From positions 3,739,501 to 3,803,500 of the forward strand of contig NZ_CP157005.1 of NCBI RefSeq assembly GCF_039904985.1: 64,000 nt of DNA, read 5' to 3'. This document shows, one piece after another, positions 1-64,000 of the stretch. Position 1 is the first letter of the stretch, and the number at the start of each line of letters is the position of its first letter. The DNA comes from Methylomonas sp. AM2-LC. GTDB taxonomy: Bacteria > Pseudomonadota > Gammaproteobacteria > Methylococcales > Methylomonadaceae. The notes beneath the pieces were generated by a model. That model saw nothing but the letters and a program-made list of their open reading frames with translations. It had not been told where the DNA came from and did no database searches. A program made the position numbers and the translations under genes.

Positions 1-779
1 AATGCACTAAGATGCTCAATTCCCTTGGCAGCAGCCCGACCGAAAGGTGCATTTCTAGCATCGTAGCCTTCAATTTTCTCCGGATTGAGATCAGGTTCGC
101 CAAATGAAGAGCGCTGGGGAACATCATCTGCACCATAAACGCCGCTAGGCTGACCTTTATGATTGAATTTAGGTATGGTGACTGGTTGTAAGCCACCTGC
201 CCCCACAATGATACCCTTCACTTTACCTTTAACTTCGGCAAAATCGGTACGATAGCGTAAATTGACTGGTGGCGCTTCCTGACCATCGCTAATAAATACC
301 AGCGTCGTTTCCTTATTGGACAGTTGCTGTAAGGTATTCAGCAAGCCACTGGCAATACGGCTATCTGCCGCCCATGCCATGCGCCAATCCAAAGCAGCAA
401 TACTTTTGTTAAGTTCATTAAAACCAGTACAAACTTCCACTGGCTCAAACAGAATAGCTGAACGTCGTTCGGTAAAGATACCCAAGCCTACCTGTGATTG
501 ACAAGGCAAACGTACCAACAAGTTACTAAGACTACGTTTGACAAATTCTAAGCGACTGATACGCTTATCATCCATTTGATAATCCTCCGCATTCATGCTG
601 CGGGTGATATCAACAATAAACATCACCTTATATATCGGACTCTTTTGTGAGTGACTGGGATATAGCGTCATAACCAATAAAACCAACATTGACAACACAA
701 CACAGCCAATGCGAAAATCTTTAAGGATTGCTTTCAAGGTAAGGTACTCTGCTTGGTTGAATTTATAGCATACCGACAT
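1..779 (-). CDS. mxaL: MxaL, von Willebrand A-domain protein of methanol dehydrogenase maturation (3' end outside window)
   Basis: One membrane segment near residues 25-40 is followed by a VWA domain whose MIDAS-type motif is visible (FIVDITRSMNAED). MxaL is known to act with MxaA, MxaC, MxaK, MxaR and MxaS in inserting calcium and activating periplasmic methanol dehydrogenase. It is the last mxa gene visible here and continues beyond base 1. I chose the ATG at 777-779, 13 bases after the beta-propeller gene; a TTG at 735-737 is an alternative, and no clear ribosome-binding site separates them. The identification rests on the VWA domain plus the operon order R-S-A-C-K-L, which matches other methylotrophs. 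Confidence 0.85.
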   Translation of the reverse strand, partial: MSVCYKFNQAEYLTLKAILKDFRIGCVVLSMLVLLVMTLYPSHSQKSPIYKVMFIVDITRSMNAEDYQMDDKRISRLEFVKRSLSNLLVRLPCQSQVGLGIFTERRSAILFEPVEVCTGFNELNKSIAALDWRMAWAADSRIASGLLNTLQQLSNKETTLVFISDGQEAPPVNLRYRTDFAEVKGKVKGIIVGAGGLQPVTIPKFNHKGQPSGVYGADDVPQRSSFGEPDLNPEKIEGYDARNAPFGRAAAKGIEHLSA

Positions 780-792
780 TAAGATGCATATC

Positions 793-1761
793 TTAGGGTT
801 TAACAGCAATACCCCAAGGGTACTGACCGACTGCAATGGATTTAACATCCTGTTGATTTTCCAGATTAATAATGGAAATATCACCACTGAGTCCATTTGC
901 GGTATAAAGCCTCTTCTGGTCGTTTGAAAATTCCAGATTCCACACCCGTTGTCCTACCGGTATGTATGCCCGTGTTTGCAGAGTGTCGGCATCGATTACC
1001 GCCACACGATTTGCACGCCCCAGGGCAACATATGCGAAGCGCTGTTTGCTATCGATGCGTATACCCACCGGCTTGACTGTTTCAGATGTTATCCCAGGAA
1101 TTTCAAAGCGTATCGTTTTGACTTTTCGTCTGGTTGCAACATCAAACACGGTCAGATCGGCCGCCCTCTCAGATGTCACCCATAATTGCTGACCGTCAGG
1201 GGTAAATAATGATGAACGAGGACGCATTTCTACCTTAGAACTATCAACAATATCGAGCTTATTTGCATCTATCCACTGCGCAACATTGTCGGACTCGCTG
1301 GTAGTGATGATCCAGTGTCCATCTGGACTGACTGAAACACCTTCGGGTTCCTTTGCTATGGGTATGCGTTTAATAATCTTATTTTGCGGGATATCAATCA
1401 CGGTAAGCTGGTTATCGTCATCATTCGTGACATATAGTCGATCACCATTCGGCGACATGGCGAAGGTTTTCGGATCTTTATCGACTGGGAATGCACCAAC
1501 GATTGTCATCGATGCTATATCAATGCGCTTAATGGTATGTTCTTCACTAACAGCAACATAAAGTTGCGTCTTATCCTTGCTGAGTACTATGCCACGCGGC
1601 CGTAAGCCAACCTCGACAACTTGACTCAGTTTGCCAGTAACACCATCCACTACTGCTATGGAATTGTCTTTTTCCAATGTAACATAAACAGTATCGGCAA
1701 TTGCAGTACCCTGTAGTACAAGAAAAATAGGAACGACTGTATTTTTAATCCAGTTAATCAT
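793..1761 (-). CDS. YVTN-type seven-bladed beta-propeller protein inside the mxa operon
   Basis: 322 residues with a signal peptide (about 1-22, ending GTAIA) followed by repeated YVTN-like blades such as LYVAVSEEHTIKRID, LYVTNDDDNQLTVID and LYTANGLSGDISIIN. It resembles the PQQ-dependent-catabolism-associated beta-propeller family, periplasmic proteins found with PQQ alcohol dehydrogenase systems. It lies 82 bases after mxaK and 13 before mxaL on the same strand, so it is probably cotranscribed. A role as periplasmic partner or scaffold for dehydrogenase assembly is an inference; the sequence shows no catalytic motif. Confidence 0.8.
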   Translation of the reverse strand: MINWIKNTVVPIFLVLQGTAIADTVYVTLEKDNSIAVVDGVTGKLSQVVEVGLRPRGIVLSKDKTQLYVAVSEEHTIKRIDIASMTIVGAFPVDKDPKTFAMSPNGDRLYVTNDDDNQLTVIDIPQNKIIKRIPIAKEPEGVSVSPDGHWIITTSESDNVAQWIDANKLDIVDSSKVEMRPRSSLFTPDGQQLWVTSERAADLTVFDVATRRKVKTIRFEIPGITSETVKPVGIRIDSKQRFAYVALGRANRVAVIDADTLQTRAYIPVGQRVWNLEFSNDQKRLYTANGLSGDISIINLENQQDVKSIAVGQYPWGIAVKP

Positions 1762-1843
1762 TGATATAAGTATCCTAAAATTGCAAAGCGTTATTTGGTT
1801 AATAATCTAAACGCAAGACAGACTAAACTGAAAAGCGCATCTG

Positions 1844-2407
1844 TCAGGGCAAGCCTCTGGGAAATCCAGGTAGCGTCGTCCATAACTGCGAGGGTTGTGC
1901 TTGCTTATCATCGGGCTGACCATTGCTAATTCGATCAAACTCAGGTAGCAAACGCATCGCCAATTCCAGATTGAATTTAGCATCCCAAAAATGGCTATTC
2001 AAAGTCAGGGCCTGGCGATATGCCTGCTTGGATAAAGTCAGTAACGGGAGAGCCTGATTAACGCGACCAGCTTCAACTTCCACCATTGCTTGGGCCAAAT
2101 AGACATTACCTAGGTTGTAGCGAGTGAGTGACTGCAATTCTGTGTCCCCCTGTGAAACGATGAGACTCAGCGTATCCAGTGCTTCGTTATAGCGTTGCTT
2201 TTGCCGCAAAAACATCGAACGAGCCAAACGCACTTCAGGGGCGGCGGTAACCAGATTATCGACGGCAATGTCGTGACCACTAGTCAGTTCGGCTATCCAC
2301 TGGTTTTGACGATGCAGTCGACACACACCCCACAACTGAACAGCAGTCATCATCAAACTTCCCAACAAAAACACCCAAATCAATTTATGCTTTAACGCTC
2401 TAATCAC
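1844..2407 (-). CDS. mxaK: MxaK, membrane-anchored methanol dehydrogenase maturation protein
   Basis: 187 residues with one N-terminal membrane anchor (about 8-28) and a periplasmic, helix-rich tail that looks TPR-like (residues about 65-150: RSMFLRQKQRYNEALDTL, YNLGNVYLAQAMVE). MxaK belongs to the set needed for calcium insertion into MxaF in methylotrophs. Its start overlaps the end of mxaC by four bases (ATGA), which points to translational coupling. The assignment comes from length, topology and position between mxaC and mxaL; the sequence itself is weakly diagnostic. Confidence 0.8.
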   Translation of the reverse strand: MIRALKHKLIWVFLLGSLMMTAVQLWGVCRLHRQNQWIAELTSGHDIAVDNLVTAAPEVRLARSMFLRQKQRYNEALDTLSLIVSQGDTELQSLTRYNLGNVYLAQAMVEVEAGRVNQALPLLTLSKQAYRQALTLNSHFWDAKFNLELAMRLLPEFDRISNGQPDDKQAQPSQLWTTLPGFPRGLP

Positions 2408-3387
2408 ATCCTTACCTCACACAATTTCAAGCCTAGTAAAAACAACAGCAATACCGCAAGCCATTCGTAACACAACCCAGTCAAATCTTTTTTGGGAATA
2501 GACTCCTGATAATGCAAAGGCAATTGCTCCAGTCGATTGATATCTGCTATGGCTTTTTGCATGGCATCCGGATTCTCAGCTTCGTAAGCCTGATAAGGAA
2601 TATTCAAACTAGAAAAAAACAGATGCAAATACCTTTCCGGCATAGATTGAGCATTGTCGTCGCGGCTATCTTCTGGTTCAGCAAAAATTCCAGGGCTGTT
2701 CTCAGTACGCAGAAACAACCAGTACAAGCGAACTTGCTGTTGTTTAAAGAGTATTCTCAGTGCAACTTCGCTATCTGGATCAATCACGGCCGCTCCATCC
2801 GACACCAATAAAATAATGCGCGAACCCGTGAGCGGTTGCTGATCGAAAATCGATAGACCTAAACTTAAGCCTTTACTGATATTGGTATACGCCAAAGCCG
2901 CTGCTGATGTGGCATCAATGGCTGCATGAATTGCCTGTTTGTTTTCGGTTAATGGCATCACAAACAATGGCGAGGTACTGTATTCGGCAATACCTATCCT
3001 ATCGTGCTGCCGATGATCGACAAATTCAGTGAGCAGATGGCGGGCGGCCGTAGATTTCGACTGTTCAGAACCACTGGGCGTTTTGCCGGCAAAGGTATTG
3101 TCCATACTATTACTGCGATCTAACAGCAACACGATATGCGCTCCATGACCAATGCGCTCAATTTTCTGCTCTTTTAGATACAAGCCCGATAAACCCAGCA
3201 CTGTTGCGGCTATCGCCAACATGCCAATCAGCCGCAGCAGAATTGCCAAAACTTGCGACACAGCATCGTTCGGCAGCATTTCCAACCAGCTATAAGATGT
3301 CGCCTGTATACCTGATCGAAACCAGGGAATCAGCATCAACAACAAACCCGCCAATGCCCAGGGGGTTTCAAAAGCCAGATTACTCAA
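2404..3387 (-). CDS. mxaC: MxaC, VWA-domain membrane protein for methanol dehydrogenase maturation
   Basis: 327 residues. Two membrane segments near the N-terminus (about 10-25 and 48-70) and one at the C-terminus (about 308-322) flank a VWA domain with an intact MIDAS-type motif (VLLLDRSNSMDNT, about 85-97). This BatA/BatB-like topology fits MxaC, which works with the MoxR-type ATPase MxaR and the other VWA proteins in metal insertion. It overlaps mxaA upstream and mxaK downstream by four bases each. Confidence 0.87.
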   Translation of the reverse strand: MSNLAFETPWALAGLLLMLIPWFRSGIQATSYSWLEMLPNDAVSQVLAILLRLIGMLAIAATVLGLSGLYLKEQKIERIGHGAHIVLLLDRSNSMDNTFAGKTPSGSEQSKSTAARHLLTEFVDHRQHDRIGIAEYSTSPLFVMPLTENKQAIHAAIDATSAAALAYTNISKGLSLGLSIFDQQPLTGSRIILLVSDGAAVIDPDSEVALRILFKQQQVRLYWLFLRTENSPGIFAEPEDSRDDNAQSMPERYLHLFFSSLNIPYQAYEAENPDAMQKAIADINRLEQLPLHYQESIPKKDLTGLCYEWLAVLLLFLLGLKLCEVRM

Positions 3388-4277
3388 CGGCTACCCCGTT
3401 CTATTTCCCGGCATAAACGACATAAGTCTTTCAATTCCAACCATTCGCCAGCATCAAATTTCTGCCAACCCGCAAACAAGACTTGATTGGAGAGATTGAA
3501 AAACCAGTCTATTTTAGGCTTAATGCTCAGATATTCAGGATGTCGTTGGTAAAACTCTTTGAGCTGATGTGGAAATAAGGGTTGCCCATTCAGTGTATTC
3601 AACGCGTGATGAACCACAGCCAGCGACCGACCCATTTCCCTTTCCGACAAATTGGCAAGTTGGCGGCAAGCGCGTTTAAAAATACGCTGTCTCGATAGTA
3701 TCGGCAGATAACCGTACAAATAAGCCAGATAAACTGCCGTGCTACACCCGCAAACCAGACTGATATACACGCCCATCCACAGACTTTGCGTTGCCAAATA
3801 CCTTGGAGGGGCGTCTGGTCGCATATATTGATAACCATCATTATCCTTTCTCACCGCCAACTCTTTTAGTGGCGACAATGTAAAATGCCATTCGGGTATC
3901 TGCTGTTCGACAATTTTACCGGCCTGATTAAATTGCAGGATATAGCCAGGAATGGTTAGCATTTTAACTTCTGCTGGCGCGTAAAATACTTGATAACTCA
4001 AATCGATAACCGTTTCCCGACCCTCATTTTGTCGACTAACCGTCACTTTATTAAGATGTAACCAGCGATTAACTTCGCCTTGAGCAGGAACGCTATTGAA
4101 GTTCAAACTCAGGTCTTGGCGAGTTTCTAGAATGACTCTATGCTTAATTTCATCACCGATCAGATACCCAAACGGTCTGGGCGTTTGCAATTCGAAATGG
4201 CTGATAGGCGCTTGTAGCAAGCCAGAGCATCCCGTCAGCAAACTACAAATCATCACCATTAATCTTAACGTCTTCAT
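3384..4277 (-). CDS. mxaA: MxaA, methanol dehydrogenase calcium-insertion protein, probable lipoprotein
   Basis: 297 residues. The N-terminus has a lipobox-like SLLTGC with the candidate lipidated cysteine at residue 17. A beta-rich periplasmic domain runs to about 160, then a membrane segment (about 165-190) and a cytoplasmic tail. MxaA mutants of methylotrophs make methanol dehydrogenase lacking calcium, hence the assigned role. The gene overlaps mxaS upstream and mxaC downstream by four bases each. The lipoprotein call is my inference from the motif. Confidence 0.85.
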   Translation of the reverse strand: MKTLRLMVMICSLLTGCSGLLQAPISHFELQTPRPFGYLIGDEIKHRVILETRQDLSLNFNSVPAQGEVNRWLHLNKVTVSRQNEGRETVIDLSYQVFYAPAEVKMLTIPGYILQFNQAGKIVEQQIPEWHFTLSPLKELAVRKDNDGYQYMRPDAPPRYLATQSLWMGVYISLVCGCSTAVYLAYLYGYLPILSRQRIFKRACRQLANLSEREMGRSLAVVHHALNTLNGQPLFPHQLKEFYQRHPEYLSIKPKIDWFFNLSNQVLFAGWQKFDAGEWLELKDLCRLCREIERGSR

Positions 4278-5128
4278 AAATTATGCTGTTGAAAATAGTG
4301 TGTCAGCATTTCCGGGCTATAAGCTCCACTGAGAAACATGGCTTCCATCCCATACGACCGGAAAGTGTGTTGTAATAATTTTCGACGTTTTTCAAACGCT
4401 TGAATGATGCGTTGTTTTAATGCAGGACGTATAAACAAGGTTCGTAACTCTTTATTTTCCCTATCCTTAAACTTCACCAGTCCCCAATTGGGTAAGGAGG
4501 TGTATTCTCGTTCATCCCAAAATACCAACGGCACCACAGCATGCGACGTCAAGGGTTGCAATATTTGCCGCAAGCGCGCCAAAGAAAAATGACAATCGGA
4601 GACCAAAAATAATAATGAACGCCTACTCGGCAAATAAGGTGCTAATTGCAATAAACTGTCGGCATTGGTATAGATTGGTAGCGTCTCAAATTGACTCGTC
4701 AGTTTTTGCACCTGCACCAACGAAGATCCGGCTGGCAACAACCAACGATGCTCTAAGTTTTGCCCACAACCAATAAAGCCAAAACCATCCCCCATTTGTA
4801 GCGCCGACTGTGCCGTTGAGAGTACAAAATCAGCGAAAACCTTTAATTTACCTTGTTTGTCAGAATAAGCCATCGAAGCCGATAAGTCGGCAATCACATA
4901 CACGCTTAACTTGCTATATTGCTGAAACACCCGCACCCGATAGCGGTTGAACGGATCTAGTAAGCTCGCTCTAAGATCAATACGACGCGGATCAGGAACC
5001 GCTAAAAGTGGTTCATGACGTTTGAATAATTGACCGCTACCTGCCAACTGCCCAGGATGCGCACCTGGAAATACACTATAACCGGGATGCGCTAGCCGAT
5101 ACTGGAATGTGTCAATGCGGTGAGTCAT
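4274..5128 (-). CDS. mxaS: MxaS, DUF58/VWA-like protein
   Basis: 284 residues without a signal peptide. It has the DUF58 layout typical of proteins paired with MoxR ATPases, with a degenerate MIDAS-like YVIADLSASMAYSD around residues 75-90 and a LLFLVSDCHFS strand near 165. It is expected to work in the cytoplasm with MxaR. It begins six bases after the unrecognised membrane-protein gene and overlaps mxaA by four bases. Confidence 0.85.
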   Translation of the reverse strand: MTHRIDTFQYRLAHPGYSVFPGAHPGQLAGSGQLFKRHEPLLAVPDPRRIDLRASLLDPFNRYRVRVFQQYSKLSVYVIADLSASMAYSDKQGKLKVFADFVLSTAQSALQMGDGFGFIGCGQNLEHRWLLPAGSSLVQVQKLTSQFETLPIYTNADSLLQLAPYLPSRRSLLFLVSDCHFSLARLRQILQPLTSHAVVPLVFWDEREYTSLPNWGLVKFKDRENKELRTLFIRPALKQRIIQAFEKRRKLLQHTFRSYGMEAMFLSGAYSPEMLTHYFQQHNL

Positions 5129-5134
5129 TGGATT

Positions 5135-5761
5135 TTATTGCTTAATAATCAGATAAAGAGCCACGCCAGCCACCATCAGATAAAGTGGAGCTAAATATCT
5201 AACGGGTGAATTGAGTATAATATTGACGATGCCAGAATACGCTTTATCATTACGGTTATAGATAGACTCGCCTAATAGCCAGAGTAGTGAATTAATAAAC
5301 GCCAGCACTAAAATCGAAAAAAATCCCACGTTACTGAACAAGAAAGATTTTGTCGCCAGCAAGCTGATTCGTTCGCTGGTATGTAAAAAATTGGCTGTCA
5401 AGATACCTATCATTAAACAACCCTCATCAAAGGCTACCAAAAAAAAAGTATAGGTTAGCCGACGAGCATGATCAGTAACGCCAAGTATTTTCGGAAAAAA
5501 AGTACTTAAATAAATCATGGGTAGTGTAATGAGGAACAGTAATACACCAATCACCGACAACAAAACCCAAAAGTTATAACCTATGGCATCATTGACGGCA
5601 CTCGTATAAAAAGCGGCATAGGATAAATTTGCTTCTTTATCCAGAATATTGGCGATAAACGAGCCTATTAAGCCAACACCGGACCAAGTCAAATAAGTTT
5701 CGGCCCAGTGACCCAGACCGGATTGAGGAATGGCATTTTTAATCAAGTTGCTTGTGTTCAT
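5135..5761 (-). CDS. Unrecognised polytopic membrane protein between mxaR and mxaS
   Basis: 208 residues with about five predicted membrane segments (roughly 25-42, 62-86, 105-126, 143-166, 184-206) and no signal peptide or catalytic motif that I recognise. It sits inside the otherwise canonical R-S-A-C-K-L run, 89 bases after mxaR and six bases before mxaS, so it should be cotranscribed and made with the maturation proteins. No Shine-Dalgarno sequence is obvious before its ATG. A membrane platform for the MxaR/MxaS complex is a guess from context only. Confidence 0.75.
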   Translation of the reverse strand: MNTSNLIKNAIPQSGLGHWAETYLTWSGVGLIGSFIANILDKEANLSYAAFYTSAVNDAIGYNFWVLLSVIGVLLFLITLPMIYLSTFFPKILGVTDHARRLTYTFFLVAFDEGCLMIGILTANFLHTSERISLLATKSFLFSNVGFFSILVLAFINSLLWLLGESIYNRNDKAYSGIVNIILNSPVRYLAPLYLMVAGVALYLIIKQ

Positions 5762-5850
5762 TGTTGTTATTAGTCTACTTGTTGCAAGCCAGCTTATTAA
5801 TTAAGGTACCGATGACGGGCACACAGTTATCTTGTCACTGGACAAAAAAA

Positions 5851-6870
5851 TTATGGAGCTGCAACTCCATTCAAAATCCCGTTAATCAAGTCCGGCATTA
5901 ATTGCTCCTTGCGGTATTCATAAATCGGATTTAGAAAAATTCGATGTGCCATAGTCACTTCAAATACGGCTTGCATGTCTTCCGGTAGCAGCATATTTCG
6001 ATTTTCTAACCAAGCTCTAACTTTGGCGGCACGAATTAAAAAGCTCATGCCTCTAGGACTTGCTCCGGCTTTTATTAATTGCGGCATATCAACATCGCTA
6101 AAATGGATACCGTATTGTTGTGGATGAGTCGTTGCTTTCCACAGTGCCAGCGCATAACGACGTAAGGTTGGACTGGTTTGCACATAGTGTTGAATCTGAA
6201 TCGCCAACTCATTCAGTATGTAATAAGCGATAATAGTATTGTCGACACCTGTCACCAAAGTTTCGACATCGTGATAACGCGGATTAAACATCAGCTCGTC
6301 AAGCACTGCGTCGTCATCAGGTCTGTCGATAGCCACTTCCATCATAAAACGATCTCTAGCGGCAGCTGGCAGCTCAAAGGTTTCCTCTTTTTCCACACGA
6401 TTGCGATCTGCAAATACCTGCACATGTGGCATGCTATATTCTCGATTGAAAGCGCTGACGCTACGTTCTGCCATCACCCGCAACAGCAAGGAATGTACCT
6501 GTGGACGAGCGCGATTAATTTCGTTAAAGAAAAAAACAGACAGTTGCTCCCCCTGTTTAAGCAAGGGTCCCGGATCGACACAGGGCCTGCCATCACTCTT
6601 TAAATAGGTGTAATAGATCAAATCCGACGGCATCAGATCGATGGTACCTTCGACGCGTTGATACTGTCCTCCTAAACCTTGCGCCATGGCTCGTAGCAGC
6701 GTCGTTTTACCCACGCCAACCTGACCTTCCAGTAAAACGTGACCGCGGGCAAAAACAGCCGTTACCAAATCCCTTACAGCCAAGTGCTGACCGATAACGG
6801 TTCGGTTAATTTGTTGTTCGAATTGCAACGCTTTATGGCGCCAATCACTAAGTTGATGTTCTGTGTTCAT
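5851..6870 (-). CDS. mxaR: MxaR, MoxR-family AAA+ ATPase
   Basis: 339 residues. The Walker A motif is EGQVGVGKTTLL (about 49-60) and the Walker B region is FFFNEINRARP (about 112-122), with asparagine before the glutamate where many AAA+ proteins have aspartate, as is usual in MoxR proteins. MoxR ATPases act with VWA proteins to mature metalloenzymes; MxaR is the founding family example for methanol dehydrogenase. The gene is preceded by a terminator-like hairpin whose T-run ends only a few bases before the ATG, so its expression is probably lower than that of mxaFJGI. Confidence 0.92.
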   Translation of the reverse strand: MNTEHQLSDWRHKALQFEQQINRTVIGQHLAVRDLVTAVFARGHVLLEGQVGVGKTTLLRAMAQGLGGQYQRVEGTIDLMPSDLIYYTYLKSDGRPCVDPGPLLKQGEQLSVFFFNEINRARPQVHSLLLRVMAERSVSAFNREYSMPHVQVFADRNRVEKEETFELPAAARDRFMMEVAIDRPDDDAVLDELMFNPRYHDVETLVTGVDNTIIAYYILNELAIQIQHYVQTSPTLRRYALALWKATTHPQQYGIHFSDVDMPQLIKAGASPRGMSFLIRAAKVRAWLENRNMLLPEDMQAVFEVTMAHRIFLNPIYEYRKEQLMPDLINGILNGVAAP

Positions 6871-6878
6871 GCTCTTAT

Positions 6879-6915
6879 AAAAAACTCCGGCGTATCCTCA
6901 TCGATTTACCGGAGT
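6879..6915 (-). terminator. Intrinsic terminator/attenuator just upstream of mxaR
   Basis: On the minus strand ACTCCGG (6909-6915) pairs with CCGGAGT (6884-6890) across an 18-base loop, followed immediately by a run of six T. The hairpin lies between mxaI and mxaR, with its T-run about eight bases before the mxaR start. It should reduce read-through from the highly expressed structural genes into the maturation genes. Confidence 0.7.
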
Positions 6916-6937
6916 ATGAGTTTTAATAGTCTTAACT

Positions 6938-6975
6938 GGGTCGGTGACCGTAACAAGATCCGTTGTTACAGACCC
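6938..6975 (-). other. Stem-loop in the mxaI-mxaR spacer
   Basis: GTAACAA (6950-6956) and TTGTTAC (6963-6969) form a perfect seven-base stem with a six-base loop. The stem is extended outside a bulge by GGGTC (6938-6942) and GACCC (6971-6975). A further ACCCCT/AGGGGT pair (6972-6977 and 6995-7000) competes with it. There is no T-run. It could be a 3' stabiliser of the mxaFJGI message or a processing site. Confidence 0.5.
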
Positions 6976-7057
6976 CTGAAAGAGCATAGGCCAAAGGGGT
7001 ATGACCTATCTTTGACTTCTGCATTCCTACGCTTAAGTCAAAACGAGTAGTGGGCCT

Positions 7058-7339
7058 TTAATTAGACTCGACGTCATATACAAATTTGCCGGTTTTACTT
7101 AATGTTTCCCAACGTTTTTGATTGCGTGCCTCCATTTCTTTAATGGCTTGAGCTTGTTTATTTAATTCGTTCGGATCATGTTTTGGATCGTATTTGCTTC
7201 CCGCAACTTTGTCAGGATAGCCGGGCTTGGGTTCCCAGCAATTACCGGGTTCTTTACATTTTGTGCCATCGTAAGCAGAGGCAGAAACCGATAAACCGGC
7301 CGCTAGCAATGCCATACTTAAAATCAATATTTTTTTCAT
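7058..7339 (-). CDS. mxaI: MxaI, methanol dehydrogenase small (beta) subunit
   Basis: 93 residues. A signal peptide ending SVSASA gives a mature protein starting YDGTKCKEPGNCWEPKPGYP, the cysteine- and proline-rich start typical of MxaI, followed by a long charged helix (about 55-88) that wraps the large subunit. It forms the periplasmic alpha2-beta2 enzyme with MxaF. The gene lies 13 bases after mxaG. MxaI is absent from XoxF-type systems, so its presence supports a true calcium-type Mxa enzyme. Confidence 0.96.
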   Translation of the reverse strand: MKKILILSMALLAAGLSVSASAYDGTKCKEPGNCWEPKPGYPDKVAGSKYDPKHDPNELNKQAQAIKEMEARNQKRWETLSKTGKFVYDVESN

Positions 7340-7352
7340 GCTGATGTCCTCG

Positions 7353-7832
7353 TTAGTGTTTCAACCATTCGGCTTTCTTAGGATCGCCTTTATAAATGTG
7401 CCGTATAAATGCCATGATGTGCAGTAAATCGTCAGAGGTAAAATTGACATACTGTGGCCCCATCATGCCGTTGGCACCGCCAAACAATATTTCAAATAAG
7501 CCCTGATCAGTTGCTGCTCTTGGATAAGTCCAATAATCGTCAGCTAAACCAGGCCCCAATTTGCCTTCGGCTTCATGCCCATGGCAGCCAGAACAACCGG
7601 TCATATACAGGCTTTCACCTTTTTTGATCGCTGCATCATCAGTGTTGTAAGGGTTTTTACCACTTTGCAAAAAATGTTTGAAAGGTTCGACGGCACCGCC
7701 TTTTTTGGCAAAACTTAAATCCAATACTTCGCCGGTCAATGCGTTCCGCAGGGTAATATCCGCTTGAGCTTGTGGAATGAACGCTACGCATAGCATCATT
7801 ACGGCACTAGTCACAAAGGTCGTAAATTTCAT
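7353..7832 (-). CDS. mxaG: MxaG, cytochrome c-L, electron acceptor of methanol dehydrogenase
   Basis: 159 residues with a signal peptide (about 1-24, ending PQAQA) and one haem c site, CSGCH (C80, C83, H84). The GGANGMMGPQ segment (about 118-127) probably provides the axial methionine. Periplasmic cytochrome cL takes electrons from the PQQ of MxaF and passes them on towards the terminal oxidase. It lies 16 bases after mxaJ and 13 before mxaI. Confidence 0.95.
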   Translation of the reverse strand: MKFTTFVTSAVMMLCVAFIPQAQADITLRNALTGEVLDLSFAKKGGAVEPFKHFLQSGKNPYNTDDAAIKKGESLYMTGCSGCHGHEAEGKLGPGLADDYWTYPRAATDQGLFEILFGGANGMMGPQYVNFTSDDLLHIMAFIRHIYKGDPKKAEWLKH

Positions 7833-7848
7833 TATTCAAAGATTCCTA

Positions 7849-8697
7849 TTAGTTCATGGACAAAGTGTCGCCTGACTCATTTAGTAACGGAATACCTTCC
7901 GCCGCCAACAGTTCGCCAATCTCACTCTGCTTGTTTTTTATGATTTTGTTCAATTCCGCCAACAAGGCTGTTTCGCCCTTACGCACGCCAATCGAAGTGC
8001 TGTAATGAAAGCCGACTTTTTCACCATCAGCCCGCTTATTGTTATCAGGAATTACCGTCATGGTTAACGGTGTCGAAGCAGCCTTGACATAGCGTGCCGC
8101 AGCAGGTCCCCAAAGAATAGCCAGTTGAGCCTTACCGGAAGCCACTTCATTTACCAGCTTATCGGTCTCGTATTTAACATACTCATTTCGCTTAGATTTA
8201 TAGCCAACCAATTCCTGCTGATAGTTAAACATATCGTTGTATCGGCCTATTGCCCGCAACATGGTTTCTGCGGGTGTTGCTGGCACAAACGCTATCTTTT
8301 GTGCTTTGCGCAATACCTCGCTATCCCAATTTTGCAGATCAAAACTATCATTACTGCGACTGATAAACACATACCCGGAACGATAATACGGCTCTGTGGT
8401 TAATACGCGTGGATCACCTTGATCGACACCCATTACCACATCGCACAGTCCTTTATCCACAAAGTCGCGAATAAAATAACGTGGATCTTTCCAGGAAACC
8501 TCTTCCAGTTTTCTACCCAATTGCTGAGCAATAAATTTTGCCAATTTATTTTCAAAGCCCTCCCCATCCTTATTGGAATAGGGCATTTCATTTTCGGCAC
8601 TGCAAACTTTCAGTGGTTTATCTTCGGCCTGAGCTTGATTAAATCCGGCCATAACCAGACATAACAGAGCCAAGTAACTAGTTGTTTGTTTTTTCAT
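7849..8697 (-). CDS. mxaJ: MxaJ, periplasmic solute-binding-like protein of the methanol dehydrogenase operon
   Basis: 282 residues from the chosen ATG, which starts a good signal peptide (MKKQTTSY...FNQAQA). An upstream in-frame start at 8742 would put 15 unlikely residues before it. The mature part has the type 2 periplasmic-binding-protein fold (KVCSAENEMPYSNKDGEGFE; FIRDFVDKGLCDVVMGV). MxaJ associates with methanol dehydrogenase and may help assembly. It sits 84 bases after mxaF and 16 before mxaG. Confidence 0.92.
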   Translation of the reverse strand: MKKQTTSYLALLCLVMAGFNQAQAEDKPLKVCSAENEMPYSNKDGEGFENKLAKFIAQQLGRKLEEVSWKDPRYFIRDFVDKGLCDVVMGVDQGDPRVLTTEPYYRSGYVFISRSNDSFDLQNWDSEVLRKAQKIAFVPATPAETMLRAIGRYNDMFNYQQELVGYKSKRNEYVKYETDKLVNEVASGKAQLAILWGPAAARYVKAASTPLTMTVIPDNNKRADGEKVGFHYSTSIGVRKGETALLAELNKIIKNKQSEIGELLAAEGIPLLNESGDTLSMN

Positions 8698-8781
8698 TGA
8701 TTGATCATCCAGCGTAAGGCGAGTAGCGAGTACCCGCCGCATTAGGTTCTAGAAAAAGCAGGCTAAAACCCACTAACCGTT

Positions 8782-10590
8782 TTAAAGGGCGAACACCATC
8801 ACACCACCACCCATTTGCGTATAATGTGCCAGCTCTTTAAAGGCACCTACTGCACCCAAACCCGCTGTTGGATCGGCCAAATCGAACACCAGACCGACAC
8901 CCGGCCAGCCACCGACACCATAATAAATAGCAACATATTGCTTATTATTGTGTTTATAGGTAATGGGGTGACCAATCACACCGGAAGGCAGTTTAAATTT
9001 CCATAGTTCCTCTCCAGTGCGGGTATTACGCGCCTTGATATATCCATCCAGCGTTCCATAGAACAACAAATCTCCGGCAGTGGCTGTGGTTCCACCCCAT
9101 ACCGCAAATTTTTCCTGAACTTCCCACTCTATCTGTCCAGTGACCGAATTCATGGCTTTAACTTGACCCAGTGTGCCTTTTGGCCCTGGATACATATTTA
9201 GAGTAGCGCCAACAAAAAACTGACCGGCACGATAAGGCAGCATGAAAGGTTCCCAGTCCATACAGATATGGTTGGTTCCCATAAAGAACAGTTTTTTCTC
9301 AGGATCATAAGATTCGATACCCTGATTGTGATATCCCATAGCTGATGGACAAATGCCGGTTGCTTGATGATCCATGTGTGTCGAATACTCAGGATCGCGT
9401 ATGGGTAGACCCGTTTTTAGATCGACTTTTTTCACCCAGTTGACCGTATCATCAATCTTAAAGGCATTAACCAGGGTACCGTCTTCGCGATTTAAGGTAT
9501 AGACCAAACCATTACGATCAGGGTGAGTCAATAACTTGGTCAATTTACCGTTAACTAATTGTTCGGACAGCCCCATATAGTTAACACCGGCATAATCCCA
9601 CTCATCATGCGGGGTTTTTTGATAGCCGAATTTAGCTTCGCCAGTATTAACATCACGTCCCCAGATGGTCATGGTCCATTTATTATCGCCAGGACGCATG
9701 GTCTCGTTCCATGGCGCAGGATTGCCAGAACCGTAGTAGAGCATTTCCAAATCGCTATCATAGGCATACCAACCCCAGTTGGTACCTCCGCCTATTTTCC
9801 AGGCATCACCTTCCCAGGTTTTCTGACCCAGCCCAAATTGACCATAATGCGGGTTTGCACTATTAAAGTTTTTGGCTAGCTTTAAATCTTCATCTGGACC
9901 TGTTGCATAAACGCGCCAAGCTTGTTTACCGTCTTTAATATCGTAGGCCGTCGCATAGCCACGTACGCCTAGCTCTGCGCCTGCACTACCAATAATCACT
10001 TTGTCTTTAACAACAAAAGGCGCGCCTGTTAGGGTTGAGCCCATGGCGATATCGGAGTTTTCCATTTTCCATAACAGCTCACCGGTTTTGGCATTAAGCG
10101 CCACAACATGTCCATCCAACTGATTTAAAAAAATAGTCGCAGGATAATTCTTACCTGCTGGTGCATAAGCCAAACCACGATTAACCACATCACAACAGGC
10201 CACGGCTCGTGCTGCGGGGTTTTGTTTAGGCTTGAATTGCCAAAGAATTTTATCCGGCTGATTTAAATCCAAGGCAAATACATTATTCGGATATGGCGTA
10301 TGGACATACATAATGCCGTCAACGACTAGCGGCCCACCTTCGTGACCATTTAAAACACCCGTTGAAAATGACCAGACTGGTTTTAGATTTTTAACGTTAT
10401 TGGCGTTGATATCGATCATTTCGCTGTAATGAGTCGAACCATAATCTTTAGTCTGCATAACCCAGTTTGTATTTTGTTTGGATAGCTGCTCCAGCTCCTT
10501 GTTTGCATGCGCCGTTTGCGACACAGCCAAAATACCGCCCGCTACCAATACCGCAGTCCTCCATGTCCCGCGCAAATTTTGTTGTTGCAT
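8782..10590 (-). CDS. mxaF: MxaF, PQQ-dependent methanol dehydrogenase large subunit (calcium type)
   Basis: 602 residues, oxidising methanol to formaldehyde in the periplasm. A signal peptide ends SQTAHA (cut after residue 29). The adjacent cysteines C132-C133 (103-104 in the mature protein) form the PQQ-facing disulfide. The catalytic aspartate is D332 (D303 mature) in DEWDYAGVN. Two residues on is alanine (A334), where lanthanide-dependent XoxF enzymes have aspartate, so this is the calcium enzyme. Repeated W-motif propeller blades fill the rest. A strong GGAGG lies eight to twelve bases before the ATG. It heads the mxa operon and is divergent from mxaB. Confidence 0.98.
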
Positions 10591-10945
10591 GTTTCCTCCA
10601 GTTTTTTTGCTTTATTAATTGGCGCAACGCTACAGACCGAAAATTTCTTTGTTAATCCAGCATTCTTGATCAAACAGCATCAACAATTACCAGTCTGCAA
10701 CGCTACGCACTGCCGGGCATTTTAAAGAAACAGCCACATCGAACGTTACGGAATAAGCCACGAAAATCACGGGAAAATAGGCAAAAATAGCCGGGAAAAT
10801 TACCCGCATAGGCTTGAGAGGCCCGCTATAAATCAGGAAATAATCCTACGCATTACGTGTTGAAATAGAAGGATCATAAAAAAGTACAATCTAAGCATTT
10901 GGCTTGGATATAAAAAATGACATCACCAGTAGATGAGGAGTTTTT
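10591..10945. promoter_or_regulatory. mxaF/mxaB divergent control region with a 10-bp direct repeat
   Basis: This 355-base gap holds the leaders of mxaF (minus) and mxaB (plus). GCAACGCTAC occurs twice in the same orientation, at 10624-10633 and 10697-10706, exactly 73 bases apart (about seven helical turns). They are possible sites for MxaB or another regulator of the methanol dehydrogenase switch. A ribosome-binding GAGGAG (10935-10940) precedes the GTG of mxaB. I could not assign -35/-10 boxes with confidence. Confidence 0.5.
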
Positions 10946-11593
10946 GTGTCAAATAAAATCAGCGTTTTATTAGTTGACGACCACGCCGTGGTTCGGACTG
11001 GATATAAAACCTATCTTTCCCTTTCGGACCGAATTGGTGAAATTTTTGAAGCCGACCGCGGCGAAATTGCCTGCCAAATTTATTCTAAGTTTTTGCCAGA
11101 TATTGTGGTCATGGATTTATCAATGCCTGGATTGGGCGGATTTGAAAGCATCCGCAGACTAATTAATCAGTACAGTAAATGTAAAATTCTAGTGTTTAGC
11201 ATCCATTACGAACTCGTCTATGTGTCACGCGCAATAAAAGCGGGTGCCAAAGGCTACATTACTAAAAACAATGCGCCGGAAACGCTGGTATCGGCGGTAT
11301 GTACCATTGCCGAAGGCGGCACCTATATCGAACCGGAAATTGCTCAAAAACTGGCTGTGAATATGGCAAGCGATCAGGATGAAGCGGCTAAAATTAAGTC
11401 TCTTTCTCCACGCGAGTTTGATATTTTCTGTTTACTGGCAAACGGCTTATCCAGTAAAGAAGCTGCTGAAAAACTGTGCTTAAGCTATAAAACTGTCAGT
11501 AATCACAGCACATCCATTAAGGAAAAACTGGACATTAAAACCATGTCTGAATTGACACTTTTGGCCAGCCGTCAAGGTATCATTTCCATCTAA
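10946..11593 (+). CDS. mxaB: MxaB, LuxR/NarL-type response regulator of methanol oxidation
   Basis: 215 residues. An N-terminal receiver domain has the acidic pair D11-D12 and phospho-acceptor D57 (DIVVMDLSMPG). A C-terminal LuxR-type helix-turn-helix follows (about 148-205: LSPREFDIFCLLANGLSSKEAA). MxaB is a known regulator of mxa genes, and here it sits back to back with mxaF. The start is a GTG with GAGGAG five bases upstream. Its likely partner is MxaY, whose HisKA_3 type matches NarL-family regulators. Confidence 0.9.
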   Translation: MSNKISVLLVDDHAVVRTGYKTYLSLSDRIGEIFEADRGEIACQIYSKFLPDIVVMDLSMPGLGGFESIRRLINQYSKCKILVFSIHYELVYVSRAIKAGAKGYITKNNAPETLVSAVCTIAEGGTYIEPEIAQKLAVNMASDQDEAAKIKSLSPREFDIFCLLANGLSSKEAAEKLCLSYKTVSNHSTSIKEKLDIKTMSELTLLASRQGIISI

Positions 11594-11657
11594 CAGATGT
11601 CTCGAGGGGGTTAATCTAAAACTTATGGAAAGGAGTGCGGATACTTTGTTCGCGGTT

Positions 11658-11683
11658 GAACAGGTTGGTTTCCCAACCTGTTC
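11658..11683. terminator. Perfect hairpin between convergent mxaB and mxaD
   Basis: GAACAGGTTGG (11658-11668) pairs perfectly with CCAACCTGTTC (11673-11683) across a four-base loop. The position between two converging genes fits a bidirectional terminator. There is no strong T-run on either side, so termination efficiency is uncertain. Confidence 0.6.
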
Positions 11684-11706
11684 GAACAGCTCTTTCCTAT
11701 ATAAAA

Positions 11707-12231
11707 CTACTCAAGTTTAGTTTTCAGACCGTTCAAACCATTTTTAAAATATTGCGTCACCGCCTTAACCGCAGATTCATCATTCAAGTTATCCGGCGGT
11801 GTATTTCCGGTATCGCCACGGTAGAATCGACTTTTTAAAGTCACCAGACTGCTTTCCGGTGTATCACCATGCACCACCTTTAACTGAACTGAATAGGAAC
11901 TGGTCGGAAAAGCTTTAGTGTTTTCAGTTTTTAACCGAAAACTATATTCGTGTTCCTGTTCACTGTAATAATCCAATTCTTCAACCAGTGATTCGTTATT
12001 TTGGAACGTTAGAGTGCGTTTTCCACCAGACTCGTTCTTGCCATCCCCTACACTATTTTTAAGATCGGGATGCCAATTTACAATCGCATCAAACTGCTTC
12101 AAAACTTGCCAGACTTTTGCAACAGGGGCATGAATGGTAATTGATTCTATAGCCTTTTGCGGTGTGGGGCCATGGGCAAAACCCGGTAAAGAAACCAATA
12201 ATAGTCCAAAAAACAGTGTGATATAACGCAT
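11707..12231 (-). CDS. mxaD: MxaD, periplasmic SRPBCC-family protein of methanol oxidation
   Basis: 174 residues. A signal peptide (about 1-19, ending LPGFA) is followed by an SRPBCC/polyketide-cyclase-like fold (ESITIHAPVAKVWQVLKQFDAIVNWHPD). MxaD is known to influence the interaction between methanol dehydrogenase and cytochrome cL. Here it is detached from the main operon, lying 226 bases downstream of mxaY on the same strand and converging on mxaB. The intervening bases show no convincing gene. Confidence 0.88.
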   Translation of the reverse strand: MRYITLFFGLLLVSLPGFAHGPTPQKAIESITIHAPVAKVWQVLKQFDAIVNWHPDLKNSVGDGKNESGGKRTLTFQNNESLVEELDYYSEQEHEYSFRLKTENTKAFPTSSYSVQLKVVHGDTPESSLVTLKSRFYRGDTGNTPPDNLNDESAVKAVTQYFKNGLNGLKTKLE

Positions 12232-12457
12232 ATGGATACCTTAAAAAAACGCATATTATCGACCCTGCCAGCGCGGGTGTATTGGGAAAATATCCTGTAA
12301 ATACATAGGTTAATTACACTATTGTTATTATTTAAAATGTTTAGATTGATTGCGAGTATTCTCACTGGACTAAAATAGGTACAAAGCTGTGCTAACCAAC
12401 GGGCGGCAAATTCGCGTTCAATACCATCAACATCAGGTTGATTTTTAATTTTATGGT

Positions 12458-13771
12458 TCATACCACTGGCACCCAGGCGGATATCGACATACCTTCACCG
12501 GGTTGTGAGCGGCAAAGGATTTCACCATTCAGTGATTTGATACGTTCCTTCATTCCCAACAAACCAAAACCACGATTTATTTTGCTAAAGTCGCAGCCCT
12601 TCCCGTCGTCCTGAATTCTGAGTTGCAGCTGCGCATGTGGACTATCCAACAGCTCCAAATCGATATTGACATGCTGTGCTTGTGAATGTCGAATGACATT
12701 GGTTAAACATTCCTGTATTACTCTAAATACATGAATAGTGATAGATTTATCAATGTAGTCAACCTCATCACCACAATTTATGGTCAGTTCAAGCTCCGGA
12801 TTGCGTTCTGCCCAATGGTTGACCAAGTCTTCTAGCGTCGCTTTCAAGCCCAACTCGGTCAATACCAAAGGATGCAGTTGCTGCATCATAGAACGTACAA
12901 CAGTCATCAGATGATCGCAGACTTCCGTGATAGAAATAGAGATTTTGCGGGTATCGGCTTTTTGATGCGCGGCCGTAACCGCCATCACTTTGATGGCGGT
13001 TAACGATTGACCGAACTCATCATGTAGTTCTTGAGAGAGCCGTTGCCGCTCATCTTCCTGTATGGCCAAGGAATGCTGAGTCAAGGCTCGATTTTCTTGA
13101 CGGGTTTTCTCCAGCTCCACCATCATGTGATTAACGGCTTTAGCGATATTATCGAATTCCTCAACAGCAAAGGTGGGTAGCTTATGCTGATATTGACCGG
13201 ATTCAATACCGCGCAAGGCATCAACAATAACGGCGATGGATTTTAACGATTTATTAAAGACCAGATTAACCGCTGCAAAAGTCAGCAGGGTTAACAGCAA
13301 AATCGAAGCAAAAAACTCCACACTTTCCTGCCAGACTTCCGTTATTTCATCCAGTGGCTGAGCTTGGATTATTAAATTAAGTACTTTACCATCCTTGGTT
13401 TTAAGCTGATGTTCTACCTTAGGGTAATTCTCTTGCACCAAACGAATATACCAGGCGGGAGGCATTTCTTCTGGATTACTGGGCTGATGGTCGCCGGTAA
13501 ATTGAATAAGCTGCCCATCTGGCTTTTGCAGTTGTATACTGAGATGACGGGTTTCTTGTAAAACGCGAAGATGCGATAAATCATCCACTTGCTGAAAAAC
13601 AGGTGCATCAGCAATACCTAAGGTAATCAACTGTAGCGCTAAATGAATCGAAGCTTCGACTTCTTTATCGACCGACTGCCTAGCCTGCCAAATAGCTATA
13701 GCTCCGCCCAACACCACCATGCACAGCGAAGAAATTAGAATGCGGTAGATAATCTGATGTCGAAGGCTCAT
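12458..13771 (-). CDS. mxaY: MxaY, sensor histidine kinase of the methanol dehydrogenase switch
   Basis: 437 residues from the ATG (MSLRHQIIYR); a TTG five codons upstream is less likely. Two membrane segments (about 8-28 and 150-170) bound a periplasmic sensor region. A HAMP segment, a HisKA_3 dimerisation helix with phospho-histidine in QELHDEFGQSLTAI, and a HATPase domain (IQDDGKGCDF) follow. In methanotrophs such as Methylotuvimicrobium, MxaY controls the lanthanide-dependent change between MxaF and XoxF. The pairing with MxaB is inferred from proximity and kinase type. Confidence 0.88.
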   Translation of the reverse strand: MSLRHQIIYRILISSLCMVVLGGAIAIWQARQSVDKEVEASIHLALQLITLGIADAPVFQQVDDLSHLRVLQETRHLSIQLQKPDGQLIQFTGDHQPSNPEEMPPAWYIRLVQENYPKVEHQLKTKDGKVLNLIIQAQPLDEITEVWQESVEFFASILLLTLLTFAAVNLVFNKSLKSIAVIVDALRGIESGQYQHKLPTFAVEEFDNIAKAVNHMMVELEKTRQENRALTQHSLAIQEDERQRLSQELHDEFGQSLTAIKVMAVTAAHQKADTRKISISITEVCDHLMTVVRSMMQQLHPLVLTELGLKATLEDLVNHWAERNPELELTINCGDEVDYIDKSITIHVFRVIQECLTNVIRHSQAQHVNIDLELLDSPHAQLQLRIQDDGKGCDFSKINRGFGLLGMKERIKSLNGEILCRSQPGEGMSISAWVPVV

Positions 13772-13818
13772 GACAATTGCACACAAAAAAGACTATTATC
13801 AACGCTCAAGCGCCACCT

Positions 13819-13853
13819 CAGCTATAGGAAAATTTCCTTTTCACCTATAGCTG
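13819..13853. repeat. Perfect 10-bp inverted repeat between the TonB receptor gene and mxaY
   Basis: CAGCTATAGG (13819-13828) and CCTATAGCTG (13844-13853) are exact inverted copies around a 15-base loop that itself contains the palindrome GGAAAATTTCC. The element lies about 48 bases upstream of the mxaY ATG. It may be a hairpin terminating the receptor transcript or an operator for mxaY; no T-run follows on either strand. Confidence 0.6.
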
Positions 13854-13919
13854 CCTGGAACGACTATCTAAAAGACTAAACGCTAAGCTATTATTTTTAA
13901 GAAATGCAGGCGCGATGAA

Positions 13920-16340
13920 TTAGTTCCATTGGATACGCACCCCTGCATAACCGGTGGCAACCGACCCTGGCCCCTGAAACTGTGTTGGCTGCCCCAGATA
14001 GACATTACTTCCCATTTGCCCAAAAGAAGCGTAGTGATTATCAAGCACGTTTCGACCCATTGCAAACAATTCAATATTTTTGGTCAGTACATAACGGCTA
14101 TTCAAGTTAAGCACAGTATAGTCTGGTATTTGCGGGTAAATATTCATATCATCCCCGCGGGCGTATTGGCTGGATGTATATTGCATATCGCTACCCAGGA
14201 AAAAGTTTTTGAAAAACTCATATTCCGCACCAAATTTTAGGGTATTCTGAGGAATGCCAGGAATTTTATTACCCGCAACAACGGTTTCTGCACCATTGCT
14301 CTGAGAATATGCATTATTTAATAACGTGGCTGATTGATAAGTGGCATCCACAAAACCATAGCTGACATACCAATTTAAACTGTCAAGCAGCAATCCGCTC
14401 AAACCAAGTTCTAAACCTTGCCGTCTAGTTTTATCCACATTGGCAAAATAACCCTGTCCACTATTTGAAACACTCTGGAACAAAATATCATTGGTATTGA
14501 TAGTCTGATAAATGGCAAAATTCCATTTCAATGCTGCACTAAATTTCCCACGCATACCAGCTTCCAGGGTATGTGAAACCACCGCCTTTAGCGTAGGCGG
14601 ATCAGAAGCCATGCTGTTGGGTAGATTGCAGGCAACATTTGGATTTGAACAGCCCATTTCAATGGCAGTAGGGGCACGAAAACCTTCGTTATAATTGAAA
14701 TACGTTGTAAATTCTTTCATTGGATTATCCAATGATAACGCGTCAAAAGGATTAAAAGTAACACCCGCAGAAGGATTGATGCGCTGATAGTGTGAATTAC
14801 TGCCCAGATAGGCTTGATCACTGGGTTGATTAAGTTGATCGGTATTTTTAATTTGCGCCTGGATCCAGTTCAAAGCCGCATTAACATGTAACCAGTCGTA
14901 AACCGAAAACGTATTCGTTGCAAACACATTTGAATAAGCGTTTTCTCCTATCAACATCGCTTGAGGTGAAAAAGGCGTAACACCTAACTCATACAATGAC
15001 GGTGTAAATACTGCAAGCTGACTCGCTTCATAGAATTTTGTCCTACCATAGTTGTACCCTCCCCCAACAACAAACTGATTTTCGTGCTGCCCAACTTTAT
15101 AATCTGAGGTCAATTGTAAGTTAATGCCGGTTCCATTCTGCCTGGTACGAGTGGCAACAAAAGAGCCTGGAACTGTGGGATTGGACTGAGTGGCATCGTT
15201 TGAGTTTGGACAAGAAGTCAATGTATTCCAATTATCACAACTATCATTGGTATTACTGTTCAAGCTGTAACTGTCATTATTGCGATTGTAGACATTGCCA
15301 CTCAATTGCAATGCATCCGTAAAGCGATGATTGCCTTTCAGATTAACAAAATACATCGTATTTTTAGTAACATCTGGCGCTGTGTAAATTGATGACCAAT
15401 TCTGCTGCAACATTTCCACTGGTGTAGGGCCAACACCTTGCATATTATTACCCGCATAGGTAAAAGATAAATCCAGGTCGGTTTTATCGTCTTCCCAACC
15501 CACTTTACCAAATCCTTGGTTAACACTGGTGGGTGAAAATGGACGCCAACCAGCATCTTCAAAAATATTACCGGCAAAATACCAATCGAATTTATCGTGA
15601 AAACCGCCTATTTCTGCCTGATAAGCTTGTCGACCATAGGCACCGCCATTGGCTTGCGCTTTAAAACCGGGATGACTGAAACCACTTTTTGTTTTTAATG
15701 ATAATGCTCCACCCAAGGTGTTCAAACCAAATAAGGGATTGGATCCGGGGATAACTTCCATATTGGCTATTGCCACTTGAGGAATTAAATCCCAATTAAC
15801 GGTATCTCCAAAGGCTTCATTTACCCGCACGCCATCTTGGTATACTGAAAGTCCTATTGGTGTGCCAAGCAAAGGCGATGCTGTAAACCCCCTGTAGGTA
15901 ACATCTGGCTGATAAGGGTTGTTTTGAGTATCGTTAATATTGACACTTGCCAAACGACGATTCATAAAGTCTGATATTGCAATGGCTTCGTGCCGATTGA
16001 TTTCCTCATCCTCAGCAGATTGCACATTACCGGAAATTTTCTTCAAACCCAGACCTGTAGCTCCCAATGGGGTTGTGCTAACCACTTCAACTTCGGGTAG
16101 CTCAAAGGCATCGATAGGCTGCGTATGTACCTGAGTAGGTGTATTGTCGGTATTTAGCTTGCTGGATTCTGCTGTCGGTGTTGTCTCTGCTTGATCAGAA
16201 GCAGAAAAAAAACCATCAAAAATTGAGAGCCGTTTAGAGGTAGATACTTTGGCATCCGTTTCTGCATAGCCTGGCACTGCGATTAGAGAAAAAGGTAAAA
16301 CTGCCAACAACAGCCGTTTACGGTAAGGAGGAAGAGACAT
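13920..16340 (-). CDS. TonB-dependent outer-membrane receptor beside mxaY
   Basis: 806 residues. A signal peptide ends VPGYA; a TonB-box-like LPEVEVVSTTP lies near residues 80-90. A plug domain follows (DFMNRRLASVNIND...YQDGVRVNEAFGDTVNWDLIP), then a beta-barrel ending in GYAGVRIQWN with aromatic character near the C-terminus. Such receptors import scarce ligands using TonB energy. It lies upstream of mxaY on the same strand, which suggests cargo linked to methanol oxidation, either a chelated lanthanide (as proposed for LanA in methanotrophs) or PQQ. The ligand is inference; the sequence shows only the receptor family. Confidence 0.85.
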   Translation of the reverse strand: MSLPPYRKRLLLAVLPFSLIAVPGYAETDAKVSTSKRLSIFDGFFSASDQAETTPTAESSKLNTDNTPTQVHTQPIDAFELPEVEVVSTTPLGATGLGLKKISGNVQSAEDEEINRHEAIAISDFMNRRLASVNINDTQNNPYQPDVTYRGFTASPLLGTPIGLSVYQDGVRVNEAFGDTVNWDLIPQVAIANMEVIPGSNPLFGLNTLGGALSLKTKSGFSHPGFKAQANGGAYGRQAYQAEIGGFHDKFDWYFAGNIFEDAGWRPFSPTSVNQGFGKVGWEDDKTDLDLSFTYAGNNMQGVGPTPVEMLQQNWSSIYTAPDVTKNTMYFVNLKGNHRFTDALQLSGNVYNRNNDSYSLNSNTNDSCDNWNTLTSCPNSNDATQSNPTVPGSFVATRTRQNGTGINLQLTSDYKVGQHENQFVVGGGYNYGRTKFYEASQLAVFTPSLYELGVTPFSPQAMLIGENAYSNVFATNTFSVYDWLHVNAALNWIQAQIKNTDQLNQPSDQAYLGSNSHYQRINPSAGVTFNPFDALSLDNPMKEFTTYFNYNEGFRAPTAIEMGCSNPNVACNLPNSMASDPPTLKAVVSHTLEAGMRGKFSAALKWNFAIYQTINTNDILFQSVSNSGQGYFANVDKTRRQGLELGLSGLLLDSLNWYVSYGFVDATYQSATLLNNAYSQSNGAETVVAGNKIPGIPQNTLKFGAEYEFFKNFFLGSDMQYTSSQYARGDDMNIYPQIPDYTVLNLNSRYVLTKNIELFAMGRNVLDNHYASFGQMGSNVYLGQPTQFQGPGSVATGYAGVRIQWN

Positions 16341-16776
16341 AAGAAGGACCTAAATTATTTAAAATTACGCTCATGTCATTCTATGTATTTTTGTTTAGGA
16401 ATTTTTCCTGATTTTTTCTGCATGACCGTTACGTTTCAGATAAAAATCCTAAAAACACTTTATATTCCGCATAAATTTCGCTGTATTTAAAGAAGCTTCT
16501 CACCTTATATCTCAGTCAAGCTGGCTTTATCAGCATAGCTATTAAGTTAGTTTTTGAGAGCCTTGAGTACACACTTAACCATCTAGCTATAGAGCATGCT
16601 TTGCAAAAAAATCGTCCAATGTCGTGTTGTCATTATTACTCGTTAAAAATTGTATAAATATTAGAAAATACTAATTAAGTTATTGATATACAATATTTAA
16701 ACTGTAATAAAAAATAATTATCCTAAACACAATTTTTGTGATAGTATTCAAAAAAATGCCTCTTGGGGAACTATTC
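16341..16776. other. Divergent intergenic region, AT-rich, no gene seen
   Basis: This region of about 436 bases separates the TonB receptor gene (minus) and the PEP-CTERM gene (plus). It is AT-rich towards 16620-16740. It contains the palindrome AGAAGCTTCT (16491-16500). GGGGAA at 16765-16770 is the ribosome-binding site of the PEP-CTERM gene. I see no RNA gene or convincing open frame. Confidence 0.5.
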
Positions 16777-17406
16777 ATGAAAACCCGTTATCTAGCTGGA
16801 CTCGTTAGTTTATTACTATTTTCCACTCAAGCTGCATTAGCGAACAGCACCAGTTTTACAGGAAACTTTGCACAGGACGACAATGTGCAGTTTTTTACTT
16901 TTTCTATCTCAGCACCTACCGATGTTACTTTCAATACCCTCTCTTATGCGGGTGGTGTTAACGCAGCCGGAACCACCATTGCTGCGGGCGGATTTCTACC
17001 TATATTAACCTTATGGGATGCGGCTGGAATAAATGTAGCGAGTTATTCCACAAATGGTGACATTAGTTTCACTCAAGATTTAACGGTAGCCGGTTCCTAT
17101 ATTCTGGCATTAACCGAATACAATAATCAGGCGTTGGGCGATTTACCCAATGGTGCTTTAGACCCTACACAGTTTACAGAGTCTGGACAGGGCAATTTCA
17201 CAGTTCCACAGTTTAGTAATACACCGGGTATCCCTGGGGCATTCATTGCGCCGGATGGTTCGCAACGCACTAGTGTCTGGGCAGTGGATATCAGCAGCCC
17301 TAATCCTGTTATAACAACAGGCAGTGTCCCCGAACCCGAGACATTATATCTGCTAATGACTGGTATCGGCTTAGTAGGTATCTTTACGCGTAGAAAAAAT
17401 CGGTAA
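16777..17406 (+). CDS. PEP-CTERM sorting-domain exported protein
   Basis: 209 residues from an ATG preceded by GGGGAA at good spacing; an upstream start at 16738 is less likely. A signal peptide (MKTRYLAG...ALA) precedes a beta-rich domain with DUF/DVUN-like features (FSISAPTDVTFNTLSYAGG). The C-terminus has a classical sorting tail: SVPEPETLYLLMTGIGLVG followed by RRKNR. PEP-CTERM proteins are processed by exosortase and placed on the surface or in extracellular polysaccharide. It is followed by other exported proteins on the same strand. Confidence 0.88.
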   Translation: MKTRYLAGLVSLLLFSTQAALANSTSFTGNFAQDDNVQFFTFSISAPTDVTFNTLSYAGGVNAAGTTIAAGGFLPILTLWDAAGINVASYSTNGDISFTQDLTVAGSYILALTEYNNQALGDLPNGALDPTQFTESGQGNFTVPQFSNTPGIPGAFIAPDGSQRTSVWAVDISSPNPVITTGSVPEPETLYLLMTGIGLVGIFTRRKNR

Positions 17407-17525
17407 TAAATCGACTGTTTTGTTTTCCAGTGTCGCGTAACGCTGGTGGCACCTAAGCCTTAACGGGTCAGGGCAAAAATTTTACGCCTTTTTTCTTTTA
17501 AACCCTGTTAGTTTTAGGAGCCACT

Positions 17526-18536
17526 ATGATCGTAAAACTTAAGCCACTGAGTGCGGCCATTTTTCTGGTCGGATTTACACCCCTTGCAGCCCAGGCTGTG
17601 GATGCGTTACTAACTGCAGATACCTATATTGCTTCTGGCTTTCCAACCAGTAACTACGGAAACTCTGTTAACCTTAAAGTTAATTCCAGCGCAGATGGAC
17701 TTTTGCAATTCGATTTGACAGGCATACCTACCGGTACCACCGCAACTAACATCAGCAAAGCAACTTTATATGTGTGGGTAAACACGGTCACCACACCGGG
17801 CGCTTTGGAAATAAGTCCAGTGACCAGTGCCTGGACTGAACAAACCGTTACTTTTAATTCACCGCCTTCAGTAGGCGCACCTTTGGCGAATGCGGTGCCT
17901 GTTACCCAAACTGCAAACTATATTCTGGTAGACGTTACTGCACAACTAAAAGCTTGGCTTACCAATCCAGCCAGCAATTTTGGTTTACAAGTACAACCAG
18001 ACCCAACTGCACCTAGCACCTCCATCTTGATCGACAGCAAGGAAAACTCTCTTACCAGTCACCCTGCCTTTATTGACATCAGCTTGATAGGCAATGGCCC
18101 TACGGGTGCAAAAGGTGCAACGGGAGGAGTAGGTCCAACAGGGCCGACCGGAGCAACTGGCCCTACCGGACCCACTGGTCCCACTGGTCCCACTGGCCCT
18201 GCCGGCACAAATGGAACTAATGGTACTAATGGCAGCAACGGCGCTCCAGGCGTTACTGGTCCGGCTGGTGCACCCGCCGTTTTTAATGTAGCTGGTGCAC
18301 TACAACCCGCTACTACATTCATCGTTGCTGACACGGTTAACTTCGTAGGTACCAACGTACAGACAGTAACCTTTTCACATAGATTTAGTCCAGGTGTTAC
18401 TCCCGTTTGCACAGTTACACCTGTTTTTCCTGGACACTTAACAGCTGATATTAATAGTGTTAGCAATACTCAGTTGACCATAGAATTAAGTCTGGTAGAT
18501 AACGCTGCGGTTAATTTTATTTGCATAGGAAATTAA
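17526..18536 (+). CDS. DNRLRE-domain protein with a collagen-like Gly-X-Y tail
   Basis: 336 residues. A signal peptide (about 1-24) precedes a DNRLRE-type domain ([54 protein letters not shown]), about 26-188. Twenty uninterrupted Gly-X-Y triplets follow (191-250), rich in GPT then GTN, and then a C-terminal beta-domain with two cysteines. Bacterial collagen-like stretches usually form trimeric stalks of surface proteins. GGAG sits just upstream of the ATG. The tail-collar gene follows 120 bases later, suggesting a shared surface structure. Confidence 0.85.
18096..18275 (+). repeat. Collagen-like Gly-X-Y repeat array (20 triplets)
   Basis: 180 bases encode 20 consecutive Gly-X-Y triplets, GPT units first, then GTN and GSN. 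The 9-base periodicity makes the DNA prone to slippage. Long antisense frames here are side effects of the periodic codons. Confidence 0.9.
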
Positions 18537-18656
18537 TAAAACAATAGCAATCCAATAGAAGTATCAGTCTAATGGAAGCACCAAGCACCTTAGATTGGCA
18601 CCTCAAAGCACTTAAAACAGGCAACATAAACTAATATTACGATAGAGGTATTCATC

Positions 18657-19178
18657 ATGGCAGACCCATTTCTAGGCGAAATCAGAATCTTTTCGGGTAA
18701 CTTTGCCCCCGTTGGATGGTTCCTGTGCGATGGTACAATTTTGCCCATCTCCCAATACACCGCTTTGTTTGCTATTATTGGCACAACATACGGCGGTAAC
18801 GGAGTAAGTAACTTTGCCTTACCGGATTTACGCGGACGCTTTCCAATTGGACAAGGATCTGGCCCCGGTCTCTCACCTGTCATATGGGGAGAATCGAGCG
18901 GTCAGGAATCGGTAACATTGCTTGCTAACCAAATGCCTAGCCATAACCATCAATTAACAGCTAGCAGTAGTGCTGGCACCACGGATAATCCCCTCAATGC
19001 CATTCTGGCAAATGGTTCAGGATCTTCCATTTATGCAACAGGCAGCGCACCTAACGAAACTCTGGCACCCACAACTATTACCAACGCTGGAGGTAATACA
19101 CCGATACCTATTCGCAACCCTCATCTAGGAATTACTTTCATTATTGCGTATACCGGTATTTTTCCTTCACGTGCTTAA
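18657..19178 (+). CDS. Phage-tail-collar-domain protein (microcystin-dependent-protein family)
   Basis: 173 residues without a signal peptide. It starts with the family hallmark FLGEIRIFSGNFAPVGWFLCDG and contains ALPDLRGRFPIGQGSGPG and a later histidine-rich PSHNHQL. Related proteins are small, free-standing tail-collar domains of uncertain function, often next to other surface proteins and not part of a prophage. No other phage gene is nearby. A loose ribosome-binding site (GAGG, about 18643) precedes the ATG. Confidence 0.85.
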   Translation: MADPFLGEIRIFSGNFAPVGWFLCDGTILPISQYTALFAIIGTTYGGNGVSNFALPDLRGRFPIGQGSGPGLSPVIWGESSGQESVTLLANQMPSHNHQLTASSSAGTTDNPLNAILANGSGSSIYATGSAPNETLAPTTITNAGGNTPIPIRNPHLGITFIIAYTGIFPSRA

Positions 19179-19193
19179 CAAGATCAAAATACT

Positions 19194-19232
19194 CAGTTAT
19201 GCTTGAAAAGCTCTGTCTGACAGGCATAACTG
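19194..19232. repeat. Nested inverted repeat after the tail-collar gene
   Basis: CAGTTATGC (19194-19202) pairs exactly with GCATAACTG (19224-19232); inside it CTGTC and GACAG (19213-19217, 19219-19223) form a second stem. The position 16 bases after a stop codon fits a transcription terminator, though no T-run follows. Confidence 0.55.
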
Positions 19233-19272
19233 GTCATAGCGCTTTAAGCGTTTGCATGAAAAGGTTTTAGAG

Positions 19273-19644
19273 ATGTCCACATTACGATACCCTCGCCCGG
19301 TTAACAGGCGGCATTTTCTTAAAGTTTCTGGGCTTACGGCAGTTGCTTCATTTGCGATATCGCCGTTGGCCTTGGCTTTTGATCACAGCTATTCAAGTTT
19401 GAAAGTAGGGGTTAAAGAGTATCGGGGGACAGATAACGGCAAACTTTTGTTGTCCACCGACCAAGGTAAAACTTGGACTGAAATAGCCAACTTTGGCGAT
19501 GATTGTAGCGTCGAAAATATTACAGCCGAACTCAATGGCTTGGTTAAAGTACATCTGCGAAAAGGTGCGCATTCCATCTGGATACAATCTGATAATGACC
19601 AAAAATGGGTTACTGAAAACTATATTCCACCGACAAAATTTTAA
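19273..19644 (+). CDS. Small exported protein with a twin-arginine-like signal
   Basis: 123 residues. The N-terminus has VNRRHFLKVSGLTAVASFAISPLALA (given in two parts: VNRRHFLKVSG, then a hydrophobic stretch), which fits a Tat signal although the motif is not perfect. The mature part is about 90 residues of beta-rich sequence with LLLSTDQGKTWTEIANFGDDC, resembling a BNR/sialidase-type blade. I chose the ATG with GAAAAGG eight bases upstream; an in-frame TTG at 19252 is less likely. Function is unknown; it could bind a partner in the periplasm. Confidence 0.7.
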   Translation: MSTLRYPRPVNRRHFLKVSGLTAVASFAISPLALAFDHSYSSLKVGVKEYRGTDNGKLLLSTDQGKTWTEIANFGDDCSVENITAELNGLVKVHLRKGAHSIWIQSDNDQKWVTENYIPPTKF

Positions 19645-19657
19645 ACTCCACTAATTG

Positions 19658-20137
19658 GTGAACCCTATATCACTGCGTGTAGAATCTACAACTGACGAAT
19701 ACTTTCTGCGTCAGTTGTATGCTTCCACTCGCAGCAAGGAAATGGTATTAACTCCCTGGAGTGAAGCGCTAAAAGAGGCGTTTCTTAATCAACAATTTGA
19801 TTTACAGCGCGACCACTATCGGCAACACTATCCAGAAACAGAATTTATGCTGATTTTGAATGAGGATAAACCAATTGGACGCTGGTATCTACACAGTAAC
19901 ACAGACCACCTGCTGCTATTGGATATTTCCCTATTACCCGACTATTGTAATCAAGGTATTGGCAGCTATTTACTGAATACCTTATTGGTTAAAGGTACGC
20001 AACAGCACAAGCCTGTCAGATTACATGTAGAAAACCATAATCGTGCAAAAAGCTTATATCTACGACTTGGCTTTTCGATGATTGAGGATAAAGGTATCTA
20101 TCTGCTCATGCAATGGCTACCCCACACAACCAACTAA
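19658..20137 (+). CDS. GNAT-family N-acetyltransferase
   Basis: 159 residues with the GNAT fold. The acetyl-CoA-binding segment is visible as LLPDYCNQGIGSYLLNTLL (about 90-108, the Q/RxxGxG/A loop being NQGIGS), and LHVENHNRAKSLYLRLGF is the usual C-terminal signature. Such enzymes move an acetyl group to small molecules or protein N-termini; the substrate cannot be read from the sequence. The start is GTG at 19658 or TTG at 19655; neither has a clear ribosome-binding site. It begins 13 bases after the small exported protein. Confidence 0.85.
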   Translation: MNPISLRVESTTDEYFLRQLYASTRSKEMVLTPWSEALKEAFLNQQFDLQRDHYRQHYPETEFMLILNEDKPIGRWYLHSNTDHLLLLDISLLPDYCNQGIGSYLLNTLLVKGTQQHKPVRLHVENHNRAKSLYLRLGFSMIEDKGIYLLMQWLPHTTN

Positions 20138-20186
20138 TTTTTAAACTCAATTCACCCTACTTCTCACAAAACACTTAGCATTTGCT

Positions 20187-20225
20187 TATAATGCTATACG
20201 TATATCTGCGCAGTAATCATTACTG
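20187..20225 (+). promoter_or_regulatory. Promoter-like -10 box and adjoining 15-bp palindrome before the glycosyltransferase
   Basis: TATAAT (20187-20192) is followed 18 bases later by the perfect palindrome CAGTAATCATTACTG (20211-20225), which would overlap the start region of the transcript. This arrangement is typical of an operator. A convincing -35 box is not visible. The glycosyltransferase ATG is 64 bases downstream. Confidence 0.4.
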
Positions 20226-20288
20226 AAATGCGTATGTTTTTTAGCAGCGACCGACAATCGCCAAACCCACTAGCAACGAGTTAAGCAT

Positions 20289-21431
20289 ATGGCAAGCATT
20301 GGTTTATGTATGATAGTGAAAAACGAGGCAAGCATTATCTGCCGCTGCCTGCAAAGCGCCATGCCCCTACTGGATTATGTATTAATTGTTGATACGGGTT
20401 CGAGTGACGCTACCCCGCAAATTATTCGTGACTTTCTGCATACTCAACAACTGCCCGGCTGCGTAATAGAAGAGCCTTGGCAGAATTTTGCTTATAATCG
20501 AAATTTTGCGCTGCAAAAACTCAGAGAACATCCAGAGATTGACTATGGTCTCATGATAGATGCCGACGAAGTGCTGGTTTTCGAAGCTGATTTCAATGCT
20601 GAACAATTCAAACAACAACTGCAATTGGATCTGTACGATGTGCAAACCCGCTATGGAAATATAGCCTATCTGCGCCCGCAACTGTTCAGTAATCGCTTAG
20701 CGTTGAGTTACAAAGGTGTGTTGCATGAATTTCTTGACATCCGCAAAATCCCTACTCGCGGAACTGCACAAGGCTTTTTCAACCACCCTATTCAAGACAG
20801 TACCCGCAATCACAATCCTAATAAATTTGCAGATGACGCTGCGTTATTAGAACAAGTATTACGCGAAGAAAAAGATGCTTTCATGATCAGCCGTTATACT
20901 TTTTACTTAGCACAAAGTTATCGTGATTGTGGCGCTCATCAGCAAGCGATGGATGCCTATTTGCGCCGAGCAGAACTGGGCGGCTGGATTGAAGAAGTCT
21001 ACTTCAGCCTGCTAAGTGCAGCACGTCTAAAAGAAGTACTTGACTATGCCAGTCAGGAAGTCATTCAATCCTATCTTGCGGCACACGAACTATTACCCGC
21101 ACGCTTAGAAGCATTGCATGGTGCTATTCGCTATTGTCGGCTACACGAAAAATACCAACAGGCCTATATATTGGCAAAACAGGCTATCACTCAATCCGCG
21201 CCTAAGGACGGTTTATTTTTGGAAAACTGGATTTTTGATTACGGACTACTTGATGAACTTTCTATTGTTGCGTATTGGGTTGGTAATTTTCAAGAGTGCT
21301 TTGACTGTTGCCTAAGCATTTTACAACAAGCAAAAATTCCCACTGCCTCGCGCCAACGCATTCGTGATAATGCCTGTTTAGCAATATCCAAACTGGGGCA
21401 AGCGGATTTGGCAAATTTGCTACCTCCGTAA
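20289..21431 (+). CDS. Family 2 glycosyltransferase with a helical repeat tail
   Basis: 380 residues. The GT-A start is typical: SIGLCMIVKNEASIICRCLQSA, then VDTGSSDATPQIIRDF and the metal-binding MIDADEVL (about 86-93). The C-terminal half (about 195-380) is alpha-helical and TPR-like (TFYLAQSYRDCGAHQQAMDAYLRRAE in parts). This layout matches SPBc2-type glycosyltransferases that modify proteins or polysaccharides. Substrate unknown; nearness to surface proteins suggests glycosylation of an exported product, an inference. Confidence 0.85.
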   Translation: MASIGLCMIVKNEASIICRCLQSAMPLLDYVLIVDTGSSDATPQIIRDFLHTQQLPGCVIEEPWQNFAYNRNFALQKLREHPEIDYGLMIDADEVLVFEADFNAEQFKQQLQLDLYDVQTRYGNIAYLRPQLFSNRLALSYKGVLHEFLDIRKIPTRGTAQGFFNHPIQDSTRNHNPNKFADDAALLEQVLREEKDAFMISRYTFYLAQSYRDCGAHQQAMDAYLRRAELGGWIEEVYFSLLSAARLKEVLDYASQEVIQSYLAAHELLPARLEALHGAIRYCRLHEKYQQAYILAKQAITQSAPKDGLFLENWIFDYGLLDELSIVAYWVGNFQECFDCCLSILQQAKIPTASRQRIRDNACLAISKLGQADLANLLPP

Positions 21432-21847
21432 CTGAAAACAGGCTGATTTGTCAACAAATACCCAACTGATCATAAGTTTTCTATAATAGTTTTGTGATAC
21501 CCCTCATAAATAATAAAACGAGTGCTTTTTTTCTAAAAATAACTGCTATATTTCTTACAACGATTTCTCTCTTTCTTACAAAAGAGGGAAATTAAGTGAT
21601 TAGTTTACGCCATAATAACATTACTTAATATATGGTAATTAGCACTCAGCAAAATAGCCTTAATTTCAGATGTGTCGCTACTATCAAAAGCGATAAACAC
21701 CGCATCTAATTTAATGCGAATTAACTAAAAATTTACGACCCTACCCATTAATAGTTTTCGTTGTCCGAAGCACTGATGTACAGCCTGGTACAGTTTATTT
21801 ATTGCTTCCAGACAGTAATTTAATATTTTTTAGAGCGCCTGCAATTC
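21432..21847. other. Intergenic region before the giant receptor, AT-rich, no gene seen
   Basis: This region is 416 bases long. TATAAT-like TATAAT at about 21483 lies in TTTTCTATAATAG, a possible -10. I looked for a flagellar sigma-28 promoter (TAAA-N15-GCCGATAA) and found none. There is no clear ribosome-binding site before the receptor ATG. No RNA gene recognised. Confidence 0.4.
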
Positions 21848-24800
21848 ATGAAAAACAACCAGCCAATAACTCAAAACGAAGTACATTTTTCCGCAGATGA
21901 TATTATCGTCTCAATCACCGACACTCAGGGTGTTATAACCAGTGTCAGCCCTGCTTTCTGCCAAATTAGTGGTTATACTGAAGCAGAAATGCTCGGTCAA
22001 AATCACAATATGGTGCGTCATCCTGATATGCCACCGGAAGCTTTCGAATGGTTATGGCGCACGGTAAAAACGGGAAAGACCTGGAATGCACGGGTTAAAA
22101 ACCGGGCAAAAAACGGCGACTTTTATTGGGTGGACGCAACCGTATTACCCCTTTTCGAAAACAATCAGATTATCGGATATAGATCATTACGGGTAAAACC
22201 AAGTCGGGCTCAGGTAGATGAAGCAAATAAACTCTACAACGACATCAATGCAAAACGGATTAAAAATCCATTTATACCTGGAAAATTTGCTCTGTTCATT
22301 AGCCAATTAAAGCTACGACAAAAGTTTATGATTTTGGTAGTGCTGGCAGTCATGATGTGTGCAATACCTACCTGTATATTAACAAAACGTATTAATGATG
22401 AACTGGATTTCTCTGCCAAAGAAACTCAAGGTATTACTTATATCCGCGAAACTATCAAGCTACTGCAACTGGTTCAACAACATCGTAACCTTGCAGTTTT
22501 AGTTTTAGCCGGCGACAGCAAAAGTGCCATCAATCTCGAAGCCAAACAGACTGAAGTTAATTTACAACTCAAAGCGCTGGACACAATAGACAGCAATATG
22601 CCAGAAATGGGTATGACTAACGCCCTAAAACCTATTCGCAGTGACTGGGAAAATATTACCACCTCATTAGAAAACCAATCAGCAACCAACAATTTGGTCA
22701 AACATGCCGCCTTGACGGATAAAATTTTCGCTTTCAATCGGACTATTGGCGATGTTTCAAATTTAGCACTCGATCCAGTACTGGATAGCTATTACTTGAT
22801 TATCATCGCAAATTATCAACTGAGTGATATTGCAGAACGACTAAGTTTGTTAGCCAGCATTGGCGGACGCGCTTTGGAACAAAAAACCGTGTCACCCCAA
22901 GATATACAGGATTTACAAAAAATACTGGGCGATTTACCGGGGGCACAAGCCCTGTTGGAAGAAAATATCCGTAAAGTACAGGTATCCGATTCCCTTCGTA
23001 ATGAAGTACAGAAAATTAGCCAGGATATTGCTTCAATCAGCCAATTAACCACAGATCAAATCATAAAACCAGCCAAACTGGAATTCTCCGGGCATGATTT
23101 TGTAGAAACCACACTCGATAAAACAGACTATATTTACAAAGTATCGGCAGATATTAACGATTTAGTAAATGACTTAGTTAATAGCCGGATTGCTAATACC
23201 CAAAACTCCAGATTAATCAACCTACTCGGAATACTTAGCTTATTGGCAGTTAATTTACTGTTAACCAGTTGGATAATACGTGGAATTTTACGACCCGTAA
23301 CGGCAATGAGCGAAGCGCTTAATAAACTGGGTCGTGGTGAAATGCCAAGCAACGATGGACAAGATTACGGCCAGGAAATGAATCAACTTAAAGAAGGCCT
23401 GAATTTGGCAATATCCAGTGTCCGCTCTTTGATTTCTGATACCCGAATGTTAGTGCTGGATGCAACTAACGGTAAACTGTCTTCTAGGGCGGATGCTGAC
23501 AAACATCAAGGCGATTACCGTAAAATTGTACAAGGTATCAATAATACCCTTGATGCAGTAATTGGTCCGCTCAATGTCGCAGCAACTTATGTAGAAAATA
23601 TTTCCAAAGGCGCTATTCCAGCTAAAATTACCGATAATTACAATGGCGATTTCAACGTTATTAAAACCAATATCAATACCTGTATTGATGCAGTGAACGC
23701 GCTGGTTGCAGATGCGGTGATGCTCTCGCAAGCCGCTGTGGAAGGCAAACTGTCTACCCGTGCTGACGATACTAAACACCAGGGCGACTATCGCAAGATC
23801 GTACAAGGTGTAAACAACACACTGGATGCTGTGATTGGGCCATTGAATGTCGCAGCTGATTATGTGGACAATATTTCCAAAGGATCTATTCCAACCAAAA
23901 TTACCGACACTTACAACGGCGATTTCAATACCATCAAAAACAATCTGAACAATTGTATTGATGCTATCAATAATATGGTCACCGAAGCAGCCAACCTGGA
24001 AAAAGCCGCTATTGAAGGCCATTTGGCCACCCGTGCCGATGCCAGCCAGTATCAAGGCGATTACCGTAAAATTGTACAAGGTGTCAATAACACCCTGGAT
24101 GCCGTGATTGGTCCGCTCAATGTCGCTGCCGATTATGTCGATAATATTGCCAAAGGGGCTATTCCAGCTAAAATCACCGATAACTACAATGGTGATTTCA
24201 ACGTCATTAAAACCAATCTCAATACCTGTATTGATGCGGTAAATGCACTGGTTGCGGATGCGGTAATGCTCTCGCAAGCCGCTGTGGAAGGCAAGCTGTC
24301 TACCCGTGCTAACGATACTAAACACCAGGGCGACTATCGCAAGATCGTACAAGGTGTGAACAACACGCTGGATGCGGTGATTGGGCCATTGAACGTGGCG
24401 GCTGATTATGTGGATAATATCTCTAAAGGTTTGATTCCAGCCATAATTACCGACACTTACAACGGCGATTTCAATACCATCAAAAACAATTTGAACAATT
24501 GTATTGATGCTATCAGTAATATGGTCACCGAAGCAGCCAACCTGGAAAAAGCCGCTATTGAAGGCCATTTGGCCACCCGTGCCGATGCCAGCCAGTATCA
24601 AGGCGATTACCGTAAAATTGTACAGGGTGTAAACAATACGCTAGATGCTGTGATTGGTCCGCTCAATGTGGCTGCCGAATATGTCGATAATATCGCCAAA
24701 GGCGCTATTCCAGCTAAAATTACCGATAATTACAATGGCGATTTCAACGTCATTAAAACCAATCTCAATACCTGTATTGATGCGGTAAATGCACTGATTG

Positions 24801-26740
24801 CCGATGCGGTAATGCTGTCGCAGGCAGCGGTGGAAGGCAAACTGTCTACCCGTGCCGATGACACTCAACACCAGGGTGACTATCGCAAGATTGTGCAAGG
24901 TGTAAACAGTACACTGGATGCTGTGATTGGGCCATTGAATGTCGCGGCTGATTATGTAGACAATATTTCCAAAGGATCTATTCCAGCCAAAATTACCGAC
25001 ACTTACAACGGCGACTTCAATACCATCAAAAACAACTTGAACAATTGTATTGATGCTATCAGCAATATGGTCACCGAAGCAGCCAGCCTGGAAAAAGCCG
25101 CTGTTGAAGGCCATTTGGCCACCCGTGCCGATGCCAGCCAGTATCAAGGCGATTACCGTAAAATTGTACAAGGTGTCAATAATACCCTGGATGCCGTAAT
25201 TGGCCCTCTCAATGTGGCTGCCAATTATGTCGATAATATTGCAAAAGGGGCCATTCCGACCAAGATCACTGACTCTTACAACGGCGATTTCAACGTCATT
25301 AAAACCAATCTCAATACCTGTATTGATGCGGTAAATGCACTGGTTGCCGATACGGTGATGCTGTCACAGGCAGCGGTAGAAGGCAAACTATCTACCCGTG
25401 CTGATGACACTCAACACCAGGGCGACTATCGCAAGATTGTTCAAGGTGTGAACAACACACTGGATGCCGTGATTAGGCCATTGAATGTCGCGGCTGATTA
25501 TGTGGACAATATTTCCAAAGGATCAATACCAGCCCAAATTATCGACACTTACAACGGAGATTTCAATACCATCAAAAACAATCTCAATACTTGTATAGGC
25601 GCTATCAATAACTTGGTGGCTGATGCCAATATGCTATCAATCGCCGCTGTCGAAGGCCAGCTGCAAACACGTGCTGATGCCAGCCAACACCAAGGTGATT
25701 TTCGAAAAATTGTGCAAGGTTTTAATGATACGTTGGACGGTGTTATTTTACCAGTTAACGAAGCCGTTGAAGTGTTAACGCTGGTTGAACAAGGCGATCT
25801 AACACGCATAATACGTGGAAATTACAAGGGGCAACTGGGCGACTTTAAAGACACTGTTAACAATACCATCGCCAAATTGTCGCAAACTATTTCAGAAGTC
25901 ATCAGTTCCGCTGATCAATTAGGCAATGCTTCTGAACAGATCAGTGCCACCTCACAATCTTTATCGCAAGCCTCTAGCGAACAAGCGGCTAGCGTTGAAC
26001 AAACCTCGGCCAGTATCGAAGAAATGGCTGCCAGTATTAACCAAAATGCTGAAAATGCCAAGGTAACCGATGGCATGGCCAGCAAAGCATCACACGAAGC
26101 CACCGAGGGAGGGGTTGCCGTAAAACAAACCGTAGATGCCATGAAAGAAATTGCCAATAAAATTGGCATTATTGACGATATCGCTTATCAAACCAATATG
26201 CTGGCCTTAAATGCCGCCATAGAGGCTGCTCGGGCTGGCGATCACGGCAAAGGTTTTGCGGTAGTGGCTTCAGAAGTACGTAAACTGGCAGAACGCAGTC
26301 AAGTAGCGGCGGCAGAAATCGGTACATTGGCAGAAACCAGCGTCAAAACGGCAGAAAGTGCGGGCAGATTACTGGACGAAATCGTACCTAGCATAGCCAA
26401 AACATCAGACTTGGTACAGGAAATTGCAGCAGCCTCGCATGAGCAATCATCAGGCGTTAGCCAAATTAACACGGCCATGAATCAAATGAGTCAAATTACC
26501 CAGCAAAATGCTTCCGCCAGTGAACAATTGGCCGCTACCGCCGAAGAGATGACCAGTCAGACCGAACAACTGCAAAGTCTGATGAGCTTCTTTAAAATTA
26601 CTGGCAGCAATGTAATAGTGAGTGACAAACTCGATAGCTCTTCTACAAAAACGGTAAAAGTCAGACCCACCCTGCAACACAATCAGGAACGAAGCGATGA
26701 CGAGTTTGAATTTGACTTAAGCAAATTCCAAAAATTTTAA
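21848..26740 (+). CDS. Giant methyl-accepting chemotaxis protein: Aer-like PAS, periplasmic domain, poly-HAMP, signalling domain
   Basis: 1630 residues, several times the usual receptor length. Order: PAS domain (about 15-125) with R57, H58, D60 and W79 placed as in the FAD-binding Aer receptor; TM1 (about 160-178); a periplasmic sensor of about 275 residues; TM2 (about 457-480); HAMP; eight tandem 91-residue HAMP-type repeats (564-1291); a further HAMP-like unit; and the MCP signalling domain with the canonical tip ([20 protein letters not shown]). It ends [10 protein letters not shown], matching the x-aromatic-x-x-aromatic CheR tether. Redox or oxygen sensing is an inference from the PAS domain. 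It is the first gene of the chemosensory cluster, separated from the rest by 624 bases. Confidence 0.93.
23537..25720 (+). repeat. Eight tandem 273-bp units (91 residues each) encoding HAMP-type repeats
   Basis: Each unit begins [16 protein letters not shown] or a close variant and is exactly 91 residues (13 heptads). Units alternate between two sequence types: odd units have [18 protein letters not shown], even units [14 protein letters not shown]. The true period is therefore 546 bases, four times over. Units differ mostly at synonymous positions. The array starts and ends exactly at unit boundaries. Confidence 0.95.
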
Positions 26741-27364
26741 AAAGGAGACCAATGAATAGCACTTATTTAAGATAAGAATTATTTACAAACAATACCTTAT
26801 TACCGAAAAGCTTCAGAAACACCATTCCACTGTTAACAGACAGCAGTAACAGATAAACTTGAAGTGATGACCAACTTGGATTTTGTTTCGGGACTTTCCA
26901 GCGAAGGCTGGCATGGACGGAGAATTGCTTCTGCATTCTCTACATAAAGCACATATGTGTGACTAATACCATGGCAGAACCTACACAGACGTATTCTCGA
27001 CGTCCTTTGCCGGAAAGCCCTGTAGCAAGATTAACATCGCTATTTAAATTCGCTGAAATCTATGGGAGCTTAAGCATATTTAAATTAATACCAATACTCA
27101 CCAATAGTTTTTTTAATTGCGATTGTGATCGCATTCAAAGAACAAACGCACAAATACCTATTTTTGTGATAGCTATCGTAAATAACGCAATTAATCAGTG
27201 GTTTTTGTTAAAAAACTGCTATCTTTAATCAACATTAAGTGGAATGAAATTCTGATCCAATTTGTTTTGCTGTGGCAATGGTCACCAACCTGATCACTAC
27301 GTTTAAAACAAGTTAAGACAGCTTTCAGGTACACATTTTTGTTAACTAAAATTAATAAGCGCAA
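26741..27364. other. 624-base spacer between the first receptor gene and the rest of the chemosensory cluster
   Basis: AAGGAG (26742-26747) precedes an ATG at 26752, but the frame closes after seven codons (MNSTYLR, stop at 26773). A weak hairpin (GAGAAT 26920-26925, ATTCTC 26935-26940) sits in a segment that resembles a degenerate dispersed repeat. An 89-codon frame at 26959-27228 starts with GTG, has no ribosome-binding site and no family signature, so I do not call it. A promoter for the following operon probably lies in 27230-27360. Confidence 0.45.
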
Positions 27365-28441
27365 ATGGACATTTTTGAATATATAGCAATACTGTTCGGT
27401 ATGTTGGCTGCTGGGTTTGTAGGTGCCTGGATAGGCAAAAAACCTTTACTGGCAAAACTGGCTGCACAACAAGCGATTAAAACGCCAACAATATCGATTA
27501 ATGACATAGAGGACTATATTGCTGATATAGACAATCTTTGCCATAAGCTACTGCCTATTTGGGCTAATCATATTGAATTATCCAGACTACAGATGGAGCA
27601 ATCTATCAGCGAGCTGTCTGCAGAATTTGCCAGCATTACGCAAAACTTGAATTCCGCACTGGATAACTCTCGTGCCGACTTACTTCAGGGTGATCATGGT
27701 ATTTTTGATACCAGTAATAAGCGCTTAGGTAAAATCGTGTCTAGCCTGGATGTTGCATTTAACGAAAACATGACCATGCTGGAACAAATTAGATCACTTG
27801 CCGGCTTTGTACGAGAACTGAAAGAAATGGCAAAAGAAGTCGCGAACACGGCGGCTCAAACCAATCTGATTGCCCTTAATGCCGCCATTGAAGCAGCGCG
27901 TGCTGGCGAGGCTGGACGTGGTTTTGCAGTGGTTGCCGATGAAGTCAGAAAACTTTCCACCCTGTCAGGAACTACAGGTAAATTAATTGGCGAAAAAGTA
28001 GAGCTGGTGAGTAGCGCTATCAACCATACCTTACAAGTCGCTGAAAAAACGGCTCAGACTCAATCTGACATTATTACCAACGCCAATTCAGACATAGAAG
28101 CGGTGTTAAATGATTTACATACTGTGTTTGATAACATGAAAACCTCGTCGCAAAAACTAAGCGAAGTCACACATAATATCAAAGGTGATATCGATCAATC
28201 ACTGGTGCATTTTCAATTTCAGGATCGTATTGGACAAATTCTGATACATGTAAAAGACAGCATCAATAAGGTTCCAGAGTACATGACTCTGAGTCATGCT
28301 AACGGTGTTACCTCTCTGAAACCCATCGGCACCAATGAATTATTAGCTTCGCTTAAAGGTTCTTACACTATGGTAGAAGAGCATCAGACGAACGAATCCA
28401 TTCCATCTCAACAAACACCGACTGAAATTACATTTTTTTAG
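27365..28441 (+). CDS. Short membrane-anchored methyl-accepting chemotaxis protein without periplasmic domain
   Basis: 358 residues. One N-terminal membrane helix (about 5-24) is followed directly by coiled coil and an MCP signalling domain with the tip motif [36 protein letters not shown] (in two parts: [19 protein letters not shown], then [12 protein letters not shown]). There is no ligand-binding domain or HAMP. The C-terminal [18 protein letters not shown] occurs in similar receptors encoded with CheY and CheA. It probably senses through the membrane or a partner. Nine bases separate it from cheY. Confidence 0.88.
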
Positions 28442-28449
28442 GAAAAACC

Positions 28450-28818
28450 ATGGCAAAAACTATATTAATTGTAGACGATTCGGCCTCTGTAAGGCAGGTA
28501 GTCAAAATTGCTCTGACGGGTGCAGGTTACGATGTCATTGAAGGCGTCGATGGTAAAGATGCACTGAGTAAACTGACTGGACAAAAAGTTCATCTGATTA
28601 TTTCTGACGTCAATATGCCCAACATGGACGGTATTACTTTTGTAAAAGAGGTCAAACAATTGGCCGCCTACAAATTTACGCCCATTATTATGTTAACGAC
28701 CGAATCGCAAGAAGGCAAAAAACAGGAAGGCCAAGCGGCTGGCGCTAAAGCCTGGGTTGTTAAACCCTTTCAGCCCGCGCAAATGCTGGCAGCTGTGTCC
28801 AAGCTTATTCTGCCGTAA
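28450..28818 (+). CDS. cheY: CheY-type single-domain response regulator
   Basis: 122 residues, a lone receiver domain. IVDDSASVRQVV provides the acidic pair, LIISDVNMPNMDG the phospho-acceptor aspartate (about D54), and the conserved MLTTES threonine and VVKPF lysine are present. It should receive phosphate from the CheA encoded two genes on and act on a motor or other output that lies outside this window. GGAAAAACC precedes the ATG. Confidence 0.92.
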   Translation: MAKTILIVDDSASVRQVVKIALTGAGYDVIEGVDGKDALSKLTGQKVHLIISDVNMPNMDGITFVKEVKQLAAYKFTPIIMLTTESQEGKKQEGQAAGAKAWVVKPFQPAQMLAAVSKLILP

Positions 28819-28862
28819 CTATTGCTAAAACTGAACGTTTTTTGTTCACCAGGAGTCCCCCC

Positions 28863-29150
28863 ATGCAAAGCCTTGCCATCAATGATGAATTAACCATATT
28901 CACGGCTACCGAGCAAAAAAAACATTTACTGGCTTTTTTACAAACAGACGATGAGCTTGAGGTAAACCTTGCCAATGTGTCAGAAATTGACACTGCTGGC
29001 TTACAACTATTGATTCTACTAAAGCGCGAAGCTGCACTGGCCAGTAAAAAAATAAGTTTTGTAATGCACAGCAAAGCAGTACTTGAAATATTTGAACTGG
29101 CCAACCTCACCACTTCATTTGGTGATCAGGTAGTACTTGCCAATGACTAG
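28863..29150 (+). CDS. STAS-domain protein (anti-sigma-factor-antagonist type) in the chemosensory operon
   Basis: 95 residues from an ATG with CAGGAG upstream; an in-frame ATG at 28842 lacks one. The STAS fold is clear: LEVNLANVSEIDTAGLQLLILLKREA, in which the position of the phosphorylatable serine of SpoIIAA-like proteins is taken by threonine (DTAGLQLL). Such proteins occur in several bacterial chemosensory clusters next to CheA. It may be phosphorylated or may act as an adaptor; both are inferences. It lies 11 bases before cheA. Confidence 0.85.
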   Translation: MQSLAINDELTIFTATEQKKHLLAFLQTDDELEVNLANVSEIDTAGLQLLILLKREAALASKKISFVMHSKAVLEIFELANLTTSFGDQVVLAND

Positions 29151-29161
29151 GAGTTGCCGAT

Positions 29162-31414
29162 ATGAGTTTTGATGAGGAAATGCGCGAAGCACTTGTGACT
29201 TTCACGATTGAAAGCATGGAGTTGTTACAAAATATGGAAGAAGGTTTGCTGAATGTTGAAGCAGATGAAGATCCTTCTGAACAAATCAATGCTATCTTTC
29301 GAGCCGCACACACGATTAAAGGCTCTTCGGGGTTGTTTGGACTTAATCACATTGTTGCCTTTACGCATGTGGTGGAAAGTGTTCTCGATTTATTACGCGA
29401 TGGTAAAATCGCTATCTCATCCGAACTCATTGCTGCCCTGCTGCCTTGTTGTGATCATATCGCCTTGCTCATTGGTGGCGTTGTTGATGGCCAAGTGGCT
29501 GAAGATCCCGCCAATACAGCGGCGGGACAATTGTTGCTGGACGAATTACAACCTTTTCTTAGCGGCGAACAACATCATTCTGTTGTTACAAGCAACGACC
29601 GTCAAGAAAAAGTGGAAGCCATGGGTGGTGGTGGCGCAGTTGACAGTGGCAACTGGCATCTATCCTTACGTTTTGGTCCTGATACCTTACGAGAAGGCAT
29701 GGATCCCCTGTCATTTATTCGCTATCTCAGCACCTTAGGCGATATTGTTCATCTCACCACTGTTTGCAATGGCATTCCCGCTGAAGAACACATGGATCCT
29801 GAAACCTGTTATCTCGGCTTTGAAATCGAGTTAAAAAGTGGAGCGGTTAAGGCTGATATTGAAAACGTATTCGAATTTGTCAGGGACAGCAGCACTATTC
29901 GCATTCTACCCATGGAAAGCGGCATTGATGATTTCATCGCCCTGATTAGAGATCTTCCAGAAGATGATCGCTATTTAGGTGAATTACTGGTAAACAGTGG
30001 TGCGGTAACCCGACATGAACTGGAAGAAGCCTTAACTCGCCAAAAATCCGAACAACAAAGCAACGATGCTAGTGAACACCAGATTACTCCGCGTATCGGT
30101 GAAATTCTGGTTGATCAACAGGCCGTACAGCAGCCCATCGTCAATGCTGCATTAGAAAAGCAAAAACAAAACAAGGACAAGAAAAACTCGGAAAACCAAA
30201 GTATCCGCGTAGATGCAGAGCGTCTCGATAAACTTATCGATTTGGTAGGAGAGCTGGTTATTTCTGGAGCCGGTGTCAATTTACGCTCATTAATCTCCAG
30301 CGACGATACCCTTAAAGAACAAACCAGCGATTTAATGCGGCTGATTGAAGAAGTACGTGATAGCGCCCTGCAATTACGCATGGTACCCATAGGTACTACT
30401 TTCAGTCGTTTTCAACGTGTAGTGCGTGATGTCAGTAAAGAACTGGGCAAAGAGATAGAACTGGTTATCAGTGGTGGCGACACCGAAGTTGACAAATCAA
30501 TTGTCGAAAAAATCAGCGATCCGCTCATGCATTTAGTGCGCAACTCAATGGATCATGGCATCGAAGCCGCTGGAGTGCGTATTGAACGTGGCAAACCGGC
30601 ACGAGGTGTTTTACGGCTAAATGCTTATCATGCCTCGGGCAGCATCGTTATTGAAGTGAGTGATGATGGCGGCGGTCTTAATCGGCAACGGATTTTGGAA
30701 AAGGCTATCGAACGAGGTCTGATCGATGCCAATGCTCAATTAAGTGATCCAGATATTTATGCACTGATTTTCGAACCCGGCTTCTCCACCGCGCAACAAC
30801 TTTCCAATATATCTGGACGCGGTGTTGGCATGGATGTGGTCAAGCGCAATGTAACTGCTTTACGCGGCAGTATTGAAGTGGATAGCCAGTTGGGTGTCGG
30901 CGCTACCATGCGCATATATTTACCTTTAACATTAGCCATTATTGACGGCTTTATGATTGGTGTGGGTCAATCCACCTTTGTCATTCCATTAGACAGAATT
31001 TCAGAATGTCTGGCCTTACCCAGCGATACCAATAACCACGATTACATTGATTTACGTGGCGAAGTATTACCTCTGATACGCTTACGCTCATTATTCGAAA
31101 TTAGTGGCGAAACTCCTAGCCGTGAAAACGTGGTAGTGGTTGAATACGCTGGCAATAAAACCGGATTTATTGTTGATGAGTTATTAGGCGAATTTCAGAC
31201 CGTCATTAAACCCTTAAGTAAACTGTTTATCCATATTAAAGGGGTAGCAGGTTCAACCATACTCGGTACGGGCAAAGTCGCATTGATACTCGATGTGACT
31301 ACATTAATAGAATTAGCCACCCGACAAAATCAGGCTTTACTGAAAAATGTAAATCCAAAACTACCTAACAATTCAAACTTTATCTCTGGAGCATTATCCT
31401 ATGAGTCTACTTAA
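29162..31414 (+). CDS. cheA: CheA sensor kinase with two MshEN-like motifs
   Basis: 750 residues. HPt domain with phospho-histidine H50 ([12 protein letters not shown]); a middle domain (about 164-260); two copies of an LGExLVxxxxVxxxxLxxALxxQ-type motif (271-294 and 311-334); dimerisation helix (about 345-410); HATPase with N-box [11 protein letters not shown] (458-468) and DDGGGL; and a C-terminal CheW-like domain (about 625-735). The two extra motifs match the pattern of the c-di-GMP-binding MshEN domain apart from Y271 for the usual arginine and a 16-residue linker. It phosphorylates CheY and CheB. Its last 14 bases overlap the next receptor gene. Confidence 0.93.
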
Positions 31415-34400
31415 CTTATTTAACATTAAAGATGCGGCTTCTGCAGCAAACAAATTTCAATCATTTCTGGATAACTCCAGCAACGGTATTATCTTTTTCG
31501 ATGAGCATCTGAATGCCAGTCATGCCAGCAAAACCGCTATTAAGCTCTACACCGAGCATAAACAAACTTTCCAAGCCACAGCACCGGCATTTAATATAGC
31601 CAATATTGCTGGCGTTAATCTCAGTGCCTTTAATTTAATTCCACAGCAGGCCATTGACGACCTACCCCGAAAAAAAAGCTGGGCGCGAATGTTGAAAATG
31701 GAGGCTGAACAGGTTCACTTTACATTAACACCGTTTGTCGATGACAACAAAGGCCTTAGCGGGGCAATGCTAGAGTTCTGGTGGGCGACCGACTATCAAA
31801 AAATGGAAATCGAATCCTCTCGATCAGCTACCATCGTACAAACGACTACTTTACCAATCTTGACTTGTGATGTAAATCGATTCATCACCTCGGTTAATCC
31901 CGCAGCATTAGCGTTATTAAAGGGCTACACCAAGGAATTAAAACAACTATTTCCTGATTTCGATGCTGAAAAATTGGTTGGCAGAAATATTGACGAGTTC
32001 CATAAAAACCCTGAAATGCAAAAACGCCTTTTTACAGATACAAGTACCGTTATGCCCCATAAAGCGCGCATACAAGTACTTGAACTCTTTTTCGAACTAA
32101 CGCTGTTTCCATTGAAAGATGCTAAAGAAAAAATCACTGGCTATGCTATTGAATGGTTAGATGTGACTAATGAAAACAAAACCATTGCACAAATAGACAG
32201 AATCGCGCAAAACATCATAGAAGGAAAATTAAACGAGCGCATGGACACCGCTCAATTTAGCGGTAATTTTCTCAAATTAACCCAAGACATTAACAAAATG
32301 CTGGATGCGGTGATCGAGCCTCTGAATGTGACAGCTGATTATGTGGATAATATCTCTAAAGGTTTAATTCCAGCCAAAATTACCGACACTTACAACGGCG
32401 ATTTCAATACCATCAAAAATAATCTGAACAATTGTATTGATGCTATCAGCAATATGGTTACCGAAGCAACCAATCTGGAAAAAGCTGCCATTGAAGGACG
32501 CCTGTCCACCCGTGCCGATGTCAGCCAGTATCAAGGCGATTACCGTAAAATTGTACAAGGCGTCAATAATACCCTGGATGCCGTAATTGGCCCGCTCAAT
32601 GTGGCTGCCGATTATGTCGATAATATTGCCAAAGGCGTCATTCCGCCTACCATTACAGATAACTATAATGGCGATTTTGATATTATCAAAAATAATCTTA
32701 ACAATGTAGTAAAAATGATGAACGACCTGCTTGCGCAAACCGACATCATCATCAAGGCCGCTGCAGATGGAGATCTAGATAAACGCGCCGACGCTACGTT
32801 GTTTATGGGTGGCTGGAACAAGCTGGTATCCGGCGTTAACGACACCATTACCAATATTGTCAATCCGCTTAATGTTACCGCTGACTATGTTGATCAAATT
32901 GCTAAAGGCATTGTGCCACCAACAATTACGACCGAATACAAAGGTCAGTACAACATTATCAAAGGCAACCTAAATGCCGCCGTAAAAATGATGAACGATT
33001 TACTGGCGCAAACTGACATCATTATTAAAGCAGCAGCCGATGGCGAACTGGATAAACGCGCAGACGCCTCGCTGTTTGTGGGCGGCTGGAACCAATTGGT
33101 CTCCGGCGTTAACGACACTATTACCAATATTGTCAATCCACTGAATGTTACCGCTGACTATGTCGATCAAATTGCCAAAGGCATCGTACCTCCCACTATC
33201 ACGACCGAATACAAAGGCCAGTACAACATTATCAAAGGCAATCTGAATGCCGCCGTAAAAATGATGAACGATTTGCTAGCACAAACCGACATCATCATCA
33301 AAGCAGCTGCCGATGGAGAACTGGATAAACGTGCCGATGCCACTCTGTTTGTGGGCGGTTGGAACAAACTAGTATCCGGCGTGAACGACACTATTACCAA
33401 TATCGTCAATCCGCTAAATGTTACCGCTGACTATGTCGATCAAATTGCCAAAGGCATTGTGCCACCGACAATTACGACAGAATACAAAGGTCAGTACAAC
33501 ATTATCAAAGGCAACCTGAATGCCGCCGTAAAAATGATGAACGATTTACTGGCGCAAACTGACATCATTATTAAAGCAGCAGCCGACGGCGAACTGGATA
33601 AACGCGCTGACGCCTCGCTGTTTGTGGGTGGCTGGAACCAATTGGTATCCGGTGTTAACGACACCATTACCAATATTGTCAATCCGCTGAATGTTACCGC
33701 TGACTATGTCGATCAAATTTCCAAAGGTATCGTACCTCCGACCATCACAACCGAATACAAAGGTCAGTACAATATTATTAAAGGCAACTTGAATGCCGCT
33801 GTAAAAATGATGAACGATTTACTGGCACAAACCGATATCATCATCAAAGCGGCAGCCGAGGGCGAACTGGATAAACGTGCAGACGCCTCGCTGTTTGTAG
33901 GCGGCTGGAACCAATTGGTATCCGGCGTGAACGACACTATTACCAATATCGTCAACCCGCTGAATGTTACCGGTGACTATGTCGATCAAATTGCTAAAGG
34001 TATCGTACCTCCAACCATCACGACCGAATACAAAGGTCAATACAACATTATCAAAGGCAACCTGAATGCAGCCGTGAAAATGATGAACGATTTGTTGGCA
34101 CAAACCGATATTATCATCAAGGCTGCTGCCGAAGGACAACTCGATACGCGTGCTGATGCATCACTGTTTGTAGGCGGCTGGAACCAATTGGTAACCGGCG
34201 TTAATCAAACGCTCGACGGCGTTATTCTGCCCGTCAATGAAGCGGTTGAAGTGTTAACCCTGGTTGAACAAGGCGATTTAACCTGTGCTGTCAGCGGCGA
34301 TTACAAAGGTCAACTGGGCGATTTTAAAGACACGGTCAACAATACCATCGCCAAACTATCGCAAACTATATCAGAAGTCATCAGCTCCGCGGATCAATTA

Positions 34401-35216
34401 GGCAATGCTTCTGAACAGATCAGCGCCACCTCACAATCTTTATCGCAAGCCTCTAGCGAACAAGCGGCCAGCGTTGAACAAACCTCGGCCAGTATCGAAG
34501 AAATGGCTGCCAGTATTAACCAAAATGCTGAAAATGCTAAAGTAACGGACGGCATGGCCAGCAAAGCTTCGAACGAAGCCACCGATGGAGGGGTTGCAGT
34601 AAAACAAACCGTAGACGCCATGAAAGAGATTGCCAATAAAATCGGCATTATTGACGACATCGCCTATCAAACCAATATGTTGGCCTTAAATGCCGCCATA
34701 GAGGCTGCTCGGGCGGGCGATCATGGAAAAGGTTTTGCGGTAGTGGCAGCGGAAGTACGCAAATTGGCAGAACGCAGCCAGGTTGCAGCGGCAGAAATCG
34801 GTAAGCTAGCCGAAACCAGCGTCAAAACAGCAGAAAGTGCTGGCAGGTTACTGGATGAAATCGTGCCTAGCATCGCCAAAACGTCCGACTTGGTACAGGA
34901 AATTGCTGCAGCCTCGCATGAGCAATCATCGGGTGTTAGCCAAATTAACACGGCCATGAATCAAATGAGTCAAATTACCCAGCAAAATGCTTCCGCTAGT
35001 GAAGAATTGGCCGCTACTGCTGAAGAAATGACCAGTCAGACCGAACAACTGCAAAACTTGATGAGCTTCTTTAAAATTACGGGTGGTAAAGCTATATCAT
35101 TTGCACCTGCTTCTATCAATCGCTCCAAAAAAATCGAAAGAACAAAAACAAATTCACCCGTCAACCGCAGTAATGGCGCGGGTGAGTTTGATTTAAGCAA
35201 ATTCGAACAGTTTTAG
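31401..35216 (+). CDS. Giant soluble methyl-accepting chemotaxis protein with two PAS-like domains and poly-HAMP
   Basis: 1271 residues, no membrane segment seen, so cytoplasmic. Two PAS-like regions (about 20-130 and 145-270) precede a HAMP-like start, seven tandem 91-residue HAMP-type repeats (297-933), a further HAMP unit and an MCP signalling domain nearly identical to that of the 1630-residue receptor. It ends [10 protein letters not shown], again fitting a CheR tether. The first repeats resemble those of the other giant receptor; the last five form their own type ([20 protein letters not shown]). The start overlaps the end of cheA by 14 bases. Confidence 0.93.
32289..34199 (+). repeat. 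Seven tandem 273-bp units (91 residues each) in the soluble giant receptor
   Basis: Exact 91-residue period, in phase with the repeats of the other giant receptor. Unit 1 is close to the even-type units there, unit 2 is transitional, and units 3-7 are almost identical to one another in protein ([20 protein letters not shown]) but carry scattered synonymous differences. Confidence 0.95.
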
Positions 35217-35229
35217 GGAGCAAAACATC

Positions 35230-35772
35230 ATGGCAGCAATTAGTAATAATTCAGTTAAACAATTACCCGCAGGCCAAGAAACCGCAACAACAGGTCAATA
35301 CCTCACTTTCGTATTAGGAGGTGAGGTATATGCGTTGGGAATTTTAAATATTAAAGAAATTATCGATTATGGACACTTAACCGAAGTACCGATGATGCCC
35401 AGCTTTGTACGTGGTGTCATCAATCTTCGCGGCAGTGTGGTACCGGTTATTGATCTATCTGCGCGTTTTAGCAAAGGCAGTACGCAAATTCACAAACGCA
35501 CAGGCATTGTGATTGTCGAGACCTCCAGCGACAGCGAAGATGACACACCGCAAGACTTGGGAATTATTGTCGATGCCGTAAACGAAGTGGTAGACATCAG
35601 TCATCAAGATATTGAACCACCACCCAGTTTTGGTGTCGGCATTCGTCCCGAGTTTATCAGTGGCATGGCCAAACAAAATGATCGATTTATTATTTTGCTG
35701 GATGTCAACCGGGTACTATCAATAGATGAAATGGCGACCTTAAGTCAAGTAGTAGAGCATGTTCAAGAGTAA
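35230..35772 (+). CDS. cheW: CheW coupling protein
   Basis: 180 residues with the CheW fold: YLTFVLGGEVYALGILNIKEI, VRGVINLRGSVVPVIDLS and the C-terminal GMAKQNDRFIILLDVNRVL. It links receptors to CheA in the array. GGGAG lies upstream of the ATG (14 bases after the soluble receptor gene), and its end overlaps cheR by 14 bases, as cheA overlaps the soluble receptor gene, so translation is probably coupled along the operon. Confidence 0.94.
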   Translation: MAAISNNSVKQLPAGQETATTGQYLTFVLGGEVYALGILNIKEIIDYGHLTEVPMMPSFVRGVINLRGSVVPVIDLSARFSKGSTQIHKRTGIVIVETSSDSEDDTPQDLGIIVDAVNEVVDISHQDIEPPPSFGVGIRPEFISGMAKQNDRFIILLDVNRVLSIDEMATLSQVVEHVQE

Positions 35773-36622
35773 AGACACCGTTAAGCCAGAATGGCAAACG
35801 CTTGCAAATACATCTCCCGTATTACAAAATCATGAGTTTATATGGATAAAGGACTATCTTTATAAACACGCGGGTATTGTCTTAAACGACAACAAACAAG
35901 CTATGGTCTCTGGCCGCTTAGACAAACGGTTACGGCATCTCGGTTTTTCCAGTTATACAGAATATTTTCGGTTATTTGGAAAACCGGGATTCGAACAGGA
36001 AACCTTGATGGCAATCGATTTGCTGACCACCAACGAAACCTATTTTTTTAGAGAGCCCAAGCATTTTGATTTCCTCAAAACACAGTTTTTCCCCTCACAA
36101 AACAGTGGCCGTCCCCTAAGAATCTGGAGTGCCGCCAGCTCAAGTGGCGAAGAAGCGTATACATTAGCCATGCTGGCAGCGGAATATTCCAAAACCAGCC
36201 AATGGGAAATCATAGGCACCGATATTTCCACCCGTATACTTGAAAAAGCCCGACGAGCTTTATATCCAATGAGTGCCACTGAAAAAATTCCACAACCATT
36301 TTTGAAAAAGTACTGCTTAAAAGGCAATGACGAATACGAAGACTTTTTCTTGATTAACAACAATTTACGCAGCAAGGTAAAATTTTTACATGCTAATTTG
36401 ATCGAAAAACTGCCTGAATTAGGTAGTTTTGATGTGATATTTCTTCGTAACGTGATGATTTACTTCGATATAGAAACCAAACAAAAACTGTTAAAGCGTA
36501 TTGAACCCTTTTTGCGTCCTGGTGGTTATTTTATCATCAGTCATTCCGAATCTCTGAATGGATTTGAGAATGGTTTGAAAATGGTTTTACCCTCCATTTA
36601 TCGGAAAATGGGTGATGAGTAA
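35759..36622 (+). CDS. cheR: CheR protein-glutamate methyltransferase
   Basis: 287 residues. An N-terminal helical domain (IVLNDNKQAMVSGRLDKRLR) precedes an AdoMet-binding Rossmann domain with LRIWSAASSSGEEAYTLAML, IIGTDISTRILEKARR and FDVIFLRNVMIYFD. It methylates glutamates on the receptors. Both giant receptors end in aromatic pentapeptides that could tether it. It overlaps cheW by 14 bases and cheD by eight. Confidence 0.94.
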   Translation: MFKSKDTVKPEWQTLANTSPVLQNHEFIWIKDYLYKHAGIVLNDNKQAMVSGRLDKRLRHLGFSSYTEYFRLFGKPGFEQETLMAIDLLTTNETYFFREPKHFDFLKTQFFPSQNSGRPLRIWSAASSSGEEAYTLAMLAAEYSKTSQWEIIGTDISTRILEKARRALYPMSATEKIPQPFLKKYCLKGNDEYEDFFLINNNLRSKVKFLHANLIEKLPELGSFDVIFLRNVMIYFDIETKQKLLKRIEPFLRPGGYFIISHSESLNGFENGLKMVLPSIYRKMGDE

Positions 36623-37112
36623 TGGTTTACCACAAACACCGGATTTTTGTATTGATATATTCTTACATCCAGGTGAGTTTTATTTTGGCGATAAAGAAAC
36701 ACGTATCCGGACATTGTTGGGATCTTGCGTAACCATCACGCTTTGGCATCCACGTTTACTGATTGGTGGTATGTGTCATTACCTACTGCCAATGAAACAC
36801 AATAATAAGCAAAAGGCTCTTGATGGCCGTTATGCGGATGATGCCATAAAAATGTTTTTACAAGAAATGCATAATACAGGTACTTGGCCTGCAGATTACG
36901 AAGTCAAAATGTTTGGTGGTGGTAATCAGTTTCCCAATCAGGTTAAAAACGGGCTCAATAATATCCCCGACAACAATATCAGAGTTGGATACGCTTTATT
37001 AAACCAGCACGGCTTTAAATTAAAAACTCAACACGTGGGTGGTACTGGCCACCGCAATATAGTTTTCGATGTCTGGAGTGGACAAGTATCAGTGCAACAT
37101 ATAAAAAAATAA
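36615..37112 (+). CDS. cheD: CheD chemoreceptor glutamine deamidase
   Basis: 165 residues. The catalytic cysteine is in LLGSCVTITLWH and the histidine in GGMCHYLLP, followed by EVKMFGGGNQF, all typical of CheD. It deamidates receptor glutamines and often interacts with a phosphatase or CheY. I used the ATG at 36615 rather than the GTG just before it. It overlaps the end of cheR by eight bases. Confidence 0.93.
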   Translation: MSNGLPQTPDFCIDIFLHPGEFYFGDKETRIRTLLGSCVTITLWHPRLLIGGMCHYLLPMKHNNKQKALDGRYADDAIKMFLQEMHNTGTWPADYEVKMFGGGNQFPNQVKNGLNNIPDNNIRVGYALLNQHGFKLKTQHVGGTGHRNIVFDVWSGQVSVQHIKK

Positions 37113-37127
37113 CGGGAGCATTCATAG

Positions 37128-38234
37128 ATGCCAGAAAAAAAAATCAGAGTACTTATCGTTGACGATTCTGCCGTGGTGCGTCAGGTGTTAACACAGTTAT
37201 TGAGTAAAAGTGACGCCATTGAAGTCATCGGTTCAGTTTCTGACCCAATTTTTGCAATGGCGAGAATGAATCAGGATTGGCCGGATGTTATCGTACTGGA
37301 TGTGGAAATGCCGCGTATGGATGGCATTACTTTTTTAAAAAAAATAATGTCGGTGCGCCCCACACCGGTAGTGATTTGTTCTACCTTAACTGAAAAAGGT
37401 GCTGAAACCACTTTACAGGCACTCTCTGCTGGCGCGGTTGGCATTGTTACCAAACCGAAAGCCGGGTTGAAAAGCTTTTTAGAAGACGATTCTGCCGATA
37501 TTACTCATGCTATTAAAGCCGCAGCGCAGACAGATATGCGCCGTATGAAAGCCATGACAATGTCGCTTTCGACAGCCGGACATGCTACACCGGCAAATAC
37601 TGCTCTCAAGTCAACGCTGCAACCGAGAGATCAGCAACACACCAGTAGTCTGGCGATGAGCTCGACAACAGACAGATTGATTGCCATTGGTACCTCCACG
37701 GGTGGAACTCAGGCCTTAGAGTTGGTGTTAACCAAGTTATCCAGAATTTGTGCGGGTATTGTGATTGTTCAACACATGCCTGAAAGATTTACTGCCGCGT
37801 TTGCCGCGCGCTTGAACACCCTTTGTGAAATTGAAGTGAAAGAAGCTGAATCGGGTGACCGCGTTATTCCCGGTCGTGCGCTGATAGCCCCAGGCGGTAA
37901 GCATATGTCAATCAAACGCAGTGGCGCTCAATATCATGTCGAGGTGCAAGATGGTCCCCTAGTCAATCGTCATAAGCCCTCGGTGGATGTACTGTTTCGC
38001 TCCGTTGCGAAATGGGCAGGAAAAAATGCACTGGGTATCATAATGACGGGTATGGGTGATGACGGAGCTCGCGGTCTTAAAGAAATGTTAAATGAAGGCG
38101 CACAAACACTGGGTCAGGATGAAAAAAGTTGTGTGGTTTATGGCATGCCAAAAGAGGCTGTCAAGTTAGGTGCCGTGCAACAGGAAGTACCCTTGCAAGC
38201 GATTTCCGGTCACATTGAACGATATAGCAAATAA
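37128..38234 (+). CDS. cheB: CheB protein-glutamate methylesterase/deamidase
   Basis: 368 residues. The receiver domain has [11 protein letters not shown] and [13 protein letters not shown] (phospho-aspartate near 58). The C-terminal esterase carries the catalytic serine in [12 protein letters not shown], histidine in [15 protein letters not shown] and aspartate in [12 protein letters not shown]. CheA-driven phosphorylation activates it to remove receptor methyl groups, closing the adaptation loop with CheR. It starts 15 bases after cheD with GGGAGC upstream and is the last gene of the cluster. Confidence 0.95.
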
Positions 38235-38298
38235 CGCCAATATGTGAGTCGTGTACTGGCTCCCTATTATTTAGAGTACGTAAAAAGTCATGCTTAGC

Positions 38299-38348
38299 AT
38301 TTTCCGCCGTTAGTTCTGAAGCCAGTCGCAGAATCAATAGCGGAAAAT
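38299..38348. repeat. Long-loop inverted repeat after cheB
   Basis: ATTTTCCGC (38299-38307) and GCGGAAAAT (38340-38348) are exact inverted copies; the loop holds a second short pair, TTCTG and CAGAA. It lies 65 bases after the cheB stop and may end the chemosensory transcript. No T-run follows. Confidence 0.4.
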
Positions 38349-38481
38349 AATCATTTAGGGCAATCGCCTAGAACAAGACAATTTTTCGTTCCTACTGTTG
38401 AAAAACACAAAAAATCCCCCTCACCAAAATTTATTCTGTAAAATTGCCCTATTTTAAGTCTGTTAATGGAGCAATAGCCCA

Positions 38482-39198
38482 ATGGGTAGAGCCTATCAAA
38501 ATCGTAAAGTTTCTATGGCTAAAACATCCGATGCTAAGGCTAAGGTGTACAGTAAATATGGACGCGAATTATATGTATGCGCTAAAGCTGGCGGTATAGA
38601 CCCCGATGGAAACTTAGCACTGCGTGGTTTGATTGAGAGAGCCAAGAAATCCCAGGTGCCTACTCATGTCATTGAAAAAGCAATCGAAAAAGCCAAAGGT
38701 GGCGGTGGTGAAGATTTTTCCCCTGCACGTTATGAAGGTTTTGGACCCGGTGGCTGCATGGTGATTGTCGATTGCCTAACGGACAACCCTAATCGTACTT
38801 TTGGGGATGTGCGTTTGTGCTTTACCAAAACCAAAGCAAAAATTGGTACTCAGGGCGCAGTGAGCCACATGTTCGATCATGCAGCCATTTTAGCCTTTAA
38901 ATACGATGATGAGGACAAAGTTCTTGAAGCCCTGTTAACTGCTGACGTTGATGTTAGTGACATCGAAAACGACGAGGGTAAATTAACTGTATTTACTCCC
39001 CAGGCCGATTACTTTAAAGCCAGACAAGCGCTGCTTGATACGCTGGGCGAACTTGATTTCGAAATGGATGAAATTCAGTTTGTACCGCGTAGCGTAACGC
39101 CGATAAGTGGTGATGATGTTGTGATGTTCGAAAAGTTTTTAGACATGCTTAACGATCTGGACGATGTGCAGAACGTTTTTCATGACGCCGAATATTAA
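38482..39198 (+). CDS. YebC/PmpR-family protein
   Basis: 238 residues with the three-domain YebC layout: [30 protein letters not shown] (in parts) at the start, then [25 protein letters not shown] and [20 protein letters not shown]. The MGRAYQNRK start is closer to the YeeN subgroup than to YebC proper. Family members bind DNA or help ribosomes with difficult sequences; which applies here is not shown. It is a single-gene unit. Confidence 0.92.
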
Positions 39199-39683
39199 AC
39201 AATGGCTAGCTATTCCGCGTATTCTTTATAATTTAAAAGCAGCGGCGTAGAGACTGTTATAAGCACAAAAAAAAGCCTTCATCCCATTACAAGATGAAGG
39301 CTTAAAAATAAAGCAGTGCATACATTACTGCCTTAACAACCAGGAGATAACACAATAAAACTACATCAACTAAGCCCTAAATAAACTGTACGGCTTACTG
39401 ATGAGCAAAATAGCGGACAATGACTAAATACTATCCATACTAAAGTCTAATTTATCATCTAACCTTAATACCCAGACTGTCGTTAAAACAGACTGTACAG
39501 ATTTAGAACTTGTATCCACCACACTTTGCTATGGTTCCACTATATACCTTTTATTTAATTTTACAATAACCGTTAAACAACATAATTTGTTTCGAATTAA
39601 GAAACAATTAGCCTATAACCCAAATTAAAGATTGTGCTTAGTAACACTACTGAAGTAGTAAAGCTCAACTGACGCACGATTAG
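39199..39683. other. Convergent intergenic region
   Basis: These 485 bases separate the YebC-family gene and the cupredoxin gene. They hold the hairpin terminator at 39267-39303. The remaining bases (39304-39683) are AT-rich, with no frame, repeat or RNA that I can support. Confidence 0.5.
39267..39303 (-). terminator. Strong intrinsic terminator between convergent genes
   Basis: AAGCCTTCATC (39273-39283) and GATGAAGGCTT (39293-39303) form a perfect 11-bp stem with a nine-base loop. On the minus strand eight T follow directly (39267-39274 as A on plus), a textbook terminator for leftward transcription. It may also stop rightward transcripts of the YebC-family gene. Confidence 0.85.
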
Positions 39684-40049
39684 CTAACTCTCCACTACGA
39701 TTTCACCTGCCATCTGTTCATGACCCGAACCACAAAAAATGTCGCAATAGAAAACTAATCGACCACTTTTGGTTGGCGTTATTTTTAAAACCACCTTCTG
39801 TCCGGGTATTACATCGACACGTACCCCGAGCTCTGGAATAGAAAAACCATGCTGACGATCAAGGGCTTCAATTTCCAATAACACCGTCTGCCCCGTTTTT
39901 ACTGAAATTTGACTTGGCGTAAATACAAACCGACTGGCTTGAATGTGTAATACAGGCATGTCTGCTTCATTCGCAGCAGTTGCTGCATAGGTGTTTGAGG
40001 CGATTGCTGTCAATATAAACAACGTGGCTATTAAATATTTAATCTTCAT
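39684..40049 (-). CDS. Small exported cupredoxin with a CuA-type ligand set
   Basis: 121 residues. A signal peptide (about 1-22) precedes a cupredoxin domain. The metal site reads CDIFCGSGHEQM (C102, C106, H110, M113) with a further histidine at H67, the same spacing as the dinuclear CuA site of cytochrome oxidase subunit II and nitrous oxide reductase. There is no membrane helix, so it should be a free periplasmic protein. Electron transfer or copper handling is an inference. Its start overlaps the end of the metallophosphoesterase by four bases. Confidence 0.85.
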   Translation of the reverse strand: MKIKYLIATLFILTAIASNTYAATAANEADMPVLHIQASRFVFTPSQISVKTGQTVLLEIEALDRQHGFSIPELGVRVDVIPGQKVVLKITPTKSGRLVFYCDIFCGSGHEQMAGEIVVES

Positions 40050-40966
40050 ATCAACTCTCCTGGAGCAATTGATTTCTCGTCGATAGAATAGGTTTTCTTT
40101 TGCGGATAGGATTCGATGCTTCTATAACCTAAACCTGCATAAGGTTTATTCACATTCCAGGGTATCGGCGCTCGTTTTGGCGCTAACCCAGGTGCTGGCA
40201 AAGGAAATATCAACGACTTCGCTGCATAATGGATGATATGTTCTGTGGCATACAGATGTTCTTGATGGATATGTCCATAAAACACAGCAACATTGCTAAA
40301 GGGTAACAATAAATTAATGACTGCCTGACCATCTCGGGTACTCCAATCCCACTGTGGATATAAGTCAAACAGCGGTCGATGCGTCAATACCACAATAGGC
40401 GCATCGGGATGCAACTGTTCAAGATCGGCTTTCAGCCAATCCAATTGTGCTACGCCTATCATTGCGGCTGGGTCTGAGACGTTATCAAGCGCAATGAAAT
40501 GTATACCCTTGTGATCGAAACTATAATGCAAATCGCCAAAAAACTCCTGATACGCTTGCCCCTTATCCAACGATGCATCGTGCTCTCCGGGTAAAAATTT
40601 TATATTTTTTACCCGTAACTGGTTTACCAGCTCTTTAAACTCTTGCATTCGACGTCTTCTTTCTTGAGGGTCATCAGTCGTGTGTGTCAAATCTCCTGTA
40701 AAAACAATGAAATCAGGCTGCGGCTTTAGATTATTGATACTGTCTATTGCCTTAGCGAGTGTCTGATCTGCATGGGGATTTATCAGAGGCCCATTAAAGC
40801 CCCAATGCGTATCTGAAAGTTGCGCGAAGAAAAAATCCTTATAGATGGGATGCGATTTTCTACTTTTTTCAGCTGCCATTACCTCAAATCCCAACCCAGA
40901 AGCAAAAACCACCCCGCCTATTCCCGTAAACTTAATAAATGATCTTCTATCCATTTTGCCTTGCAT
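40046..40966 (-). CDS. Tat-exported calcineurin-like metallophosphoesterase
   Basis: 306 residues. A twin-arginine signal (MDRRSFIKFTG) marks export of a folded metalloenzyme. The phosphoesterase motifs are FFAQLSDTHWG (DxH), VFTGDLTHT (GD), LPGEHDASL (where GNHD is usual, glutamate replaces asparagine), VVLTHRP and FYGHIHQEH. Substrate unknown. GGAG lies eight bases before the ATG. It is cotranscribed with the cupredoxin and divergent from an ECF sigma gene, a combination that suggests a regulated metal or oxidative-stress unit. Confidence 0.88.
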   Translation of the reverse strand: MQGKMDRRSFIKFTGIGGVVFASGLGFEVMAAEKSRKSHPIYKDFFFAQLSDTHWGFNGPLINPHADQTLAKAIDSINNLKPQPDFIVFTGDLTHTTDDPQERRRRMQEFKELVNQLRVKNIKFLPGEHDASLDKGQAYQEFFGDLHYSFDHKGIHFIALDNVSDPAAMIGVAQLDWLKADLEQLHPDAPIVVLTHRPLFDLYPQWDWSTRDGQAVINLLLPFSNVAVFYGHIHQEHLYATEHIIHYAAKSLIFPLPAPGLAPKRAPIPWNVNKPYAGLGYRSIESYPQKKTYSIDEKSIAPGELI

Positions 40967-41016
40967 ACAATAATCTCCAGTTGATTGTTAAGTTAAAAGT
41001 ACTCAACAGCCTTTAC

Positions 41017-41039
41017 TGATAAAACGCATCATTTATTCC
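41017..41039 (-). promoter_or_regulatory. Candidate ECF-sigma promoter for the metallophosphoesterase-cupredoxin pair
   Basis: On the minus strand GGAATAAA (41039-41032) is followed after exactly 15 bases by GTAA (41016-41013). The same element with the same spacing faces the other way at 41066-41092. Both lie between the divergent sigma and phosphoesterase genes, which fits autoregulation by the adjacent ECF sigma factor. Confidence 0.55.
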
Positions 41040-41065
41040 CGGCATCAGAAAATTATTTTTTATCT

Positions 41066-41092
41066 GGAATAAAAATACCGTTAAGAGTGTCA
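41066..41092 (+). promoter_or_regulatory. Candidate ECF-sigma promoter for the sigma/anti-sigma operon
   Basis: GGAATAAA (41066-41073), 15 bases, then GTCA (41089-41092). The GGAA -35 core and GTC -10 core are those of many ECF promoters. It lies 164 bases before the sigma start. Confidence 0.55.
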
Positions 41093-41255
41093 TTATCGGC
41101 AGAATTTTGAATAAATCTGACAGTGTTGCTTTAACATATTGACCATTAGCGAGTTAACCCGATTTAAAATGCTCGAAGCGTGTCTAAAACTTTGTAAAAA
41201 ACCACGCTAAATAGCTACAAAATTCTTTAGGTATGCAGCAAAAACAGGCGGCTAA

Positions 41256-41810
41256 TTGACCAAGCAAAACAAGACAGAACGATTTAACCAAGTTGCACTG
41301 CAGCATATGGATGCAGCCTACAATTTGGCTAAATGGCTTACTCGAAATCCACAGGATGCAGAAGATGTATTACAGGAAAGTTTTATGAAAGCTTTTCGCC
41401 ATTTGGATAACTTTAGAGGCGAAGATGGTCGGTCGTGGTTATTGGCGATAGTCAGAAATACTTGTTACACCTGGTTAAAATCTAAGCATCAGATACCGAT
41501 GGATGTGTTTGATGATGAAAGCCATTATAGTGGATCACCCCCCTCTTTTTCTGACGCTTTTACAGCTAACAATCCAGAACACATTGTGCTGAAAAATCTG
41601 GATAGTGATTTGATCAACCAGGCTATTCAGCAACTGCCTATTCAATTTAGAGAAGTTTTGGTGTTAAGAGAGCAGGAAAGTTTTTCTTATTTGGAGATTG
41701 CATGCATAACTGGAGTACCTCTGGGTACTGTCATGTCTAGATTGGCTCGTGCCCGTGTTATGTTGCGTCAATTACTTATACCGCATTTCACGGAGGATTT
41801 TGGGCAATGA
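41256..41810 (+). CDS. ECF-type RNA polymerase sigma factor
   Basis: 184 residues with region 2 (NLAKWLTRNPQDAEDVLQESFMKAF in parts, then WLLAIVRNTCYTWL) and region 4 (LPIQFREVLVLREQESFSYLEIA; GVPLGTVMSRLARAR). Regions 1 and 3 are missing, as in ECF factors. The start is a TTG just after AGGCGG. An eight-codon frame beginning ATG at 41233 ends TGA across that TTG, so coupled translation is possible. It is followed with a four-base overlap by its anti-sigma factor and probably directs the divergent pair of promoters upstream. Confidence 0.9.
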   Translation: MTKQNKTERFNQVALQHMDAAYNLAKWLTRNPQDAEDVLQESFMKAFRHLDNFRGEDGRSWLLAIVRNTCYTWLKSKHQIPMDVFDDESHYSGSPPSFSDAFTANNPEHIVLKNLDSDLINQAIQQLPIQFREVLVLREQESFSYLEIACITGVPLGTVMSRLARARVMLRQLLIPHFTEDFGQ

Positions 41811-42565
41811 ACTGCGAAAATATGGCAAATTTAATACACGCTTACCATGATAACCAATTGGATTTGCCAGTGGCTCTAGACATAGAAGCTCATCTGCACG
41901 AATGTGAGCATTGCCGAACGCTACTCTCACAACTAAACAGTTTGCGAAATCAAGTTCAGGCTGGCATGCATTACCAAAGAACACCTGACAATTTACGCCT
42001 AGCTCTGCAAAAAATCGGGAAAGAGCCTGATAAACAACGCTCTGCTTTGTTTAGATTTAACTGGCCGCTAAATCTCATTAAACCATTAGCCAGCTTTGCA
42101 ATCTTACTGTTAGCTATCAGTATTGGTTTTCAGAGCCGTAATATGTCGCACGACGAGCTTCTGGCTGACGAAGTGGTTTCAGGACACATTCGCTCGTTGA
42201 TGGTTAATCATTTAACCGATGTTGCATCGTCTGATCAACATACTGTTAAACCCTGGTTTAACGGCAAACTGGATTATTCTCCACAGGTAAAAGATTTTGT
42301 TGCACAAGATTTTCAGTTGCTAGGCGGACGTTTAGATTTTTTGGATTCACGTCCAGTCACTGCATTGGTATACAAACGCAGACAACATATCATTAATGTT
42401 TTTATCTGGCCAGACTCCATAAGCCAGCATAAAAATCAATACAATAAAGAACTGAATGGCTTCAATATTATTGCTTTTAAGGCTCACGACATGAACTATT
42501 GGCTAGTTTCTGATTTAAATCAGAACGAACTAATGGAATTAAAAAACGACTTGGATTTACCTTAG
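41807..42565 (+). CDS. Membrane anti-sigma factor with zinc-binding ZAS-type motif
   Basis: 252 residues. The N-terminal cytoplasmic domain has H-x3-C-x2-C (HLHECEHCRTLL, with the histidine and two cysteines of the zinc-binding anti-sigma fold). One membrane helix follows (about 95-113, LASFAILLLAISIGF), then a periplasmic domain of about 130 residues that could sense the signal. It overlaps the sigma gene by four bases (ATGA). It probably holds the sigma factor at the membrane until induction. Confidence 0.88.
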   Translation: MNCENMANLIHAYHDNQLDLPVALDIEAHLHECEHCRTLLSQLNSLRNQVQAGMHYQRTPDNLRLALQKIGKEPDKQRSALFRFNWPLNLIKPLASFAILLLAISIGFQSRNMSHDELLADEVVSGHIRSLMVNHLTDVASSDQHTVKPWFNGKLDYSPQVKDFVAQDFQLLGGRLDFLDSRPVTALVYKRRQHIINVFIWPDSISQHKNQYNKELNGFNIIAFKAHDMNYWLVSDLNQNELMELKNDLDLP

Positions 42566-42647
42566 CGTAAAGCGTAACATCAATGACAGTTAGCCAGTAA
42601 TGCTGAATGTCGTCAAGACTACTCAGCTCTGATTAAGACTAGACGCG

Positions 42648-44342
42648 TCAATTGGAATAAACTTGTGGTTCAGGACAAACCCGGTTGCGCCCCTCGGATT
42701 TGGCTTTATAAAGTGCTTGATCCGCTTCAACGAATAATTTAGATAAACTTACACATGACTGATTCAGCGTAGCAACGCCTATGGAAACGGTAAATTGGAT
42801 ATCAATACCTTCTTCTACCGTCACCACCGCTTGCGAAACCAGATCTCTGAACCGCTCCGCTACTTCGATAGCTTTATTTTCGGAGGTTTCTGGCAATATG
42901 ATGGCAAACTCTTCACCACCCAGGCGACCAATCACATCGATATCGCGCACTGTAGCACGGGCAAGACTACCAAACATTTGCAAAACCAAATCACCCGATT
43001 GATGACCATAACGATCATTAATCAGCTTAAAATTATCCAGATCAAGCATCAATAAGGATAATTCCCCGCCATAGCGGATAATGCGGGTAAACTCTGCTTC
43101 AGCCTGTTCCATAAAGTAACGGCGATTACTTAAGCCGGTTAGATAATCAATATGCGCCAAACGTTGATATTGCGATTCGCTTTTACGTAACGAATCCTCT
43201 ACGGCTTTGCGTTCAATAATTTCATTGGTCAATTGATTATTAACTTCCAATAATTTTGTCTGGGCATCCAGCATATCTCGATGCATACGAAAAAAATAAA
43301 AACCTACAATCACTGCAAATACTAATAACACCACGCCTACGAGTAGCATGGGTAATAACCAGCGCGGCCACTTTTCCTCTGCATGCGGTGCATAAATAAA
43401 CCCTTGCAGGGTATTGGTATTACTGACCAAACCAGCACGTACAAAAGTGTCAGCCATGCGCTGCCAACGATCTGTATTCATATGCCCAATTTCAATTAAA
43501 TCCGGATAAATAAGCGCACGCATGGTCGTTGCTTCATAGTTAAGATGCTCAATGCTTTTCGATACAGCGTATTTACTTTTCAGCAGTTCGATGATTTCTT
43601 GCGGATGATCCATCGCATATCGCCAACCTTTTAAAGTGGCTCGTTTAATGGCTGCAACCCGTTGCGGGTGGTCATGTAACTCTTTTTCCGTTGTAAACAG
43701 AATATCACTATAAAAATCAACACCGTACTGACTTGGATCGATAATATTATAAGCAATATTTTGTTGCTTCAGCAGATAAGGCTCATTGGTGATATAGGAG
43801 TTAAATGCATCAACCTTACCGGTGATTAAATCATTAATATTATAACTACTGGGAACAATATTCAGTTGATTAAGAGGTATACCTTCACGTAAAAAAACGG
43901 TCAGAAAATCAGCATCTTCCGTGACATTCATCAACATGATTTTTTTATTGCGCAAGCCATCTGCACCGGTAATACCGGATTCCTTACGTACTAACAAAAT
44001 TGAAGGCGAATGCTGAAAAATAACAGCCAGTGCCACTAAAGGTTTACCCAATAAGCGCTGATAAAGTACTTCACTATTGCCTTCTGCGTAGAGAGCGTGT
44101 CCGGATAATACTTCGGTTACAGGTTGATGCTCTGGATCTCCGGCATGCAGATTAACCGTAAAGCCTTCGTCCTGATAGAAACCTTTCTCCAGAGCAGCAT
44201 AATAACCCGCAAACTGAAACTGGTGATGCCAGCGCAGCTGGATATCGACACTATCGCCTGAAGGGGTTTCCGTGGCAAAGGCCAAGTTAACCCAACTAAG
44301 GCAAATTAAGATAAGTAAATAGAGATAAATATGCAGCATCAT
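42648..44342 (-). CDS. Diguanylate cyclase with periplasmic NMT1/THI5-like binding domain
   Basis: 564 residues. Signal peptide/anchor; an NMT1-type solute-binding domain (about 28-300: DIQLRWHHQFQFAGYYAALEKG); one membrane helix (about 330-350); a coiled linker; and a GGDEF domain with the active-site form GGEEF (IGRLGGEEFAIILPE), which should be catalytic. NMT1 domains bind thiamine-precursor-like ligands in transporters; here the domain probably controls c-di-GMP synthesis. It is the only gene on this strand in the neighbourhood and converges on the anti-sigma gene. Confidence 0.9.
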   Translation of the reverse strand: MMLHIYLYLLILICLSWVNLAFATETPSGDSVDIQLRWHHQFQFAGYYAALEKGFYQDEGFTVNLHAGDPEHQPVTEVLSGHALYAEGNSEVLYQRLLGKPLVALAVIFQHSPSILLVRKESGITGADGLRNKKIMLMNVTEDADFLTVFLREGIPLNQLNIVPSSYNINDLITGKVDAFNSYITNEPYLLKQQNIAYNIIDPSQYGVDFYSDILFTTEKELHDHPQRVAAIKRATLKGWRYAMDHPQEIIELLKSKYAVSKSIEHLNYEATTMRALIYPDLIEIGHMNTDRWQRMADTFVRAGLVSNTNTLQGFIYAPHAEEKWPRWLLPMLLVGVVLLVFAVIVGFYFFRMHRDMLDAQTKLLEVNNQLTNEIIERKAVEDSLRKSESQYQRLAHIDYLTGLSNRRYFMEQAEAEFTRIIRYGGELSLLMLDLDNFKLINDRYGHQSGDLVLQMFGSLARATVRDIDVIGRLGGEEFAIILPETSENKAIEVAERFRDLVSQAVVTVEEGIDIQFTVSIGVATLNQSCVSLSKLFVEADQALYKAKSEGRNRVCPEPQVYSN

Positions 44343-44788
44343 TCAATAAAAATTTTTAATGTGTGCAGAACTTAATAGATAAAACCGCATATGATCCCAA
44401 ATCCCCAGATTTTTATGAGTGATTATTAAGCTATCAGCAATGTTCTAGGTTACTTTAGTGAAGAAATTGACAATCGATTTGTCGTTACCCACTTAGACTC
44501 TCAATGCATCCAACTTTTAATCAACTTTAATTTTATTGTGACAGTATCCGACAGTTTAATAAATCCGACCAAAGTACAATTCTAAACCTTAAGCGGTTAA
44601 GTTAGAATTTGATATCAAATGTATTGAACTGGGTCACAAATTACCTTAAATACGCCTATCAATCTATACAAGGCCACCACGGCGTTGTATCCTGACTTAG
44701 ATACATTTATTAACAATCAAATACATTAGCTTCATAAACCAGCTAAACTTCATGTCTTAACAAATTTATTCAAAATACCTAGCATAAG
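44343..44788. other. Divergent intergenic region, AT-rich
   Basis: This 446-base gap lies between the NMT1-GGDEF gene (minus) and the REC-PAS gene (plus). A weak stem ATACAA/TTGTAT encloses about 13 bases near 44670-44690. I find no promoter that I can defend, no RNA gene and no open frame. Confidence 0.4.
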
Positions 44789-45598
44789 ATGGTTAATTTA
44801 GACTGCTTACACAAATATCGGGTCTTATATGTTGAAGACGATATTGAAACGCGCGAAGAATTGGAAATGATGCTGCGCACGAAAATTCAAAATCTTTATG
44901 TTGCCAGTAATGGCAAAGAAGGGTTAGCACTTTACAAACAGTACAAACCGGACATCGTGATTACGGATATTCAAATGCCGGTCATGAATGGGCTGTCTAT
45001 GGCAGCAGATATTAAAGCCATCAATCCTGATCAGGCAATTGTGATTTTAAGCGCCTACAACGATACCGAATACTTATTTCGTGCGTTGCAAATTGGTCTG
45101 CAAGATTATATTACCAAGCCCATAAGCGTTGCGCATTTACTGGATAAACTTGTAAAAATTGTTAATCAACTATCCTTAAAATCGGAATTTGATCGCCAGC
45201 ATAAACTGTTGGAACACTATAAACGCCTTATTGATGAAAAAGCTATCGTGGCTAAAATTTCAAGTAATGGATTAATCGACTATGTTAATAACAAATTTTG
45301 TCAGCTATCAGGTTATGCTGAACAGGAACTTTTGGGACAAGAGTTTTTACTTGACACTGAAATACTGAATACTGAGATTCAGCCTGAGACTCTATTTAAC
45401 CTGATTACTACACAAGGTAAATGGGAAGGTTTAGTAAAAAAAAGGCATCAATGTGGTGACTTTTATGTGGTTGACCTGACCATGATTGCTATTAATACAA
45501 CTGACACAGACATCAGTGACTCAGAGTTTATTGCCATGATGTTTGATAGGACTGATGTCTATAATTCCTTTAAAAATACACACAGGCTTACTACATGA
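44789..45598 (+). CDS. Response regulator with a PAS domain and no recognised output
   Basis: 269 residues. The receiver domain has LYVEDDIETREELE and IVITDIQMPVMNG (phospho-aspartate near 57), with LSAYND and YITKPIS completing the active site. A PAS domain follows (about 145-260: VAKISSNGLIDYVNNKFCQLSGYAEQELLGQEF in parts). No DNA-binding, GGDEF or kinase domain is present. The neighbouring orphan histidine kinase (48376-49983) lacks its own regulator and could phosphorylate it; this pairing is a guess from proximity. The next gene starts 31 bases on. Confidence 0.88.
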   Translation: MVNLDCLHKYRVLYVEDDIETREELEMMLRTKIQNLYVASNGKEGLALYKQYKPDIVITDIQMPVMNGLSMAADIKAINPDQAIVILSAYNDTEYLFRALQIGLQDYITKPISVAHLLDKLVKIVNQLSLKSEFDRQHKLLEHYKRLIDEKAIVAKISSNGLIDYVNNKFCQLSGYAEQELLGQEFLLDTEILNTEIQPETLFNLITTQGKWEGLVKKRHQCGDFYVVDLTMIAINTTDTDISDSEFIAMMFDRTDVYNSFKNTHRLTT

Positions 45599-45629
45599 CG
45601 AAAACGCCCCGCTGCTACGAGATAATTTA

Positions 45630-47069
45630 ATGTTGTCAGTTCGGTTTTATAGCCTATTATTCTCTGCTTTACTGACATTCCCCGCTTTAGCTGCGGAGGG
45701 TTTGGCACCCTTGCACAATTTAAATCTGGCTGCCTGTATCGAGTTGGCACTCAAAAATCATGCCTCATTGGCTGTTTCTGATGCCATGGTGGAAATGGCA
45801 GAAGCTCAGTATCAGCAAGCCATGTCGGCCTATTGGCCGCATGTTACGGCTAACTCGCAAGCGCAACATCTTAATCATGACGTTAATTTTACCATGCAGG
45901 GTACTACTCAATTACCCACTTCTAATGCCCTAAATGCACAATTATCTCAACTAGGCCAAACCGGCATTGCATTGGGCAAAGCCCTTGCTCAACCCATTCC
46001 AATTAATATGAACGTGAAATTATTTGATCGCGATTTGTTAATGAGCTCGGTCAACCTCACCTACCCTATTTTTACGGGCGGCAAAATTACCGCCTTAAAA
46101 AACCAGGCAGAAAAAGGCAAAAGTGTGGCACAGGAAAACCGCCGCAAAACAGAACTGGAAGTGATTAGGGATGTAAAAAAATATTATTATGGCGTGGTGT
46201 TTGCCCAGCAAATGGAACAACTGGCGAATGACACACTGGAACGCTTTAAGCTACTGGAGGAATTAACCGAGCGTTTGTTTAAATCCGGTTCCATGAAAGT
46301 AAAAAAAACCGATTATTTACGCACCAAAGTAACCACTTCTTTAACGCGCTCAATTTTACTGGAAGCTCAATATGCCAGAGATTTGGCTTTACAGGCATTG
46401 TCTAACGCCATGGGATTAAATTGGGATAATAGCTTGAGCATTAACCCTGAAAATCAAGCGCATTATCTGCCAACCGAACTTGCTCGACTGGTAGAGACTG
46501 CCCAGCAATTCAATCCTGATCTGCAACAATTGAAATTCGCTATCGAAGCCTCGGAAAGTAAAATTACAGAAGCGTATAGCGGATACTACCCGGCCATTGG
46601 TTTTCAAGGCTCTGCCTACACGGTACAAAATAGTTATCAATCCGGTTTAACCAATGCCAATAATCGGGATGGCTGGACAGTGGGCATTGGCTTACAATGG
46701 AATTTGTTTGACGGCTTTGAAACCACTAACAAAGTGTCGTATGCCAATGCCATGAAAAAACAGCTGCTTAATCAGCAAATTTTGCTGGATCAAGGCATGG
46801 CATTACAGATTAAACAACAATTTTTACGCTTAAACAGCGCCGATCAGCAAATTAAATCCAATGAAGAAGCCACTGGCTTTGCAACCGAGAATCGGATACT
46901 GAATACCCATGCTTATCAGGAAGAACTGGTAGAAACCAAAGATGTGATTGAATCGCAAATTGTAGAAACTTTTGCACAAAGTGCAGTGTATCGTTCGCGC
47001 TATGAACTGAATTTGGCTATTTCTGGGCTGGAATATCTGGTAGGTAGCAACATTCCGGAGCTGAAATAA
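45630..47069 (+). CDS. TolC-family outer-membrane efflux protein
   Basis: 479 residues from an ATG that begins a good signal peptide (MLSVRFYSLLFSALL...LAA); a longer frame from 45543 would run through the preceding gene. Two outer-membrane-efflux repeats are visible (LNLAACIELALKNHASLAVS; NPDLQQLKFAIEASESKITEAYSGYYP). TolC-type trimers connect inner-membrane pumps to the outside. No membrane-fusion or RND gene is next to it, so the partner must lie elsewhere. A terminator overlaps its stop codon. Confidence 0.9.
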   Translation: MLSVRFYSLLFSALLTFPALAAEGLAPLHNLNLAACIELALKNHASLAVSDAMVEMAEAQYQQAMSAYWPHVTANSQAQHLNHDVNFTMQGTTQLPTSNALNAQLSQLGQTGIALGKALAQPIPINMNVKLFDRDLLMSSVNLTYPIFTGGKITALKNQAEKGKSVAQENRRKTELEVIRDVKKYYYGVVFAQQMEQLANDTLERFKLLEELTERLFKSGSMKVKKTDYLRTKVTTSLTRSILLEAQYARDLALQALSNAMGLNWDNSLSINPENQAHYLPTELARLVETAQQFNPDLQQLKFAIEASESKITEAYSGYYPAIGFQGSAYTVQNSYQSGLTNANNRDGWTVGIGLQWNLFDGFETTNKVSYANAMKKQLLNQQILLDQGMALQIKQQFLRLNSADQQIKSNEEATGFATENRILNTHAYQEELVETKDVIESQIVETFAQSAVYRSRYELNLAISGLEYLVGSNIPELK

Positions 47070-47080
47070 TCAGCTCTTTT
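47058..47080 (+). terminator. Terminator overlapping the end of the TolC-family gene
   Basis: GAGCTG (47058-47063) pairs with CAGCTC (47071-47076), followed by TTTT (47077-47080). The stop codon TAA (47067-47069) lies in the loop, so the last codons form part of the stem. Confidence 0.6.
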
Positions 47081-47100
47081 CAGCTTAATTTATAGCGGAA

Positions 47101-47170
47101 CCTCGAAAAACTACCCTTCGACAAGGCTCTCCTGAGTTGTATCGAAGCACAAACGCCAGGTTTTTCGAAG
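47101..47170. repeat. REP-like inverted-repeat element
   Basis: TCGAAAAAC (47103-47111) and GTTTTTCGA (47160-47168) are inverted copies. Between them lies CTTCGACAAGGCTC...GTATCGAAG, which resembles the REP-type sequences (CTTCGACAAGCTCAGG) found many times in gammaproteobacterial genomes. Only one copy is present in this window, so its repeat nature is inferred. Confidence 0.5.
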
Positions 47171-47340
47171 ATCCCTAACCATTAAATTTGCTAAAGCTTA
47201 TAGGTAAGCAAAAAATAAACGATAACAAACTGCCTATTGATACCTTTTTCCGTTAACGCCACCCACTCAAGTTAAACCAAGCCATACATTTAAAGTCACT
47301 CAGCCAATGAAAACAGGGTAAAACCTATGAAAATGTCAGC

Positions 47341-48258
47341 ATGAAAGCAATAATACTATTGGCTATACTTTGGCTTTCTCCGTGTATTGCTGCTGATAAT
47401 GATGAACAGCCACCACATTTACACAGATTAATCTTGGGGGTTTATCTGCCCGGACTGAATGATGAAGTGAATGTTTCTGATATCCGCGCAGCTATGGATT
47501 ACTGGTTACAAATACTGAGTAAAGATTGGTCGGTAGACTCCAACCATACCGAATTTTTTGTCGACATTAACGAAATGGTACGTAGCTTTAACAACAAGCA
47601 ATTAGATATGATTAGCGCTCCGCCCATGACCATTATCAAGCACTTCAATATGAAGGACCTATCGGATGGTTTTGCTGGCGTTATCCATACTAACGAACAT
47701 GAGAATTCTCTGGTTCTACTGGTAAAAAACCATCCAGACATTACCAATCTGGAAAGTTTACGCGGCAAACGTCTGTTAATAGAAAGAGATGACGAATTAA
47801 GTGACATTTTTATTGATACACAAACGCGTAAACAATTTAATCAAAGCTATACCCAGTTTTTTAGTAGCATTATATTCCATAAAAAAAACTCGCAAATGAT
47901 ACTGGATTTGTTTTTTGATAAAGCCGAGGCCGCTTTAGTCTACTCAACCACTTATGATGTGATGGTAGAGTTAAATCCACAAATCAAATCCCGAACTAAA
48001 ATTCTACTTAGCTATCCATTCAAAACCAAATCCTATGGTTTTTTTCATCGGGATTTTATGCTAGACAATACCTTAACCCTCACTACCTTTTTACAACAGA
48101 ATTTTGATCATTTCCAGGAAGACCCAAGACTGCAGCAACTGTTGATAATGTATAAGACTGATGCATTACGAGTGGCTCGTATTGAAGAATTAGCCCCTTT
48201 TAAAACACTTTACGATGAATATTTAAAATACACATCAAGTAAGGGTAAACACAAATAA
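47341..48258 (+). CDS. PhnD-like periplasmic binding protein, no transporter partner
   Basis: 305 residues. A signal peptide (about 1-17, ending PCIAA) precedes a phosphonate/phosphite-type binding domain (LILGVYLPGLNDEVNVSDIRAAM; KQLDMISAPPMTIIKHFN; SLRGKRLLIERDDE; AALVYSTTYDVM). No permease or ATPase gene is adjacent; a histidine kinase follows after 117 bases. It probably acts as a sensor subunit. A five-codon frame (MKMSA) ends TGA across its ATG and may couple translation. The C-terminus holds LYDEYLKY, whose DNA is repeated in the second PhnD-like gene. Confidence 0.82.
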   Translation: MKAIILLAILWLSPCIAADNDEQPPHLHRLILGVYLPGLNDEVNVSDIRAAMDYWLQILSKDWSVDSNHTEFFVDINEMVRSFNNKQLDMISAPPMTIIKHFNMKDLSDGFAGVIHTNEHENSLVLLVKNHPDITNLESLRGKRLLIERDDELSDIFIDTQTRKQFNQSYTQFFSSIIFHKKNSQMILDLFFDKAEAALVYSTTYDVMVELNPQIKSRTKILLSYPFKTKSYGFFHRDFMLDNTLTLTTFLQQNFDHFQEDPRLQQLLIMYKTDALRVARIEELAPFKTLYDEYLKYTSSKGKHK

Positions 48259-48375
48259 ACACTCTGCATATGAATTCATGCCTTTTTTATAGCCTTATTT
48301 CGATATTCAATCAGGTTTATTGTACAAGGTACATTTCTGAAAACATGCGATATCGAGTCGAATTTTAAGGAAAAT

Positions 48376-49983
48376 ATGAGCAATCATCGTCCAAAATTGA
48401 TTGTAAAAAACAAAATTCTACTCCGCGTTTTTGTTATTTTTGGCAGTTTATTGGCTTTAAACACCCTGTGGCTAACCTGGATGATTATGCCTTTACAAAA
48501 GCAGGCCTTACAAAAAATCATGTACACCCAGGCCGTGACGGTTTCTCGTTCTATCATTCAAACCAGTGCCGATGCCATGCTATCAGAAGATATGAGCTTT
48601 ATTGTGGAACACAATGTAGAGGTGATTCGTAATAATCCAGGTATTCGCTATGTTTTAGTGCAACAGAAACGCGGTCATATCATAGATATCAATCAACAAG
48701 GCTGGCAACTTCTTGAAAAACTGCCTGAGCAATTTAGCCATTTTGTGGGTGATCGGGAAAGCTTTAATCTATTGATGGATGATCAAAATAACGAAATTTA
48801 CCACTTTGTTTATCCAATATTGTTTTCAAATATACAATGGGGCTGGCTGCATGTGGGTTTCTCTACCGAAGATTACCGGCGCAATACGGCAGAAATGTAC
48901 AGTCAGGTGGGTATTATTTCCGCTATTTCCTTGCTGGTTATTTTAAGCGCTGGTTTTATTTTTGCCCGTTGGATCACGCAACCGATATCAGCCATCAGTG
49001 CCTTGGCTTTAAAAGTGGCGGAAGGCAATTTACAGGTACAAGCGCATATTTCGCGTAACGATGAAATTGGTCAGCTATCTGAAAGTTTTAATGCCATGGT
49101 GGTGGCTCTACAAGAATCGAAACAACAATTACAGAACTATAACCAACAACTGGAAGACGATGTTGCCGAACGGACCAAGGCACTGGACGAACTTAATCAA
49201 AGCCTCGATCAACGTGTAAAAAATGAAGTGATTGTGCGTCGCCAACAAGAGCAATTATTGATTCATCAATCGCGTCTGGCTGCCATGGGGGAAATGATAG
49301 GCGCTATTGCTCATCAATGGCGACAACCTTTGAATGCACTGGGGCTGGTATTGCAAAATATTCACTATATGTATAAGCAGGACAAGCTGGACAATGATTT
49401 TATGGATCGCAGTCTGGAAAAGTCGGATCGACTGATTAACAATATGTCTGCAACCATTGATGATTTTCGTAATTTTTTCAAACCCAATAAAATAGCTGAG
49501 CAGTTTAATCTATTGGAAAGCCTGCAAACTGTTGTAGACTTGCTAGATGCCAGCTTAAAACATAACAACATTAATCTGGTTATAGATTGTGATTCTAATC
49601 TTAAAACAGTGGGTTATAAAAGTGAATTGTCGCAAGTTCTGCTAAATTTGATCAATAATGCCAAAGACGTATTAGTGGAGCGCAATATCAAAAAACCTAA
49701 AATTCTTGTTAGCGTTTCTATTGTCAACCAAAGTATATTGATTGATGTCGTCGATAACGGTGGCGGTGTAGATGCCAGTATCTCCGATCATATCTATGAT
49801 CCGTACTTTACTACTAAAGCAGAGGGCAAGGGCACGGGTATTGGTCTTTATATGTCGAAAATCATTATTGAGACAAATATGCATGGAAAACTAAGCTGTA
49901 AAAATACAGATACTGGCGCTTGTTTTACTATCAATTTACCACAAAATACGGAAATAGCGGCTCAAATGAGCAATCCTGTATAA
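48376..49983 (+). CDS. Sensor histidine kinase (HAMP, coiled coil, HisKA-type, HATPase)
   Basis: 535 residues. Two membrane helices (about 12-35 and 178-200) flank a periplasmic region of about 140 residues. A HAMP domain (ARWITQPISAISALALKVAEGN), a coiled coil (QLEDDVAERTKALDELNQSL) and a phospho-acceptor site, IGAIAHQWRQPLNALG (His about 314), follow. The HATPase has LLNLINNAKDVL, VVDNGGGV and KGTGIGLYMSK. It lies between two PhnD-like binding proteins, which suggests that they feed it ligand information. No cognate regulator is directly adjacent. Confidence 0.92.
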   Translation: MSNHRPKLIVKNKILLRVFVIFGSLLALNTLWLTWMIMPLQKQALQKIMYTQAVTVSRSIIQTSADAMLSEDMSFIVEHNVEVIRNNPGIRYVLVQQKRGHIIDINQQGWQLLEKLPEQFSHFVGDRESFNLLMDDQNNEIYHFVYPILFSNIQWGWLHVGFSTEDYRRNTAEMYSQVGIISAISLLVILSAGFIFARWITQPISAISALALKVAEGNLQVQAHISRNDEIGQLSESFNAMVVALQESKQQLQNYNQQLEDDVAERTKALDELNQSLDQRVKNEVIVRRQQEQLLIHQSRLAAMGEMIGAIAHQWRQPLNALGLVLQNIHYMYKQDKLDNDFMDRSLEKSDRLINNMSATIDDFRNFFKPNKIAEQFNLLESLQTVVDLLDASLKHNNINLVIDCDSNLKTVGYKSELSQVLLNLINNAKDVLVERNIKKPKILVSVSIVNQSILIDVVDNGGGVDASISDHIYDPYFTTKAEGKGTGIGLYMSKIIIETNMHGKLSCKNTDTGACFTINLPQNTEIAAQMSNPV

Positions 49984-49991
49984 TTTTCCGT

Positions 49992-50852
49992 ATGAAACCA
50001 TATTTTAAATTCTGGCCAATTTTTCTTGGGCTATTATTCGCCTCTAGCCATCTGCAAGCCGAAGAAAAATTAAATTTCTTTTATTTAAAGTCTGGTTTAT
50101 CAGAATTAAATGCCTCAAATAAATTAGTAGGCTTACAAATCCTAGGCGAAGAACTTAGCCGCCATACGCATAAAGAAACACGCATAGAAGGCATCAACTC
50201 TTTTGATGATTTTATAAGCAGTATTGAGCGTAATGAAATTAATTTTGCGTTATTAAATGTGGGTGATTATCTTAATCATTACAAAAAACTCAAACCCTAT
50301 CTGGCAACAGACACGTATGCGATTAAACGCACTGATGAGTTATATGAGGAGTACGTAATACTGGTCAAAAAATCCAGTGACATTGATTCATTAAACGATT
50401 TAAACCTAAAACGCTTAGCTTTATCCACTGACCACATTCTTTACGATGAATATTTAAAATATATTATCAAGCAGACCAGTGGTAAAAATGTCAAACAATT
50501 TCTGAAAACCCTACATAAAAGCCCAACGCCATCGCAGTCGATACTGGATGTGTTTTTTGGCAGCACTGATGCCTGTTTGGTTGCCAAACATATTTATAAT
50601 CTAAATTCGGCGATGAATCCAGCCATTGTGCAAGATTTAAAAATTATACATAGCTCTGGCCCTATGTTTATTCCTGCGGTGCTAGTGGTGTTTGCAATCA
50701 CACCCCCTGAAATTCGCACACAATTTTCGCAAGCTATTATTGAAGATCAAGTGACTGCGCGTGGTAAGCAAATGTTAGAGCTTTTTAAAGTCAGCTCGGT
50801 TACTCCGGTATCCATAGAGCAATTTCAACCTATGTTGAAAATGTATCAGTAG
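49992..50852 (+). CDS. Second PhnD-like periplasmic binding protein
   Basis: 286 residues from an ATG opening a signal peptide (MKPYFKFWPIFLGLLFASS, ending LQAEE); a start at 49920 would lie inside the kinase gene. The domain resembles the other PhnD-like protein (NEINFALLNVGDYLNHY; LNLKRLALSTDHIL; DVFFGSTDACLVAKHIYN) but the two are only distantly alike. It begins eight bases after the kinase stop, so is cotranscribed with it. Ligand unknown. Confidence 0.85.
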   Translation: MKPYFKFWPIFLGLLFASSHLQAEEKLNFFYLKSGLSELNASNKLVGLQILGEELSRHTHKETRIEGINSFDDFISSIERNEINFALLNVGDYLNHYKKLKPYLATDTYAIKRTDELYEEYVILVKKSSDIDSLNDLNLKRLALSTDHILYDEYLKYIIKQTSGKNVKQFLKTLHKSPTPSQSILDVFFGSTDACLVAKHIYNLNSAMNPAIVQDLKIIHSSGPMFIPAVLVVFAITPPEIRTQFSQAIIEDQVTARGKQMLELFKVSSVTPVSIEQFQPMLKMYQ

Positions 50853-50912
50853 CAAAGTTTTTTATATCACTGAAAAACTACGGATAACATTGCTTAGACA
50901 GTATTTATTTAC

Positions 50913-53900
50913 CTATTTTGCATTTGTCATTAAATGCGCAGGTTTAGACCTTTGATTTACAAAAGTTTGCAGGTGGCTTTCCATCAGATGTATTGGCATG
51001 GGTTTGGCAAACAGATACCCCTGATAGGCCATGCAACCATTTTGTATTAAAAATTCAAGTTGGGTTTCTGTTTCCACACCTTCTGCAATGACATTCAAAT
51101 TAAAATTTTTGGCCATATCAATAATGGCTTTTACCATAATGGCATCATTAGCATCTGTAGCGATATCGCGCACAAAACTTTGATCAATTTTAATCTGATC
51201 AATAGGAAGTTGTTTCAAATAGGATAAGGAAGAGTACCCTGTACCAAAATCATCCAGAGAAAGACTGACTCCTAGCGCTTTCAGAGCGTTCATTTTTGCC
51301 ACCACATCGGCAATATCATTTAATATAACGCTTTCCGTCAGCTCCAATTTCAACAGAGCAGGATCAATTTCATACTGATGCATGGCTGCCTCAACCAACT
51401 CCACAAATTCTGGCATACGAAATTGATGGGCGCTGACGTTAATCGCTAAGGTAAGATGACAATACTGTGGATGTTTGGTCCAATTCGCTAATTGCAAACA
51501 GGCATTGTGTAAAACCCAGTTACCAATATCGATTATCAGCATGCTTTCTTCAGCAATTGGAATAAATTCGGCTGGCGAAACAACACCACGTAACGGATGT
51601 ATCCAACGCAATAAGGCCTCAGCCCCAATGGGTAATTGCTGACCATCAAACTGAATTTGATAATGCAATTGTAATTCATCGTTATGTAAGGCTTGTCTTA
51701 ATCCTGATTCCAATCGAGCTCTTGCCTCTACTGCCAATTGCAAATCAGGATCATAAAAGCGAACTGTATTACGTCCAGAATTTTTGGCCTGATACATGGC
51801 AATATCAGCAAATTTGATTAATTCGTCAACGGCAATACTGTTACCAAAGTAAAAGCACACACCAATACTGGGAGAGCTATGATGCACATGATTGTTAAGT
51901 GTGTAGGGTGTTAGCAGTGCCGTACGAATTTTCTCGGCAATCAAAGAAGCTTTAGGCGATGCCTCCTCTACAGTTTCGCCCATATTTTCTAACAACACTA
52001 CAAATTCATCACCACCAATTCTGGCAACGGTATCTACCTCTCTGACACAATATTTAATGCGTTGCGCCACTTCAATCAGCATTAAATCGCCGTAATTATG
52101 TCCATGGGTATCATTGAGCAGCTTGAATTTATCCATATCCAGGAACAATACCGCTCCATATTGTCTGCTCCGCTCTGAGACTGACAAGGCAGTTTGAAAA
52201 CGTTCCAACAACATGCGCCTATTCGGCAGTTTGGTCAGCGGATCATAATAGGCCAGATTAAGAATTTTTTCTTCCGCCAGTTTGCGATCAGTAATATCAA
52301 TAAAGGTAGCAATAGCACCAATGACCCGACCCGCTTTTTCAATAGGGTAAGACCAGTATTCGACTGGTAATAGACTCCCATCCTTTCGTAAAACCACTTC
52401 ATCCGACATATTGATATATTGATTATTTAACCAAGCTTGCCTTAATTTGCTTTCAGCGCCCGGTTGCTGCTGACTATCGGTAGAGAGGTGATGAAAAAGT
52501 TGTTCAATATTTTTACCCAATAATTCTTCTGCTTTGCTATACCCTAACAACCTGAGCGCCGATTTATTAACAAAAGTACATTTACCTTCAGTATCAATAC
52601 CATAAGCACCCTCAGCCATGGAATCCAGTAAACGCTGTAAATTGTCATGTGAATCTATCAAGGCACTTTCAGTTCGTTTGAATTGGCTAATATCATCATA
52701 AATCACCACCAGTTCGCCGGTTAACAGACGATAAACATAATTACTTCGCCACACTTCCTGTTCCGATGTATAGCAGATAACCGCATTTTCAGAATCACCC
52801 GTTAACCAGACACGTTTGATGATGTCAAATAACCCATAGGTTTTAGCGGTTGGAAAAACAATGCTCAAGCGTCTACCCAATACTTTTTCGCGGCCAACGT
52901 TCTCCAGTAGTTCTGCAGCCCGATTAAAATCCCGAACAATAAAATCTTTTCCTTTTTCAATCGCTTCTAAAACGGCAACGCCGCTACTCATATGTTCAAA
53001 CAATCCCTGATAGACTTTTTTGCTGGCATTTAGATTTTCGAGTAAGCGGTAATTATTCGCAGAAGAATCACGTAAGCGCCGGTTGGCTCTCAGTAACGAT
53101 CCACCCAACGCAAACAGGGTAAATACGGCAATAAAGCTAATGACTAAAGGAACTCTATAACGCGCTAATACATCAGACAGTTCAAACTGTTTAAGTTCGC
53201 TGGAATGATACTTTAAGCGCAACATCAATGTTTCGACGGGCGTGTAATCTGAAGGCGTTTTGAATCCAGCAATTTTTGCAGCCATGGCTGCCGGATCGGT
53301 ATGCTTAATAGATAATAATGCAATAGCCACTTTCCGGGCCGTTTCCGCAGAAACATGGTGACTGATAACAAATGGCCATTCGGGATAGTGTTCTGTGGAA
53401 TGTAAAAAAGTTAAATTATCAGCTGGATGTTGATTAATAATTTTGAGAGCGTTTAATGATAAGTGTCCTTCGGACTTCAAAGTTTCCAATATACCTGAGC
53501 GTACTAAACCCACATCGGCCTGACCGGCAAGTACTTGCTCTACCACCCTATCCTGAGGCATACCGGTGTATTGATAATGGATGTTTTGTAATCCAACCTT
53601 TGCAAACTCCCATCGTTGCATCATAAACCCGCCCAGAGACTTCTCCCCTACGGCTGCAACAGTTTTTCCTGTTATATCATAAATAGTATCGATATCACTT
53701 CGATCCGCACGGGTAAAAACAACACCCGCATATTCGGCGGCAGGACGCCCAGCATAGAATGGAATTAACGTAGCAATTGCCGAAGCACCCTCGTTATTTC
53801 TGTATAGCACAAAACATTCAGGATTTATCAACATAAAATCCAGTGTATCCATTTTGACCGCCGCTTCCAGTTCATCCAGATGCATGGGCAACAAGTCAAT

Positions 53901-54071
53901 TTGCTGTCCTTGTAAAGCTGTTTCCAGTAACTGCGTAAGCGGCTGCCATTCGCTTCGCGTGATGTCCAGTGGTCGGAAAGACAAAACACCAAAACGTAAA
54001 TGCGGTGAATTTTGCGCCTGTACCGAACCCAATTTAAAAAATAGTAGGCTTAAAAATAAAATAATTCGCAT
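50913..54071 (-). CDS. PhnD-like binding domain fused to PAS, GGDEF and EAL domains
   Basis: 1052 residues from the ATG that opens a signal peptide (MRIILFLSLLFFKLG, ending SVQA); a start at 54170 would add 33 odd residues. Order: PhnD-like domain (about 20-290), membrane helix (about 310-330), two PAS domains (about 360-480 and 485-605), GGDEF with intact RIGGDEFVVLLEN, and EAL with intact EALLRW and DDFGTGYSSL. Both cyclase and phosphodiesterase activities are possible. The external ligand would set c-di-GMP. It converges on the second PhnD-like gene. Confidence 0.92.
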   Translation of the reverse strand: MRIILFLSLLFFKLGSVQAQNSPHLRFGVLSFRPLDITRSEWQPLTQLLETALQGQQIDLLPMHLDELEAAVKMDTLDFMLINPECFVLYRNNEGASAIATLIPFYAGRPAAEYAGVVFTRADRSDIDTIYDITGKTVAAVGEKSLGGFMMQRWEFAKVGLQNIHYQYTGMPQDRVVEQVLAGQADVGLVRSGILETLKSEGHLSLNALKIINQHPADNLTFLHSTEHYPEWPFVISHHVSAETARKVAIALLSIKHTDPAAMAAKIAGFKTPSDYTPVETLMLRLKYHSSELKQFELSDVLARYRVPLVISFIAVFTLFALGGSLLRANRRLRDSSANNYRLLENLNASKKVYQGLFEHMSSGVAVLEAIEKGKDFIVRDFNRAAELLENVGREKVLGRRLSIVFPTAKTYGLFDIIKRVWLTGDSENAVICYTSEQEVWRSNYVYRLLTGELVVIYDDISQFKRTESALIDSHDNLQRLLDSMAEGAYGIDTEGKCTFVNKSALRLLGYSKAEELLGKNIEQLFHHLSTDSQQQPGAESKLRQAWLNNQYINMSDEVVLRKDGSLLPVEYWSYPIEKAGRVIGAIATFIDITDRKLAEEKILNLAYYDPLTKLPNRRMLLERFQTALSVSERSRQYGAVLFLDMDKFKLLNDTHGHNYGDLMLIEVAQRIKYCVREVDTVARIGGDEFVVLLENMGETVEEASPKASLIAEKIRTALLTPYTLNNHVHHSSPSIGVCFYFGNSIAVDELIKFADIAMYQAKNSGRNTVRFYDPDLQLAVEARARLESGLRQALHNDELQLHYQIQFDGQQLPIGAEALLRWIHPLRGVVSPAEFIPIAEESMLIIDIGNWVLHNACLQLANWTKHPQYCHLTLAINVSAHQFRMPEFVELVEAAMHQYEIDPALLKLELTESVILNDIADVVAKMNALKALGVSLSLDDFGTGYSSLSYLKQLPIDQIKIDQSFVRDIATDANDAIMVKAIIDMAKNFNLNVIAEGVETETQLEFLIQNGCMAYQGYLFAKPMPIHLMESHLQTFVNQRSKPAHLMTNAK

Positions 54072-54360
54072 TTTAGCAGTGCTTATAGAGATAGGCTGTG
54101 ACCAAGGAAAAAACACTAGCAGAGCTGGACATATAGCCAATAAAAACGACTGCGCCGCACTTAGACTCACTCAGAGTAATTATTTATACAGGGTTACTGA
54201 ACTTAGCAATGTGCCAAAGTCAGGCTTTCGATGTTCTCCATTAACTTTTAGTTAACGAATTTAAGCATAGCAGATTTTGCCCGTTGCATGGCGAATGCGC
54301 GCAGAGTTTGAAAAAGGTTTAATCCGCGCATACCCAGCAACCGAAATGCATAGGTTGATT

Positions 54361-55944
54361 TTATGTTTTGAAATCCAGATCTGGAAAAATATCGTCCATG
54401 ACTTCTAATGCACTTAAATAACGCTCGTTGATCCGATTTTTGCGAATAGCATCATGCAGGTAATTAAACCGGGCCAAATGATCGGTTATGCGTTTTTTAG
54501 CATAGTCTACCGTGGTACCTGATTTAAGAATAAATGGCCAATCAGACGCTTGTGCCAGCAATAAAGAACGCAAGGCCTGATTGATTGCTCTTTGTTGCAA
54601 AGCATTAACTACCCTGCCCTGCAAATCTGCCAAGAGTTTTTCCAGTTCATCGTTGGCTTTATGGATCAGCGGATATATCCAATCGTTGCTTTCGTTTAAC
54701 CAGTACGAAGAATAACCGTTCTCCCCCCAGCTTGAGGCTGCGGGTGTTCCGGATTGAGCACCTAAGTGCAAATCCAGATAATCACTACAGGTACGGGTCT
54801 TTAATCCCTCACTGCTGTCATTCAGCAAGCGTAATACGGCTTCTAGCCAGAGCGGACCTTCAAACCACCAATGTCCAAATAATTCTGCGTCATAGGGTGC
54901 TACGATAATCGGAGTAGTCGCCAGTTCCTGACTGAGTATGTCTATCTGTGCCTGTCGCTGCCTGACAAAATCGACTGCATGTTGCTGCGCTTTGTAGCGT
55001 GCCTGCTGCGGATTGTAGGTTTGCTTGGCTAAATCGCTACCCGTCACACGATAATATTTGATACCGGTATTAACGCGCGTATCTTCATCCTGTAGATACG
55101 GTGCTAGATAATCCAGATCAAGATCGAAGCCAATATCGCGATAATATTCGCGATAATCTGCATCGCCAGGATAACCTTGCTCCGCACTCCAAACTTGTCG
55201 CGATGATGCGGGATCGCGGCCAAATGCAGCCACACCATTTTCACAAATTAGCGGTGCGTATACGCCAGGGGGTTGGTCTGTGGTTTTTGCATCCAAAATG
55301 CCATGAGTATCAACATAAAAATATTCGATACCTTCTGCCTGTAAATGTTTTTCCACACCGGGATAATAAGCGCATTCTGGTAACCAAAAACCACGTGGTT
55401 GAATGCCGGTAAAGGCTTTAAAGGTATCTATACCGATTTTAATTTGCCTGCGCACAGCGCTTTCGCTGATATTAAGCAGTGGCAAAAAACCATGCGTGGC
55501 AGCCGTGGTAATTAACTCTAGTTTACCGCTTTGCTGATGCTTGATGAAGGCTGCCAGAATGTCGCACTGATAATGATCTCGAAAATTATTCAGTGTAGTA
55601 CGAAACAATTGCTGATACATCAGTGCCAAGGCATGAAAGTCGGGCTGAAGTAAAGTTCTGGCCACTTCCTGCTCTGCTAGTTCCAACTGCATTTGCAAAT
55701 GTCTTAAATAACGAGTCTGCAACAGCGGATCACGCCACATGGTTAACAAGGTGGGTGACAATGATAAGGTTATCCTATAGTCAACAGCATCAAGCTGCAA
55801 GCGATCAAACAGGGCTGCTAATGGCAAATAGCAGTCTGTCATCGCCTCGAATAGCCAGTTTTCTTCAAAAAAGTGTTCGTATTCGGGGTGATGTACATAG
55901 GGCAAATGCGCATGTAAAACGATGCTAAGGTAACCTTTGTTCAT
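54361..55944 (-). CDS. Family GH57 glycoside hydrolase (DUF1957-type, probable glycogen branching enzyme)
   Basis: 527 residues. GH57 motifs are clear: LHAHLPYVHHPEYEHF at the N-terminus, GFWLPECAYYPGVE (nucleophile glutamate about 193) and PYDAELFGHWWFEGP (catalytic aspartate about 350), followed by the helical C-terminal domain. Most DUF1957 members are 1,4-alpha-glucan branching enzymes, although some act as amylases or glucanotransferases. It overlaps the DUF4912 gene by four bases and is divergent from glgX, fitting a glycogen unit. Confidence 0.9.
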   Translation of the reverse strand: MNKGYLSIVLHAHLPYVHHPEYEHFFEENWLFEAMTDCYLPLAALFDRLQLDAVDYRITLSLSPTLLTMWRDPLLQTRYLRHLQMQLELAEQEVARTLLQPDFHALALMYQQLFRTTLNNFRDHYQCDILAAFIKHQQSGKLELITTAATHGFLPLLNISESAVRRQIKIGIDTFKAFTGIQPRGFWLPECAYYPGVEKHLQAEGIEYFYVDTHGILDAKTTDQPPGVYAPLICENGVAAFGRDPASSRQVWSAEQGYPGDADYREYYRDIGFDLDLDYLAPYLQDEDTRVNTGIKYYRVTGSDLAKQTYNPQQARYKAQQHAVDFVRQRQAQIDILSQELATTPIIVAPYDAELFGHWWFEGPLWLEAVLRLLNDSSEGLKTRTCSDYLDLHLGAQSGTPAASSWGENGYSSYWLNESNDWIYPLIHKANDELEKLLADLQGRVVNALQQRAINQALRSLLLAQASDWPFILKSGTTVDYAKKRITDHLARFNYLHDAIRKNRINERYLSALEVMDDIFPDLDFKT

Positions 55945-56624
55945 CTAGGTTGTGTAGATTCTTGAGTAGTGCCAATTTTGCTGGTAGCGGATGAAGTCAG
56001 CATACTAGGTATTATAAACTGAGCGATAGCCGCTGGCAGCACATAATTAGCAGTATCTGGCTGATTTTTGGGTACTTCGGTAATATTGGATTTTAACAGC
56101 ACTGTAAACGCTTGTTCAGCATCACTTTTACCTAATTCTGCATTTAAACGTGCAGGAAAAGACAAAGAAGCAGGCAATCTGATTTCCTGATGGGTTTTGC
56201 CAGCGTCTAGCAATACATCAAAACTTTCAGGGCGCTCACAACCCGTTTGGCTATTCTGGGTGGAGGATGGTTCAACATCATTCTGCTTAAAAATCCGTAA
56301 AGTTAACGGTGCTGGAGGTTCTGATTTAATATTCGGCAATACCTGATTGCGTCCAAAGCGCCAATACACATGTAAGCGTTGCGGATCAACAGGCAATAAT
56401 ACCAAGCTGGCAGGCTGTGGCAGCGCACGCGGTGCATATTCTTTACTGATTTCCTGACTAATGGCTAATAGTTCTTGCACGGAAAAAGCGGCCGATGGTA
56501 TTTTATAAGCGTTGCGGCTACTAATATAAGGAGAAAACTCTCGACTAATAGCTTCGCTAATGTCCTGCATTTCCTGCTCAGACAGTTTTATTCGTTGAGG
56601 ATGTGGTGTCTGTAAAAATACCAT
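55941..56624 (-). CDS. DUF4912-domain protein
   Basis: 227 residues. The middle has SLVLLPVDPQRLHVYWRFG, the characteristic start of DUF4912, a small beta-rich domain often encoded beside GH57 and glycogen enzymes. The N-terminus has two similar basic-hydrophobic helices (IKLSEQEMQDISEAISREF and FSVQELLAISQEISKEY), an internal repeat. Function unknown; glycan binding or recruitment of the GH57 enzyme is a guess from the four-base overlap with that gene. Confidence 0.82.
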   Translation of the reverse strand: MVFLQTPHPQRIKLSEQEMQDISEAISREFSPYISSRNAYKIPSAAFSVQELLAISQEISKEYAPRALPQPASLVLLPVDPQRLHVYWRFGRNQVLPNIKSEPPAPLTLRIFKQNDVEPSSTQNSQTGCERPESFDVLLDAGKTHQEIRLPASLSFPARLNAELGKSDAEQAFTVLLKSNITEVPKNQPDTANYVLPAAIAQFIIPSMLTSSATSKIGTTQESTQPR

Positions 56625-56812
56625 TATCAGGGATAACGTAGTGTCTCTGGGTTGTCACAATTCCTGCACTGTGTTGCAGGCATTATTTCCACCAAATCAG
56701 GCAGATTTTAATAGGACTCTAACCTTTGTCGATTATTTGTGCAAGTTACATGCTTATTTTCCCCGCTTTGCAGTAGAATTACTCTATAAAATTGCTACTT
56801 CTTACTCTTATC

Positions 56813-58960
56813 ATGCCCAAAAAATATAATTTAAGATCTGGAAGTCCCTATCCGCATGGTGCCAAAGCGGTTGAAACTGGGGTTAATTTTTCCATTTCCA
56901 GTCGCCATGCCACTGAGGTGGAATTATTGCTGTTTTTAACCTCAGAGTGCCTGGAACCTTTTCAGGTTATCCCTCTGGAAAAAGAACGCAATCATACGTT
57001 TTTTTCATGGCATGTGTTTGTGCAGGAATTACCCGCCGGAACTTGGTATGCATGGCGCATTGATGGTCCTTCCCATACGCGTGAATCTGGTTTACGCTTT
57101 GACCGCGAAAAATTATTGCTCGACCCGTGGGCGCGAGCCGTTAGCGACAAGTTATGGAAACGAGCTGCCGCCTGCGTACCGGGTGATAATAGCCAGCACG
57201 CCATGCGGGCAGTGGTGGTTGATGACCGATATGATTGGGAAGGTGACACGCCGCTAGCAATCCGCAGTGAAAAATCCATCATTTATGAATTGCATGTGGG
57301 TGGCTTTACCCGCCATCCTTCATCTAAAGTAAAACATCCAGGTACTTTTGTGGGATTAATAGAAAAAATCCCCTACCTGCAAAAACTGGGTATTAGCCAT
57401 GTGGAATTACTACCCGTTATGGCGTTTGACGAGCAGGATATTCCGCCACACTCGGCGGATCTGGGTTTAAAAAACTACTGGGGCTATAGCACACACAGTT
57501 TTTTCAGTCCGCACCCCGGTTATTGCGTCACCCCGGAACAGGGAACGCATATCAATGAATTTAGAGACCTAGTGAAAGCCTTGCATAAAGCAGGTATCGG
57601 TATCATCATGGATGTGGTGTTTAATCATACCTCTGAAGCCGGTATTGATGGGCCAGTTATCAATTTTAAAGGAATCACTGGCAACAGTTTTTACATTACC
57701 GATAAACATGACAAGCGCATGTTCTTGGATTACACAGGTTGTGGTAATACCGTCAATGCTAACCATCCGTTAGTCACCAACTTCATCATCAGCTGTCTGG
57801 AATATTGGGTTAGAGAGATGCATGTGGATGGATTTCGCTTTGATCTGGCCAGTGCATTGGCTCGCGGCGAAGATGGCAGTGTGTTAACTGACCCACCCTT
57901 GGTATGGGGTATTGAATTATCGGAACAACTGGCCCGTACTAAACTGATTGCAGAGGCTTGGGATGCATCTGGACTGTATCAGGTGGGCAATTTTCCCGGT
58001 TATCGCTGGGGAGAATGGAATGGTATGTATCGCGATACTATCCGCCGTTTTTTGCGTGGCGATAAAGGTATTATAAACGCCGTTGCCACACGCATCTGCG
58101 GCAGTAGTGATCTTTATCAATATCAAAATCGTTTGCCTATCAGTGGTATTAATTTTATCACCTGTCATGATGGATTTACGCTTTATGATCTGTTTAGTTA
58201 CAATCATAAACATAATACTGCCAATGGCGAAAATAACCAGGATGGTTGCAATAACAGTTTAAGTTATAACTTCGGTGTTGAAGGTCCAACTAGCGATCCC
58301 AGCCTGCTGTCCTTACGACGTAAACAGATTAAAAATGCCCATGCTATTTTACTGCTCAGTCACGGCGTACCTATGTTGCTTGCCGGTAATGAATTTCTAC
58401 ATAGTCAACAAGGTAACAACAACTGCTATTGTCAGGATAATGAATTAAGCTGGTTAAATTGGGAACAAGCAGAAGAAAATGCCGACACCATACGTTTTTT
58501 GCAACAAATGATACAGCTACGTAAACGCCACGCCTCGTTAATGCGCCGCAATTTTCTAACAGGAAAACCTATCGCTGGCCGGGAAATACCGGATATTGTC
58601 TGGCACGGTTTAACGGTTGACCAACAGCCGCAATGGCATGACCCGGAAACACGCACTTTAGCGTTTACCTTAGGCGCAATAAGGGATGATGAGCCGGACT
58701 TACATGTCATTATGAATATGTCAGACCTAAAGTTTCCTATGCAGTTACCCAGTATACCTGGAAAAACTTGGTGTCTAGCGGTGGATACCTCATTAAAATC
58801 ACCCCGCGATATAGTACCGCCGGATGATCAAAAACCGTTAAGCAAACCGTTTTATCAGGTAGACAGCCATTCAGTTGCCGTATTTGAGAATCTACCCGAT
58901 GATGTTGCTAAAGCTAGAGCGCCGGGTTTGTTTAGCAAAATTACTGGGATACATTTTTAG
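56813..58960 (+). CDS. glgX: GlgX, glycogen debranching enzyme (GH13 isoamylase type)
   Basis: 715 residues. An N-terminal CBM48-like domain (about 10-130) precedes the GH13 barrel: DVVFNHTSEAG, DGFRFDLASAL (nucleophile aspartate), LIAEAWDASG (acid-base glutamate) and FITCHDGFTLYD (third carboxylate). The enzyme cuts alpha-1,6 branches of glycogen. I chose the ATG at 56813 (MPKKYNLRSGSPYPHG), which matches family starts; a start seven codons upstream is possible. No ribosome-binding site is obvious. It is divergent from the GH57 and DUF4912 pair. Confidence 0.92.
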   Translation: MPKKYNLRSGSPYPHGAKAVETGVNFSISSRHATEVELLLFLTSECLEPFQVIPLEKERNHTFFSWHVFVQELPAGTWYAWRIDGPSHTRESGLRFDREKLLLDPWARAVSDKLWKRAAACVPGDNSQHAMRAVVVDDRYDWEGDTPLAIRSEKSIIYELHVGGFTRHPSSKVKHPGTFVGLIEKIPYLQKLGISHVELLPVMAFDEQDIPPHSADLGLKNYWGYSTHSFFSPHPGYCVTPEQGTHINEFRDLVKALHKAGIGIIMDVVFNHTSEAGIDGPVINFKGITGNSFYITDKHDKRMFLDYTGCGNTVNANHPLVTNFIISCLEYWVREMHVDGFRFDLASALARGEDGSVLTDPPLVWGIELSEQLARTKLIAEAWDASGLYQVGNFPGYRWGEWNGMYRDTIRRFLRGDKGIINAVATRICGSSDLYQYQNRLPISGINFITCHDGFTLYDLFSYNHKHNTANGENNQDGCNNSLSYNFGVEGPTSDPSLLSLRRKQIKNAHAILLLSHGVPMLLAGNEFLHSQQGNNNCYCQDNELSWLNWEQAEENADTIRFLQQMIQLRKRHASLMRRNFLTGKPIAGREIPDIVWHGLTVDQQPQWHDPETRTLAFTLGAIRDDEPDLHVIMNMSDLKFPMQLPSIPGKTWCLAVDTSLKSPRDIVPPDDQKPLSKPFYQVDSHSVAVFENLPDDVAKARAPGLFSKITGIHF

Positions 58961-59350
58961 CTAACTTACAACGTTTGCTCGGCATGGATGCCGGGCTAAA
59001 GCTACATGGATGTATTTACGGCGTCTTCTGCAAGGAACTCCAGCACTAAAAACTGAATAGCTGACCAGATGCAATAACTTAAGTGAAATTATTTGCGTCC
59101 CCTTGCCATTCTTAGCTCCCTTGCCCAAAACAGTATCAAGAGATAGAAAACTGTTGTGGTAACTCGCCCCAAGGGTTTTACTAAAAAGCCAACCTCACTA
59201 TCAGGCTGGAAAAATGGTTCATTTAAGCAAGAACCAAGTGGCTAGTAATAAAGTTGTTGTAAGTAAAACCATAGCAACCCGCTATTTGGACTAAAGCGTT
59301 CAAGTATACTGAAGAAAATAGGCCAAAAAATTATTAGGCTTAGCTGCAGC
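58961..59350. repeat. Non-coding gap with a dispersed-repeat-like segment
   Basis: Bases about 58976-59041 (GGCATGGATGCC palindrome at 58981-58992, then CTACATGGATGTATTTACGG and GCGTCTTCTGCAAGG) look like the dispersed element with CATGGATG and ATTTAC-GCGTCT blocks seen repeatedly in related genomes. Only this copy is clear here. The rest of the gap (59042-59350) shows no gene. Confidence 0.4.
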
Positions 59351-60265
59351 CTATAAATCCACATACGCCATCAAGTCCTGCAGCTCTTTAGCATCCAGTT
59401 CGTAGAAAGAATGGGCGCGGACGCGTTCTGGCAATACCACCTCACCGTATCTTACCCGCATCAAACGGCTGACCTTTACCCCTTGCGATTCCCACAAACG
59501 TCTGACCAAACGATTACGCCCTTGTTTTACAGTTACGTAAAACCATTTGTTAGCGCCCTCACCTGCGTAAAAACGTAGTTCGTCAAAGTGTGCTGGGCCA
59601 TCTTCCAGCTCTACGCCAGTGCGTAAGCGCTGCAGTATGGACTCATCCACATCGCCTAAAATACGCACTGCGTATTCACGCTCTACCTCTCGCGATGGAT
59701 GCATTAAACGATTGGCCAGTTCACCATTATTGGTAACTAGTATGAGTCCAGAGGTATTGATGTCCAGCCTACCCACCGCTATCCAGCGTCCTACCGGAAT
59801 ACGCGGTAATTGGGTAAAGATTACCGGACGACCTTCAGGGTCCCGACGGGTAACTACTTCGCCGACGGGCTTATGGTAAACCAATACTCGGGTAGGTTGT
59901 TCCGCATATTTATCCCATTTCACCACGCGGCCATTGATGAGTAAATGATCCCCCGGTTTTAAATGGTAACCCAAGGTGATGGCTTGACCATTAACTGTTA
60001 AGCGTCCCTCTGTAATCCAACGTTCAATTTCACGTCGTGAGCCTAATCCAGCTCTAGCCAACAGCTTTTGTATGCGTTCGCCATCGCCACTCGTACCCGT
60101 GGCGGTATAACTCGTGGCTGACTTGTACCTAGCCGCCGGCCTAGCTCTAGCCGCTGGCTTAGCATTCTCGGAGCCAGACCCGGCAGATGAGCCTCTTTGC
60201 TTAGGGCTAAACTTGCCGGGCTTGGCGTCCTGCGTCTTAGAATTCTTGCTCTGCGGAGGCGTCAT
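59351..60265 (-). CDS. rluB: RluB-type 23S rRNA pseudouridine synthase
   Basis: 304 residues from the ATG at 60265; a GTG five codons upstream is possible. A basic, low-complexity N-terminal extension of about 60 residues precedes an S4 domain (ERIQKLLARAGLGSRREIERWI), then the RsuA/RluB catalytic domain with VGRLDINTSGLIL (catalytic aspartate) and GRNRLVRRLWES. RluB makes pseudouridine 2605 of 23S rRNA in E. coli. It overlaps the end of scpB by 29 bases and follows scpA-scpB as in many proteobacteria. Confidence 0.92.
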   Translation of the reverse strand: MTPPQSKNSKTQDAKPGKFSPKQRGSSAGSGSENAKPAARARPAARYKSATSYTATGTSGDGERIQKLLARAGLGSRREIERWITEGRLTVNGQAITLGYHLKPGDHLLINGRVVKWDKYAEQPTRVLVYHKPVGEVVTRRDPEGRPVIFTQLPRIPVGRWIAVGRLDINTSGLILVTNNGELANRLMHPSREVEREYAVRILGDVDESILQRLRTGVELEDGPAHFDELRFYAGEGANKWFYVTVKQGRNRLVRRLWESQGVKVSRLMRVRYGEVVLPERVRAHSFYELDAKELQDLMAYVDL

Positions 60266-61472
60266 TTTGCGGTCTTTCACTGTTGTCCTGCTGTAGTTGC
60301 TGTGTGGGTGCCAAGTTAAAATCGATAGTAACCAGTTCTTCCATAGTTGGCAATTCGGTGACTGAGCTTAAATTAAAGTAATCTAAAAATTGTTTGGTGG
60401 TGCCAAATAAAGCGGGACGTCCGGGCACTTCTTTATGAGCAATCACCCGTATCCATTCCCGTTCCAGTAAGCTTTGAATAATACCGGAACTGACACTGAC
60501 CCCTCGAATTTCTTCAATTTCACCGCGTGTTACGGGTTGACGATAAGCGATAATGGCTAAAGTTTCCAGTGCCGCCCGCGAATAACGCGCAGGTTTTTCT
60601 TCAAAAATTCGGCTTACCCAATGTGCCAAGCCTTCTTTTACCTGAAAACGATAACCGCTGGCCAGTTGCTTTAAGCCAATTGGTCGAGGGAGGTAATCTT
60701 CACTAATCGATACCAGTGCTTCTTGAATTTCCTGCATAGGCGGCTGTTCAAGTTCTGGAAACACTTGCTGAATCTGTTTGACTGTCATAGGGCGATTAGC
60801 CGCAAACAAAATAGCTTCTACGATGCGCTTAGTATTCACGCCTCCTCCAGCCTTTTGTAGGGATAATTCACCGATTTGTGAAATGTGAATTCTGAGCTGC
60901 GGCTGCCAGTGCGTTTTGCCACGCAAACCGCCCGGCAATTTTGCCATTGCATGACGTTTGTATACAGGCAATTGAGGACTATCCACTGACCAGTACGGGT
61001 TCCAGTAACGCGCCTGACGCAATTGCGCGGGTAACACCACCACTTTACGGCTGCCAATACGACTGTGCTGTACCTGACTATGCAGCGTAATAGGTTGCCA
61101 AGCTTGCGCCACACGTAGAACTGCCGGCAATTTAATAGCGGGTCGGCGTGGTTTAAGTAGTGGAGCCACCGGTTTTGGCTTACTACGTCTGGGTTTTGAC
61201 TTTGCTGGTTTAGCATCAACAATTTCATCGCTTAGCGCCGTTTGTAAATCTCTATTTGCAACACTGCTTTCAGTTGGCGCTACGGGTTCTAACGCTGATT
61301 TCTGCGTAGGGTGCGGACTGGAAGATGTCGATAATTCCTTCTTTGCTGAGCTCAAGGATGGCAAGAAACGCGACAACCACGCCGTTTTTTCCTTCGCTTC
61401 CGGTAAATAGCGCTGCGAAAGAGAGGTAATCTGACCTGTTAAGTTTTTCCAAAATGGTTGCCATTCGTTCAC
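60237..61472 (-). CDS. scpB: ScpB, condensin accessory protein, with a long repeat-bearing N-terminal extension
   Basis: 411 residues against about 180-230 in most ScpB proteins. The conserved winged-helix domains begin at about residue 212 (VNTKRIVEAILFAANRPMTVKQ) and contain ALETLAIIAYRQPVTRGEIEEIRGV. The extension has three repeats of the form LPxxLRxxxxWxP (at 115, 147 and 179), spaced exactly 32 residues. Residues 1-67 overlap scpA in another frame by 203 bases. A GTG at 60839 in GGAGGAGGCGTG could give a normal-length form. ScpB binds Smc-ScpA in chromosome organisation. The repeats argue that the extension is translated. Confidence 0.82.
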   Translation of the reverse strand: MNEWQPFWKNLTGQITSLSQRYLPEAKEKTAWLSRFLPSLSSAKKELSTSSSPHPTQKSALEPVAPTESSVANRDLQTALSDEIVDAKPAKSKPRRSKPKPVAPLLKPRRPAIKLPAVLRVAQAWQPITLHSQVQHSRIGSRKVVVLPAQLRQARYWNPYWSVDSPQLPVYKRHAMAKLPGGLRGKTHWQPQLRIHISQIGELSLQKAGGGVNTKRIVEAILFAANRPMTVKQIQQVFPELEQPPMQEIQEALVSISEDYLPRPIGLKQLASGYRFQVKEGLAHWVSRIFEEKPARYSRAALETLAIIAYRQPVTRGEIEEIRGVSVSSGIIQSLLEREWIRVIAHKEVPGRPALFGTTKQFLDYFNLSSVTELPTMEELVTIDFNLAPTQQLQQDNSERPQNDASAEQEF

Positions 61473-62073
61473 GGACTGATAAGGGTTCTTTAGTTATTTG
61501 ATGGTGGCTAAGTTGCTCGACACGTTTTAGTACATCCTGAAACGCCAGCAAAATTTCCTTTAGATGCACATCAGCTAAGACAGGCTTGCCTGTTACGCTA
61601 GACACATCTACTGAGACCTCAAAGGTGTCGCGTTCGTTTCGGGGTAATAAATCCAATTCTTCAGCGACTTTCTTAATCGCTTCATATTCTTGCAGTTTAC
61701 GAATTAAAAACGCTCTGGGATCGTCCTCTTCTTCTTCGCTCTCCGGTGGCCTGGGTAATAACATACGGGATTTTATCTCCGCCAGCAAGGCTGCCATCAC
61801 CAGATATTCGGCAGCCAGTTCCAGACGCAACTGCCCCATTATTTCTATATATCCCAAGTACTGGTGAGTAATTTGTGCAATAGGGATATTCAGAATATCC
61901 AGATTCTGCTTACGAATCAAATATAATAATAAATCCAGCGGTCCTTCAAACGCATCCAGAAAAACTTCCAGTGCATCGGGTGGAATGTATAAGTCATCAG
62001 GCAAGGTTGGGTAAGGTTGACCTAATACGCGTGCCAACGATACGACGGGTTCATCAACGCTCTCAGCAGACAA
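61270..62073 (-). CDS. scpA: ScpA, segregation and condensation protein A (kleisin)
   Basis: 267 residues. The N-terminal Smc-binding helix pair is clear (FEGPLDLLLYLIRKQNLDILNIPIAQIT in parts; LAAEYLVMAALLAEIKSRMLLP), with the acidic PPESEEEEDDPRAF linker and a C-terminal winged helix (VAFLAILELSKEGIIDIFQ). It bridges Smc heads together with ScpB. It begins one base after the M50 protease stop, and its 3' end overlaps the extended scpB frame. Confidence 0.94.
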   Translation of the reverse strand: MSAESVDEPVVSLARVLGQPYPTLPDDLYIPPDALEVFLDAFEGPLDLLLYLIRKQNLDILNIPIAQITHQYLGYIEIMGQLRLELAAEYLVMAALLAEIKSRMLLPRPPESEEEEDDPRAFLIRKLQEYEAIKKVAEELDLLPRNERDTFEVSVDVSSVTGKPVLADVHLKEILLAFQDVLKRVEQLSHHQITKEPLSVRERMATILEKLNRSDYLSFAALFTGSEGKNGVVVAFLAILELSKEGIIDIFQSAPYAEISVRTRSAN

Positions 62074-62074
62074 A

Positions 62075-62728
62075 TTACATTCCAGCTAAACTAAAAAACA
62101 GTTGCGACAAATTAAACAACGGATAGGCCAAAATGCTATTCAAGACATTGGTAGCCAACAATACCAGTAAAATTATAAAACCATACTTTTCCAGCCGATT
62201 GAATTGCCAAGCCCAATAATGAGGTAATAAACCCGATAAGATTCGACTACCATCAAGCGGTGGTATGGGCAATAAATTCAGCAGCGCCAAAATTAAATTA
62301 ATGTGGATACCCGCCGAGCCCATATAGATTAACGGCATGGAAACAAATTCGTATTCATGATACATCATTCCTATTCTGGCCAACAAAGCCCAAAATACCG
62401 CCATTAGCAGATTGGATAGAGGTCCCGCCAGTGCCACCACCATCATAGCTTTGCGAGGATCTTTAAAGTTACGCGCATCAACCGGCACGGGTTTTGCCCA
62501 ACCGAATATGAAACCCGTAAAAGTTATGAGCATTAAACCAGGTAGTATGATGGTACCAAATATATCGACATGTTTGAACGGATTCAGTGTTAAGCGACCT
62601 TGTAAAAAAGCGGTTTTATCGCCAAATTGTTTGGCAACCCAACCGTGAGCCACTTCATGAACTGTAATCGCAAACACCACTGGCAACAACCAGACCACAA
62701 TACGCTGCACCAACGATAAATCTTCCAT
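62075..62728 (-). CDS. M50-family (site-2) membrane metalloprotease
   Basis: 217 residues from the ATG at 62728 (MEDLSLVQRIVVWLLP); a start at 62836 would overlap the TsaC-family gene. The zinc site is AITVHEVAHGWVAKQFGD (HExxH), with the third ligand expected in LLNLLPIPPLDGSRIL. Five or six membrane segments surround it. Members of this compact group usually lack a PDZ domain, as here; substrates are unknown. It starts four bases after the upstream gene's stop. Confidence 0.9.
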   Translation of the reverse strand: MEDLSLVQRIVVWLLPVVFAITVHEVAHGWVAKQFGDKTAFLQGRLTLNPFKHVDIFGTIILPGLMLITFTGFIFGWAKPVPVDARNFKDPRKAMMVVALAGPLSNLLMAVFWALLARIGMMYHEYEFVSMPLIYMGSAGIHINLILALLNLLPIPPLDGSRILSGLLPHYWAWQFNRLEKYGFIILLVLLATNVLNSILAYPLFNLSQLFFSLAGM

Positions 62729-62732
62729 CCGC

Positions 62733-63353
62733 TTACTCCAACATCGGTGCAATACCGATGCCTTGTCTGACAATTTCAAAAATATTATTGGTACACGCAA
62801 TAACAGTAGTGGGTTGGTATTCGACAATACCACCATCGATTATTAAATCCAGCTCGTGTTCCAGTTTTTCGCGGATGTCATAAGGATCCATCATTGCTTC
62901 TTCTTCGCCGGGTAAAATTAGAGTGGAACTCAGCATGGGTTCGCCTAATTCTTCCACCAATGCTTGTGCAATGCGGTGATCCGGTATGCGTACCCCGATG
63001 GTTTTCTTTTTCGGATGCTGCAAACGCCGAGGCACTTCTCGGGTGGCATCCAATAAAAAAGTAAAGGGCCCTGGAGTCAATTTTTTAATCAGTCGATGGG
63101 CATCATTACCCATTTTGGTAAACGTCGAAACCTGAGATAAATCGGTACACAACAGGGTAAAATTATGATCGTCTTCCAGACGACGGATACGCCGAATAAT
63201 GTCCATGGCCTGTTTATCACCCACTTGTGCGCCCAAAGCATAGGAAGCATCTGTAGGATAGGCAATGACACCACCACGCCGAATAATATCCACCGCTTGC
63301 TGGATTAAGCGCGGCTGTGGATTTTTAGGATGAATTTCTGAAAAAACGGCCAT
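62733..63353 (-). CDS. TsaC/YciO-family protein
   Basis: 206 residues of the Sua5/YciO/YrdC fold: VDIIRRGGVIAYPTDASYALGAQ, IRRIRRLEDDHNFTLLC, LTPGPFTFLLDATREVPRRL and TIGVRIPDH. TsaC makes threonylcarbamoyl-AMP for tRNA t6A. The length and DASYALG (where TsaC has TEAVYGLG) fit the YciO subgroup better, whose role is less certain. A palindromic spacer separates it from the HPP gene upstream. Confidence 0.88.
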   Translation of the reverse strand: MAVFSEIHPKNPQPRLIQQAVDIIRRGGVIAYPTDASYALGAQVGDKQAMDIIRRIRRLEDDHNFTLLCTDLSQVSTFTKMGNDAHRLIKKLTPGPFTFLLDATREVPRRLQHPKKKTIGVRIPDHRIAQALVEELGEPMLSSTLILPGEEEAMMDPYDIREKLEHELDLIIDGGIVEYQPTTVIACTNNIFEIVRQGIGIAPMLE

Positions 63354-63405
63354 CGTGAAAAGTACTGCTTAAATAGTGCGCATTGTACACTGATATAGGA
63401 CAGGA

Positions 63406-63426
63406 AAATATCGATAGTCGATATTT
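63406..63426. promoter_or_regulatory. Perfect inverted repeat upstream of the TsaC/YciO-family gene
   Basis: AAATATCGA (63406-63414) and TCGATATTT (63418-63426) are exact inverted copies around TAG. It lies 53 bases upstream of the ATG and 85 bases after the HPP gene stop. An operator or terminator are both possible; no T-run follows. Confidence 0.45.
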
Positions 63427-63511
63427 GACAACTAAACTACTAAAACTCATGCTTTCAATACTACCTAAAACCTCGAAATGAACAGGTTGAAGAACGTGAA
63501 CACGCATGAGT

Positions 63512-64000
63512 TTACTGAATTTTAACCATTATTTTTTGATATAAATACCCCAAAAACCATAAAACAATAGCTCCAGCGAAGGTTGGAAACACTATAAATT
63601 GCCAGTCTGGATGTGTTAAAAAAATAATCACCGCATTTGAACCTGCTGGTGGATGAACGCTTCGAGTGATCAGCATCATAACCAAAGCCGTACTCACAGC
63701 AAGCGCCATGCACCACCAATGAGGACCAACAAAGTTAAGAAACAGTAAACCTATGGTAGAACACAATAAGTGTCCAACAAATAAGTTGCGGGGTTGAGAA
63801 AAGGCGGCCTCTGGAAAACCAAATAATAATACGCAAGATGCACCAAAAGAGCCTAATATCCAGGGGTGGCCCGAAATTTCACTTAATATGGCAATTGCAC
63901 TTATTGCTAAACACGAAGCTAACCAAACGCTGATAATTTTGGTAATTGAAGGTCTTGGTGGTTGGGCTGTTACGCTATTTTTGGTTTTATTTCTAAGCGT
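63512..64000 (-). CDS. HPP-family integral membrane protein (5' end outside window)
   Basis: At least 162 residues, open at base 64000. The frame runs RPSITKIISVWLASC, then HPWILGSFGASCVLLFGFPE, SQPRNLFVGHLLCSTIG and SVHPPAGSNAVI. GSFGAS, QPRN and HPPAG are the hallmarks of the HPP family. Four membrane segments are visible. Some members act in nitrite transport in cyanobacteria and chloroplasts; the role here is not shown. A shorter frame beginning TTG at 63766 is only an internal part. Confidence 0.87.
   Translation of the reverse strand, partial: TLRNKTKNSVTAQPPRPSITKIISVWLASCLAISAIAILSEISGHPWILGSFGASCVLLFGFPEAAFSQPRNLFVGHLLCSTIGLLFLNFVGPHWWCMALAVSTALVMMLITRSVHPPAGSNAVIIFLTHPDWQFIVFPTFAGAIVLWFLGYLYQKIMVKIQ

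Follow-up and report, generated by a model that had tools for sequence, protein, structure and literature searches.

The analysed window, a 64,000-nt stretch of the Methylomonas sp. AM2-LC genome, contains an ORF encoding a 1630-residue protein, hereafter receptor p (Table 1). An MCP signalling domain was found in it (PF00015, 128.9 bits against a cut-off of 34.6), which bears out the sequence-only reading of this ORF as a chemoreceptor. Receptor p is composed of an Aer-type PAS domain, a transmembrane (TM) helix, a periplasmic sensor of probable NIT fold, a second TM helix, about 19 HAMP domains, a short 34H-like hairpin and a tail resembling a CheR tether. The ends of TM helices were taken from hydropathy peaks and may be off by several residues. 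The PAS domain matches that of E. coli Aer (PDB 8dik) with 112 bits, and full-length 31cj aligns with p at both the PAS and the signalling domain. Aer PAS letters (ten residues) are kept in p when it is aligned to 31cj. The PAS of p presumably binds FAD. To our knowledge, E. coli Aer, unlike p, has neither a periplasmic domain nor a long HAMP chain. The NIT domain of NasR (4akk) resides in a cytoplasmic transcription antiterminator, whereas in p the probable NIT domain is periplasmic and part of an MCP. The hairpin of p does not fit the 36H class, each arm being seven residues (one heptad) shorter than in Tsr; provided that Tsr is indeed 36H, it would be a 34H hairpin, in contrast to the 36H reported for Aer2-like receptors.

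Table 1. Receptor p, its domains and the adjoining chemotaxis genes (window coordinates)
Feature	Position	Strand	Basis or remark
Poly-HAMP chemoreceptor p, 1630 aa	21848..26740	+	ORF and domain searches
Aer-type PAS, cytoplasmic, N-terminal, residues 10-134	21875..22249	+	PDB 8dik (Aerotaxis receptor), E 2.3e-31; PAS_3, 1.9e-15
Transmembrane helix 1, ~residues 160-178	22325..22381	+	Kyte-Doolittle peak
Periplasmic sensor, probable NIT fold, ~residues 186-450	22403..23197	+	
Transmembrane helix 2, ~residues 459-477	23222..23278	+	Kyte-Doolittle peak
Membrane-proximal HAMP, PF00672, residues 475-522	23270..23413	+	Pfam search
HAMPs 2-19, ~residues 523-1345, nine more 91-aa HAMP pairs	23414..25882	+	k = 8.97; AlphaFold of 732-964
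Eight 273-bp units, types A B A B A B A B'	23537..25720	+	Repeat and identity analysis
MCP signalling domain, residues 1410-1551	26075..26500	+	Each arm 7 residues shorter than Tsr
C-terminal KFQKF of p	26723..26737	+	Sequence; fits the Aer2-type CheR-tether pattern x-[HFYW]-x2-[HFYW] (PMC7184735)
358-aa soluble protein, MCP signalling domain; may be the cluster's mcpA-like gene	27365..28441	+	
CheY-like response regulator	28450..28818	+	
STAS-domain protein	28842..29150	+	
CheA	29162..31414	+	
Receptor q, 1271 aa, PAS and ~16 HAMPs (counted by eye), ends KFEQF	31401..35216	+	No TM called
CheW	35230..35772	+	
CheR	35759..36622	+	
CheD	36612..37112	+	
CheB	37128..38234	+	

Tandem Repeats Finder returned a period of 273 bp with 7.7 copies (23502-25596) and 0% indels, and when the array is cut into eight units of 273 bp (91 aa) all copies are in register. 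Protein self-identity of p is 0.68 at lag 91 and 0.81 at lag 182, dropping to 0.06 at lags 90 and 92. Thus, of the eight exact 91-residue repeats noted from the sequence alone, the spacing is exact, whereas the sequences are not, with DNA identity among units of 0.67-0.96. Units of the same type (all A, and B except B') are 0.84-0.96 identical in DNA, compared with 0.67-0.73 between A and B. The types alternate (ABABABAB'), giving a larger repeat of 182 aa (546 bp). Nor does the array start and end strictly at unit boundaries, because HAMPs extend beyond the eight units on either side. The first and the last A units differ by 33 silent and 9 amino-acid codon changes, and silent changes prevail between most same-type copies. 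Neither a recent artefact nor a repeat undergoing decay would give such differences.

The HAMP nature of the units, already recognized in the sequence-only reading, is supported by several lines of evidence. PF18947 (HAMP_2) matches p in nine stretches with 910.6 bits (Pfam gathering cut-off 24.3). The AlphaFold model of residues 732-964 (233-residue monomer, pLDDT 91.8) has two helix-connector-helix repeats per 91 aa, with helices at 7-37, 52-82, 97-128, 142-173 and 189-219, the helix being continuous between successive HAMPs, and with two non-helical connectors of 13-15 residues in each unit. Its best fold matches are the Aer2 poly-HAMP crystal structures 3lnr, 4i3m and 4i44. The closest solved relatives of the unit by sequence are 9trk (profile E-value 9.6e-22) and 9trj (4.1e-10), which are histidine kinase fragments fused to Gcn4p, whereas p is a chemoreceptor; by sequence, these too appear to be HAMP chains. 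According to PMC3570549, divergent poly-HAMPs are marked by one conserved glycine at the connector-AS2 junction and by the absence of DExG. Consistent with this, glycine is invariant in 36 of 36 alignment rows at positions 6, 51, 97, 142 and 188, beside helix starts, and DExG is missing from the p row, being found in one of the 36. The two halves of each unit share only about 0.12 protein identity and represent two distinct HAMP types. The units of the stalk are HAMP pairs. Of the checks proposed earlier, the HAMP profile matches and structure prediction gives two HAMPs per unit, but the expected continuous coiled coil is interrupted by the connectors. It had also been argued that 91 residues, being 13 heptads, keep the coiled-coil phase. 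This explanation of the 91-residue period was rejected in view of the two connectors, which break up the coiled coil of each unit, and of the single extra HAMPs of Geobacterales relatives, which measure ~40 residues, no multiple of a heptad. A kept register needs no heptad rule, since any exact-period duplication preserves its own register.

Receptor p adjoins a Che cluster whose own receptor, q, is a soluble poly-HAMP protein. The cluster, a candidate F7 system, resembles F7 clusters in genes and order (STAS, cheY, cheA, cheW, receptor, cheR, cheD, cheB; PMC7184735), but has one cheW and p upstream. Although the arrays of p and q mostly differ, their tips are 98% identical in protein, and the first unit of q has 0.86-0.89 DNA identity to the first three B units of p. 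KFQKF of p and KFEQF of q both satisfy the tether pentapeptide, and both proteins score on the equivalog of Vibrio Aer2 (NCBIfam NF041847; 606.7 bits for p, 644.9 for q) under its cut-off of 1200. The soluble PAS/poly-HAMP receptors Aer2/McpB, which belong to F7 systems of Pseudomonas and Vibrio, are similar to p in having a chain of divergent HAMPs, three of which have been solved in the above crystals, a similar Che gene neighbourhood and an x-[HFYW]-x2-[HFYW] tail. Unlike them, p spans the membrane, has a periplasmic NIT-fold sensor and an Aer-type PAS, and has ~19 HAMPs where they have 2-5.

Poly-HAMP receptors are a known and widespread kind: HAMP_2 pairs of 91 aa, in 2 to 17 units, occur in 96 frames from 76 of 83 sources. 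Those of Geobacterales, Zoogloea, Azospira, Methanolobus, Riflebacteria MAGs and others share these pairs with p, and some, unlike p, have a domain inserted or one single HAMP in addition. In Methylomonadaceae, stalk lengths are quantised, the distance from TM2 to the tip being 160+91k residues in 45 of 49 membrane receptors. The off-integer receptors are L152, L203 and the two of L199, both of which are under-measured owing to a run of N in the assembly inside the tip. The count leaves out L010, L011, L021 and L194 (duplicates of L148, L143, L139 and L009, respectively), 5'-open ORFs and loci L207-L215. It also requires two predicted TMs at least 100 residues apart, which removes soluble and truncated receptors and those of another type. 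For L141, whose second receptor had only one TM called, TM2 was set by hand at 202-220 and this receptor was included. In L207, a false third TM within a HAMP makes the measured length too short (~249 without it). For p, k is 8.97, and the count of 19 HAMPs derives from this value. Receptors on the series have an odd number of HAMPs, 1+2k, and k spans 1 to 12 among p-orthologs, whose sensors and tips are related. Oddness is no general parity constraint, because Geobacterales relatives, ~0.43 unit off the series (746, 836 and 927 residues), have one extra HAMP ahead of the tip, as read by eye, which makes the number even.

In addition, certain neighbouring receptors are equal in length. The p-ortholog and the adjacent 4HB receptor agree within 7 residues in eight of eight genomes, with k from 2 to 12 (1254/1251, 703/705, 611/614, 1067/1074, 885/888, 885/887, 434/432 and 339/345). 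All eight pairs are matched in 11 of 200,000 shuffles, and when the near-identical G025 and G026 are taken once (7/7 equal) in 40 of 200,000, both figures being uncorrected for relatedness. Same-locus receptors of the family are equal in 15 of 23 pairs (14 of 20 at length 240 or more), compared with a mean of 2.1 in 10,000 shuffles, none of which reached the observed number, again uncorrected for relatedness. Three of the eight pairs have divergent or permuted arrays. In 611/614 and 434/432, a HAMP_N3 module is present in both partners but at different positions, and the arrays can be aligned only with ~180 gap columns, yet the totals agree; in 339/345, the arrays are just 61% identical. Other equal sets with divergent arrays are 249/252 (38%), 254/249 (30%), 340/342/343 (42-66%) and 1068/1072 (79%). 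Equal height of every receptor at a locus was nevertheless rejected as a rule, given unequal sets within the family (885/614/252 in G021, 885/249 in G012, 796/251, 433/249, 317/231 and 342/160) and the situation outside it, where equal length was seen in one (159/160) of the 12 same-locus pairs whose receptors have two TMs lying well apart. Unequal pairs there include 561/380, 924/338, 1237/158, 610/160, 884/1016, 700/749 and 926/966; three receptors of L043, at 927/921/926, would have counted as equal, yet the filter behind the 12-pair count removed two of them for a short TM hairpin. Because of the 1/12, length matching is no general rule. In the window genome, no height-matched partner of p was found: a HAMP_2 search showed no second membrane receptor with k = 9, and the neighbour q has no TM called. 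The 160+91k rule together with neighbour length matching may be new, although prior publication is possible.

How are these observations to be explained? We consider it an even question whether the stalk is signal-competent, with HAMP copy number setting the height of the array and the receptors of one array being kept equally tall. In p, two sensors, the cytoplasmic PAS and the periplasmic NIT-fold domain, would be joined via ~19 stacked HAMPs to a putative kinase-control hairpin. Recombination would lengthen or shorten the stalk in steps of 91 or 182 aa, equal to one or two HAMP pairs, copy number would fix the distance from the membrane to the CheA/CheW baseplate, and receptors destined for one array would be held at one height. 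Receptors of different length classes generally signal independently. The predicted height is ~60 nm for p, compared with 24-25 nm in F6 arrays and 38-40 nm in known tall F7 arrays. This is a rough estimate, which takes 17.5 nm for the signalling domain (PMC7184735), shortens it by one heptad and adds 2.3 nm for each HAMP (31-residue helices); the one-HAMP value, 18.8 nm, excludes membrane-adjacent linkers. The HAMP pairs, the quantised lengths and the equal lengths of some neighbours are observed, whereas how tall the receptor stands in cells, its assembly with others into one array, selection on equal height and the passage of signals through the stalk are inferred. We propose that HAMPs might be used instead of plain coiled coil because each can pass on a conformational signal. 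A long relay, as suggested by the sequence-only reading, is plausible for this putative relay stalk, since some path has to cross it. The spacer function suggested alongside is supported within the family by the quantised lengths and their match to the adjacent 4HB receptor, but with many exceptions, above all outside the family.

Alternatively, array length may be neutral: it would be altered by unequal crossing-over, and neighbours would become equal as a by-product when tandem receptor genes undergo gene conversion; we regard this as possible, if rather doubtful. Tandem pairs of G001, G003, G008, G025, G026 and partly G004 have near-identical tracts common to both arrays and tips, and in these genomes copying alone may equalise the arrays. 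The arrays of G001 and G008, which repeat almost perfectly every 546 bp (lag-2 protein identity ~1.00), the sequences shared by p and q amid differing arrays, and mismatched pairs, common in the family and the rule outside, also fit neutrality. Copying between genes thus accounts for part of the length equality. By itself it does not equalise lengths, since G021 has neighbours of unequal length (885/614) between which the tip and the last three units were copied. Totals are also equal despite permuted or divergent arrays in G004, G067, G018, G046, G128, G027 and L009, and the dominance of silent changes within p suggests that its unit copies are kept by selection.

The stalk could also be chiefly a signal processor, in which alternating a- and b-type HAMPs invert, filter or delay the signal and length tunes the effect. 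The pairing of two distinct HAMP types in each unit and the odd HAMP number of receptors on the series point in this direction, as do the opposite-output HAMP conformers and alternating switching in tandem HAMPs reported in PMC3570549. However, odd parity follows from the duplication unit and requires no selection, Geobacterales relatives have an even number, and orthologs related in sensors and tips would hardly be expected to range in k from 1 to 12 if k set the signal. We find this explanation improbable. Least credible by far is an array inflated or collapsed by assembly. Orthologs of p in draft genomes do break at contig ends within the array (G002, G007, G019, G020 and G043), but the window lies inside a 4.97-Mb contig of a three-contig genome and every unit copy has private differences, which makes collapse unlikely, and independent genomes also have long arrays, some of these genomes being assembled as a single contig (G008, G021 and G026, for example).

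Returning to HAMP copy number as the determinant of array height, we tentatively suggest, at somewhat less than even confidence, that it acts as a molecular ruler: co-encoded methanotroph receptors with unrelated sensors would be selected to one height in whole HAMP pairs, and each lineage would reset that height (k = 1 to 12). Because only 1/12 pairs are equal outside the family, we trust both the array-height and the ruler readings less, and the neutral and signal-processing alternatives more. If the ruler is real, close relatives would have arrays of very different heights, up to ~75 nm, and signals would still traverse 3 to 25 HAMPs. The range and fidelity of signalling through HAMP chains and the control of array height have mostly been studied with few HAMPs. 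Here, related methanotrophs, some of them cultured, share one receptor that is related in sensors and tip but has anywhere from 3 to 25 HAMPs, in several cases next to an equal-length neighbour. Array height and relay length should therefore be directly measurable from such natural HAMP-number series by cryo-tomography and chimeras.

The sequence-only reading had proposed a 1630-residue chemoreceptor (p), and ORF calling in the window recovered it as a complete reading frame at 21848-26740. Tandem repeat analysis places a 273-bp repeat without indels at its centre, and the protein's self-identity has sharp maxima at lags 91 and 182, falling close to background at lags 90 and 92. The eight 91-residue repeats described as exact stand as eight 273-bp units, but their sequences are not identical. 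Rather, types A and B alternate in register: units two apart are 0.84-0.96 identical in DNA (the last excepted) and adjacent units about 0.70, and the final unit is a diverged B. Silent codon changes mostly outnumber amino-acid changes in same-type pairs; pairs that include the last unit, and one B pair, have about as many of each. Given the in-register alternation and the excess of silent changes, the array is real, conserved and partly homogenised. Two antisense frames over it were not accepted as genes and are probably shadows of the repeat.

Downstream of p lie genes for a soluble MCP-like protein, CheY, STAS, CheA, the PAS/poly-HAMP receptor q (no TM called), CheW, CheR, CheD and CheB. 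The inner units of q are of a third type, distinct from A and B. Since the tips of q and p are 98% identical and the first unit of q resembles the first three B units of p (0.86-0.89 in DNA), sequence has passed between the two genes. The order in Methylomonas sp. LW13 is MCP-like, CheY, STAS, CheA, p-ortholog and 4HB receptor, and in a near-identical genome (G025) CheW and CheR come after the latter pair; p-orthologs therefore belong to this kind of Che cluster. Four CheA-type kinase matches and 22 MCP-signal matches occur in the window genome, some of them falling two to a gene. Its second cluster (L154, G000:C1:2586000-2594500) has its own CheA match and receptors with short stalks and related tips (77-84% identical), one with an in-frame TAA.

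Coordinates of further features in the window
Feature	Position	Remark
CBM96 plus collagen-like repeat protein	17526-18536	upstream of receptor region
Phage-tail-collar-domain protein	18657-19178	after the CBM96/collagen-like protein, upstream of receptor region
Antisense frame over the p array	23450-24601	minus strand, 383 aa
Antisense frame over the p array	24641-25171	minus strand, 176 aa
Receptor q	31401-35216	plus strand, 1271 aa
Periplasmic binding protein fused to cyclic-di-GMP domain, NMT1-GGDEF	42648-44342 (minus strand)	
Periplasmic binding protein fused to cyclic-di-GMP domains, phosphonate-binding-PAS-GGDEF-EAL	50913-54170 (minus strand)	

In a sample limited to the 80 best of 513 confirmed matches, picked by similarity to p, the unit profile matched 96 reading frames, drawn from 76 of 83 sources; their units number 2 to 17 and are predominantly spaced at 91 residues. 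These frames range from Proteobacteria to Methanomicrobiales and Methanolobus, so the poly-HAMP kind is widespread. Long as p is, a receptor of 2235 residues and 17 units (L013) surpasses it in this sample; p is a new, very long example of an already known kind. In some poly-HAMP receptors (L015, L044, L046; L029, L043, L047) the stalk appears to hold an additional domain of about 133 residues (spacing 224-225) or a different module ahead of the tip; in L043 and L029 such receptors exceed their neighbours by ~40 residues, as though the module stood in for HAMP pairs. Whereas the tail of p is CheR-tether-like, seven p-orthologs end in a chemoreceptor zinc-binding (CZB) type domain, by Pfam in L140, L146, L150 and L196 and by similar sequence in L139, L142 and L143. 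The p-ortholog frames of L145, L147, L149, L210 and L213 break off at contig ends within the array, so such draft assemblies can under-report these receptors.

Of the 49 Methylomonadaceae membrane receptors that have two TMs and whose tip could be read, 45 place the tip motif LNAAIEAA 160 + 91k residues from TM2, within 0.1 unit; length steps are thus whole HAMP pairs, counted by k. Off the series are two L199 receptors (assembly gap), L152 and L203. Many receptors of other taxa depart from it, the Geobacterales offset looking like one extra HAMP.

Same-locus pairs in the family are of equal length (within 8 residues) in 15 of 23 cases, against a mean of 2.1 in shuffles not adjusted for relatedness, none of 10,000 being as high. 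The cleanest series is the p-ortholog with its adjacent 4HB receptor, equal in 8/8 with k from 2 to 12; the G018 4HB sensor is only 31% identical to the reference one. Part of the matching reflects copying between arrays: near-identical tracts are common to both in G001, G003, G008, G025, G026 and partly G004. Totals nonetheless agree within 2-6 residues despite permuted or divergent arrays: in G004 and G067 each receptor has one HAMP_N3 module, differently positioned, and the arrays cannot be aligned without about 180 gap columns; those of G018 are 61% identical. In G021 a tail was copied between neighbours, yet lengths are unequal (885/614/252), as they are in G012 (885/249), L019 (796/251), L192 (433/249), L199 (317/231, assembly gap) and the window genome's second cluster (342/160). 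These counterexamples, with 11 of 12 same-locus pairs unequal outside Methylomonadaceae, stand against a general rule. What this analysis adds is the length series together with the matching of neighbours, though we do not claim a first report.

The main rival explanation of stalk length, neutral expansion with gene conversion, certainly contributes. Less likely is a stalk that purely processes signals, since k ranges from 1 to 12 among orthologs whose sensors are related. PMC3570549 reports that tandem HAMPs switch in alternation, and PMC7184735 gives 24-25 nm for F6 arrays and 38-40 nm for known F7 arrays. The best-supported reading is that the stalk of p sets height: it would fix the baseplate-to-membrane distance, at about 60 nm by rough estimate, and would be built of HAMPs because these can hand on conformational change.
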